Below, piece by piece: positions 1-64,000 of a stretch of 64,000 nucleotides of DNA. Numbering within the stretch: the first letter of the stretch is position 1; each line of letters starts with the position of its first letter. The notes beneath the pieces are model-generated. The model was given only the letters and a program-made list of their open reading frames with translations, had not been told where the DNA came from and ran no database searches. Position numbers and translations under genes: made by a program. The stretch is from Ulva prolifera (taxonomy: Eukaryota > Chlorophyta > Ulvophyceae > Ulvales > Ulvaceae). The stretch is from positions 2,728,001 through 2,792,000 of the forward strand of contig CM041196.1 in assembly GCA_023078555.1 (NCBI GenBank), in the 5' to 3' direction.

Positions 1-8
1 GCGCGCTC

Positions 9-920
9 ATGCATGAGAACGACGGTCTTGGCACCGCCCTGGAGTACTGCGTCCCGATGGCCGCTGTCGAGGGCAAGCTGGCCGCCGCATTTCGAGCCCA
101 CGAGGGAGCGCTCGCGCCGCAGGTGCCCACGGAGACCGCGCCGGGGCTGACGTGGCAGGGTGCGGCCGTGCTGAACTGCGCTGCAGTGACTGCGCAAACG
201 CGTGATGTCGTGCGCCGCGCGGACGTTGTCACGCTGTGCACGCTGTGCTGCTGCAGCCGGCCGCTCGAGGCGATGGCGCCGGCGTGCGGAGGCTGCGACG
301 TCGAGATCTGCCAGGACTGCATCCGCCGCTGGTACGGGGTCGCCCCGGGAACCCTACCCGTGAGCCCGGCGCAGCTACACTGCCCCTTCTGCAAGCGCGC
401 GCCGCGGCGCCGGGTGCAGGTGTGCGGCCGCCGCAACCTCCCGCTCGAGATTCGACTGGACGAGGACATGGTGCTAGGGTTCTGCCGTCTGTGCCGGGTG
501 ATCAAGGGTGCGGTGGCACGGGAGTGTGTGCGCGACGCGCCGGAGCGGGAGGCCTGGGCGTGCCACGATTGCGAGGAGCGGGTCGCTGCCGCGGAGGCCG
601 CGGCGGCGGCGGCTGTCGCCGGCGATGCGGCAGTCGCGGCGCAGGCCCATGAGGAGGAGCGGCGGCTGGCACGCGGCGAGGCCGGCACGGCGCGGCGGCA
701 GCCGGAGAGAGCGGCCGAGCTGGAGCGGGAGGGGGTGGTGCTGCTGCCGGGGATGCGAGAGTGCCCGGGGTGTGGCTATGGGACGGTGCGGAGCTCGGGG
801 TGCTGGCACATGACGTGTGCTGTGTGCTGTGCGCACTGGTGCTGGTGCTGCGGTGGCGAGTACGATGCAGATGCCATTTATGAGCACATGGAGAACGAGC
901 ACGGTGGGATTGGAATCTAG
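9..920 (+). CDS. RBR/RING-like zinc-binding protein, possible E3 ubiquitin ligase
   Basis: Single open frame of 303 residues. The frame is still open upstream of the ATG at base 9, so the start may lie outside the window. Cysteine pairs at about residues 77-131 (CTLC, CGGC, CQDC, CPFC) look like a RING1-type finger. A looser pair set at about 159-190 (CRLC, CHDC) sits where an in-between-RING domain would be. Residues 252-285 (CPGC, GCWHM, CAVC, CWCC) match the RING2/Rcat consensus of RBR ligases, where the cysteine next to the HM would be the ubiquitin-accepting residue. The C-terminus has the H-x3-EHGG ending often seen after such fingers. An Ala/Arg/Glu-rich linker (about 195-245) separates the fingers. 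Ubiquitin transfer is inferred from family knowledge. A TGTAA motif at 1124-1128 could be its poly(A) signal. Confidence 0.7.
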   Translation: MHENDGLGTALEYCVPMAAVEGKLAAAFRAHEGALAPQVPTETAPGLTWQGAAVLNCAAVTAQTRDVVRRADVVTLCTLCCCSRPLEAMAPACGGCDVEICQDCIRRWYGVAPGTLPVSPAQLHCPFCKRAPRRRVQVCGRRNLPLEIRLDEDMVLGFCRLCRVIKGAVARECVRDAPEREAWACHDCEERVAAAEAAAAAAVAGDAAVAAQAHEEERRLARGEAGTARRQPERAAELEREGVVLLPGMRECPGCGYGTVRSSGCWHMTCAVCCAHWCWCCGGEYDADAIYEHMENEHGGIGI

Positions 921-2443
921 GCTCATGCTGTTGAAAATATACTTGTATATGTAGATATGCCAATGCATAAAAACATGTTGTATTGCAGTGGGTGTGGCTA
1001 GGCTGAGCATATGAATGAAGTAGCCAGGCCGATAGGCGTTTGCACTGCATCATCAGAACTCGAGATGCGTGCACAGATGAATGGTGTAGGCTCAGGGATC
1101 TTGTCATGAAGAAGAACATGTGTTGTAAGTGAATGTTGTTCATTTATCATGCAGTGCATCTTCATGCTGGCATGCGGCCTGGTTAGAGTCTGAGGCAGGG
1201 CCACTTGCTCGAGTACTACAGATCGACTCTGTGGAAGCACACTGAAACAAACTTTTGACAGACAAATGGCCACTCAGTGGGATGCGTGCAGAACGCATGA
1301 GGCACACTGCAATTTTGCATAGGGCAGGGAGGGTGATCTCACTGCTGCCATTCAATTAGGCCAGTAGATGTGGTCAGGGGCTAGGAAGGCCGTCCAGGCA
1401 GGGCCTGGCGCCTGGAGTTTCTGCATTTTCTTGTACTCAACCGGATGAGAACATCTGGCATGGCGTCCGGAGAGCGCATTGTGGCCGTTACCATCTATTT
1501 GCCAGTATGAACCTCAGCATGCGCAGCAGTTAGTCGCAAGGAAGGGGATGATAAGTTCTGCCATCAACACAATCGTGGCCTGTCCTCGTCAACGGACGTG
1601 CCCCCCCCCTCACAACGTCATGTCATGCGTTTGTGCTGTTATCACCTAGTGTCTGGCCGTGCCCTCAGTGCATGGCTCACAATTCAAGAATGAATTGAAA
1701 CAGCGCAGCAACGGGCACAGGTTCGGCAGCTGCACCCGGGACAGAAGGAAGCAGAGCGCAGTCACAGGGCAGGCCCGAGGCCGCTTGTCTCTCACAGCAG
1801 CTGGGAAGAGCACACGCAGGCGCAACAAAAGCTGGCAGCTGGCACAGACGCAACAACAGCTGGCAGCTGCACCTGTTCAAACAGAAGGTAGCACAGAAGG
1901 TAAAAGATATGCAGCAAATGGGAACACTTCTGCACTCGGCACTGCCCCGGCTGTCAAATCCGTGAACACAGGGTCCACTGACAACAGCCCAGGATGGTGT
2001 ATGGCCCGTTCAACACACGCTAACATGCACACATGCTGGTGCTCTGTAGATGGTCCGGCACGTGCACTGTCTACTGCAGTGTCTGCTAGGCTGCAAAATG
2101 GCTACTAGCCCGGAGCGGTCACTGGCATCCAGACCATGTTAACTCCCGCTTGAGCAGGGCGCAAACTCACTACATGCACAGCGTCCAGAACACAGCTCTG
2201 ACAGGCCTGCTGCAAGCGCTTCGAATAGGGCTCACGTTCCAGCTGGCCCCGAGAAGCATGCCTGGCGCAGGCCGCTCACCCCAGCACAGACCCGACTGGC
2301 CATGCTAGCATCGGCGCTGCTCTGTGAGCCAATGACGCCTCAAAGTCTCAGGAAGAACAGAGGTTCCAGACGGCAGTTTGGTTGTGAAAGCCCATAGAGG
2401 CAGTGGGAGGATGTCTGAGAGCAGCATGTGACCGCAGGCTCGA
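921..2443. other. Intergenic stretch, no gene supported
   Basis: Open frames are short or low in complexity. The largest (1659-2108, +) is rich in Gln, Thr and Ser and includes an imperfect direct repeat around a GGCAGCTG core (about 1831-1870). A run of C lies near 1602-1609. Nothing else recognisable. Confidence 0.5.
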
Positions 2444-3421
2444 TCACTCATCAAAGCCCAGTAAGCAGAGCAGCCCGAGCACTCCGATGACGGTGTATTT
2501 CAGCCATGGGTAGTCATTCATAACGATTGTGATCATGCCGACGCCTGGCAGGAAGCCCACAGCCCGTCCGATGATGTGCTCTTGCTGCAGCCACCGCCTG
2601 CCCCTCCGGAAGAGCTGCCTGTCATTCCCTGGATTGTTGTCTCCCTGCACCAAAACACAAATTCCGAGGGATCCGTTTTAAGGGATCGTTTGTCATAATT
2701 CCTGTAGGTCCCAAAGACCAAGAGAAGGGCATAGCGTGGTCCGTTGTGTGTTGGTCATTGGCCTCTGGCCAGTGGCCAGTAGTGCTTCGGCCTCGTGTAT
2801 CACCTACCGACAGGCGAAGCCTGCCAAATCAGCATGATGTTTGCAATCCAATGCGAGGTTTGCAAACGTGCAGATGCATGTACGCTCTGTGCGCACACGG
2901 CTGATGGTGGCTGGAACAAGGGATGCACAGATTTTGTAGGCGACCAGCGGCCTGGTGAACAGCGGAGAAGCTGTTTGAGAAGTGCTGGAGGACGCATGCG
3001 TCATCAGTAGCAGTGCTGTTAAGGGCAGTGCAGAGACTCATGGGTGTTTTGGTACCATAGTGGTGTGCAGGCGTCTGCATACCTTCGTCAAAATATCCAC
3101 ATACTTCGAATCTTGTCGTTCATGGACTTCAATTATGCGGTGGACTACTGGTATACTGGATTCTTCTTCGGCATTGTACACGACAATTTCACCGGTACGC
3201 AGTGGAGCTGTGCCCATGTTCAAGAACAGGATATCGCCTCTGTAGAATGCAGGCTCCATGCTGCCACTGAGGACCACAACAACAGGAGAATCTGATCCTG
3301 TTAGCAAAATGAGGGTCTTCCAGGACATCAACGCTGATGCAACTATGAGCCCTGCATATGATCGTCCTGGCCTGTGAAAACGCTGTGGGGACGAAAAAGC
3401 CACTAGCGTGAACATGTCCAT
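2444..3421 (-). CDS. SEC11: Signal peptidase complex catalytic subunit SEC11
   Basis: Two exons, 3421-3083 and 2644-2444, joined in phase 0 (donor AAG|GTATGC, acceptor GTGCAG|GGA), giving 179 residues, typical for Sec11 (about 165-190). A single N-terminal membrane anchor (about residues 20-40) is followed by the Ser-containing SGSMEP motif, the VVHRI histidine motif and, at the exon junction, TKGDNN with the catalytic Asp: the Ser-His-Asp set of ER signal peptidases. A second hydrophobic segment ([15 protein letters not shown]) ends the protein. It cleaves signal peptides in the ER membrane. The start is the ATG at 3421, which leaves a short cytosolic tail as expected. All key residues are present. 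Confidence 0.93.
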
Positions 3422-4106
3422 TGGTGTCAGTCAGAGATTAAACACACCTAGATTGAGGAACTGATGCAATGATTGCCGCACGGGTGTCTTCATAGCATCG
3501 CGTATCGGGTCCGCGATGAACGCGGGCAAAACATCGATGAATCCCATGACGAAGGCTGGCTAAAGAATATACTATTTCAATGGGCCAACATGATCGGTGT
3601 GGTTGCACGTCGATGTTCTACCCCCCAGAATGCAGAGCGTCTACAGCGATGGTCAACGTGAATCATGCAGCGTTCCGCTGGGTTTCAGGGCGATCCAGCC
3701 AACATTTCTGCTTACCTCTGTCAGCTACAGCCGACACCACGTCGTGTCCGACCGTGTTCGGCAATGTGGCTGCCGTACACATTAGTGCGAGTTGGCTGGG
3801 AACCAGGAGCCAGCATGCATGGGACATGTTGCGTGTACACGCGAGCTGAAGCGCAGAGCTATCACCTTGTTTGCGCACGCAAAACGAGTGTCACTGTATA
3901 TGAGGTACGGCGCTGCCGCTGGACGTCAGTGCCGCGCAAGCCCATGCAAGTACAGCATCGGCATGCTGTCGGTACTGGAAGCGTGCATTGCCGAAGATCG
4001 CAGGCTCTGCCACATTCAGCCTCGGCAACGTAGATCATCGTGTGATAATTGACAACCGTGTGAAATTTGACACAATATATGCCTGTTTTTAGCAGCTGGT
4101 CATGGT
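3422..4106. other. Region between SEC11 and the DUF3605-like gene
   Basis: Overlapping short frames on both strands, none with a recognisable motif. It probably holds the promoters of SEC11 (leftward) and the following rightward gene. No clear TATA box was seen. Confidence 0.4.
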
Positions 4107-5058
4107 ATGAGAGCCACGGCAGAGTGCCTTCGCGCTGGACGCAAGTACATTCAGTGTGCCGTTCGTACGGGCCCGCCTAGGCAGCCAACCTCCTGGCGAA
4201 CCATATCAGAAGCTTCCGACATGCGTGGAGTTGTGGAGGAGCCTTCATCATGGGAGGAGATAAAGAGAAAGGTTCAGATTGGGACCGTAGAAAGCTTGGG
4301 CTCGCTGGGCCGTCTGCCCACGCACATAGAGATTTACCGTGCATTCAGGAAACAGGTGCAGCTCTGTACACGATCCACTGATGTTGTAGCAACGGATCAT
4401 TTGGTGCATTCCGTTGATAGTCGTTACTGTGTACTGCGTGTACTGCAGAAAATGGAGGAGTGGGATGGAATGGGCTCATACCTCAACAATAAAATCTGGG
4501 GCTGGGCACCAACCATTGGGGCTGACGGCAGAAAGACAGTGGCTGTGCCTGATGATGCTACCAAGGAGCCCATCTGGCTCGAAAACGTGCGTGCTCAGCC
4601 AAGTGTGGCACGCACTTGACCATTCTTCGCTTGCGCTTCACGATAGCGAGCGTATGTGGTCACAGGCTAGGGTGTGCACACACTCCTGCAAGAACAGCTG
4701 ATGCATACAGGATTTCCCTTATGCATGCCAGGCAGGAATCGAGCACCACAACATCTGGTGTACCATTCCATTGTCAACGGAGCAGGTAGATGCCGTCGTG
4801 GAAGAGCACAAACCAGCCAGCAAATATGAGACACTGACGTTCGTGAATCCAGTAGAGCTTCAAAGTGTCAGAGCGGTGCGACCTCATCCAGTGGCGGTTT
4901 GGTGCTTCACAACCTACAAGCATCTGACTGAGTGCGTGAATTACAGATCTGGCATGCGCATGTTTTCTCACGTCCACTACAAGGCAGCACCAATGCAGCC
5001 TGGCAGAGATGAGACCGTCTGCTTCATTCACACCCAATCCTCCCCTGTGGCTACATGA
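4107..5058 (+). CDS. DUF3605-like protein (function unknown)
   Basis: I read three exons: about 4107-4355 (or from the ATG at 4221), 4449-4586, and 4786 to the stop at 5058, all in phase 0 (donors CAG|GTGCAG and AAC|GTGCGT; acceptors CTGCAG|A and GAGCAG|GTA). The joined protein has SSWEEIKRKV, then a Leu/Arg-rich helix ending in IYRAF, a YLNNKIWGWAP segment, and ETLTFVNPVELQSVRAV. This order resembles the DUF3605 family, where a W-E-E helix, a repeated tyrosine/tryptophan core and an FxNPxxLQSV-like strand occur in sequence. No enzymatic role is known to me. The last exon may continue through another intron, since GCG|GTGCGA lies in it at about 4880. Assignment is from pattern memory only. 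Confidence 0.5.
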
Positions 5059-5752
5059 GAATGGAAGAGATGGTCCTCTATGTGTGCGGTCCATCGTGAC
5101 CATACACAGCAATACTTTGCAGGGCATTTCAACAATGATGACGCCCTTGTTTGACGGTAACCGGTTCAACAGCAGTCCATCAGGCGTCCGGACTGCGGCG
5201 GCCACCGCAATCTGTGTAACTTGACCCAGCCTTGCTGACCATGCAGGCAGCGTGTTCTGCAGTTGTCTAGCTGGCAGCACAGCCTGTGCTTTAGTGGTCC
5301 AGCCATTTGACCCATGAATCGGCTTCCCAAAACAATAAAAAGGACCAAATGGGCTCACCTAACGCCACGCAAACATTCCTCTGTCTTGGTATCATGCTGA
5401 CACCTTTGCCTACAAGCACCACCTGGCTGGCCTCCAACCCAGCATGCCATGCTGTTGCATTGTCGATGCATGCTCATGCACATAGCCGGAGCCTCGGAAC
5501 ACACGTTGCCTCATTCCTTGCGGCATCCCCATGCTGCAACCCCAGCTGCTGGAAGAGTTCCAATTAATGTCCAGCCTCATCGCAGACTTGAAGTATGGCC
5601 CACGGCATCACACCTCCTGCTTCCAAGGACGCTGCTGTAGTGCGATCTCTGGTTTCACTGAGGAAGCCCGCTCATGGTCCCCCCCCCAAGACATCGACCT
5701 CTTAGTCAACCGCGACTGATCGAACAACCCACTGCCTGATCTATGTGCAACT
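5059..5752. other. Intergenic stretch, no gene supported
   Basis: Short frames only. The leftmost bases before 5753 would be the KAP3 3' untranslated region; the KAP3 stop codon itself lies inside a TGTAA motif. Confidence 0.4.
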
Positions 5753-8700
5753 TTACAAATACTCCTGCATTGCGCCCTCCTCCGCCGGCACGACGTCATC
5801 ATCCTCGTCCGTAGGCAGGGTGACCAAGTCCGGCATCCCAGCCAGCACCGACCCAGATGCAGCAGACTCTGGCTCGGTGCCGTCCGCTACACTCGTCTGC
5901 CCCATGAAGCCTTCCCCGTCCAGCAGCTGCAGTACTTGGGCCTCTTCGAGGCCGTCGAACAGGCCAAACAGGCCGTCATTTGCCGGGCTCGGGGACACAG
6001 GGATCCCGGCCGGCTGCTGCATGAGGTTGGAGGTGTCGATGTTCTGGTCCACGATGTCCAGCCACTCCTGGTTGAACGTCTTGAACTTGAGCTCCCGGAT
6101 CACAGCCTGCTTGTCCGGCTGGCGCTCCAGGAGGACGTCTAGTGCCTTGTCCGCATGCTTTCGCACCTACGAGCGCCCATGGTCACCAGTCGAGGGGAAA
6201 TTTCATCAGTTCCATGTCCACATCTTTCCACGTGCGTACTAGCTTCGGCGACTGTCTGATGTACATCATATGGCAGACAGTCACCAACGGACAGTCCGAA
6301 GTATGTGCATCGCGTTCGACCCAGTGAACACGTGCATGGCCGTGCTGCCTCTCAGAGCCAGAATTAGGTTGGGATGCTGGGTGCATCCGAGTTCATGAGG
6401 CATGCGGCACAACTCCACAGTAGCTGAGACCTTGTCTCACAGACGACTCGGAACACACAAAACCCAGTTTTATCGATCAGCTTCTGCAGCACCAACCTGC
6501 TCGAAACGAGGCCATAATCCAGCAAGACATGTGGACATGATCCGAAGTTGATGTGCGCTTTGGGCACTACCTGCGAAGGTACACAGCGGGACTACCAATG
6601 GCGAGTCCGTCCAGTTTCGATGCCAGCTGCCACAGTGCCTGGCAGTGCCGTCATCTGTGAGCCAGCATAAGCTCATACTGTCAGACGAGACAGGAAGCAT
6701 ACACAGACGCCTCGTCCGTCAGCAGGCACTATCTCAAAGTACATAGCGCAGCTTTGACCCAACATGAGGGCAACAACGACATCGCAGTGTCATCAGGTGC
6801 GAGCCACGACCACCATAGCCTCGCCAGTGAGCAGATTCCCTCCAGTGTGGTCTCCGTACAGGCCCAAGCAAAGAACGTACATACCGTTTGTCCTGTGTAG
6901 TGCAACCACAGCAACGAGCAAACAGCCACAACGCTAAGGAACACACAGGGGAAATGCCCAGTACCTCTACCCGGCATGACATGAAACCCCAAATCCAAAC
7001 GCAGCCGAGGAGAACACTCTCAGATGCTGCCGCCACGGCAGATCAGGTCGCTGTCATGCGCCGCAAGCACGGGCACATCGAGCTGAAGGCAGATCGAGAT
7101 GCACACCTCCTTGTTCTTGTCCTGCAGGAGGTCCACGAGGTAGTACAGGATGTCGGTGTTCTGCAGTAGCGAGGCCGCCGTCGCCTCGAAGCTCAGAAGC
7201 TTCGAGAAGGTGAACGTCAGCTGCAGCACAAACTCGTCATCATCCTTCTTCGCGCCCATGTGGCCGAACAGCGTCTCCACCAGGCCCGTCGCCGCGATCT
7301 GCTCCGCCGTGTCCTCGTTACACAGGACCCCTGCAGCACTGGCCAAGACGTGTCAATCAGCTACCAGCAGCACGGGTGCACCCGGGGGAGCCTTGATGCG
7401 TCCGCAGCTGCTTCCATACTTGAGGCAGTGAGCGAGTGCATGTGGACTTTGGACGCGTGATCGCTGGCGGCGTAGCCCACTCGCCCCAGCTGCGTATAGC
7501 TCGGCCCAAGATGGTTAAGAGTAACGCAACGACCCTGCCGGCGCGCCGCCGCGACACGCACAAGCAACACCTCATGCTAGCAGCAAATCGAAGGCAGATC
7601 TGCAATGAGAAATGCATAGATAGATGTACAGCAGCACGCGCTACACATTACTCGGTCAGCTCAGTGCCGCCACCTCACCCTCGTACAGGGTAGAGTCAAG
7701 TGGCTTCCACACAAAGAACATGCTGGGTTTAGAAGCATCAGGAGTAGTCCGGCCCGACCATCCACCGCACATGCGTTCCCAATCCCGCGACGTCACAATT
7801 GATCAGCCGCGAACGGAAGGTAAACAAAGGACAACACAGAACGACCAAACACAGGTCAGTTGCGCCGACGAACATGGCCCATTCACTCAGGATGTCACAC
7901 CTATGAACATGACGACTTCCAGGAGGATATCGTCGTCAACCGCATCGGGCACGGCGAACTGTGAGAGGAAGTTGAGGAGGTCATGGCGGCGCACGAGCGC
8001 CGCAAAGTCAAACTCCGGCAGGCTGAGGTTCGCGAGGCAGCCGAGGACCTCCACGAAGAGCTCTGCGCTGACGTCGCCATCCTTCAACAGCAGCACGCAC
8101 TTCTCCACGTACGGCGAGTACCGCCGCTTCAGCTCGAGGTCGTCCACCTGCATGTGCACGAAGCGGCGCGCTTGATGGGGGCACATGTGTGCCACCGGCC
8201 ACAGCCACAGCGACAACAGAAGCAACTACAACAACAGCGACAACGAAAAGGAGGACGCCAACAACGACAAGAGCAAGGAAAACAAGGTGGAGGTGCATCC
8301 AGGGGTGACATTGAGACCATAGCTGGACGATGTGCCTGGCAGACAGAAACACGATCGCAGTCTGATATGCATTAGCGGCTGAATGCCCTGTGCCAGCCTC
8401 CACACCTCCTAGCCCGCAGCATTCGGTGCTATTGCGACATTCACCACACCCAGCCGGCCGTAACCAATGCAGCAGAGATGCACGCTCAGCGTGGGCTGAC
8501 TAGGCAGATATGCGCACGAGCGTATCCACAAAACTTGCATCGGCCCATGCAGCTACGTGCAGCAGCCCGCAGGCAATCCAGCGCATGACACCCGCTTCTC
8601 ACTGGGAAGCCTATCTGCAGGGTACGCAAAGAGGCCACTGAGAGGGACGCTGCCGTGAGGGCGGCTGCGGTGAGGGAGGCTTGTTGAGGTAGACTGGTGT

Positions 8701-11700
8701 GAGGGGGACTACTGTTAGGCAGGCTGCTTCGAACGCGGCTCCTGTGAGGGAGGCTGGGGTGAGGGAGACTGCCATGCAGGCGGCCGTTGAGCAGGAGCGC
8801 CGGACCTGGCTGACGTTCCGCATGACTTTGAAGAGGAGGTCGTCCCGGCGCTCCATGGCGCGCCTCATGAGGCGGTCAAACTTGGGCCCCTCCACGAGGG
8901 CCGCCGCGCAGCGCGCGTTCTGCGTGAGGTTCACGGCGAGCGCGATGAGCTCTGGCTCGCGGCGCACGTCCGGCACGGCCAGCAGGCGGTCATACAGCAC
9001 CACCATCGCGGGGGGCTCCGTGTACACAAAGAGCGACTTGTGGCTGTCGTCCATCGAGATGTGGTACAGCACGCCCATGCACACCGGCCCGAACCTGCGC
9101 TCGCTGCCGCGTCACCGCCTGCGGCCGCAGCATGGCATCAAGCCCAAGCAGCGACTGCCTGTGATCGCGAGCCGTCGGGCAGGAGCCGGATCGGCAACTG
9201 CTGCTGCCCGCACAGGTACATATGGCATGGCATCATTTATCGTGCTGTGTATATTCGAGTCTGTCCGAAGCGGGGTGTCTGGGTTCATAGGGAGCCTGGC
9301 ATGCGAAGGGTGACCATGTGGTTGGTGGGAGTGTTAGCTTGAAGCAAGCAGGAGGGCACACCGAGGCTCTTGCATGATGTCCACAAGCTTGGGCACCATG
9401 CCTGAGGCGACGAGCTCCGCCCTCGCGGCGCTGTCAAAGGCCAGGTTGTGTACGAGGCGCAGAATTGCCATCAGCAGCACCGCGCTGTTCACTGGTATGT
9501 ACTTGTGCAGCTTCTGTATTACCTCACCCTGCATGGTACGCCCCATCTGATGTGTTGCTGGCTGTGAAGCAAAACTCTGAATTCATGTAGCCACATCACA
9601 ACAGGACAATGACATCTCCAGGTAAATGGGGCTGCATGCCGGCAATGCTGTCAGTGGCTGCATGAACATCTGGACATCAGCAAACATGCGAACATGGTGG
9701 CACCCTGTGATGTGCACTGAGCAGTCTTCGTGTGACGTGTCAAGAACAATACATCGCTAGATACTGCTCATTCAAGATCGGCAACAGCTGCTGTGAGGCA
9801 ATTTCATGAAACATCCACGGACCCCTGTAAGGTCGTGACATGCTATGGATCCGTTGTGCAGTGCGCATGTCACGGCACCGCCACATCCTCGCAAGTTGGT
9901 GTAGCCAGTGGTGACTCGACATCATGTGGCATGCTTCCCTGGCACTGCAACCCTCGCTTGCAACTTCAAGATCGCGTTGACCTATACATGTCTGACGGCG
10001 GAGATGCTGCAATTGGTGGACCACCCAATCAACAAGCTGTGCATACCTAGACTGATGCCGATCCGAGTATGCACACATATCTATGTCAGAGTGGAACGAA
10101 TTCTTGAATGTACCGCGACACTCACAGACACAGCGTCAGCATTGGGAAGAGAACCATCAGTAGTACCTTGAGCATCTGGTCCTTGTTGTCCTTGTAAATG
10201 GACAGCTTCTTGAGGAAGGTGACTGCGAGGATGAGCAGCTCAACATTGGATCGCTCGAGCATGCGCAGCAACTGTGCCACTATGCCCTTGCGCTTCATCT
10301 TTCGCTCTACTGCTGAATCCTCTGCGAGGTTCAGCAGCAGATAGAAGCACATGTACAACAGTCGATCCTGCTTCTGGATGATCGTGATGAGTTTACGCTC
10401 TTTCGTGCTGAGCTCTGTCACGCCAGTCTGACTCTCCATGACCTGCAGAAGAGTGCACAACGGTCGCTTCACACCTTTACACCACCTCCAACTGTGATCA
10501 CGTAGTCTGCATATGTGTTTGATCACGTACATCCTGATCTGATCCTGGGGCATGGTGCTGACTTGATGCAACACAACTGGTTGCCAGGCGGATCAAGGTC
10601 ACCGACTGTGCATTGGCCTCGTGCGCAGATGTGACAAGGCCATGGAAACAATATCAGCCACATGGTAGCATCCTCCAGACTGCACCAGGTGGAGTCTCCT
10701 AGGCGCGAGTAGTTGGCAAGATCTCAAGGTGACACTGACTGATGGAAGTATACCTCATCATCACTGGTGGTGGAGCTGCACACCTTGGCTGCAATATCTG
10801 AAGGAGACAATCCATGCTCACGAGTGCGTAGTTCTGTGCGTTGGATCTCCAGTGCGACGAGGTCGAGTGTCATGGCACCAACCTGGTTGTCCATGATGAG
10901 ACCGTGCAAAGCACTAAAGTTAGAGAGGCTGAAGAAGGCAGCAACGGCGTTCACAGCCACATCAGTACTCTTCTTGCCCTCTTCGCGCAGCGTGCGGGCC
11001 AGCAACTGCATCAGACCGGCCTGAGCCAGCAGAGTTGGGAAGTTGGTCGTGTCACGGAAGAGCTGTGCGATCATGCCAAGCCCTTCAATCTTTGCAGCCT
11101 GAAAGCACTCAAATGATTTCATGAACCTTTGGGAACAGTAATGCTGAAATCAGGTCTCCTGCAATGGAGGTCCACATGGATGCTCTGCAATGCAAGATGT
11201 GACCACATGTATGCGACAATGTGTACCAGTGATGACACAGACCTGATCATCTTCATAAAGCTGCTCCATGTACTTGTCCAGTGAACCTATCTCTGCACCT
11301 CCGTAACGGCGGTCTTGCGATGCAAATAGCTGCTCTTGATACTTCCGTGTTTGTTCAGATCGCTGCTTACGTTCTTCCTCGAGAGCGGTGCGCTTTGCTG
11401 CTTTGCTCTCGCCTGCATTCAGCCAGGTACAATGTGTGCATGAACTGCTCTGGGTGGTCCAACCTCTCAGGAGCCAATGTACACAGACTCACTCGATATT
11501 TTTTCCCTGCGCGACTTCTTTGACTTCTTTTGCTCAGCTTCAGCACCTTCGCTTGCAACAACTGTCGGCGTGAGGACTTTTCCGGCTGTATTGTTACCAT
11601 CGTTTAGTGATTGTTTTTCTGTGACGGCAATGGTGGCTTGCTCGGAGCCAGAGCCTTCAACAGGCGGAGTGCCACTCTCCCGCAGCTGAAGCTTCTCCAA

Positions 11701-11964
11701 TGCAGCCCTCAACACAGAGAGGGCCGACGGTTTGATCAGTTTGCACTTCTCCATCATTTCCGTAGCCAGTGCGTCGATGTTGGTTTCAGCTGAAAGGCTC
11801 TTAACCTTGAGCTTTTTGGTGCCTTTGGATTTGCCCAGGGACTGGCCTGTGCTTCCATCCTCAGCAAGCTCAAAGCTCTCTTGTTCATACTCGATGACAA
11901 TGGCGCGCTCAGAGTCTGACACCAGGATGTTTCCGGGCCTTATGCGGTTCTTGACTTTGCTCAT
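5753..11964 (-). CDS. KAP3: Kinesin-2 accessory subunit KAP3 (kinesin-associated protein)
   Basis: Nine exons in frame: 11964-11493, 11412-11243, 11098-10754, 10442-10167, 9528-9362, 9094-8806, 8147-7901, 7330-7107, 6166-5753, giving about 867 residues (animal KAP3 is about 790). All introns are GT-AG and phases match. Landmarks of the family appear in order: an N-terminal KxRxGNI segment, SLDKYMEQLYED, LREEGKKS, YLLLNLAED, ELLILAVTFLKKLSIY, LYHISMDD, ECLANL-type armadillo helices, LLQDKNKE and EWLDIVDQ. The protein is an armadillo-repeat adaptor that joins the heterodimeric kinesin-2 motor to intraflagellar-transport cargo (Chlamydomonas FLA3). The N-terminus has a Lys/Ser-rich linker (about 85-160) and the C-terminus an acidic tail ending in EEGAMQEYL. 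It shows that the organism builds, or once built, flagella. Introns are 80 to 940 bases. Confidence 0.95.
8640..8780. repeat. Imperfect short tandem repeat in a KAP3 intron
   Basis: Variants of a GTGAGGGAGGCTG-like unit recur at uneven spacing within the intron between KAP3 exons 6 and 7. Confidence 0.5.
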
Positions 11965-12480
11965 GACGTAAGACGTGATGATTCGCTAAACAAGATACAT
12001 AGTCAGAAAAAGCACCAATCAAATTGTGTTTGTACAAGGAACCTGACCGCAGTGCACACGCGCACGAAATGCAAATATCGGGAAGATCCAATTCGCACGG
12101 TGTCAACAGCACCTACAGCGGCGTTGCTCAACTTTGTTGGCTGTTAATTCCTGTAGATACATTGGAAACGTTCAATTCTGAGTGTGTAGTGTGATGCAAC
12201 AGCAACTTGGTGGAGGCACGGAGCCCAGCAGCGCGCATGCAATCGATCGTTTCATGTGCTGTAGAACCCTCTGTGACGCACTGGAAGACACATCATTATC
12301 TACCTGCAACAACAGGCACTGAAAACATGGAATTCGAGAGGAGGATGCAATGCAGAGTCGATGCCGGGAAACTGTACAGGCAGGTTGTTGGATCATATTT
12401 ACAGTCTTCATATGAGAGCCGACTATTTGATGTGTCTGCACAGCCAACAATCCATTCTTCGGGCCGCTTCCCCCCGCGGA
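11965..12480. other. Intergenic stretch between KAP3 and the TM9SF gene
   Basis: No coding signal. A TGTAA on the minus strand at 12399-12403, 78 bases past the TM9SF stop, fits a poly(A) signal. Confidence 0.5.
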
Positions 12481-15400
12481 CTAGTCAATCTTGACGGCGC
12501 CATATATTGTTCTCACAAACCAGTGACATGCGTAAAAGCCTATCGTGCCAGTGATACAGAAGAATCCATACGAAATGACAAGCATGTACCCAAAGTACAT
12601 CAGCATAGGCACGGTCTTCGTGATGTCCAGCTTCGTGTAGAAATAAAATCCGGAGTACAAGAATAGATACAGTGCCGATGAGCCTGACGCGAAGTACGAC
12701 CTCCACCACCATCGATAGTCTTCAGAGCACAATTGGAAGTAGCACAGCACAATTGAAATCTCCACACAGGTGACGAAAAGAATTAAGAAGACAGCGGCCA
12801 GGAAGCCAAAGATGTAGTAGAAGGTGTGAAGCCACATCGACGTCAAGATGAAGAAGAGCTCGATGAAAACAGCTCCGAATGGCAGAATGCCACCCACCAA
12901 GCAAGAGAACAGCGGTCGCATGTACCACGGCTGGTCCGGCACCTGCACACAGACGACCTCACTTTCGGCACATGAAGTACTCAGCATATTGCACATGCGG
13001 TAGGAAGCCTTTCTGAATTCTCTCCCAGCAGCAGCAGCCACATGCCTGGACATGCCCATGCACTCTGTTACTTCATGCTTCCGCTATGAATGCTGTGGCT
13101 GTTGAGTCAAGCAGCGATTCTGAATATCCAGGCTCACTATACTCGACAGCCAACACATTCACAGCTACATCATCTAGCAGCAAAGTGCCCACGGCATCAT
13201 ACAGCGTGCTAGCTGCATCACGACGGTCCCATGTCACCCACTCCAGTCGAAAGATTGCATCCACCAACCAGAACAGAGAGTGCTCTCGGAGGCACAGCAT
13301 TTTTCAATGCAAGTCCAGTGCACATCTGCAACAACAAGCAACTGGGGAGGCCCCGCGACCTGCGCCCACACAGCAGCCGCGCCTGAAACTGCTGCGGCTG
13401 ACATGCTGACACGCCTTGCAGCACAGGAACCAAAGCCGCCACTGCTGCCTTGGAGGAGGTGCAGGCAGGACAAGGTGGCAGGCGCACACACCTGCCGCGG
13501 GATCTTGTTCGTGCGCACGGGGTCGTCCAGCGGTGTCCGCCGGAAGCCAAAGAATGACCCCATGAACACCAGCGGCACCGAGACGCCGAGCCAGAGGAAG
13601 CAGAGCGCGAAGAGCGTGCTGAACGGCACCGCACCGCTGCTCGACTCACCCCAGACGAGCAGGTTGAGCAGCAGGAACACCGCCGAGGCGGCCCCCGGGA
13701 AGAGCAGCGCCGTGCGCAGCGTCATCACCCGCCACGCCGCCCCCCGCATCTGCCGGAACAGCCGCCCGGCGGCGTAGCCGCCAAAGATGCCCATGAACAC
13801 AAACAGCAGCAGCATGGCCGACATCAGGCCCCCACGATTCGCTGGCGACAGGAAGCCCAGGACAGCAAACACCTGCACCGTCAGCGCAGCTGTCGCCGCC
13901 AGTAGACGCAGCCACACAAAGCGCTACAGATCTGCACGGCGGGGCTGCGGGAGCCAGGGGCCCATGCCGCCGCCGCATTCCAACACAGCACGGCTGTGCC
14001 AGACTGCGTGCTGCCGTTGAGATCAAAGCTGCGGAAGGAAACTCTGCTCATGCTGACCGTCCCCCTGGCCTTGTCGAGCTGGCTGTTGAGCTGGCGAGGT
14101 GCTCAGCCGGCAGCAGCACTGTGGTACGGAGACGATCCACCCCAGCTGCCGGGCAGTGCCCCTGCTGCCGTGTGACGACGCAGCGAGGGGACGCCTCGAC
14201 ACTGCAGCAGCTGATCTCACAGGACAGTCGCCGCTTGTGGCAGACACATGTGGTACTGTGCAGCTTCCAGTATAGACGCCTTGCGTTCAACAGCCACCGC
14301 ACGCGGCGGCACCGCACACGGCGCTGCCCCATTACACCCCCGGCCCCCTCCCGGTCCCTGTACTGATATCCCCCCGCGAACTTCACAACGCTGGACGCGT
14401 ACGGCTGCCACCACCTGCACGCAGGTGGGGACGCCGCGTTGGCACCTCGGCGGCCCCTGCACGCAGGTGGCGTCAGGGCGGGAGCGCACCATGGTCACGA
14501 TGGACATGCCGAGCAGCTGCACGCCGGTGCCGACGTACGTCGCGAGGTGGGAGGCGCGCGGCGGCGGCCGGAATACGTCGCCGTGCACGAGCTTCCACCC
14601 CGTCTCCTCCTGCGCCTCCTCCGCGCTCTCGAGCTGGTTGTACTTCGCGATGTCCCGGTGCAGCGTGCGCAGCATGATCATCGCCACCATGCCCGTGAGG
14701 AAGACCACGATCATGAGCGAGTTGATGATGGAGAACCAGTGGATCGGCTCGTCTTGCATGAGCAGGTACGTGTCCCACCGGGACGCCCACCGGATGGGGG
14801 ACTTCTGCACACACCCGGGCAGGGCTGGTTGGGTGCTCGTAAAGGCATGGCCTCATCGCAGGCATCAACACAGCGCGCATGCCGCTTGAATTCAATGGTG
14901 CCTTGGTATGTCTGCTGTTTGACAGAGCCGCAGCTCCCTCAGCTGCTAAGCTCTTGCACCACAGACACTGCATGGTGTCTGTTGTGATGCCTCACTGTGG
15001 AGGTTCACAGGGAGCACAAGGCAGTGGCATGCACAGAGGAGACGCGCTTGGATGAATTGCCAGTGTGCGAGAGTACGGCTCGCAAAACGTGCACAACGCA
15101 CAGGTAGAACCGATCGGTACTCACCTGGTAGATGACGTCATAGGTGAAGATGATTTCTTCGCCTGGCTGCACGATCTGGGGCTCACTGTTCTTGGTGACA
15201 TACATGATTCGGTTTGCATCGCAGGTCGTCAGTGGCGGCGCATGGGCGTCGGAGCCTTCCTCGGGGAACGTGCCCTCATACTTGTGCTTCACGGAGTACT
15301 CCTCGACCTCAAAGCCGACGATGCGGCTTCGGTCCGTCTCGGAGTTGTAGTTGTGCAGCACAGTGAAGCGGAGGTGATTGTTCAGGAAGAACTTTGGCTC

Positions 15401-16600
15401 TCCGTTGTCCTGCACACTGTCCTTTGTGTTGGTACGGTGTACAAGCACAGGGGGCACGTTTCCCCCAAAATGGTTGCTCATTCACGTGGGTTGCATCTGG
15501 TGTTGCAATGCCAGGCATGTTGAGAACAGTTCAGCAGCGGCGGCACAGGCGAGCCTTCCATAACACGGCGTACTCTGCACTGTCAGGAGCTGTACATGGG
15601 TTGTGATACTGGTGGCCGGCAGTCTATTCTTGTACCGCAAACCTAGCGTATAGTGCATAGATCTGAGCACATAGATCTGTGTGAGCACATGGTGCAACAG
15701 CTAAACAGAGCCTCTGTGTCATCACGACCCAGACCGAAGGGAGACGCACGGGATAGTGCTGCAACACACAGGGGAGTAGGCATGCTATCGGTACCTCTGT
15801 CCTACATGATTCACGACAGCATCCCACACCAGGCAACCGGAAACAGTGGCATCATTGCTTACCTCAAAGGCCGAGACATATCCCACAGGGAACCCGCGCT
15901 CATAGGTCTTGACACCTTGATCTGCGGGATCGTTGGGATCCACTGGATTTTGCATTATTGCTATGGCCACAGGAAGATTGTCCAGGATCCTGCAGATAGT
16001 GTTGCTTGTGCGAGTGTGGGCATGAGCGCAGTGAATGGGTACCCACTTTGAGGAGGCCGTGATACAGCACAGAAGCGCACATATTGACGCGATACTCTTC
16101 CTCAATTTTGACCTGAAAGGCTTCAGCCTGTGCTTCTGTAAGGGAGCTTATGCGGCACAGGACTTTGCACTGCTCGTCCACGCCCATAGCCAACTGCACG
16201 CCAAGTTTCATATTGAGTCTGCACTGACGACGCCAGTCCCTGGACAGACTCATAAGACTATGCCACACCTCATATTTCGAGTTGACGATGCGATCACCGC
16301 GCAAGACCTCGCCCAAGTTTTCTGCAGAAGAGATGATCTTGTCGGGAGTACAGTACGGCAACGAGTAGTACTCATAGGGGAGCTGGGTCTTGGATGAGCT
16401 CAGCTTATTTACCTTCAAGGCTGATATTGGTTGCCCCTGTAATCGAACAGCAACGTGATGGGCATTCTGGCAAGGATGCAGTGATGATGCCCAGCTGACC
16501 GACGCACCTTCGCATAATCCTTTGGTGCAACCCCAGGAAGATAGAACGCGGTGGCTGGTGCTGCCACAAGGGCAACCAGAAATACGGCAGGCCACGCCAT
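12481..16600 (-). CDS. TM9SF / nonaspanin (EMP70) multispanning membrane protein
   Basis: Eight exons: 16600-16508, 16436-16269, 16223-16081, 15989-15863, 15409-15125, 14804-14490, 13872-13492, 12942-12481, about 657 residues, all phases consistent. It starts with a signal peptide and the family hallmark FYLPGVAPKDY, continues with ENLGEVLRGDRI and YRVNM-ILDNLPVA in the luminal domain, then nine predicted membrane helices (INSLMIVVFLTGMVAMIM; LGFLSPANRGGL; WGESSSGAVPF; GGILPFGAVFIELFFI; SGSSALYLFLYS) and ends in K-I-D, the COPI/Golgi retention signal of this family. Such proteins sit in Golgi and endosomes and act in membrane-protein sorting. The intron 16268-16224 would be only 45 bases and in phase, so it could instead be 15 extra residues. 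Confidence 0.93.
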
Positions 16601-17479
16601 GCCTGCGCTCGCGCACGTTGCGACGTCACGGAGCCATGCAGGACAACGGGTTTACAGAGCCAATGTGATGAGGCACTGTCACGCAATTGAATTCACAAGC
16701 ATGCTTAGGTCATGAAAGCGTTAACATTCTGATGATCCCGTCTTGGAAAGCCTTGATGATATTGTGCATGCTAGCTAAGCAGGGCCTGGTGGCGAGGGGC
16801 GACCCGCAGGCAACAGCCCATTAGGCCATGCCACTAGCGCCACACCCTTTCGGTGCAGCAGTCCCGAAGTCTCATGCCTACAGCATGGCGTTTGTTGTGC
16901 ACATGCAGCTCAACTCCCTCCGCAACACCTGAGCTTAATTGATGTGATATCGCACCGGTAGGGCACAAAGGTGTTCGCCATTGCCGTTCAATTAGGCCCA
17001 CTCGCGGTAAGTGTGATACGCCAACCTGCCAGCTGCTGTGACACCAGCAACGTCCCGCCACGACAAGCATTGCTGTCCGTCCCGGAGGTCTAATCGAACG
17101 TAGTTCGCTATCTATGTCAGACTGGTGTGCCCTCATCCGAGCGGTTCATACTGTGTTGCTTGTGTGGTTCCACTCCGACGCCGCATGTGGGCGCCTTGTC
17201 GCGCCACAGCTGGGCGAGACGAACCTGGGCATAGCGGGGGTCGAGGCAGCAATCCCGGCCAACATCGTGTCAGAAAGTAGATTTGGTATTACCTTGGTGG
17301 TATCGATATGGGTGTCGCATAACCAGCGGAACTCCGGCACAGCATGCGCCATACCTTCTGCATGGCATGGATAGCAAGCATCAAACCTGGCATATGCACC
17401 TCGTTCGGGAATGTACATATGCTGTGTGAGATGATTTAACGCTGCGTACATGCTGCATCGCTGTACATCGCTTACGCGT
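16601..17479. other. Upstream region of the TM9SF gene, nothing else seen
   Basis: Only short frames on either strand; no recognised motif. Confidence 0.4.
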
Positions 17480-17717
17480 TTAAGCTGTGAATTCGTTATC
17501 CAGGTTCAGGCGGAAGATGTCCTGCTTGATGTGCGGGGCCAGGTCAAGCTCCGTTCTAGAAGACAATGTAGGTATGTGTATTTCATGTGCATGTGCCTTG
17601 AATAATGGCGTCTGACCTGATGACAAGGGCATCGAGGGCATCATCTAGAACAGACACTTTCGTAACTTGCATTTCTGGGGCAACTGAGACAGCACCCTTT
17701 AACTTGTGACACATCAT
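17480..17717 (-). CDS. Small hypothetical protein, two exons
   Basis: Exons 17717-17617 and 17555-17480 join with matching phase (ATCAG|GTCAGA, TTCTAG|AACGG) into 58 residues ending LDNEFTA. In the second exon third codon positions are strongly G/C, as in the neighbouring genes, which argues for coding on this strand. The 17717 ATG may be internal and an upstream exon could exist. I do not recognise a family; the C-terminal half looks like a charged amphipathic helix. Confidence 0.4.
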
Positions 17718-18559
17718 TGTAGATGACTGTCAAGCAATAAAGAAGGAATGCGCAACACCAAATGCGTCCCACGGCGCGTCCACTCGTATTGGGAGGGGAT
17801 CTGATTGCTCGCCATGGACTTCTGCTGGAGATAATGCACTGTGTAAGGATGCTAAGAAAGGCCCTTGCGTTGATGTGCCGTGCGCTGTATCCGAGTTTGA
17901 AGAAAACGAGCGAACTTCGTCAGTCGTGGAGGAGGCATGCCTGGCCGCTCGTCCTTCACGCGCAGACGGCAGCCCAGACTCAGCTCACGGGCACACATCT
18001 GAGCAGGCGTCGCTCGCGCCAGATGATCGACACAATGAGGACGAAGGGCAGGCGAGGCAGAGCGATTCACAAGACGGTGGCGCCTTGCCAAATGCCGGTG
18101 TTGTTGAGGCAGACGACGAGACGACGCGGCGCCTTGCGCAACAGATAGAAGAATGGGGCCGGGAAGAAACCGGCCCCGACATTGTTGCCATCGCTAAAGC
18201 ATATGTCGGCATAGAGAAAATGGCTCAAGAGGTGAGACGCCCACGTCTGTATGTCATCTGCTGGGAATAGCTCACACTGACCTGCCACTTCAACACTTAA
18301 CCTGAGCCATCCAGATCAGGGACCTTTCATAAACAATTAATGGCAACATGCTTTTCCGTCTGTCGTGCTGAAGCACGTGTGGCTGAGCATATTGCTAAAA
18401 ATGTATGCCTTGCAGGAAGCCCTCAACCACCGCTTCAACATGATTAAACATGATGCTATGCGACTGAGACCAGAAGCTGCACATATTTTCCTGTCGCTGC
18501 AGCGCAATGACTTTGAAGATCTCGACGATATGCCTGTGCCCCGACATGGCACGAAGTAG
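17710..18559 (+). CDS. Hypothetical acidic protein, 5' end unresolved
   Basis: An open frame from about 17710 reads through an acidic, low-complexity segment (EFEENERTSS onward) to KAYVGIEKMAQE, then a good donor (GAG|GTGAGA at 18229/18230). After the acceptor TTGCAG|GAA the frame continues from 18417 with EALNHRFNMIKHDAMRL to a stop at 18559. There is no in-frame ATG before the acidic part, so a first exon must lie further left or the gene starts unusually. The C-terminal exon looks helical. No family recognised. The 5' end overlaps the small minus-strand gene. Confidence 0.4.
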
Positions 18560-21732
<3,173 letters not shown>

Positions 21733-24700
21733 TCATGTGCGCGTGGGGACCCCGCTGGCCGCCATGTGGGCCTTCACGTCGCCGATGGCGACCTCCTGGC
21801 GGTGGAAGATGCCGGCCGCGAGCGCCGCCGAGGCCGCGGTGCCGTCAAACACCTCCACGAAGTGCTCCGGCGCCCCCGCCCCGGATGACGCAATCACCGG
21901 TATGCTCACCGCAGTGGACACGGCTTGCACCAGATCCAGGTCAAAGCCCTGCACTCGGCATAGCGTCAGCGGCTTCGCCAGGTAGATATGCATCATCCAG
22001 GGGTCAGGGTTCAAAGTGCACAGGTTCCGATGTGCGCAGTTCAAGATCCCCGTGCGGCCCTGCACGGTCGGCTACAGTGGAAAGGTGAACAGGCACCGCA
22101 CCTGCCCCACGCCGTCGCAGTCGATGTTGTTCAGCAGGATCTCGCCCGCCCCGAGCTCTTCCACGGCACGCGCGAGCTCCACGGCGCCGATGTCACGCGT
22201 CTCCCGCCCGCCCTTGACCGTGCACTGCCACCAGCACCACGTTTCGCCCCCCGGACCCCGCGCGGTCTTCGGCTGCGTCAGCTCGTGCGGGCAGCCCTCA
22301 GGGTCCGCGACCCAGACACGCTTCGGGTCGATCGAAATCACAACCGCTTGCCGCCCGTAGTGTGTCGAGATCTGCTCGATCGACGTGCTGCCGGTCTTCT
22401 CGCCGGTCGCGCGCAGCTCCAGCGCCGCCTCGACGGCGTCGCCGCCGATGGACACCTTGTCGGCGCCGCTGCGGAAGTACTCCCCCGCGACCTCGAGCGC
22501 CGTGTAGCTGCGGCCGGAGGCGTCCGTGAGGCCGCGGATGCCGCCGCCGACCGTCAGCGGCACAAAAACGCCCTCCGATGACTCTCGCAGCACCTGCATG
22601 CATGCAGCCGCGCGTCCGCTGCGGCTCCTCTAGATGCTCCGTGCGTCTCCGCACAGCGCACGTGGCGGTGCTGACCGTGAGGCATTCCAGAAAGACGCAT
22701 GTGGTGGCACGATTCGGAAGATCTCGCCGAAAGGCAAGCCCCTTGATACACTCGAGAGCCTTGTGCTCCTCACGCTGCGCACCTACCCTCAGCTTCGGGC
22801 TGCAGCATGCACCCGCGCCGACACCGGACGCCCCGTCGATGAGACCTGCCGCCGCAGACGCAGCACAGCCTCTGTCAGCATATGCCAGGACAGGACAGCG
22901 CAGGCATCTGCTGTATCATCCCACACAATGACAAATGACGGTATCTTCGTATTTCCGCACCTCAAGCGATGCTTCAGGCCTGAGTTTGGTTGAAATTGCA
23001 TGCCAGCGAGGATGGCGTGGTGGACTCTCGTGTGGGCCAACGATATACACGAGCGCACGGACGTTGCACACACAGATGATGCATACCATCTATCACCGTT
23101 CAAGTAGCGGCCGCACCTCAAGCATCGGCAGGTCTTCCAGGGGGAGGTCCCTGAAGGCGGTAATGTTGAGGAAGGTGACCTCGTCGGCACCCCCGCTGTA
23201 GTAGTCCGCACACAGCGACACCGGCTTGCCGAGGTTGCGCACGTCCCCGGCGCCCTCCTTCTCGCGCACATCGTACTGGTCGCCCTTCGTGACCACGAGG
23301 TCGCCCGCGTCGTTCGCGCGCACGTCCAGGCACGCGATCACGCGCCGCGCCAGCCCGCCGGTGAACCCTGCAGCGCACGCGGGGGCCTTGGTGCCGGCAT
23401 GCGCCACGGGCGACCGTGCGGACGGGTGTCACTGCTGATTAGGCTAGATGGGGCGAGGGGGTGGTGCTGCGACACTGCTGATGTAATTCCGCCCAGTGCC
23501 CACACCGCGCGCTCATGTGACGCCACATGCCGTTCTTGCCGGAGGCACATAGTTCCCTGCCCCCGGCAGCCAAGCTCCCCATTCGCAAACGTCACCACGC
23601 TTGTGCCACTGTGCCGACCCGGCGGTTCCGGTCTTGTCAGGACCGATGCAAGGAAGGAGGGCGGGGGGTGCGCACCAGCAGGCGCCTCCGGCACCACCTT
23701 TGGCTCCGGCACTGCCTCGAGGTTCACGAAGTTGTCGAGCAGCTGCAGGCCGACGCGGCCCGACTTCTCCGGGTGGAACTGGCTCGCGTGCACGTTCCCC
23801 TTGTTCACCACCGCCACAAAGTCCTCCCCGTAGTGGCCGGTCGCGAGCACCCAGTCGTCGTTCGCGGCGTCCGGCACCGCGCGGAAGCTGTGCACAAAGT
23901 AGACGCGGTCGGTCGCAGCCGCCGCGGACAGCAGCCGCGACGGCCGCCGCTGCTGCAGCGTGTTCCACCCGATGTGCGGCACCGGGGCGCCGGGGGCCGC
24001 GGTGAACTCGCCGACCCGGCCGGGGATGATGCCGAGGCCCTCGACGCCGCCGTTCTCGTCGCCCCCATCAAACAGCAGCTGCAGGCCGAGGCAGATTCCC
24101 ATGAACGGCCGGTCGGCCTGCACGCAGTGGGGAGTCGTGCGGCACGCGCAGGGGAGCTGTTTTTTTGCTTGTGCTGGCGTCGAGCGCGGGGGTTCTGCGG
24201 ATGTGTGCAATAGGTGCTGTGTGGGGCTCTGCTGCATGAAATGCTGGCGGCGCTGAGGTGCCACGGCTGCTGCACATGGTGGATTCTGCTGAGACGGTCT
24301 GCCATGGGGTGTCCTGTGACCACATCTGGGAGGCTCTTCCGGCTGTCGCAGTGGCTCGGGAGTAGGGTCGCACAAACTAGCCACACAGGACGGCTGCACA
24401 AAAGGATTTATACATGATTCTTACAAGACAGAGAATCACACAGGAGGATTGCTTTACGTGAACACGAAGGCTACACTCATCAAATATGTACGAGGGCGAC
24501 ACAGAAGGGTAGATGTAAGGACAACATGGCAGCGGCGGCAACTGCAAAAACGGTGACTATGTGCACGGGCACGGGTCATCGAACGGTGGACCACCAGGAT
24601 AGACGTCAGAGCGTGAGAAACAAAGCCACTAAATGACGTAATCACCACGAGGCTTGAAAGCAGCAGCGGCATGGGTGCTGTGTGTTGAGTGCGGGCTGCG

Positions 24701-25740
24701 GCGCAAAGACGTGCCGGACCCGCCAGGCTCGTGCCCTCTGGCTCAGGCGGGGAACGAAGGCGTGAGTGCACGGTGCTGTGCAGAGGGGGCAGTAAAGGAT
24801 GGGCAGCGAGGGCCCTGCTCGACACGCTGATCATGCACTACTGTGTCAGCCGGCTGCCCTTGCCGCGGATTGGAGCAGGCATGATGTGGGATGGGGCTTG
24901 CATGCTCCAGCAGATCTGCTGCGGCTGCAAGAGCCGCTGCTACGGCCTGCGACACTTCCATGTGCTACGAGAGAGCTCCCATGCGGGAATATCAGCCTGT
25001 GGCTTGGCAGAGCCACCAAGACGGGCAGGCTTCGTGGACGTCGTTGCAAATACAGACTTTACCACAGTGAGAGCGTGAAGTAGACTGCTGGATGGGCTGT
25101 ACGGTGTGGTGAAGAGTTGGTGCCCTGAGGCGTGTGCAGCTGCTGGTGGGGCAGACCTGGATGTACTCTCTCAGCGGCTCCACGTAACCCCGCTCCACCA
25201 GCACGTCCATGGCCTGGCCATAGCTGCCGACGCCGGGAAACAGAAGCTTCTTCGCATTCAGTATGTCTTCGTACGAGTTGACCTGTGTTGTGCATGCCCA
25301 ATTTGAACGTTTTCAGCAATTGTAACGCAGGGCCAGTGACTGCCATCTGGGCGAGGCGGTGCTGGCGTCGCTGCGCTGACCGATCGAAGCAGGCATAACG
25401 TGGCTAGCATGAAGTGAATGCAAGCATTCAACTGGCGCCTGCTGCCTGGCTGGCCGGCGAAGTGCACACATTCTATGCACATTCGCGGCTCATTCAGAGA
25501 TTGCGCAGGCAGTGTTTGCAGGTGAGCACGCAGTATGGCTAGCGACGCAGCACACACCTCTTTGACAATACAGCCGAGTTTGTTTAGGGCATTGCGCACG
25601 GATCTGACGTTGCCGGCACCATAGTCCAGTAGCGTTACTTCAGGGCCGGCCGAAGACGCGCAGCGTCGCCTAAATGAGTGCCCTGGCTGCAAGCGGCCGT
25701 TCACGGCTCTACCCGGTGAATTAAACCCACTAATATGCAT
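21733..25740 (-). CDS. HISN4: Bifunctional imidazole glycerol phosphate synthase (HisH-HisF)
   Basis: Six exons: 25740-25558, 25282-25157, 24117-23676, 23367-23117, 22593-22102, 21948-21733, giving 569 residues with matching phases throughout. The N-terminus (about 35 residues, rich in Arg, Ser, Gly) could be a plastid transit peptide. The glutamine amidotransferase half has [23 protein letters not shown], the nucleophile motif [10 protein letters not shown] and the [11 protein letters not shown] His/Glu motif. The cyclase half has [11 protein letters not shown] with the catalytic Asp, [35 protein letters not shown] and [13 protein letters not shown]. It makes imidazole glycerol phosphate and AICAR from PRFAR and glutamine, in histidine synthesis. 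The order glutaminase-cyclase in one chain matches plants and fungi; plastid location is inferred. Confidence 0.95.
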
Positions 25741-26239
25741 CTGAAGAACCAATGACGTGCTATTCTGATGGTGTGAGGACGAATTGCAGCCTGGCAAGCT
25801 CCACCTGAATGGTCTCTATGCAGTGATGTCTGCAAGATTTCTCGCAGACCAGCCCATAAACATTGAATGTAGGATGTCTACCATGGCGACTTCGTTTACC
25901 GCCCGATGCTGCCGGGTCAACTGCCATGCCGCACTTGGTCTGTGGCCGAGGTGTCCGCGCTCCTCGTCAGGATACAGGCATCTGAACGTGGGCAGAAGTA
26001 TCCGAGAGAAGACTGAATGGCCATCACGATGACGTGAGCAGCTCGTATTATCAGATCGCAGCGGTTGCATGAGATTGAATGTGGTCAAGACGTTCTGTTC
26101 GCGGCAGGGAGTCGCAGAGTTTGATGCCGCAGGTGCCGCCCATGTTGAAAGTTCCGCATGCAATGCCCAATGCCCAGGAGCCGAATTACAAAAAACAAAA
26201 TTATATAATTTAACAAAACAGGGTAACATGCATCAGCGA
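25741..26239. other. Spacer between the histidine gene and the tRNA
   Basis: No gene seen. A short A/T-rich patch (26183-26222) precedes the tRNA. Confidence 0.4.
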
Positions 26240-26313
26240 GGTCTTATAGCTCAGTTGGTTAGAGCGTGGTGCTAATAACGCCAAGGTCCTAGGTTCGAGC
26301 CCTGGTTGGACTA
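26240..26313 (+). tRNA. tRNA-Ile (anticodon AAT)
   Basis: A 74-base cloverleaf without intron or encoded CCA. The D stem (GCTC/GAGC), anticodon stem (TGGTG/CGCCA), seven-base loop CTAATAA with anticodon AAT, five-base variable loop and T stem (CTAGG/CCTGG) all form. Box A (TAGCTCAGTTGG) and box B (GGTTCGAGCCC) are good. The acceptor stem is weak: one T-T mismatch and two G-T pairs, so this copy may be decaying or edited. Mobile-element sequence starts at the next base. Confidence 0.88.
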
Positions 26314-27082
26314 TTTCGTCGTGTCATGACACTTTAGCACTTCAGAGCCTGTTTTGGCGTCGAAGCCGCGGTGCGGGGGCGGCGGCGGCGGGCGGGGGGT
26401 CGAAGCGGGGACCCCGGGGGCGTCGCGCGCGGCGCCGCGTGACGTGACGTGAGGGAGGCGCGTGGCACCGCGCGGGGCAGGTGACGTCGCGACGCACGAG
26501 GGCTATGGGATCGTTTTTGGAGAAGGCAAAAGGACCGACGGTGAGCGAAGCGAGCACACCCAGGCGACTCGTGGGACGTGGCAGGAAGATGCGGACGATC
26601 GCACGGGGCGTGCGGGCCGTGGACGTGCGCGCATGTGTTGCATGTACAGGGGAGCGGGATAAGGACGCGGGCGCGGCAGTGCACTACCATGGGGCGCGGA
26701 TTCGTACATGGAGATGGATATGGACGTCGACGCGGGGCGCGGCAGCGCGAGGCGTGGGCGTGACGTGGCAAGGATGCCCAGCGCGCGCGCACCGAGGCCG
26801 GCCGCTGTAACGGCCAGCTGCGGCGACGATCCTGCGGCGGTCGCAGAGGTACATACACCGCACTGGACGCGGGCGAGGCCCGGGGGGCCGCGGCGAGGCA
26901 CGACGGGAGGCGGCAGCTGCATGCAGCTGCAGCGACGCGACCGCGCGGGACCCGCGAGGCCTGCCGGATGGGGGCACAGCCAGGGATAACGGTGATAGGA
27001 CGGGGATAAGGGGGATAGGGCGGGGGTGGCCCAACACGACGGGCGCGGATGTTATCCGAAACAGCAGCCGCTCACTATAGGG

Positions 27083-27605
27083 GCGCCCAGGCCTCAGGCC
27101 GGCAAGCCCGCGGGCTCTGGGCGCGCGCGACACGTGGGTGGCACCGAGAAGGCGGGGTGACGTACGTGCGAGGTGGCCACGCGGGCCGGGCTCGGCAGGC
27201 AGGTGGCAGGTAGGCACGTGGATTGCAGGCAGCGTGCGGCAGCACGCAGGACGCGGGGCCGGCAGCGGGCGGCCACGCGCCTCGGCACAGACGTATCTCG
27301 AAACACGCCGCCCTGGGCGCGGGCGAGGGCCGGGAGGCGGCACCGGCGGGCCACGGCGGGCAGGGGCGCCTGCAGCGACGCGACCGCGCGACACCCCATC
27401 GCCGTAGGAGCGTGAACACGGGCGGGCTCCCACAACAGGGGGAGCTTATCCGGATCGAAGGGCAGAGACACACGGCTCGCAACAGCGGCGCCCAGGCCTC
27501 CGGCCGGCCGCGCCGCGTCCTCGGGGCCCGCGTGACATGGTGGCGGCAGCGAGAGGACGGGGTGACGTACGTGCGAGGCGGCCACGCGGGCCACGCGCGG
27601 CAGGC
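27083..27605. repeat. GC-rich subterminal direct repeats
   Basis: GGCGCCCAGGCCTC(A/C)GGCCGG occurs at about 27083 and 27487, and a GGTGACGTACGTGCGAGG(T/C)GGCCACGCGGGCC block at about 27156 and 27560, so a unit of roughly 404 bases is repeated with divergence. Confidence 0.7.
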
Positions 27606-27846
27606 AGTTATCCACGGCAGGCGTGGACGACCTCTGCAGCGGCGTGGGCGTGTGCGCGGAGTGGGGGCGAGGCGAGACGGGAGGCAGCAGCTGTGGCGCC
27701 GCGAGGAGCGGCCGCAGCCGATCGGAGCCCAGGTGGCACCGGTGTAACGGGGCGATATCGTCGACCGCTCGCACCCTCGTTCACAGGCGCGAGTGCGGGT
27801 TCGCGGACAGAGGGACGGACTGCATTCGCAGGGGGGGCGCGATTGC

Positions 27847-27853
27847 TATAAAA
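27847..27853 (+). promoter_or_regulatory. TATA box (TATAAAA)
   Basis: CTATAAAAGGGG, a near-perfect core promoter element in GC-rich surroundings, lies 355 bases before the first ATG of the large element gene. Transcription would be expected to start near 27875-27885. Confidence 0.65.
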
Positions 27854-28003
27854 GGGGCGACGCGACGGAGAGAGCGTGTGTACATCAGCCCGGGTCGCCA
27901 GCGACGGTGACTCGCAAGCAGAGTAGAGCAGCGCGGACGGGGTGAATCTGTCGTCAGACGGCATCTGCAGCGTCGAGCGACGTGCCCGGAACCCATCGAA
28001 CTG

Positions 28004-28083
28004 CCATCAGTGGAGTCGAGGTTTCAGTTTTTGTTTCCTCTCCCGTTCACGCTTTGCGAAATTGTGTCCATCAGTGGAGTCGA
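28004..28083 (+). mobile_element. Tiny LINE 3' fragment with 16-bp target-site duplication
   Basis: The 16 bases CCATCAGTGGAGTCGA occur at 28004-28019 and again at 28068-28083. The 48 bases between (28020-28067) match the 3' end of the LINE at about 54826-54870 (GGTTTCAGT, TCTCCCGTTCAC, then CTTTG). It is a strongly 5'-truncated retroposition inside the probable 5' untranslated region of the large gene. Confidence 0.8.
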
Positions 28084-28207
28084 AGCGTCGCGCCGTCGTT
28101 AACGCGAATCGTCGGTCCTACACGCCATCGACCGGCGTCAGCCGGTAGCACGCGGGCACACGACACGCCGCCCCAGGGGGCACCGCGACGGAGAGAGGGA
28201 GGCCGGG

Positions 28208-31200
28208 ATGGCCAGCGACGACGCCGGCATCGCCGCGATGAGGTGCGTTTATTGTTAAAAACGTTCGGTGTTTGCAGCGCGACCCGGTGCTCGCGGCTTG
28301 TGCACGCGTGCGTACGTGCGTGCCGTTGACTGTCGGCGGTGTGGTCGTGCTCGAAGCGTATCTCGAGATACCGGCCGTGCCCTCGAGGGGGGTCGATTCG
28401 ACATGCATGGCGGTGTGTGATCGGGTGGGTTTGTACGTGTTGCTGTTCATTCGGATGAGCTCGTCAAGAGTCGGTGTGGGTATTTGTCTTCTTCCGGGAC
28501 ACCCGCAACCGCAGTCGCAAGCGCCCGGGGGGGCAGGTGCGCCAGTGGCGCGGCTCCGCTGACCAGGCGTAACAGCTGACGGGGCAGGCGGCGCGGCTCA
28601 GGCCCGTGCACGCGCACCGCACGCGCAAGCCTGCGCACATGGTCATGCGTGGGCGTGCCGCCGACGGCGACGTGTCTGTGCAGGGCACGCTACGAGCTTA
28701 ACCCCGCGGGCGAGGCGCTCGTGGAGGAGATGGCCCGGAGGGGCATCACAGTGGAGCGCGTGCAACAGGCACGTGCGTGCGTCAATGCCGCTGCAGTGCG
28801 AGCCGGCGAGCGCGGGGAGCCCTCGCGCGCTGCCTTCGCTGCGGCCGGCGGCGTCCCCCTGCCGACATTGTCGCTGCCAGCCCTCGACGACTGGCGGCTG
28901 CTGCTCAGCCGTCACCACCGCTCCTTGGCGGGGCTGGAGGCTGCAGAGCGCAACGTTCTACGGTTTGCGCGCGCTCACTTTGCCGTCCTCAGCACACGCG
29001 GGCTCGACACCGACCATCTGTTGCGGCGAGACACGATGAAGGTGTGGGCAACCTGCGCCGTACAGGCACTAGTGGCATGGGGCCACCCCATCCCCGGCCA
29101 GCGTGTGTCCGGCGCTGACAGTGTGAGCTCGTTTGCAGCTCGACATTTTCAAGGTCATCGAGTCGTGGCGCACAATGGCGAAGGATGTGTTCACTGCGAC
29201 CCTACACTTGATGCTGTACACGAAGCAGATCGGAGCCCGGGGGACGCTCGACAGCTATGAGCATGCCATCAGGTGCTTGTGCAGAGCGTACTATGCGGCG
29301 GCGGATGAGGTGCGTGTCCGAAGCCTGCTTCTTGTTTGTGTCGGCCTGCAGCCGGCACCAGTGATCCTGCCTGTCGCGCAGGCGCACATGCATGGTGCCT
29401 GGACGCCGCGCGGGTCCTGCGCCAGTCCCCGAGGGAACGTGGGCTGGCATACTGACCTGCAGGGGTGGTGTGCAGGTGGTGGATCAGCCGAGCCCATTTC
29501 AGCGCTTCCTGCCGATCGTGAAGAGCATTCGGATGTACATCAAGGCCTCGCCGCTCGGCGGCACTCGCAAGATTACCCCCCTCACCCAGGGCCAGATCAT
29601 GCGCGCAGTGGAGTCGATGTATGTCGGGGGCTTCGGCATGATGCAAGTGCGCCACCATGCCCTCTCCCGAAGCTGCTTTGCGGTCATTGTGGCTGCGGCG
29701 CAATGCTAAATTGTATCGGCAGCCTTGGCCTGTCAGTCAGCATGTCCAAGGGCTGCACTGTGATGTCGGGCACGGTGCCCGAGTGTGTGCGCGCTACAGT
29801 AGTGTGCCAGCCGTTCTGGAAGACATCCTTGTGCTGTGCTTCTGTCCTTGGCTAGCCGTTTCATAGGAGGCCACGTCTCACCCTGTGTTGATGTTTCCAG
29901 GCGCGCGTGGTCTTTGCCTTGACTGCGATCGCTGGCCTGCGCACCACATTCTTCCAGTACTGGCGCTGGGAAGACGTGGAGCTGATCAAGGTCCCCATGC
30001 TGCAAGGCGAGGTCAAGGATGCGACGGAGGAGGTGCTGCACAACAGTGACACGCAGGTGTGGCGCCTGCCAGTGTGGCTCGTGGGATTCCGCAGTGACTG
30101 CCGCTTCCGCCGCGGCTGTCGGGGCTGCAGCACGTTTGCTCTCCTGCCTGTTGCCTTGCTGGATATTGCTGCGGTGTTTTTCTGCTGCGCACCCCGGCCT
30201 CTGGCGTTGCTGTGGTTCGGCCGCGTGTCACGTCGTCGCTGGCGGGCACCCTGTGTGCGTGGTGCCGCTACAAGTGTTGTGGTGCCGCTATCAGTGTCGT
30301 GGATGTTTGTGATCTTCCCTATGCATGCTGCCGCTGGCAGCCTGCGCTGCTGCGGCAACTGCCGTGACGGAAGGCTAACCGGAGTGACACTGTGCAGATG
30401 GGCTTTGCCTTTGTCAGCCACCACGCTGTCAACAAGTGCCCCAATCAGTACGGGACACCGGTGCTGGCGCTCGACCCGACGGGGCAGCGCATGTCGCCCT
30501 CCATGCCGGTTGTCGGCAGCCTCCTCGTTCAGCTAGGGCTGGTGATGGGCGTGTATGATGCGGAACAGATCACGCGCCTGCCGTACAACGCGCCCCTCCG
30601 CCCGAAGCCGCATGCACAGCATTGGTGTGCATCTCTGCTTCGTTGTATGGCTCTGCGTGTGACGTAGTGTCCGCATGTGGTTGCGCTGGCATCATGCATG
30701 ATGCAGTGCTGCTTCTCTCGCTGTGGCGTGCTAGCGCTGAGCCCACAGATGTTCACATGTGTGACCCGCTGTAGGTATGTGATATGCACACAGCATGACC
30801 TGATGTTCCTGCCATTCATCAACGTGCCTGGCGTCCGCATTTCCTGGCTGGTCGCGATGTGCGGCCTACTGGCCGAACCTGAGGACGGCGCGGAGCCGCA
30901 TGGCCGGGGCGTGCGAATGGGACCTCGCTCACTGCGGTCGTCTATGGTGCTGCGCATGGTCCTCGGGCGCATCACGTCGGACCGCGCGCCTGACGAGGTC
31001 CTCATGCGCCACCTCGGCACGTGGGTCCAGAATGCAACGGCTGCAGCCATGGTGCATTACTTCTCCAGCCGCGGCGCGGCAGCAACTCTGGCTGGCATGG
31101 TGCGCACTCCAGGATTTGATCGAGGGCTGTAGGCTGCTGTGCAAATGAGCTCAACACTGGCTGTTGATGGTGTGGTAGACTGCCTACGCTCTATGCAATG

Positions 31201-34200
31201 GGGATGCACCACTGTGCCACTGTGGGCACCTGTCGCTGGCCGCTGCAATGGGTGCATGTGCTTGTGTGCCGCAGACAACGGTTGCCGTGCTTGTTGCTAG
31301 ACAGGCGCCCGCGGTGGTGACGGCAGCTCGCCGTGCAGGCACAGGCCAACATCACGGGCAACGCTCAGGGAATGGAGCATGCACGCACGATTGCGCGCAT
31401 CGGCGGGGATGCCGTTGGGCCCAGCCTACTGGCCACCGCGCAGGAACAGCCCGAGCGCGAGCTCTTTCTTTTCATCGCGTTCCAGAAGTCCAAGGACGGC
31501 GCCGTGCAGCAGGCTGTCCTCACAAAGATGTCCAAGCTCCTTGCGGACCACGTTGGGGGCCACCTGGCCGGCAACGGCGGGGCGGTCGCGTCGGTGTACC
31601 ATCGCATCATGCGGAAGGTGGCACCGTATCCGGGGAGGTGGCTCCTCCAGAGCGCGATGCCAGCCCACCGCCTCGCCCAGCTCCCAGGTGCAGCACTACA
31701 TCTCTGTGCGCGTGTGTTGCCATCCCGTGTTTCTGTGAGTCCACCTGCTCTGCTGCATCTCTGCATGCGTGTGTGTTTTTGTGCTGTGTTCGGCCCGTCC
31801 GCCTGCTCTGCTGCAACTCTGCATGCGTGTGTCGCCATCCCGTGTTTCTGTGAGTCCACCTGCTCTGCTGCATCTCTGCATGCGTGTGTGTTTTTGTGCT
31901 GTGTTTGGCCCGTCCGCCTGCTCTGCTGCAACTCTGCATGCGTGTGTCGCCATCCCGTGTTTCTGTGAGTCCACCTGCTCTGCTGCATCTCTGCATGCGT
32001 GTGCGTTTCTGTGCTGTGTTTCGGCCGGTCCCCCTGCTGTGCCGCACGTTTGCACGTGCGTGGTGTTGTGTTGATTGTTTGTGCGTGCGTAAGGTTTGGG
32101 GTCACGGTGGTGACAGTGGCACCGTGATGCAGAGCGCGCCGCCGAGGTGGTCGGCAAGCTCACGCGTGCGGTGGACGCGGCGCGCAGCGTCAAGGACAAG
32201 TGGCTGAAGGGCGCCCTGGCTGTCACCGGCGTGGACAAGGCGGGGCTCACTGTCGAGAAGCGGAGGACGGAGCTCGCACCTCCGCGCACGACTGTCGAGG
32301 ACATCGAAATCGACTTCCCGCACGGACCGTTTGGCGAAGACGGGGATGACGCCACCTCGGACAGCGCCTCAGACAGCGCAGACGTGGAGATGCTGGACTC
32401 CGACGGTGAAGATGCGGGGCCGATGGATGACACGGAGCAGGACCGCGACGGTGAGCTCGCAGAGCTCGTGCAGAGCACCATGCAGCTCGGCGATCTTGGG
32501 ACCGCCGACGAGGAGATGGTTCACGACGCGCTGGAGGAGGAGCTCAGGAGCGTTGAGGAGCAGCCGGCGCCTGTCGCCGAGGGCGGCGCAGACGGGGCCA
32601 CGGACGCCGGCATGTCGTCGCTCGTGCCCCCCCCCGCTGCAGAGGCCGCTTCCGGAGAGCCAGAGGGCACCCCGGCAAAGACCATCACGGCTGCCGGGGA
32701 GACGCTGCACCTGCACCTGTCGCACCGCGCGGCGCTCGGCGTGCTGTCGAACAGGCAGTACCACGTGCACACGCTCACCAAGCATCCCGCGACCGGAGAA
32801 TCTGTGGTCCCGTATCCGCCCGGGATGCGGGTGCCCCAGGGCGACCCCGTCTTTGAGACGGACTACGTCACGCGCTGGGCGCACAGCAGCGGTGAGGAGT
32901 TGCTGCAGGAAGTGCGCGACGTGCTGGGCGGGGTGATCCCGACCGTGCCGGCGCGCTTCAGCAACATGTCGAAGGCCGTGAAGAAGCTCTTCGCCGAGAC
33001 GAGGATGTGCCTGGTCCAAGGCTGCTTGAATCTGGCATGCACAGAGACGGCGAACTTCAAACTGCATGCATGCACCGACCACCTGAAGGGGGACATGCGC
33101 GTGAAGGGCACGGATGAAGACGTCCGCCTGTGCACATCCTGCCACGGGAGTCGCAGCGTGGAGGAATTCCGCGAGGGCCAGGGCAGCCAGATCACCGGCG
33201 GCCTCTGCCATCGGTGCCGCATCGATCGCCGGAACAAGGCCATCATCCGCCGGAACAAGAAGAAGGGGACCAACAAGCCGACCCTCCCTCTGCCTGCGCA
33301 CCGACCGCCGTCCGCGACCGAGCTCGAGAACGGCAAGGACATCGGAGGCGCATACATCGAGGAGCGTCGCAGGGCGGCGCAGCGCAATGCTCTTGCTGGC
33401 GCGCGCCCCGGTGAGACCATGCTGGAGCCGTTCCTGGTGCTTGCAGCGCACGACCGGGACCGTGAGGGGCACGAGCGCCAGTGTGTCCGCGTGGGGTGCC
33501 AGAACGACAGCAGGAGCGACAGGCTCATCGCGACGCTGTGCAGAGCGTGCTGCCAGGTGGGATCTCTGGTGTGTGGTGGCCATGCATGACCTTGCGCTGG
33601 CTGTCCCATCGGTGCTGCATCTCTGCGTGTGTGTGTGGGGTTGCTGTGCTGTGTTCGGCCTGTCCGCCTGCTCTGCTGCATGTGTCTGTTCCTGCTATGC
33701 ATCAACTGTAGCTAGTGCATCACAGAGAAGTGTCGCTGGTCTCATGTCACACGAGTGGACGCGCATGCGTGTGTGTGGTGCAGAGCGTGCGGGGGAGGCA
33801 CTACGCCCTCGTGGCCGTCATGGACGTCGACGGCGACGCCACTGGCGAGCTCATGTTCGTGAGGTACTGCAGCGGCTGCTGGAAGGGCCTCCCACTGCAC
33901 ATGTTCCGCACCGGCGTGGGGCAGTGCATCCGCTGTGTCAAGGGCGACGCCGCATTCCGCCTGCGGGCAGAGTCCACGCCACGCCCGGAGCGAGCACTGG
34001 ACCCCGCCACGGACGATCTTCAGCATTCGACACCTGCCACGGCCCTGATCATGGACCACGCCTATGGCCCGGGGCTGTGCAAGGCCAAGGGCTGTTGGGA
34101 TCCTGTGCTTCGACATGGCAGCGGTCAGCGCAACGAGACGCGCCCCCTGCCGATGTGTCTCCGCCACATCAAGGTGCACACCTCTCACTTGTGCGTGCAC

Positions 34201-37200
34201 ACAGCCGCCTGCTCCTAGAACCTGGTCAGCTGCATGCCCATGCAACGCGTGTGTCGTGTTGAATGGGAGGTAGACAGCAGACGGGGCCATGCATATGCTC
34301 TGCCGACATTCGTACCCGTGTCGGGCTGCTGCGAATGTATGCGTTGCATCCTGTGTTATGTAGACATGTCGCAGCTTAATTTCTGAGGCCACAGATGTCG
34401 CCGCTCTGCACGCTCGGTCGTGTGCAGGCATGGTATGTGAGATCCGAGAAGACGGGGCTGCTGCAGCGCTGGTGCTCTGGCCATGAGCGCTGGGAGCACC
34501 CTGACGTCTTTGGCGGATTCTGGCATGCCTGCCAGAATCGGCTCAGTCCGAGCCGCCGCGCCGAAGCAGAGGCGATTGCAGAGCGCATCGCGCGTGCACG
34601 CGCAGATGGCACGCTTGACGGCGCCCCGCCCGCGGCCGCTGCGCCTGTGCCCAGGATCACCGCCGAGCCCGCGGCGATGCCGGCGGCTGCAGCTGTGCAT
34701 GCGGTCGACGAGACTGTGGAGGAATGGAGGCCGGAGTGGGGCCGGCAGACCGCCGTCGTTAACGGCTACAACGCGTGCAAACAGGTCAAGGAGTACCTCG
34801 GCACGGAAGGCGCGATTGACTTTGTGGAGATCATCCGGGGCAGCAGGGCTGGCAGCGGCGATGATGACATCGCGGCTGCAGTGACCGCACTGTACCAGAG
34901 GCTGGCACAGACGACGCAGCCGGCCGCGTCGGCGATCGGGTTCCCGGCAGCTCCAGCACCGGCGCCGACGACATGTGTGCGCTGCGGCGAGCCCACAGCA
35001 GCGGGCGCCTTTGTCGGCAAGTCAGTGTGCATCCTATGCGCCGCATCGGGCATGGAAAGCCTGACGCTCGTGGACGTCGGCAGTGCCCTCGAGTCGGGGA
35101 TGCTGTACGGAAAAGGTGCGGCCTGTCTTGCGCTGCATGATCTGAGGGCGTAAACGTATCATGTGTCAGCCTCCGTGTTGTGGTGTACTCTCGCAGACTG
35201 CTGCTGTGTACCTGCCGCATGTGTGCAGCCGGCGGCTCATGTGCCATGGACCGAGTCCACGGCCATGCCTGTCATAGTGTTAGCTTTCCGTTGCAGGGCG
35301 GAGGGTCAGGAGGCAGGCCACCCTGAGGGACCCCAAGCTGTCCGCGACTGAGGGGCTGACGGACGCGCACGCGCGCTTGGCCGACGAGCTGAGGAAGCGG
35401 AGGTCCGTCAGCGTCGCCGGCGTCGCAGGTGCCCCTGCGATGAAGCGCCAACGGCACGTCAAGAGCCAGTCGGCCAGGAATCAGCACCAGCGGCGAGTTG
35501 TGCATGACGGCCTGGTGCTGTCGTGGCGTCCGGAGGAAGGTCAGGAACCGCCCGCAGAGGCAGGTGTGTTTGCTGCTTCTGCCTATCGATCGCAAGGCTG
35601 TTGCGGCACCGGCACGGCGCTGTTGCAGGAACCTGATGCCTGGTGTTGTGTTCATGCCTGCATGCATGCGTGTGCAGCCTGCCGCCCGGCCCGCATGCAT
35701 GTCCGCGGCTGGTCTGCTACAGTACTTGCAGCATGAGTTTTGCTCTATATCGATGCCGGATTCTGCTGTGTGTTGGTTGTCATGAGTCGGCGCTCTGCCA
35801 TAACCTACACTCTGTAGTACAATCGCCCGCTGTGCAGGCCCCGACGTCGAGCTGCCAGAGGCCCCAGTGGCGACGGACGCAGACCTGGCCATGCTGGCCG
35901 CCGCACGGGCGTGCAAGGCGCACGGCCTGGAGTGGCTGGCTGACACCGATTGCACGCGGGCCGCGATGGAGGGCGTCGCGGACAAGCTGCCTCAATTCGC
36001 AGCAAGGCATGGCAGGAACAACTTCGCATCTTTCGCCATCGTCGACGCCGCCGGCACTCGGCCGGTGCTGCGAGCTCGCAAGAGCGTCTCACCACCGGGA
36101 TGGCAGCAGGTGTGGCTTGTCGTCCTCGCGTCGTGTATGTACCCCGTGCCCTGTGCCCTGTGCCCTGTGAAGCGGCTGAACCGGCATGTCGAGTTGATTC
36201 GGGTGTGCCTTTTTTTGTTGTGTTTATCTATTCCAGCTCACTCCTCTGTGATTATCGTGCATGTGCTTGACACCGCCGGGTGTCGCTGAGGCTGCAGCCT
36301 AGTACATCTGCCTGCCCGGTTGCTATGCACCTGCTGCGGCTGCAGCCTGCATCTCCAGGCATGAGAGCCAGGTTCTGTGCGTGATGCAGGTGCTCTGTGC
36401 CCGCCCGCCAGGTCTGCGGGCCCGGATCACGGACGACTCGGACACCGGCAGTGACGGATCGTGGTTCGGCTGCGTCGGCGTCCATGTGCGCGGCGAGAAC
36501 AAACCGCGCAACGTGAAGAGATTGTGCGGCGAGGTGCTCATCCGAGAGCGCAGGCCCCGCCGCGTTGCGGCAGGGTCGATCGGTCAACAGCCCGACCAGT
36601 ATGCCGCAGTGCAAGTTGCGCGCGACGCATTCGCGCTGCTCCTCGACAGGCTGCACGCCCTGTTCACAGCGGCGCCGTTGATGCCTGTGCAAATTCTGTC
36701 GCTGACATTCCTCGAGAACTGCAAGGGTCTGGTCCCCGCCGTCCTGGATCGACACCAGCCGACGCTGCTGATTCCGGTGCATCTCTACACTGCGACGATC
36801 GCCCACCACCGGCACAAGCACGGCGCCGACAGCAACGGCAGCGTGCGTGAGAAGACCGCGCTTGCCCACTCCATTGGGTACTGCACCGTTCGACTCGCCT
36901 GCAGCCTGCAGGACGCCTGCGAACCCCGTCCGCTCCCGGACTCGCTCTGGGGGACTGTGCGAGGGGCTGCTGTCGCGACCATGGTCGCGTTCGACACCCG
37001 GGCGTACTCGGAGTATGTGTCCGGGGCGACCCTCTTCTGTGGCCAAGCGAAGCGGGACCTCCCCGGACAGATCCTGCTGACGCATCACACGGCCATCCTT
37101 TCCGGACTGGTGATGGCTGGCGCTGTGGGTGGTGGGCCGACGACGGCAGAGGCGCTGCGCGATTTCGTCGCAGGAGGCTCTGCCCCCGGCACCGGAGTCG

Positions 37201-40200
37201 TGCCAACGCGTGAGTATGCGCAGGAGCCTCGCAGCGCGTCCAGCCCCTGCAACGGAGCAGCCGCCATGTCCGGCGAAGCAGGATCATCCCGAGCTGCACT
37301 TGCACCCGACGCCTGTGGCGGCTCGACAGCAGCGGGATCTGATCGCATCGCGGCGCCGACGGCTGCCACAGACGCTGACCTCTCCGCTGCTACGGTGCTG
37401 ACCGCCGCGTCCATCAAGCAAGACGCGGCGGCCATCGACGACACTGACCACCCCAGGCTGGAGGGACACGTGTTTGAGATCTCTTCCGATGACGGGGCGA
37501 TGGACACAACTGGACAGCCGCCTTATGCAGAGCACCCGCCCCACCCTGCGCAGCAGCCCGCAGCCGCTCAGCCCGCCACCGCAGCGCAGCCCCCGCTGGC
37601 AGCCGCACCACCCGCTGCTGTGGAACAGGCGGCGGCTGCTGCGCCGGCTGCCGTGAACCTCGCTGCAGCAGTCGTCGGCGCCGCGGGTTTGAACGCGGCG
37701 CCTCAGCACGTTCAGCAACCGCCCCCGCCCGACACCCCCGGGCCGTCTCTGAGTGACATGACAGCGTCGCAGCACCTGCTGAACATCAACAGCTACAAGT
37801 ACGACCTGACCGCTGTGCCAGCGGAGATTCGCGCTGCAATCAAGACCGTTCGAGCTGAGGTGCGTGCGGCTGCCTCACTGTGGCTGTGATTGCGTTGCTC
37901 TGAACAGATGCTTGCTATGTACTGGACAGCCTTCTGCTATGTGGGTGTGGTCACGAGTGTAGGCCGTTCGATCTGAAGCTCCTTCTGTGGGGTGACCTCT
38001 GTGTAGGCCCATGACCCCCTTAGAGTTGCATTTCCGCGGTCTCTGTGAGCCGGCAGCTCTAGATTATTTGACGGCTATGGAAAATCGATTGCCTAAAGGC
38101 TGTGGTGTGCGTGCTACAACAACGGGCTGTGCAGGACATTTTCACCGCCCTGGCAGATGGCCCCTTCGATGCCGTGATTGTCCTCGGCTCTGGAGGCAGC
38201 GGCAAGACGATCGTGGGTCGAAAGATATTCGATCTCGCGAAGCAGCGCTACGGCGAGGACGGGGCGGCGAGATGTGCGAACAGCGGCAGGGTCGCCGTTA
38301 ACGTGGGCTGCACGACGTTCGCCCGCCGCCTGAAGTACGGCTCGTACACGCCGCATGCGGAGCATGCATACAGCAACATCACAGCTGCAGAGGAGGTCGC
38401 GCAGATCCAGATGCTGATCGCGGAGGAGGTCACTGCCGTGCCAAACCGGCTCCTGCAGCAGCACCTGGGGGCGCGCACGGCGGCGCGCAGGTCTGTGAAC
38501 CTTGCTCACGAGCGCCTCCAGCAGCAGCCCCCCTACACGATCGAGGGACCTCTGGGGGGCCTCAAGCTGATCGCCAGCGGCGACCACCTCCAGCAGATTG
38601 TGGTCACAGGGAGCGTCGGCCGCGTCCAAGCCACGGGCGTCCCTGTGCCGTTCGTGCCGCCACAAGGCACCGGTCGACGCATCTGGGAGCTCTCTGAGCT
38701 GGCAGACGCCAAGGTGCTCGTGCTCGTGGTGCACGGGAACCACCGGCTCCTCGGCAGGATGCACGAGCTGCACCGCACTGGGTGCGACCTGTGTATTTTG
38801 CTGCCGTTCAGATTATTCCTGTGCATGTCGCTGCTGTCTCATTCCTGTGCGCTGATGGGTGTTAGGACGCGTGCCAAAGTGCTGTTCCCCGCATGTGCAG
38901 CTGCTACGCTCGTGCAGCCACCATGTTTGTCTGGTAGCCGTTCATGTGTGGCTCTGCAGTGGATGGACACATGTGATTCTGTCGTTTGGCCTCTGACTTC
39001 CGTGTTGGCTCACCTGACATGCATGACGCTGTGAGTTTGGCCACGCAGGCAAGACGGCCACATCTCTGAGGACTGCATGGACCTCCTGACCGCCCGCGTG
39101 GAGTCGCTCGACGACCCGCAGTGGTTCCTCGTCTTCGTCCGGCCGGCGGGGTACCCCGAGGGAGCGCCTCCGGGCCACCCACAGCTGCCGTTCTGCATCG
39201 TCGCCGTCGCGACCTTCGCCGAAACAGAGGCGATCTTCTACAATCACGTGCGGCGGCTGCAGTCCTACCAAGACGCGTTCGGGCTGCTCCCGGCGCCCGA
39301 GGAGCATGAAGCCGCTGGCATCAAGATGGGGCACCTAGCGGGCAGCGTGCAGGAACGTATCGTGCAGATCACATGCGTGCGAGAGAGCAGGTTCCTTTTC
39401 AGGTACGCCGTCTACAGCAAGTGATTGTATGACATGGCCGACTTGTTTTCACGAATGCATGTCATGCATGCCACTGCGCCTCGTTTAGCATGGCGCCGCC
39501 GCAACTACAGTAATTGTGAATGCACTGAGATTGGTCGGTAGAGGGCGCACCGTCCCACATGACATGTGTGTATTGTGCAGCACGGACGGGACATGCGCAA
39601 TGGCACGGCAGCAGCTCGCTCAGGCCAAGGTCTGGTCGCGCCTTGTGCTCGCCCGGAAGGAGCCGCTCATCACCACCCACGCCACGGCGCGGCTGTCGCC
39701 GGGCATGTACGCAGTGATCAAGACGTTCAAGCTGGTGTCACGTGCAATGGTCATTGGCCATGTGTGGCAGGAGCTCAACGTGCACATGCGTGACTGCTCC
39801 AGGCGCAGGGGATTCTCCCGGACGCAGGGCGTTATCGTCGACGGCATTCTGGACAAGATCGTGCCTGATCTCGTGACGGAGGCGCTGCTGCCGCTGGAGC
39901 ACAAGGACAAGCCGGGCCACTATGTGATTCCGTACGGGGACACGTGGGACGGCGTCAGCAGCCGCGTGCACACGGGGGTGCCCTTCTTCCCAATCGCGGT
40001 CGTTCTGCTTGAAGAGAACCCGGCCGACAGACTGAAGCCGATGCCGACCTCGGTGCATGTCATGTTCCCACTGAAGCCGAGCGTGGTGCTCGCGGGGAGC
40101 GAGCTGCTGAGCTGCAGCTTTGGGCCCGGTGAACACCGGGTGCTCATGCATGCGCCCGGAGCCGATACGCTCGGCGCCGACGACGTCGTCACCAGCAACA

Positions 40201-40448
40201 TCATTCTGATGTCGCGGGTGTCGGCGATGGCGGACTTTGCCATCACTCCGGCGACGTCACTGAACAGCGAGGTGTTGCGGCATGGTGCGGACATGCGCAG
40301 GCTGCGAGAGCGTGTGGCCGGGAGAGGGGGGCGATGGGTGATGCGCCATGTGCACATGGCGCGTGACGGCGCCGCGGCCCCCGCGCAGACACATCCCAGC
40401 GGCAGCATGGACGGGCTGGGCGACGTGGTTCTGGAGGATGAGATCTGA
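28208..40448 (+). CDS. Giant tyrosine recombinase - zinc-finger - PIF1-like helicase protein
   Basis: Seventeen exons read in one frame: 28208-28242, 28684-29041, 29139-29309, 29476-29646, 29901-30056, 30398-30624, 30775-31099, 31339-31687, 32133-33556, 33784-34173, 34428-35115, 35297-35563, 35838-36109, 36390-37859, 38135-38781, 39049-39402, 39581-40448; 8172 bases, 2723 residues. Residues about 130-470 look like a tyrosine recombinase: AIAGLRTTFFQYWRWEDVEL (Arg 259), RSLRSSMV (Arg 427), RHLGTW (His 452, Trp 456) and VHYF (Tyr 468). Residues about 610-760 are acidic. Three Cys/His modules lie at 890-1240 and a CVRC-CILC pair at 1385. Residues about 1880-2065 are Ala/Pro-rich. From 2102 there is a P-loop (VLGSGGSGKT, Lys 2125), LIASGDHLQQ and VLVVHGNHR as in PIF1 helicases. 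The last 400 residues are unrecognised. Least certain junctions: exon 6-7 and the start of exon 15. Poly(A) signal TGTAA at 40682-40686. Confidence 0.72.
31720..32040 (+). repeat. 115-bp tandem repeat inside an intron, about 2.8 copies
   Basis: The CCATCCCGTGTTTCTGTGAG landmark recurs at 31720, 31835 and 31950. Each unit is itself two related halves around CTGCTCTGCTGCA(T/A)CTCTGCATGCGTGTGT. The array fills most of intron 31688-32132. Confidence 0.9.
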
Positions 40449-41456
40449 GATGTGTCGACCGTTGTGGATCATGAGATTTTTTTTTACTGCATGAGGACTC
40501 TGGCTTCGTGCCTATTGATAGCTTTTGTTTAGCTGCTTGCAGCTGTCCGCCAGCGAGGCGCCTGTTGATGCATGGGGTGAGGGTGTACAAATTGTTGTTT
40601 TCTAGCGAGATCTCAGACCCAACTGCATTTTCCAGTGTTCCTGATTTGCTCCAGTTCTCTGCCAGGCAGCAGCCCGATTTCTGTAATGGTTTCGCGCCGT
40701 GTCCCTTTCACTTCGTAGCTGTCATGTGTTGTGTACAGTGAAAGTGGACAACTGGATTCGATGGTGCTGACTGTGCTGACTGCTAGTAATGGGCTAGTAA
40801 TGGCCTAATCGTATCTGGACTGGTGCTGTTGGTTATATGCATACTTGGCTGGGGTCGATATCTCGACTGGTGCTGTTGGTTGGATGCATACTTGGTTGGG
40901 GTCGCATGTGAACATGATGCACTGACCTCGACGGTCTTGGCTGTGCTGACTGCGTTTCGGAGTTTGACCCGGTGAAGGATCCTGCTGATGGGGTGTCCAT
41001 ATCGTAACTTGTACTGTTGGCCTGGTGACATGTGGCTCTAACCAGACCGTCCTGGTGATCTGGAGGTCACCTTTGGGAGCCTCGTGAGTGACTAACACTG
41101 CAGTGAAGACGAGTCACTGCAGCTGCGCCACTCATTCACGGGGGACGCAACTCCTGCGCTTCGCGCTGCAGTGTGACCGCTAGCTGACGTGGTCACACAT
41201 TGGCACGCCCCAGCGCGACAGGTTCGCCAGATTCCTGGCCACAAAGACTCTACGATTTGTATCCATCACGATTCTTGCTGTGAGGGTCCGTGTGGAGGTG
41301 TGCTTCGCCATCGCAATAGGGCGAAACGCAGGTGCAGCCGCGATTGGGACATATCAGCTTAGCTGTACGAAATACCTGGCACTATTAAATACAAGGTAGT
41401 TTTTGCTGCTCATCGACGGTTTATATGCTTGAAGGCGTACCGCAGCAATTGCTCCC

Positions 41457-41690
41457 TGCTGCAGCAACGAACAGTGGCCTTGCACCTCAGCTGCGCGTCG
41501 CTGCCACTGTGTCACATGCTGTCAGTCCCCTATCACGTCCCAGCTGCGAGCTGCTACAGCTGGGGCCGCGACAACTGCTGCAGCAACGAACAGTGGCCTT
41601 GCACCTCAGCTGCGCGTCGCTGCCACTGTGTCACATGCTGTCAGTCCCCTATCACGTCCCAGCTGCGAGCTGCTACAACTGGGCCGCGAA
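41457..41690. repeat. 119-bp tandem duplication
   Basis: A block starting TGCTGCAGCAACGAACAGTG at 41457 repeats nearly unchanged from 41576, ending at about 41690. No gene is seen in 40449-42620 otherwise. Confidence 0.9.
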
Positions 41691-43280
41691 ACAGGCTGCT
41701 GTGAGGCGGGCGCAGATATACACTTGGGGAGCTACGCAAAACGCCGTGTCAGCGACGAACATGTCTTTGATAAGATTAATATTTATTATCAGCGCAAAGC
41801 AATTATATGGACAGCCTGCCGTGCCCTGTACTGGCGCTGGCCTGATACCGTTGATCGGAGCAGAATGCTGCATCCATGCATTCGAGCAGACATTGTCGCC
41901 GCCACCGGGTGTTCTTACACAAACGAAACAGATTCTGTGTGATCTTGCCACGGCGTCTGGGCAGTCCACAGCGTTGTGCTCTGCAATGCAGTGTGCGACT
42001 GTGGTGCGACACAGCTGCCGCGGCTGCACGGATGTATGCATGGATCTCCCGCGGCGCGCCCGACGCACCACACTGTGTGAGGACGGGATTAGTTCGTGGC
42101 ACACGATACAGCAAAGATGACAAACAGTAACAACGCTCCCGGGATTAAGCACAACACTTGTATACTCTTTACACTGAAGTGGCAAAGGACAAAGGGCAGT
42201 CCAAGCCTTATATAGTCTTTGGCCTAAGTGCCGTGTAAGCCCTAACAGTGCAGAACATGAGAACGCTCGACAGCTGATTATGAAATGTCGTTCGACGCCT
42301 CTTTTTGCCACAAATATGTCATGAAATTTTTACATCATATGTTGTTGCTGATTGACTGACCGGGTTGGGGGGGCGTCACAGGCTGTGCTGGCTCGTTCGC
42401 GCCACGAGGACGTACCGCACCACCCTTGGGCCCTCCGCGACAGTAACTGCATAATGCTATATGACTTCTCAGTCATCAGTGAGATGGGCGCAGTTTGATT
42501 TCTCCATGGCGCCCCATTTTTAACGCTTTCGCGTTGTTGGGACCTCTCCTTCAACCCTCGTAGCCACCCTTGTTCGGCTGGCACAGGCTTCTGCCTCGTC
42601 GCTCCAGGGTCGGCCACATACATAAGTTATGAAATAAAACGTTGAAGTTGAGGGTTTTTGTTTGTTTTTCGTCCTTTGGCACGCTGACAACCACGATTGT
42701 CAAACGTCGGTGCATGGTGCGTGGCACTACTCTGGCACCCCCCTAGCCACTGAAGCCTGCTCACCGTTTACGGACACGCCGAGCGTGCAGAACGACAGCA
42801 CACGCATTGTAAAGCGATGGGCAATTGCTCAGGCGATGAAGCGTGATTGTAAGGGACAGGTGTACATATGGGATCTTCAAATCTGATGAATCAACTGGGC
42901 AATATTGAGGGCCGCGGTTTATGCATAAATCGATTCATGGTCATGGCCATGGCCAGGTGCTATCCTACAAACCATGGCCAGGTGCTATCCTCTGCAAAGA
43001 TCCTCCACATCCTGCTCTTAAGCAACGGCATCAGCAGCAAGGCCCGGGCATACAGAAGGCAGTGGCGAACCTAATTATAATGGCGGAGAAATATGTAGCA
43101 ATGAATGGTGTTGAGGTCGTGACCGCTCGTGCCGCCAGTGCAGCTGGCGGGTGGTTGCAACTGTGCATGAATGCGCGCACGCACAACACACCACTTGCAC
43201 ACGGTTCACAGACATGCTTGGACATTCCCGCATGCCTGCAGGGGTGCGCTGCCAGTGCAGACATGTCCCTCGTGGTACAG

Positions 43281-44104
43281 CCAGCATGCACAGCAGCTAG
43301 TTGCATTCCTCAACAGGCTTGCTGATGTGGCTGCAGGGTCTGGCGCGGCCTCTCGGCGGCGTTTCCTGGAGAACGCAATGCGCGATCTCTCGACGACGCT
43401 CTGTCGTGCAGTGGCGCGCCAGGTGCGCGCCGCAGCCCCGCTGATGGCACGTCACTCGGGCAAGGCAGTTTTGGCGGGACTCACAGTCCCGTCTGATGAC
43501 CTCTCGCCGCTTACAGGCCATCCGGCCTGAATTGTGGGGTGCCCCTCGGGCCCCGTCCGCTTGACGCCACCGACTTGTAGCCTCTGACTCCGGCTACGCC
43601 GGGTCCGATGGGTGTGCGGGGTGCCTTCGTTGGCATGTGCAGGGACTGCGGAGACGGCTTGGGCGGTGCATTGTCCTGGGTGCGGTGCGGCGTGGGCCGG
43701 CGAGGCTGCGCGGCGGTGTGCCGGGCTGGCGTGGTGTGCTGTGGCTCGGTGGGGTGGGGGTGGGTCTTGGGGCTAGGGCGGCCCCCGGCAATCGGGCGGC
43801 CATGATGGGCGGCCTCAGGCGGCGGTGTGTTGGGTTTGGCGCTGTCGTGCGGCGGCGGGCGTTGTGGTATTGGTGGTTGTGATGTTGTGAGTTGGCCGTG
43901 GGGTCTGTGCGTGGGTGTGTGGGTTTTGGTTTGTGGGTGTGTGGGTGTGTGCTTGGCGGTCTGCGGATCTGTGTCTTTTGATGCGCCGGTGGTGGGTTTC
44001 CTGGGCGTGGTGGGTGTCGCGTGCGTGCGTGTCTGTGTGTTTGCTTCGTCTGTTTGCTTCTTTCGCGGTGCTGCCCGCCTTGCTGCCTTTGTCCTTGTAA
44101 CACA
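43281..44104 (+). mobile_element. LINE 3' fragment: end of ORF2 plus 3' untranslated region
   Basis: The frame to the stop at 43530 reads AFLNRLADVAAGSG, then FLENAMRDLSTTLCRAV, similar to FVGQLGDVAAASG and ALRVLSVSLQRG in the LINE at 54 kb and to the C-terminus of plant/algal non-LTR retrotransposon ORF2. A G/T-rich trailer follows and stops at CCTTGTAACACAG (44092-44104). Confidence 0.6.
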
Positions 44105-44118
44105 GCAGCTAGAAGGAA

Positions 44119-44142
44119 GGGGGGGGGGGGGGGGGGGGGGGG
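44119..44142 (+). repeat. Poly(G) tract, 24 bases
   Basis: Homopolymer directly after the LINE 3' end; a similar 22-base G run is at 44539-44560. Confidence 0.95.
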
Positions 44143-44171
44143 TTAATTAAGCAGCGTGCCGTCAGACGTAG

Positions 44172-44382
44172 GTTTAGCACTTAAGGGCCTCTTTTTTGTC
44201 GTCTCATGACTCTTTAGCACTTAAGAGCCTCTCTTGTCGTCGAAGCCGCGGTGCGGGGGCGGCTGCGGCGGGCGGAGGGGTCGAAGCGGGGACCTTGGGG
44301 GACCTTGAGGGACGCCGCGCGCGGCGCGGGGGCGCATGGGACGTGACGGGGGCCCGAGGAAGGCGTGCGGTGCTTCGCGGCA
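44172..44382 (+). mobile_element. Left-end fragments related to the large element
   Basis: TTTAGCACTTAAG(A/G)GCCTC occurs twice 37 bases apart; the second copy runs into the same CGAAGCCGCGGTGCGGG block as 26351-26400. Sequence stops where the short element at 44383 begins. Confidence 0.7.
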
Positions 44383-44842
44383 GGTAGCGTAGGTTTAGCA
44401 CTTAAGAGCCTCCTTTTTGGGGGGGTCCAGGCGGGCCGGGCTGGGGATTGGGGATTGGGGGTCTGGGTTTGCGGGTGGGCAGGATTGTGTCGGATGCTGG
44501 GCGGGGTGGGCTTTGCTGGGGGAGGCTGGGGCCTCCCCGGGGGGGGGGGGGGGGGGGGGGTTGTTGGTGGCTCGGTGTGTTCAAGTTGGGCTTCGCGGCC
44601 TCGGCCGCGTGTGCTTTCGGGGCTCTGGCGCCGCGCTTGTAGGCGGGGGGTGAGTGCGGCTGGGCGTGCGGTTGTGGGGTGTGGGGGCTTGTGTGTGGTC
44701 GTGTGGCTGTGGCCGGCGCAGGTGCTGAAGATGCGTGCGTGTGATGATGTGTGCTGCGTGTGGCTGGTTGAGTGGGTGTGCGGTTCCTCTGGTTGCTGCT
44801 CGCGGTGCTACCTGCCTTGCGTTCTTTGGCCTTGTAACACAG
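44383..44842 (+). mobile_element. Short non-autonomous element, copy 1
   Basis: About 460 bases from GGTAGCGTAGGTTTAGCACTTAAGAGCC to CCTTGTAACACAG. It shares its start with the left-end motif of the large element and its last 50 bases with the LINE 3' end at 44104, so it looks like a composite or SINE-like unit. No coding capacity. Confidence 0.65.
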
Positions 44843-45100
44843 AAATACCGTATTTGCAGTGACTGCAAACAGAGCTCCCCCGATAACTCCCTGTGTGTAA
44901 CACACGCACATGTATTGACTTGAGGTTGCCACATGTTGTACGTCAAATCAGGGTTCGAGGCTGCACTGCCGTGGTGTCCTAGATCCACTGCACATCCACA
45001 TGTACTCATTCGGTATGAGGCTGCATACGGCTCTGGAAGAGTTGTACATCAATCTACACGCCCTATTGGATATGGCTATGTACATATATCGGCATATGTG

Positions 45101-45300
<200 letters not shown>

Positions 45301-45434
45301 TATGTACGACTGCTTGTGAACATCTTCATATCCGTGACCATGTGCACCCCGTGCCCGTCTCGGCGCAGACACGCATGCTGCCACAGGCCTAGGAGAAAGC
45401 TCATCATAGGCGTTCCGCCACTAGCGCTTCTCCG

Positions 45435-45492
45435 AGTCCTGAGCCCGGCACTGCTCCTAGCAGGAGTCCTGAGCCCGGCACTGCTCCTAGCA
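45435..45492. repeat. 29-bp tandem duplication
   Basis: GAGTCCTGAGCCCGGCACTG plus CTCCTAGCA occurs twice in R1 but once in R2 (about 62057-62085). Confidence 0.9.
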
Positions 45493-46315
45493 ACCTGATG
45501 CTGCACAAGCCCTCTGCGCACGCTGCGAAGCTCGCAGATGAACAGGCTCGACCGCCACTCCACTACCGCCAACACCGCATACACACATCACACGTGGAAG
45601 AAAACTGCTCGATCGGTCTCCCACGCTACGGATCTCCCTATTCTGAAAAGCTACAACCTCTCCCACATCATGGATCACAAGGCCTGTACTACACTGTGTT
45701 GGTAAGGTACCCCCCCGGTCCAACATCCGGTGACAGTGGACACCAGTGCAGGCACACATCAACAACTTGCTGTGATCAATCGATTGAAACATACAGTTTG
45801 GCCACCAGAGCAGCACGCGTCGCTCGCAACCGCAGGCCTGCGGCGACGGCCCCCCTGCCGCGCGGCCGCCTGTAAGCCCGATGGCAATCCTACTAGTACT
45901 GCAGTCATGGACTCAACGTTAGTACTGGTACATAGCGTATACGCATCGATCCTCTGAACAAACTTCAAGGGGACCTCGAAATTCCCCGCGGGGAGCACCA
46001 GCACGCCGAGAGCCTCACAGCACAGTCAACCAGCTCTAGTGGCTGCAGTGTGCTGGCGCTCCACGTGCATAAGCTCATCACTGTCACATTCCACGCATGC
46101 ATGCATGCATGCATGTCGACGAACCGCCGGCACCCCACATGCCGCGCTGACCGGCCCGCCAAGCAGCGGCCGCGCCAATCCGCGCATTTGTCTCGAGATA
46201 GAGCGCCGCACACTTATGTATGTTAGCGCCCTACACAGGACGCCGTGTGTTGCTAGCCGCAAAAGCAGCTACCTAACGTGGCAGCGGCATGGACGCGCCC
46301 CTGCCGCCCGGCGCT

Positions 46316-49300
46316 CTACATCTGCGGCTGCTCATGCATGAGCAGCTCCCTCGGGAGCGCTCCCGCCTGGTCAGGGTCGTGCCGGAGCCGCGTCTGCGGC
46401 ATGGCCTGGACGAGCGCTGCGGTCGTAGACAGGGCTTCGAGGCAGGCCTGGTCTGGGTGCACATTGGAGGCATGCATGACGTTCACCAGGTGCTCTGCCA
46501 CCTACACCACACGGCACGCGGTCGGCAACCAGGTTAGCTCAGAACTCCACTATATGCGCATGCGACTTCTGCATGCCGAGCGTTGAGCGTTGGCCGGGTG
46601 GCTAGACAGCACAAGCTTGTGGTTTAAGGATACAGATATGGGGCAAGAGAGGGGGGGGGGATGGCTGCGGGAAGGTGTCATGAACACCGAAACGAATGAA
46701 CAGCCTGGCACTCTGATTTGGTGCTCTGCCATGCAGTGTCCTGAGTCCTTGTGAATTACGCCGGTGACGCACAGCCCGGGACATGCATCGGCACGTACGG
46801 CAGACGCACTGAGGGGGGGTATACGCATCGCGATACGCGGCAGCACACCTGCACGGCGTTAAAATCGGCCTGCTGCGCCGCGGCTTGTAGGAGGGGCGCA
46901 AACGTGGCGACCGTCTTGTCGAGGCCTGCAGCGTCAGCGTCCAGCAGCGTGCGCAGGCCGCGGCGCAGATCCCCCGCACACGCATGCATGGCGATTGCGA
47001 TGTTGTAACACACGATATCCGGACGGACCGCTCCACCCGCCCTGCAGCGCCTCCGGCTGTCGTTTACCGCATGTGGCAGGTGCGAAGAGCCTCATCAGCA
47101 ATCGAGTCTGAGTCTACGTCTATATCACTGTAGAATTGTTCACCGCCCCGCTGAATCAGCAAGACTGGCCTAAGACGCATGCGCCTGGCTGAAGCTTTCG
47201 GAGAAGTAAGTCCTACAATGCTCTTTTGTATACAAATACAGACAAGAAGCACAAACAATGGACAGGTTCCCCGCAAGACATGCATAAGCCGGAGGAACGG
47301 CCATACACACAGGCCAAAGCCGCCAATTGAAAAGGATGCAGTTGCAAGTCATGGCCATGATCGAACAAGCAGCGGCAAAGCTTGCCCAGCCACGTGCACA
47401 CAGCGGACGGAGTACGTGCAGGTGGGGGGGGGGGAGGGGGGAGGGACCTGCGCATGCATGCGATGAGTACGTCCGTGCGGGCCAGCGGCGGCATGGGCGC
47501 GCGCTGGTACGCGAGCAACAGCGCATGGCAGCAGGCGCGCAGAAGCGCATCCTTCCGGAGAGCCTTAAGCTTGAGCGACTTCAGTGCCTTGGTGGCCACA
47601 GGTGTCTGCATGCATGTACACCTCAGCACACACATCACGCACAGGCAAAATTTAAGCCAACCATCGACATGAGAATTCGACCCTGGGAAGATGCGCAGCA
47701 TTTTATATGCTTCGCCCATTCTAACAGCATGCAGTGATGATGTTGAGGTTGTGCTGTGATGCTCATGGCCTGTGGACTCACACATGCGTGCAACGGGTGG
47801 CCGGCCGGAATTTGCAGCACGCATGAATGGCAGCAATTAGACATATAGCAGCTCGGTACTCGCAGCCCGGAATTGCCCGGCCTTTTAACAAACTGTCACA
47901 CCTGCTCCTGCCTCTCCACTTTGATGCTGGTTCGTCTACTCGTGCAGGATTCACAATAACACCGACATCGACAATCACAGCACTCAGCGATATTTTCACA
48001 CAGTCAAGCGAGGCACCACAGCGGCCGCGATCGCAACAGAATGCAGCAACACATTCTGCCTGTTGTATGCTACAAGGGCAGCTATAGCCCACCATTTCAT
48101 GCTCTACAAAGTGCTGTGAAGTTGGGGCCCCGTGTTGCACATTGCCGTTCATCCGCTGCAGCTATCGCTGCGGATCGGGCGTGCCCTCGCAATTTTCACG
48201 CGGTGTTTACAAGTTCTCCCCTGCTCTGTGGTGGCTTGGGGTGCGCTATGCACGCCTGCTGGCTGCTCTGCTACTCATTTGGCCCAACCTATGAATTCTC
48301 GATGGTTGGCTTCCATTCTAGCCGCGCAGAAATCAGCCTGGTAGTCATACTCTCCACACTGCTTAAGTGGCTGCCGAGCACTGCCGGTAAACTCCAGACG
48401 CCTGTTGCGCCCAGGAATACATTATCGCGCAGGGTGAGTCCGCAAGTTTTGGGCGCTTTGTGACCTGGCGCTCACCGTGCATGGCACTCCCTCCGGAATA
48501 CAGGCACATACACAACACAGGAAGGACGGCGTACGGACACATCTGATTGTCGCCCCTCGACCTGGCTGGGCCCTCGCTCAGCTGCGGCGCCGTAGATGCC
48601 GGCGGGGTGGGCGTTCCCGGCGCTGTCCACGGCGCCCGGCCCCAGCGTCGCGGCGTCCGCCTGCAGCAGGCCCAGCAGCTCGGAGTGCCTCATGCCAGCG
48701 TCGCTGTGCGACAGCACGCGCCAGCGCAGCGCCAGCATGGCGCGCAGCAGCGCCGCCGCAACGTCGTCTTCGTCCGGCCGCGGCGCGTGCAGCCCCGGCC
48801 CTGGCGGCGCCACCAGCATCCCAACAGTGCTCGTGTCCTCAGGGAGACTCTCCCCAGCCGCCGGTGCGGGGCTCCAGCGCCTTTCAGCCGCGCCGTGGTC
48901 TGTATGCTGCGGAGGGGGTCCGCCCAGCTCCCCCGCAGCTTCCGCCGAGACATGCTGTGCGCGCCCATCAGCCGGCGCCGTCGCCCCCAGCGGCGGCGAG
49001 GCCTCCAAGAGGGGCATGGCTAGGAGCGCCGAGACGTCGATGATGAAGAGCATCGTGGTTGTGAACACGGCCTCCGCGAGCGCCCAGCGGCCAGCGCGGT
49101 CGAGGGTGACGATGGTCACCATGATCGACGACGCCTCCAGCGGCACCCCCGCCTCGACTGCATGCATGAACACCTACACAAAGCCGCCCTGCATCGGGCA
49201 AATTAGCCTCAAGGCGCCGGCGCTGAAAGCCGACGCGCTGAGAGTGACCACAGTGGTCCGAAGATTCCCCACGTGGGTGTGACTGCGGGGCTGATCGTGA

Positions 49301-52065
49301 ATGGTAGGCGCAAGCGAGGGGGCATGCCACATGGGGGAAAATGGACCCAGCTAGGGTTCAGGGCGAAGTGAACCCTGCATCAGCGCGAGCTGTGGTCTGG
49401 GACTGAGTGAAGTCCCGCTGTTGCAGCTTCAGCAATGCATGGTGTTGCTGCAGCCTCGGTTGAGCATCATTGGAGGGCTACCTATAGAGAATGGGGTGTG
49501 ATGGTCCTGGCCAGACGAAGGCCGATCGGACCTGGCAGCCGTGCGTATGGAAAGCATGCGGAGGCAACCCGCTGAGCACACCTGTAGGCACCTCAGCCAC
49601 CGGCCCCCTTTGCCCAAGGCGGCCAGCAACGCACGGAACGAAATCGTGCCGAGTGCGATGTTTCGCTCCGACATCAAGCGGTACAGCTCCCATGCCGAGT
49701 CCGCGTCGCCCCCTCGGGCGCACGAACCCAGCGCGGCGTTGGCCATCTGCGCATCGACCTGCACGCGCGCCTGTCTCAACACGGCAAACCAATGTTGACC
49801 ACGCATGAATCACATGCGCCTTGTGAGCATGCCATTTTTCGTTCGCAGCGTGAGTCCTGCATGCACGCCGCAGGCCGCAGGCATGGCCGTCACGGTGATC
49901 AACAGGCTGATCACAGTGGGGGGGGGGGTTCTGCGTGCCTCCAGGCCGATGGCGGGCAGAGCGAAGCACAGCGCAAGGCCGCAGCGCCACTGGCCGCGCT
50001 TGTTGTACTTGGAGACAAGCTTGGTGATGAGCGGCAGCGTGCAGGGGATGCCGCTGCAGCGCAGCACTCCGGAGTACGCGGCCACCGTCGGCGGCACCTG
50101 CGACAGGTGCGCCTTGAGCCTGCACAGCACGCGCAACATCTACTGCAGCACCACAAGAGTCGCATCAGCATCAATCCGGACCGCGTCCCCAACGAATCCC
50201 TGACCCGTGACCCCCAAGTCAGACAGAGCACTTGCGCCACTGCTGTGTCCGTCAGCTTGTGCGGCGCGGACACAGCACGAACACAGTCACCACCCTCCAG
50301 CGTGTACACGCATGTGTGCCCCTCCGCCATGCCGCACATGCGCACGCAGCCACAAGTGCACACCACAAGAACGCATGCATGCGCGGAGCACCTGTAGAGA
50401 TGGTCCAGCTGCACCAGGTGGTCGGCTGCGCCCGGGGCCCTTAACCCGCTGTCGCCGCCATCGCTGGGAAGCATGCTGGCGCTGTTGGTGTCCGAGTTCG
50501 CGCCGCCAGCGTCTCTGGACGCCGTCAGCGCCTCAGGGTGCATGACTTGAGGCCCCCCTGCATATGCATGCACCCCTGCTGCGCTCCAGTGGGGGTGCAC
50601 GAGCTCGCCGCCTCTGGCGACCGCGAACCCCTGACTCGTGTACGGATGGCTCATTCCACTGACCGCATCCACAGAAGAGCCTGGCCCGATATGCGGACGG
50701 GTGAGAGTTGGGCCGGCGAGGGGTGCTTGGCTGAACCCCCACGCGGCCGGTGCTGGATTTTGCTCGCTAGGACCAGCACCGTACGAGGACCTGCCGCCTG
50801 CACAGCAGTGTTGGGTCGTCGGGCCCGATCATATGTAACAATTCCGAATATTCAGGTCTATTTTCTGGGTGACAGTCCTGGAAATGCTGCAATGCGTCCC
50901 AACACTGTTGCACAGACGCGGGAGGGGTTGGCGTGCTGCTTGCGGCGGGGGGTGGGCGCGTGTCCGCACCTTTGGCTGCGGACCACAGCATCGCCTGGTG
51001 TGCCAACGCATGACGTGCATGCATTGTGTCTGGCGCTGCGGACGCAGCACTAGCCCCCGTCCATTCGGGCTCTGTGTACGTGCGCTGCAGGGCCACAGGC
51101 CCGGATCGTGGTGCTGGGGGTCTTGCCGCGAAGGCCTCATGTGCGTGGCCGTCAGCGTGGGCTGGTGCCGCAGGGCCAGCCTGGACGCCCCGTCCGCTTC
51201 CTCCTCGCAGTCCTGGAGCACTCAAGCGCCTCTGCTGCAGGAGTTGCTGCTCATGCGTGGCTCTTGCCTCAGACTGACAAAAACCTCGGTACTCCAGCGC
51301 GGTGATGGGGGGGCGGGTGTGCTGGTGGCTGCCGGGGGTGTGGCCGGCGGGGGGCGGGCGTGCCAGGGCCTCTTGTGCCGCGCCGCTGCAATGCATGTGG
51401 AAGTGCGCATGCTGCGGAGGCGCTGTGGCATGCCCTCTTGCAGGCGGCTCCCCCGCGGCCCCACCGTCATGGCCAGGTGGGGTGTGTATACTGTCATGGC
51501 GGAAGCGATCGGCCGCTGCGGCTTCAATTGTGGAGCCTGCCGCGCGGTATGCCGGGTCGTCTGTAGACACAGCATACATAGCATGCATGTGCGGCAGCAT
51601 TGCCGCAGACCCGCTGGGCAAGGCGTCGTGTGACACGTTCCGTGCAGCGTGGAAGTGCGCCGAAGTGGCGGCAGGCTCGCTTGCATATGCATGCACAGCT
51701 GGCTCCGCTGTGGCTTGGGTGTCACTCGGCGCCGTTGCAGGGGGTGTAGAGGTCGGCCAGGGAAGGAGCAGGAGGGGGTGGTGGTGGGGCGCAGCTCCGC
51801 CGACGGCCGTCTGGCGCTCGGCGTTCCGGCCCGCCGGAAACTGCGCCGCTCCCGGGACCCCGCCACGGTCTCGCGGATCAGAGGCGGCTGGGGCCCAGCC
51901 CGCGGCCACATCCGAGGGGGGCCCCGGGGGGCGTGGGGAATTTGATCCCGGGGGGGAGGGCGGCGGCGGCGGCGGCGGCGGCTGCTGTGCCGACTCCTCC
52001 CGAGAGCCGCTGCTCAGGACACTCCCCTGCAATTCATCTCCGTCTGCAGTCCACAGCGCCGTCAC
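46316..52065 (-). CDS. Pentatricopeptide-repeat (PPR) protein
   Basis: The 3' half is well resolved: exons 49770-49582, 49173-48562, 47605-47448, 47041-46849 and 46501-46316 join in phase. They contain degenerate 35-residue PPR units: QMANAALGSCARGGDADSAW, VFMHAVEAGVPLEASSIMVT, VRPDIVCYNIAIAMHACAGD and LVNVMHASNVHPDQACLEAL. Upstream pieces are less certain: about 50139-49909 (ITKLVSKYNKRGQW), about 50672-50397 and 52065-50791, the last a His/Pro/Ala-rich low-complexity region with a poly-Pro run. The first ATG is not found; the 52065 frame starts with GTG, so a short first exon is probably missing. PPR proteins bind organellar RNA for editing, splicing or stability; plastid or mitochondrial targeting is inferred. 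Confidence 0.75.
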
Positions 52066-53149
52066 AACCCTGACACGGCTTCACCGTCAACCTCCTGTTC
52101 CAGCCGAAGCCCAGGGCGCATGCACCAGCTGGCACTGCGAGCGTGGCCGCGGGTCGCGGTCCCGTGTAACAGCTCGGGCTTTGCACTGCTGCATGTGGAT
52201 GCATCGATGCTGCACAGCAGTACTAGTGGTTGCGCCCCCGGGATACCAAATTCGGCATGCATGTGCAGCCGCCACACGCGACGGCGCGGAGTCTCATATG
52301 GCAGCACAGCGCATTGCATGGTTCCCTGTGCATGCAAGCAGGGGGGCTGTTACCGGACTGAGAGACCTCAGAGAGCTCTTGGACGGCACTACTTGTGCCG
52401 TCCGACGGAGATCGACAGAGTCCAAGAGCACGAGCAGTACTCGTGCACATGGACCGCTGCTCCACACGCTCGCTCCTCACATGACATGTACACCCGCTAC
52501 AGATTTGGAGTCACTCACTCGCAGGGTGCATGCGCGCCGCTGATGCCGCACAGCCGCGCTGTTTGGTTGGGGCTGCGCCTTCAGAAGCGGGCGGCGGTTA
52601 CAAGGGGGGATGTGTGTAACCTGGCTTGACACCTCCAACGCTGCCAGTGCTGCACATCTAGCCGGCACAGCCAGCGCTAGGGTGCCTGCACATGCATGCC
52701 TGCAATGGTATCCACATATGAATGCCTCGCTGTGATACAGAAGAGTAGACGGGTGTAGACAACCGCAGCAACGGAACCCTCGGATGGGTTGATGCCTCGA
52801 AAGCCTGCGCCGCTTTGAGCTCGTCTGTCCTGTTACGGCTTCCGACTCAGGCGGACCGGCAACTGTACATGTGGCATGCTGCATCGCGCTTCAGTGCTAG
52901 TCAGGTGCATGCAGTGCCCGTGGTGCCGCTGTGTACATGTGTCACCACGATCAAGGCGGTGAGGCGGGCAGCACCGCGAGACCAGCAAGCCGCTGCGTAG
53001 CTGTGAAAGGGGGAAAGTATCTGCAACATGTGCACGCATGAGAGCTCTGGTGTTTGGACGAGGGGCACGGGCAGAGGCCGCTCGGGGTGCGAGTCGGATG
53101 GAGCGGCCGTGGAACAGAGAACACTGTATGCAGCTGCGGCTAGCTATAT
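52066..53149. other. Upstream region of the PPR gene, no further gene supported
   Basis: Short frames only. The missing first PPR exon may lie at the left side of this stretch. Confidence 0.35.
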
Positions 53150-53300
53150 GGTATGGTGCGGGCCTGGAGAACACGGTGCTGCCGGGCAAAGGAGTGCGGG
53201 CGGCTGTAGTGTGATCGTGTGTACGTTGCTGTTGCTTCGGATGAGATTCGGTTTCGCTGGTTGTCTTCTCCCGTTCACTCTTTGTAATACATTTTGTAAC
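53150..53300 (+). mobile_element. LINE 3' end fragment
   Basis: GTGCGGGCCTGGAGAACACG through CTCCCGTTCACTCTTTGTAA parallels 54729-54866 at the end of the larger LINE, so this is a second truncated copy of the same family. Confidence 0.7.
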
Positions 53301-53484
53301 TGTATACAGCTCACAACCTGCGATCATACATGCACAGTCGCTGTGCGCGCACACATGCTCACCAGGGAGATCCCGGACCAGATCCCGGGCCACAGCTCAA
53401 CCAGGACCGCTGCAATGCAACCAAAACGGGCCACCTGCTACTACTTTGCAGCCCGCATGTACTGCTCTGGGCAAGCGCGACACG

Positions 53485-53556
53485 GTCCCGTTAATTCGGA
53501 GTTGTCAATGTCCAATAGGATACGGCTCAGTAAATTCAGATTTACTTTTACTTTAC
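53485..53556 (+). repeat. 72-bp dispersed repeat, copy B
   Basis: Second copy of the sequence at 45101-45172; here no TA run follows. Confidence 0.85.
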
Positions 53557-54065
53557 ACAGCACTGTCGCAAGTGCCACAGTGATTGCCCCGCGGTTCGCA
53601 GAGCCATGCCCCGCCGATCGAGGGTAGCTGGGTCGGGAGTCTCTGCCATGGCAGGAAGAGGAAGTTTGCAACGCACACCCTGGAGCGGAAGAAGCCGGTA
53701 AGACGATGGCAGTATCGATCGATCGAGCGCTGCTAGTACCTCGCCTCTGCTCGCGGGTCTCCGGCGTGCTCGAACATGGGACCTCCGGCCGGAAACACGA
53801 GTGGAGGGCGGCGTATATCATCGAGACGCACACCATATGTACTCTGCGTGTAACTTCTTCAGCGGATGGCTGCTGGCGTGACCCGCTCGGCAATACGACC
53901 TCGCGCTAGACGATCAATGGCAGCACTTTGGCAGCTGTAACTGCAGTTCAGTGGCCTGATCGAGACAAGAAGCCTCTTACGAGGCGGACACCTGGATCGC
54001 GAAAATGACATGTCTTCCTCGGGTCTGTGAATCAGACCCGCAGAGGCCCAGGTGCTGAGATGTGT

Positions 54066-54118
54066 AGGTTTTACAAAGAGTGCTTACAAAAGGGTGAACG
54101 GGAGGGTTTACAAAGAGT
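54066..54118 (-). mobile_element. Inverted LINE 3' ends next to a sense LINE
   Basis: TTACAAAAGGGTGAACGGGAGG is the reverse complement of the LINE tail (CCGTTCAC, CTTTTGTAA), flanked by two TTTACAAAGAGTG(C/G) repeats. It lies head to head with the sense fragment that follows. Confidence 0.6.
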
Positions 54119-54130
54119 GGGTGCCGAGAT

Positions 54131-54870
54131 GTGTGCGTTGGAGATGTGTGCGAACCAGGCCACGCCATGGTCTGCAAGAATGTGGCAAAGGAGACCCAGA
54201 TGCGCCATGATAACCTGGCTCGTGCCTTGCGCCTGGTCGCCTGTTACACCGGACTGCGGTCTGCCCTGGAGCCGCTCTACCGTGCCCTCGCGAGGGGCGC
54301 GCGTGTTGAGCTGAATCGCCGCGGGGACATCGTCGTGGTCATGCCGCGCCTGGAGATGGCGGCCGTGTACGTCGTGGTCACACATGCGCCGGCGGCCTCA
54401 TACGTGGCCGCTGCGGCGCGGGAGACGGGTGCGACGGCGGAGCAGGCGGAGGACAGGAAGCGGGACCGCTTCCGGCGGGACGTGCCTGACCATGCCGCGT
54501 TCCGATTTGTTCCGTTTGCAGTGGAATCATGTGGCTTCATGGGCAAGGCTGCCGTGAGGTTCGTCGGTCAGTTGGGGGATGTGGCCGCTGCCAGTGGGCG
54601 CATCTCCAAAGGCGCGTTTGTCCAGTGGGCGCTGCGGGTGTTGTCGGTGTCATTGCAGCGTGGCAATCCGGATATGTATCGGAAGTCTGGGCTTGTCATC
54701 TCTCGGGAGCAGGGGTTGCGGTATGATGCGGGCCTGGAGGACGCGATGCTGCCGGACTGAGTTGTGCGTGCGGTTGTTGTGTTCGTGTGTGTGTGAGTGT
54801 ATGTTGATGTTGATGCGGATGAGATTCGGTTTCAGTGTTTGTTTTCTCCCGTTCACTCTTTTGTAATGCG
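54131..54870 (+). mobile_element. LINE fragment: C-terminal ORF2 and 3' untranslated region
   Basis: A frame to the stop at 54758-54760 has RHDNLARALRLVA, YVVVTHAPAASYVAAA, a charged RKRDRFRRD stretch and FRFVPFAVESCGFMGKAAVR, the order seen at the C-terminus of many plant and algal LINE ORF2 proteins. The polymerase core is absent, so it is 5'-truncated and inactive. The 3' trailer is G/T-rich and ends at TTTTGTAATG, with a TGTAA signal at 54862-54866. Confidence 0.72.
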
Positions 54871-57800
54871 TTGGAGATTCGCAGCGCGCGTGCGATGTGG
54901 CCACATCCATCTGATGAGGCCCTTTGGCAAGGCCGAAACATGTTACAACGTTAATAATTATGCCTGTCGGTGATGTTCATGTAATACAGCATATGATATC
55001 AACCAGTGAACTTTCTACATCAGTACACATCCATCGACTGCGCCCTTGGCGGCAGCAGATACAGCTACATGCATCGGAAATCGCTGGGCGGCAGTATTGG
55101 ATACCGCACGTGCGCACGGGCACATGGCGATGGGAGATCGCAGCAAGCGCGCGCTGCGATATGGGCGTGATCGTGGCTGGAGTTCGAGATTCGAAGCCAA
55201 CGTCGTCGTACACATGCAGCCCCGACTCGCGCAGCATACACGGTGCGCACACATGCAGCGCACAGCTCACGTTGCGTACCGGCTTCGAGGAGGTGCCAGC
55301 GTGCGTGAATATGCCACAGGCGCCGTGCCCTTGCATGGCAGCCACCTTAAGATCAGGTACCTTAACTGGTACCAACCAGTCGAGGAGCGAAACGAGGTGA
55401 ATGTCGTAGCTACACGCAACTGTGGTTTCGAGAATTCATCTATGAGGCCCGAGGTGTTTCAGCGGGGGACGTTATAATGATTGAACAGCAGGCATCGCGC
55501 AACACCACAGCATACGATGGACAGCTCTGATCAAACCAAACTACAGGGGCAATGGCCGTGAATAACAAGCACGGTAGCTGCAAGAGCTATCTCAACACCC
55601 GGACTTGCATTACATGTGAGTCCACAGAATCATGTTGGGTAGGCTACTGGTAGGCTGACCAGCTGCACCTCGCCATGGGGAAATCACATCCCAGAATTGT
55701 CAACACAAACACAGTTCCGCACAATAGTTGTTTTCAGAGTCCCAGTGTCAACAGACATCACATGAAGGTATGCTGACGACGCTTTGACACTGAGTTTGGA
55801 AAAGGGCACACAGAGACGCAAAATAACACCAAGGGAGGCTATATGCCAGTAAAACATCAAAAGAAGCATCATAGAACGAGTTTGGGGACGGTTGGGGAAG
55901 AATTTCGAGGTTTGGGGAACAAATCGGCGACTTTGGGCGATCCTCCCCAAACCTCCGAGATTAATCAGCCATTCTGTTCATTTAATCTAAATAATACTCA
56001 AAGTGTTCCCCAATCGATCAAAATCGTCGTCGATTTCGCGCGCCCTCACCGGGACCACTTCAAAGCGGGAGTGCATGACCCCCTTATGCAGTCAGACGCG
56101 CTCGGACAACCACGGCGCTTGCTGTGGACCCAAGCCGTCTGACCACACACCGCCTGTTCGCTCTTGTGTAATCGCACATGGCAGCGTGGGTTTCACGCCA
56201 CCGGCACACAGCAATACCCACGGCGGTGGCATTTCGAATGGCGCAGCCAAAGCTACATAGCTCTCGTGGAGGCGGGCGGAGCTAGCTACTGCCAGCGAGC
56301 ATTTTTGTTCTTACAAAAGAGCTACAACAGAGTGAACGGCCAGCTACAGCCAGCGAGCATGTCAGCAGGCACTGGATCAGGGCGAGTGCAGCGCTGTGCA
56401 CATGCACACGAGCTCGGCGATGGCCACGCCGCGGCCTGCAGCGACCGCATGAAGTGACCAAACTTCTTCGAGCGTCAGAAAACCTCTCTGCGGAACCAGA
56501 GACGGCTTTGCGGCTGCATGCATGCGGGCCAGCGCCCAGGATGCAGCGAGATCTACATTAACCACGCGCCAACGCCTCGGTACATGCAAACGAGAGAAGA
56601 TCGAGCGCAGGGCGCAGATCAGGCGTCAACTGCTGCAGGAACAAGGCAGACTGTGTCTCTAGACGAGACCTGCAAGCACACCTGTGCTGTGAGGGGCCCT
56701 CAGGCTAGCATCACTCCATGCGGCCATCCTCATGCTGTGTGACCAGTTGAATCTTCAACTGGGCCCTAATGGCCCACTGGCAGGGCCCTGTCGTGCCATC
56801 TTGACCCAGACTGCAGCCTTGCCTGCACACTCATCACACATGTCACTGTACAGTACTTGCAGGCATGCACATGATCTCATGCAGGCATGGTCTCATGCAG
56901 CAGGCTCGTGGCGGCACATGTGCTCTCATGCAGGCTGCTGCATGTACATGGCTGCTTCAGCAGCCAATCGATGTACCTGTCAGGTTTGTGCAAGCTTAAG
57001 CCAGAGCTCAATGATCGGGGTACACTGCATCTGCATGCCATGGCATGCCATGACATGCGCTTAACTAATCCTACAACATGCAGACACTGTTGAGTTTGAA
57101 CCTGATGTGACTGCAAGAGCTCAGGTAGTGCTTTGAAGGCTTTGTGCGTCTCTGGACATCAGCAGTGCTACGTGTCGCCATGGGCTGATGCTGGGATACA
57201 GCCCCGGAACAGTATGGCTCGCTGTGGCAGGGCTGATGTCCTGCCACATCAGCATGAGATTTTCATAAGATTTCCATACCACTGTTGCTGTGCGATTCAG
57301 AGATTCAGCTGCAGATCGGGCTGTACTGCGATCGAGCGCAGCAGAGGTGAGCCCATCGAAGCTAATGGGGGCTGCTGCAGCATGCAGCGAGTTACACGTG
57401 AATTGCAGAGAATACAGTTGGTGAATTGCAGAGACTGCAGTTGAGATATACTATCTATGAAAGAATCGGAAAGGGCTCCAAAAGGGGGGCTGCAGGTCTA
57501 CCATGTGGTGTTCGATCGACTGTGGGCCTCTGGCAATCCGCTGTTGATTTTTGGTGATTTACTATGTACATACACCGCAGGGCGTGTGCGCGGGCGTGGT
57601 GTTCCTTTTGTTCCTTTTGCAGTCGCACGGCACGTGCCCGTGTACATGGATATGGTAGAATGGCTGTAGGCACATGGTCAGGAGGGTATCTGGCCATGGC
57701 TGCAGTTCCTGGTGGCCCCATGCCAGCTCAAGCGCCTACAGAGGCTGAATTTGACATGGTTGGTCTGAAAGTGAGGGCTGTTGGACGAAGACGCTCCGTG

Positions 57801-59492
57801 GAGGAGTCACCTGGCCGTCAAAGCACGACCGATCTGGAGATATTTTCCGCGAAGATATGACGTTATGCACCGACGTTGATGCGGTGGCCAGACACTTTGT
57901 GATATGAACCGCATGTGATTAGCTAATGGAGCTGCCGCTGCCTGCAGATGGAACCTCGAGTCGACGTTATGTGAACTGTCGGGAACGAGTTCAACAAGTT
58001 GCTTTAATGACTGGATTATGGGGATCCTCTTCGCTTCGGCGCCGCTTTCCTTGCTGCGGATACTCGGACAGCCCCCGATATGCCGGCATTTTGTGATACG
58101 ATTGGTGCATGTGCCCCCATTTTGGGATACGATTGGTGCATGTGCATGGCGGGCAAGCGCAGCATGCATGTTGCTAGGCCGCGACACATTCTGGCCGGGT
58201 GAGTCCTTCGTGCTTTTTTTGTCGCTTTTCTACGCCGGTGGATTTCTTTTTATGAGAATTTCAATTTCCGTCAACAGGGTGCCAACGCCGATCAAGCTGC
58301 ACGCCGAAGGAGCAAGTCATGTGGGCTATGAAGCTTGCAAGCTGACAACACCCACCGGACTATGCGACGACATCAGATTATTGTAATAATGCTTACGCTA
58401 AACTACTAGCCGGGCTGATGCAGACAATTCCACGGGCGCGCGTCTGCACGAGTACGTGTATCGTAGGTGTTTAGAAGTTTGTTCGCGCAAGAAGCAGGTG
58501 CGCTGCCTGGATTTGCGGTGCGGTCCTGCTGTTTCTCCTGGCGAGGCCCAACTCCGCTTTGGTCACCGCTACGGCAAACACCGTCACTTATGAGTGCCCG
58601 GTGGGGATGATGTGAGACGCGGTCAACGGCGCGATGAGGCCCAGCACCCGCGTGACGGGAAGTAGCGTGCACGAATATGCCTTTATGCAGCTCTACATCT
58701 GTCTTATAGCCTTGTGATCGCTGCCAGCGGGCACAAGGATGCGAGCTGTTTTGTGGTGATCATGCACCTGGATGCACCTGCAACCATCGTGCGCTGTCCA
58801 CATGGCCGATAATCGCACACTCTGCTCCTCATATCTGCTCAGTGGTAGTTGCATACTTTGATTGACATCGGGGGGACCATCCCTGCGTCTGCAACATCCA
58901 CGGACTGTGACGAGTTGCAACGCATTGTGCAGCCAGCTGGATCTCGCACGACGTCTCATGAACAACCACTCGTTGCTCAAAAGCCCTTGTACCACAAACT
59001 CGGTGTCGAAGAGGCCGGTCGCACGACCGTGGTGGGAATGTGGCCCAGACAGTGGAAACCCCTCGGCCAAAGCAATGCCACAATTGAGTTATGATATATC
59101 TCGAGATACAGTGGTGTCAAAACTGCTGCTTGCTTCTCACCCGGTGACCCCTTGCCTGCTGTGTCATGCATTATCTTTCCACAGCTGTTCGACTTCCAAC
59201 AGTGCAGCACTTTACGTGCGGACAAAGGACAAAGTACAGCAACAGCAGCAGCGACTGTGTCATCAACAAAAAGGTAAAAGCCACAAAGCCAGACTTAGTT
59301 CACTTGACGAATTCAAACACAGTAGCAGTCCATGTTACACTGTTAGTTTCATAACCATAGCACTCGAGGCCAGCAGTGCAGCCACATTAGAGGCTGTCAG
59401 CAATCAACAGAGCCACCACAATCAGTGACGCTGACCCGCGTCTTCTACCCACCTTCACGTGTCTGCAAATCAAGGCCAAGGACGCTGCCCCA
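54871..59492. other. Gene-poor stretch, no gene supported
   Basis: Short frames on both strands without recognisable motifs. A 28-base tandem pair (GATACGATTGGTGCATGTGC core) lies at about 58095-58143. TTTGGGGA-type motifs at 55880-55925 face CTCCCCAAACCTCCGAG at 55942-55962 as an imperfect inverted repeat. A FVPFAV-like frame at 57600-57625 could be a LINE relic but is too short to claim. Confidence 0.35.
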
Positions 59493-60631
59493 TCAGCTCG
59501 CCTGCGCGCTCTCCTTGCCGGCTGCTGGAGCGCCATACACCCTCAGCTTCGCGTCTTCGCCACCCGTTGCAATCGAAAGCGCGCCTCCCTCGTCCCCGCC
59601 CCACCCCACAGCCAGCAGCTTGCTTCCGGAGCAGTCATCGTACGCCACGAGGGGCACCGCGGAGCGCATGTCCCACAGCCGCAGCAGGCCGTCATGTGCG
59701 GCCGACGTGACCTGGACGTTGGTCCGGGCGGCCCGCGGCTGCCGCGACCGGGCCGCCGTGGCCCTTGAAGACCCGCAGCGCCTGCAGCAACTCCCACACA
59801 CTCTCAGACCCTGCGAGTTGCACACGGCATGACTGCCGCGCACACACGCTCTCTCAGCCCCCCCGCACCGCCAACTCCAGAACGCCCCCGCATTGTGGAG
59901 TTGTCAAGGTCCCGATGGACACGGCTATGTTGTCATGCATACATGCGTGCATACGTCTGCTGTGTGGAAGGAACTCTGCTGTGTGGAAGCGCATGCTGTT
60001 TCATGCATACATGCGTACATACGTCACAACGCGGCGTGCAGCAGAACTGCGCCATCCGGTCCTGCTATTTCAAAAGCTACCTCTTGTGTAAATCAGTGGT
60101 CTGTGTCCACGTCAGCCCTCCATGCTGCAGGGACTGGCGCGACTAATGGGCACAAGCCCATGAAGGGGGACACATGCACGCACACGTCACAAGAGTCAGC
60201 AGCAGCAGCACTATGCGTTCACTCCACCTGAATCGATTGGACTTGTCGAGTAACTATGTACTCACAGAGGTAGAAAGTTCACCGGTGGATGCTACATTAC
60301 AAGCCGACCACAGGCCGACACGTGCACAGCGGCATGCGCGCATGAGCCACATGCATGTATGCCATCACGGCCACAGCGGTCGCACCAGGGTCTCGGAGGA
60401 GCGGGGGGCTTGGCGGGGGTCCCACCAGCGCAGGGAGCCGTCGGCGCCGCCGGCCACGAGCACCGCGGCGCGGCCGCTGCCCTCCCGCGGCGCAGCGCAG
60501 CACAGCAGCGCCTTACCGGTGGCCATCGTCTCGACCGCGACGCCGGCGGTCACGTCCCAGCGCTTCATCAAGTGGTCGAGGGAGGCGGAGTAGAGGTGGT
60601 ACTGGCCGGCCCACGCGAGCCCGGTCACCGC
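59493..60631 (-). CDS. WDR12/YTM1-like WD40 protein, 5'-incomplete with frameshift
   Basis: Exon 60631-60386 (82 codons) has HLYSASLDHLMKRWDV, a conserved GKALLC stretch and AGGADGSLRWWDPR, as in WDR12, which works with BOP1 and PES1 in 60S ribosome maturation. A following exon ends at 59493 and has TSAAHDGLLRLWDMRS and ATGGEDAKLRVYG. Between them ALRVFKGHGGPVA reads in one frame (acceptor GCTGCAG at about 59781) while TNVQVTSAAHDG reads in another, so one base seems gained near 59718-59728. The N-terminal NLE domain and first repeats are not in the window; repeat R2 begins 152 bases upstream. It may be a broken copy, or an assembly error in a gene whose front lies further right. Confidence 0.7.
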
Positions 60632-61330
60632 CTGCACAGTCGCACAACGTGACACGTTAGCATGCGGGACGGCTGCTCTGTGGTTGCATACACCAATCAG
60701 AGCACAGGGGGTCGTCTCGAGACAGTCACAGCATACGCAAGCAATGCACTTGCCTCTGATGTTTCATAGGCATGACAACAACCATAAGTTATGAAAACAA
60801 ACGTTGAAGGTGAGGTTTTTTGTTTGTTTTTCGTCGTTTGGCACGCTGACAACCACGATTGTCAAACGTCGGTGCATGGTGCGTGGCACTACTAGTACGC
60901 TGGCACCCCCCTAGCCACTGAAGCCTGCTCACCGTTTACGGACACGCCGAGCGTGCAGAACAGCACACGCATTGTAAAGCGATGGGCAATTGCTCAGGTG
61001 ATGAAGCGTGATTGTAAGGGACAGGTGTACATATGGGATCTTCAAATCCGATGAATCAATTGGGCAATATTGAGGGCCGGTTGATGCTTAAAACGATTTA
61101 TGATCATGGCCATGGCCAGGTGCTATCCTACAAACCATGGCCAGGTGCTATCCTCTGCAAAGACCCTCCACATCCTGCTCTTAAGCAACGGCATCAGCAG
61201 CAAGGCCCGGGCATACAGAAGGCACTGGCGAACCTAATTATAATGGCGGAGAAATATGTAGCAATGAATGGTGTTGAAGTCGTGACCGCTCGCGCCGCCA
61301 GTGCAGCTGGCGGGTGGTTGCAACTGTGCA

Positions 61331-61776
61331 GGTAGCGTAGGTTTAGCACTTAAGAGCCTCCTTTAGGGGGGGGTCCAGGCGGGACGGGCTGGGGATTGGG
61401 GATTGGGGGTCTGGGTTTGCGGGTGGGCGGGATTGTGTCGGATGCTGGGCGGGGTGGGCTTTGCTGGGGGAGGCTGGGGCCTCTCCGGGGGGGTGGTTGT
61501 TGGTGGCTCGGTGTGTTGGGCTTCGGGGCCTCGGCTGCGTGTGCTTTCGGGGCTCTGGCGCCGCGCTTGTAGGCGGGGGGTGAGTGCGGGCGGGCGTGCG
61601 GTTGTGGGTGTGGGGTGTGGGGCCTTGTGTGGTTGTGTGGCTGTGGCAAGCGCAGGTGCTCAACATGCGTGCGTGTGATGACGTGTGCTGCGTGTGGCTG
61701 GTTGAGTGGGTGTGCGGTTCCTCTGGTTGCTGCTCGCCAAGCTACCTGCCTTGCTTTCTTTGTCCTTGTAACACAG
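61331..61776 (+). mobile_element. Short non-autonomous element, copy 2
   Basis: Matches 44383-44842 from GGTAGCGTAGGTTTAGCACT to CCTTGTAACACAG; the central poly(G) is reduced to seven bases here. Confidence 0.65.
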
Positions 61777-62304
61777 AGATACCGTATTTGCAGTGATTGC
61801 AAACAGAGCTCTCCCGATCACTCCCTGTGCACACACACATGTGTTGACTTGAGATTGCCACACGTTGTACGTCATATCAGGGTTCGAGGCTGCAATGCCG
61901 TGGTGTCCTACATCCACTGCACATCCACATGTACTCATTCGGTATGAGGATGCATACGGCTCTGGGAGAGTTGTACATCAATCTACACGCCCTATTGGAT
62001 ATGGCTATGTGCATATTTAAAGCTCATCATAGGCGTTCCGCCGCTAGCGCTTCTCCGAGTCCTGAGCCCGGCACTGCTCCTAGCAACCTGATGCTGCACA
62101 AGCCCTCTGCACACGCTGCGAAGCTCGCAGATGAACAGGCTCGACCGCCACTCCACTACCGCCATGGTTGCAACACCGCATACACATCACACGTGGAAGA
62201 AAACTGCTCGATCGGTCTCCCACGCTACGGATCTCCCCATTCGGAAAAGCTACAACCTCTCCCACATAACGGATCACAAGGCCTGCACTACACTGTGTTG
62301 GTGA

Positions 62305-62306
<2 letters not shown>

Positions 62307-62338
<32 letters not shown>
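62307..62338. repeat. Poly(C) tract, 32 bases
   Basis: The same position in R1 (about 45711) has only seven C, so this tract expanded after duplication. Confidence 0.97.
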
Positions 62339-62564
62339 TGGTCCAACATCCGGTGACAGTGGCCACCAGTGCAGGCACACATAAACAACTTGCTGTGATT
62401 GAAACATACAGTTTTGCCACCAGAGCAGCACGCGTTGCTCGCAAGCGCAGGCCTGCTGCGATGGCCCCCCTGCCGCGCGGCCGCCTGTAAGCCCGATGGC
62501 AATCCTACTAGTACTGCAGTCATGGACTCAACGTTAGTACTGGTACATACGTCTGTAACCCATG

Positions 62565-62720
62565 GCGCCCTTATTCCGCCCTTACCTCAATGTCGTTCCG
62601 CACTTATGCCGCCCTTATGCTCCGCCCTTATGGGGGGGGGATCGATCCGCTGATGTGTAAGGGCGGATTGTGTGCGGTCATGTATAAGTGCGGATTGTAT
62701 CATTGCGTAAGGGCGGACTG
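62565..62720. repeat. Cluster of CCGCCCTTA motifs in both orientations
   Basis: Several CCG(C)CCTTA(T/C) units on the left half face TAAGGGCGGA or TAAGTGCGGA units on the right half, an imperfect inverted arrangement. Confidence 0.6.
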
Positions 62721-62992
62721 AACTGACCCCTCGCGGCTTTCTTTTCCTCGTCTGCGTGGATTGCACGCCTGTTCACTGGTGATGCCTCGGCAATCACTGA
62801 AGTGCACTTTTGGGATCCACTGTAGCAAGCCGTTGCCAATTCCAAATAATTCCAAATAATTCCAAGTCCGTTCATGCACGCCACGGTGACGATCATCGCG
62901 CATGGGTCCAACACGTCAAGTGTCGTGCACTGGCAGTCTATGTCCAAGGCGTCTCCATCATATTCGTGCTTGCTCCAACGACAGCTGTAGAA

Positions 62993-63043
62993 GATGCCTT
63001 CTGCAAGAAGCGCTACCTTTTACAGCTTCTTGCAGAAGGCATC
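62993..63043. repeat. Perfect hairpin, 19-bp arms, 13-base loop
   Basis: GATGCCTTCTGCAAGAAGC at 62993-63011 is the exact reverse complement of 63025-63043. Confidence 0.95.
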
Positions 63044-63172
63044 CTTGTATCGACCCATGGTACCTTGCAAACATTACGCAGGCAACGTGTCATGATGATG
63101 ACGCCTGAACGTCATGACACGCGTCCATGGTTACTGCCGCTGCATGTGGGCGGTGCATGTGCTTCAGCAGTC

Positions 63173-63320
63173 TCGAGATGTCGGGGGTGCATTTTGGCAG
63201 CGTCAGACGCTGTCAAAATGCACCCTCGACATCTCGCTCCCAAAGAGTGCAAGCCCGAGATGTCGAGGGTGCATTTTGACAGCGTCATGACGCTGCCAAA
63301 ATGCACCCCCGACATCTCGA
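63173..63320. repeat. Long inverted repeat whose arms are themselves hairpins
   Basis: Arm 63173-63236 and arm 63256-63320 are reverse complements except for about one inserted base; spacer 19 bases. Each arm is also an imperfect palindrome around GCGTCAGACGC or GCGTCATGACGC, with GAGATGTCG at its outer edges. Confidence 0.95.
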
Positions 63321-64000
63321 TCGAATACCTACGGGCCCCGAGGGGACGTACCAGCCGTTGCGGGCAGCATTGCATGTCTCTTGCAACTTCATTGGACTCT
63401 GTGCCGTGATTCGGCGACCTGCGATCCATTGCCTTGTCAACATCGCACAGCAAGCAGCCATTGCGCCGAAGCTGGACAGCACATCAACCGGCCTACATAC
63501 TTGATGACAGTGTATGCATGTCATCTGGCCAGATACGTGATATGTGTGGGTGTGTGTGCGTGTACGAGTTCGATGGAGACACGCAACCGAGGGGACGTCG
63601 AGTTCTATGCTGCCATAACGACGGCGCATTGCGTAGACAGGTACATGCATCAAAGACTAATGGCATATACCAAATTATGCTACAATTGCTTCGGCAATGG
63701 GGCTGTGAACGATGGCGGAAACATTACACCGCCGACATGACCGGCACGGAGATACTTCGTACATTCGAACGGTTGCCATGGGTGCCACAAATGTTGAGAA
63801 ACCTGGAGTAGAGACTCAAGTTCCTAATGGTGATTAGGGCACAGGCTGTCGTGAGACTGTGCGGAACGCCGGCGGTTCAACAACCATGGCAAGTCTAGCG
63901 GGCCTGAGCGCCGCGCCAGTACACACACATATGCAACAGGTTCTGAAAGGACATAACATACCTTTGTTAATATGTTTCGCGTCGAGGATTGGCGGAGGCA
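63321..64000. other. Unassigned end of window
   Basis: A plus-strand frame reaching a stop at 63811 (ending WVPQMLRNLE) has a plausible protein composition but no recognised motif and no clear start; it is left unassigned. Confidence 0.25.

Follow-up and report, generated by a model that had tools for sequence, protein, structure and literature searches.

Movement by tyrosine recombinases (YRs) is known in eukaryotes. The protein of Helitrons combines an HUH Rep nuclease with a PIF1 helicase, and integrative elements of bacteria and archaea that target tRNA genes insert at one and the same base near the 3′ end of the gene and form tandem one-way arrays. Here, we analyse a locus of the green alga Ulva prolifera, contained in a window of 64,000 nucleotides (assembly GCA_023078555.1, contig CM041196.1, positions 2,728,001 to 2,792,000), in which the only recognised gene of a mobile element probably encodes a protein of about 2750 residues with a probable tyrosine recombinase at the N-terminus, followed by SBP-type zinc modules and then by a C-terminal PIF1-like helicase. 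Going by the general description of Helitrons rather than by their sequences, the likeness is that a large transposon protein ends in a PIF1-like helicase; the chain encoded in the window differs in having no Pfam match to a Rep domain in any searched piece and in carrying a recombinase-like N-terminus and SBP modules. The tRNA-targeting elements of bacteria and archaea are alike in using one constant base near the 3′ end of a single tRNA gene and in forming one-way arrays, whereas the window gene is eukaryotic and intron-rich and the insertion lies 5 nt outside the tRNA.

Several other systems can be compared through excerpts of their published descriptions, to which all statements with a PMC number in this text refer. 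Cryptons are defined as DNA elements with a YR domain only (PMC4157794); like the window element with its probable recombinase, they are eukaryotic DNA elements with a tyrosine recombinase, no reverse transcriptase and internally deleted non-autonomous copies (PMC3212892). Their YR is accompanied, in some groups, by a GCR1_C domain or a separate C48 peptidase, and the word “helicase” has 0 matches in the main text of the same paper (PMC3212892). By contrast, the chain of the window element also holds SBP-like and PIF1-like domains, a difference from the published domain make-up of Cryptons. The Starships of fungi, giant transposons, are similar in that they are large, have their recombinase encoded at the 5′ end, insert at preferred sites and nest in one another, but their captain stands as a gene of its own with cargo genes behind it (PMC12289983), whereas here the probable YR part lies in the helicase chain and no cargo gene was recognised in ten other frames scanned with Pfam. 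DIRS, PAT and Ngaro elements likewise have a tyrosine recombinase and a terminal sequence repeated near the other end (PMC4157794, PMC5633606), but the pieces of the window element searched with Pfam have no reverse transcriptase or methyltransferase match. Finally, Zepp and Zepp-like LINEs resemble it in forming clusters by insertion into existing copies and in having truncated elements; Zepp arrays, however, are products of retrotransposition in which 3′ ends predominate (PMC8226300), whereas the arrays described here keep left (5′) ends. A search of the open-licence PMC literature found no element of the same kind, and an earlier description may exist elsewhere.

Structure of the giant gene

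The exons of the giant gene (28208..40448, plus strand) were re-derived by a splice search with a codon model over positions 28208-40448, blind to a previously proposed exon list. The search yielded 17 exons and 16 GT-AG introns, with 0 internal stops, 1 terminal stop and matching phases across all 16 introns. Exons 1 to 6 lie at 28208-28242, 28684-29041, 29139-29309, 29476-29646, 29901-30056 and 30398-30624, exons 7 to 12 at 30775-31099, 31327-31687, 32133-33568, 33784-34173, 34428-35104 and 35310-35563, and exons 13 to 17 at 35838-36134, 36346-37859, 38135-38781, 39049-39402 and 39581-40448, all on the plus strand. A TATAAA box (27847..27852, plus strand) is located 361 bp upstream of the ATG. 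An earlier note, made from the sequence alone, had proposed 17 exons joined by 16 GT-AG introns without an in-frame stop behind a TATA box; the exon structure was reproduced by the independent splice search and is supported by a collinear copy at C6:5853k (see below), and the TATA box corresponds to the motif at 27847. The giant chain also stood, although not at the proposed length of about 2723 residues: homology placed intron 10 at 34174-34427, which brings the chain to 2746 aa. That note mentions neither the SBP zinc modules nor where the element ends, and neither its tRNA site nor its one-way arrays.

By composition, about 65 stops would be expected in the 8241 coding bases, a figure that is merely indicative because the splice search itself avoids stops. 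At the junction of exons 13 and 14 (36135-36345), the model may be off by some tens of residues, homology favouring a donor further upstream and an acceptor further downstream. Genome-wide DNA matches of divergent copies fall on the exons and mostly skip the introns. The missing TGTAA poly(A) word (0 occurrences against 2.0 expected) was considered as a sign of a single transcript and rejected, the minus strand being empty too and the C6:5853k copy having 4.

The mobile element and its copies

Comparison of copies indicates that the gene is carried by a multi-copy DNA mobile element of 19 kb (26319..45356, plus strand), with the left end taken from other copies and the right end less certain. 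The giant gene has at least 138 matches in the 88.9-Mb genome (38 of the 53 candidates scored), and several copies start at the same left base while their flanks are unrelated. The left end (26319..26350, plus strand) carries a terminal motif common to the copies, TCGT..TCA.GACACTTTAGCACTT.AGAGCC. The motif around AGCACTTAAGAG has 29 matches in the genome versus 1 for a reversed control; the 29 include some internal or duplicated copies and exclude the left end of the window element itself, which has one mismatch. The left ends of copies differ by 1-3 nt. An internal direct copy of the left end is present at 44191..44319 (plus strand; 78% ungapped, 89% over 111 bp), with further copies of the left-end motif at 44176 and 44397. 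At C6:5645296-5650284, window positions 26320-28316 are joined straight to 42287-45356, giving an internally deleted copy with both ends present, which terminates at the same right base as the window element; the right end rests on these two copies, a third not having been seen. A search for a complete empty site with both junctions found none.

The element begins 5 nt beyond a tRNA-Ile(AAU) gene (26240..26313, plus strand) recognised by ARAGORN and Rfam. Three near-identical copies of this gene were found in the genome. In two of them, the one in the window and another at C10:1190k, a left end starts exactly 5 nt beyond the tRNA, and the third (C2:629k) is empty. The left ends at the two occupied genes are of two different types, and the upstream flanks of the two loci have only matches of 11-12 bases in common, so that the two insertions at the same base are independent. 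When 12 loci were scanned with Rfam for Pol III or structured RNA genes beside left ends, only the three tRNA-Ile loci matched, one of them being the empty gene. Since the other left ends scanned have no adjoining structured RNA gene, the tRNA site is a preference and not a rule. No tRNA piece was noticed by ARAGORN at the right end of the element.

One-way arrays

Within each cluster, the left-end motif points one way: plus in 14 of 14 cases at C6 5.63-5.91 Mb (two internal copies among them), in 4 of 4 at C2 10.85-10.86 Mb and in 4 of 4 at C1 2.77-2.80 Mb (three of which are internal or duplicated right-part copies), and minus in 3 of 3 on C9. The orientation of exon matches on C6 and C9 agrees with that of the motif, and a separate C2 group at 10.55 Mb is oriented minus. 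At ten places, a left end comes immediately after a copy that is cut short or complete to its end, always in the same orientation. The right part of the interrupted target was absent in the three cases tested, namely C6:5831k and C2:10859k, where the search started at exon 15, and copy 2 on C6. Neither the 1-3 nt variation of left ends nor the loss of right parts is accounted for by simple precise recombination; both might come from insertion by copying or from deletions that arose later between direct repeats. Zepp elements of green algae cluster at centromeres via insertion into existing copies (PMC8226300), and Dictyostelium retroelements, including DIRS-1, are found near tRNA genes or in centromeric sequence (PMC5633606); by analogy, a centromere-like role of the clusters is possible.

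A candidate tyrosine recombinase in exons 2 to 7

Exons 2-7 (28684..31099, plus strand) encode a candidate tyrosine recombinase, with box I and its R259 in exon 5 and R424xxR427, W456 and Y468 in exon 7. Profile searches of this part against Pfam, NCBIfam, PHROGs and PDB gave no credible match, and a Pfam match was absent up to E 1 and also up to E 10. Known tyrosine recombinases from lambda and from E. coli K-12, nine in all, served as a yardstick. In hhalign comparisons, the window sequence AGLRTTFFQYWRWEDVEL aligned with TGLRVSELVGLTMSDISL of XerD, with an E value of 0.011 for one comparison and an HH-probability of 3.8%, placing R259 opposite R148 of XerD; the two-sequence alignment gave an E value of 0.022 and a probability of 2.2%. 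None of 120 column shuffles reached the observed score against the nine recombinases, for either the whole part or box I alone, the HH-probability of the match in this test being 5.3%, and 49% for box I excised alone. The C-half, where the nucleophile is expected, was not above the shuffles, 17 of 120 of which reached the observed score. As controls, the helicase and exon 14 were aligned with the same nine proteins, and both matched at unrelated places (E 0.16 and 0.83, respectively).

The presumptive motif residues are conserved among the copies compared: R424, R427, W456 and Y468 are kept in all seven distinct versions of exon 7 (H452 in six of them), and R259 in 8 of 9 versions of box I, the ninth not covering this residue. 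The farthest version (C8:4052k), 40% identical in the recombinase part, also keeps R259, RxxR, W456 and Y468. The first position of the HxxR motif is an arginine in the giant gene and a histidine in all nine yardstick recombinases. Scans with two short peptide patterns retrieved 82 stretches from bacterial and archaeal genomes, of which 0 were confirmed as relatives; scans of IMG/VR, also with two short peptide patterns each, which far relatives could escape, retrieved 68 and 44 stretches for the recombinase and helicase parts, respectively, with 0 confirmed.

A tyrosine recombinase at the N-terminus, as the earlier note had it, is thus borne out in part, by the box I score and by the fit of R259, RxxR, W456 and Y468, and left without backing by the profile libraries and the C-half. 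These latter results, together with the HH-probability of 3.8%, would accord with an N-terminal part that is not a tyrosine recombinase, the motif being coincidental and another enzyme moving the element, and it is uncommon for tyrosine recombinases to leave left ends that vary and targets without their right halves. Such a coincidence would have to produce a box I score beyond all 120 shuffles and motif residues kept at 40% identity; moreover, exact tRNA-side targeting and one-way arrays, both seen here, are typical of tyrosine recombinases. We regard this alternative as unlikely and consider exons 2-7 to encode, probably, a very divergent tyrosine recombinase.

Zinc modules, exon 14 and the helicase

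Exons 9-11 (32133..35104, plus strand) encode putative SBP-like zinc modules, two recognised by Pfam and a third, between them, by eye. The two Pfam SBP matches in the window have E values of 0.011 and 0.0031, both below the cut-off, and a profile of the zinc stretch had SPL13A as its sole match in PDB up to E 10 (E 0.0012). Four sister copies score 27.0-27.3 for SBP against a cut-off of 27, only when neighbours in frame are added, and two non-element loci of the genome have strong SBP matches (62.5 and 60 bits), which points to a host among green algae or plants. Exon 14 (36346..37859, plus strand) encodes a conserved domain of unassigned kind and a low-complexity linker, with no Pfam or credible PDB match; an RNase H-like reading of this exon, made by eye, found no support in PDB or Pfam and was dropped.

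The C-terminal part (exons 15-17; 38135..40448, plus strand) is tentatively assigned to PIF1-like SF1 helicases by Pfam and by a PDB profile match. PIF1 of Pfam scores 26.2 bits in a six-frame search (cut-off 25.9) and 21.6 for the spliced piece, and the top PDB match is 5o6b, a solved PIF1 helicase (E 0.11). The sequences GSGGSGKT, AEE, SGDHLQQ and MSRV in these exons are what we take to be SF1 helicase motifs. The C-terminal PIF1-like P-loop helicase of the earlier note is accordingly recovered, although the match is weak, and the predicted C-terminus is best described as a weakly matching PIF1-like P-loop helicase. By eye, motif V looks degenerate. Elsewhere in the element, ten open frames were scanned with Pfam for a further gene, yielding two weak matches far below the cut-off (E 0.31 and 0.054).

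Conservation, selection and unity of the gene

The strongest and independent proof of the predicted giant gene is its conservation in the sister copy at C6:5853192-5864722 (C6:5853k), which is collinear block by block from exon 2 to near the end of the chain, with 57-76% amino acid identity depending on the stretch and a single in-frame stop, in the helicase. A counterpart of exon 1 was not found in this copy by tblastn. Nei-Gojobori counts on tblastn-aligned codons of the window and the C6:5853k copy, with low-complexity residues 602-779 and 1901-2124 excluded, covered eight stretches, and every dN/dS value falls within 0.12-0.31. The recombinase exons have a value of 0.17 and exon 8 one of 0.12; the two zinc stretches follow with 0.28 and 0.23, exons 12-13 with 0.26, exon 14 in its N-terminal part with 0.27, and the two helicase stretches with 0.31 and 0.29. 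These values are rough because the synonymous distance is about 1 or more. The giant gene is under purifying selection in these eight stretches. For the recombinase codons compared with the far C8 copy, dN/dS is 0.39 (192 codons).

More distant copies preserve the order of the parts. Recombinase, SBP and helicase matches lie on one strand and in the same order at C8:4,052-4,064 kb (28-45% amino acid identity) and at C6:5,727-5,738 kb (roughly 43-70%), and the three parts have therefore long travelled together. The C10 and C1:2797k copies appear to be mosaic: compared with the window, they have 81% amino acid identity in the recombinase part (dS about 0.5), 82% in exon 8 and 97-100% from exon 9 on (in the parts compared), and their left end is of the other type. 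The recombinase and the end motif thus seem to have been swapped together in these copies, as expected if the recombinase reads the end.

Two or more adjacent element genes, for the recombinase, the zinc protein and the helicase, could have been joined by chance in the splice model, and some distant copies apparently have fewer introns and long open frames for single parts. However, exons 2-17, including the middle ones without a known domain, follow in the same order in the C6:5853k copy, purifying selection is seen in the eight stretches and the phases fit over 16 introns. We give this possibility little weight; judging from the splice model and its conservation, 28208..40448 is a real gene and most probably a single one.

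A decayed DIRS, PAT or Ngaro retroelement that has lost its reverse transcriptase would be slightly in line with the left end repeated near the right end, as in split direct repeats, and PAT-like DIRS elements exist in green algae (PMC8226300). Against this very improbable origin, Pfam found no match to a reverse transcriptase, RNase H or methyltransferase in pieces covering the whole chain but small seams or in the ten other frames. Furthermore, the gene is multi-exon and under purifying selection where measured and is therefore not decayed. Large DNA viruses and polinton-like viruses can encode tyrosine recombinases and helicases, but descent from an endogenised fragment of either is hardly credible: the gene has 16 introns, the frames searched contain no match to a capsid protein or a polymerase, and no relative was confirmed with the two short peptide patterns used in each IMG/VR scan. 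Both terms, tyrosine recombinase and helicase, are used in PMC4642659 and PMC12220804.

Proposed mechanism and implications

The best reading of the locus, which we consider reasonably probable, is a group of eukaryotic DNA elements, so far undescribed, whose tyrosine-recombinase-like protein has a helicase built in. In such an element, the zinc modules and the recombinase would bind the terminal motif, and the recombinase would cut and rejoin the ends through a covalent tyrosine link, probably with a circle as intermediate. The element would then be inserted at a preferred place, either 5 nt past the tRNA-Ile gene or into earlier copies, and the helicase may open the DNA, so that the element is copied and not only moved. 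Extending this to a new superfamily of eukaryotic DNA transposons is a more tentative step, with somewhat less than even chances in our estimate: a single protein would unite a site-specific tyrosine recombinase with a replicative-type helicase and, guided by its SBP modules, target a fixed base beside tRNA-Ile genes, in the manner of bacterial islands; one-way arrays, perhaps at chromosome-specific, centromere-like sites, would grow by copying insertion, the left end of the newcomer replacing the right part of the target.

A recombinase and a helicase in a single chain would widen the class of tyrosine-recombinase elements and, if the chain does join both, would make it possible to test in a eukaryote whether and how a tyrosine recombinase drives replicative movement. 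The precise site beside tRNA-Ile would be a natural genomic landing spot in an alga, for which the empty third gene is a ready control, and the one-way arrays provide a way to study the growth of clusters.

Sequences flanking and resembling the element

The left neighbour of the element is a HisF/HisH-type gene, present in pieces on the minus strand (window 22075-24420), in which Pfam searches recovered the His_biosynth (5.9e-17) and GATase (2.7e-15) domains. Long microsatellites were observed at window 20348-20584 (CA) and at window 45173-45303 (TA), the latter approximately 50 bp inward of the right end of the element.

The right part of the element contains a dispersed repeat of approximately 805 bp (window 43301-44107), which is common to the element and its deleted copy on contig C6 and was found in at least 36 further places on many contigs, a lower bound obtained with 40 of 3499 candidates scored. 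Furthermore, the right part of the element and its right flank (window 42621-45938) recur as a partial copy at window 60783-62552, with 91-95% identity; this copy represents a local segmental duplication.

Elsewhere in the genome, on contig C2 (locus L043), the second type of left end occurs twice in identical orientation, at C2:10859016 and C2:10859254, with a spacing of only 238 bp. Stronger PIF1 matches, of 52.9 and 33.4 bits, were located on contig C1 at L001 (C1:9224139) and L002 (C1:9216609), respectively. As far as these 2 loci were examined, no tie to the element was seen, and the matches possibly correspond to host PIF1 or to Helitrons.
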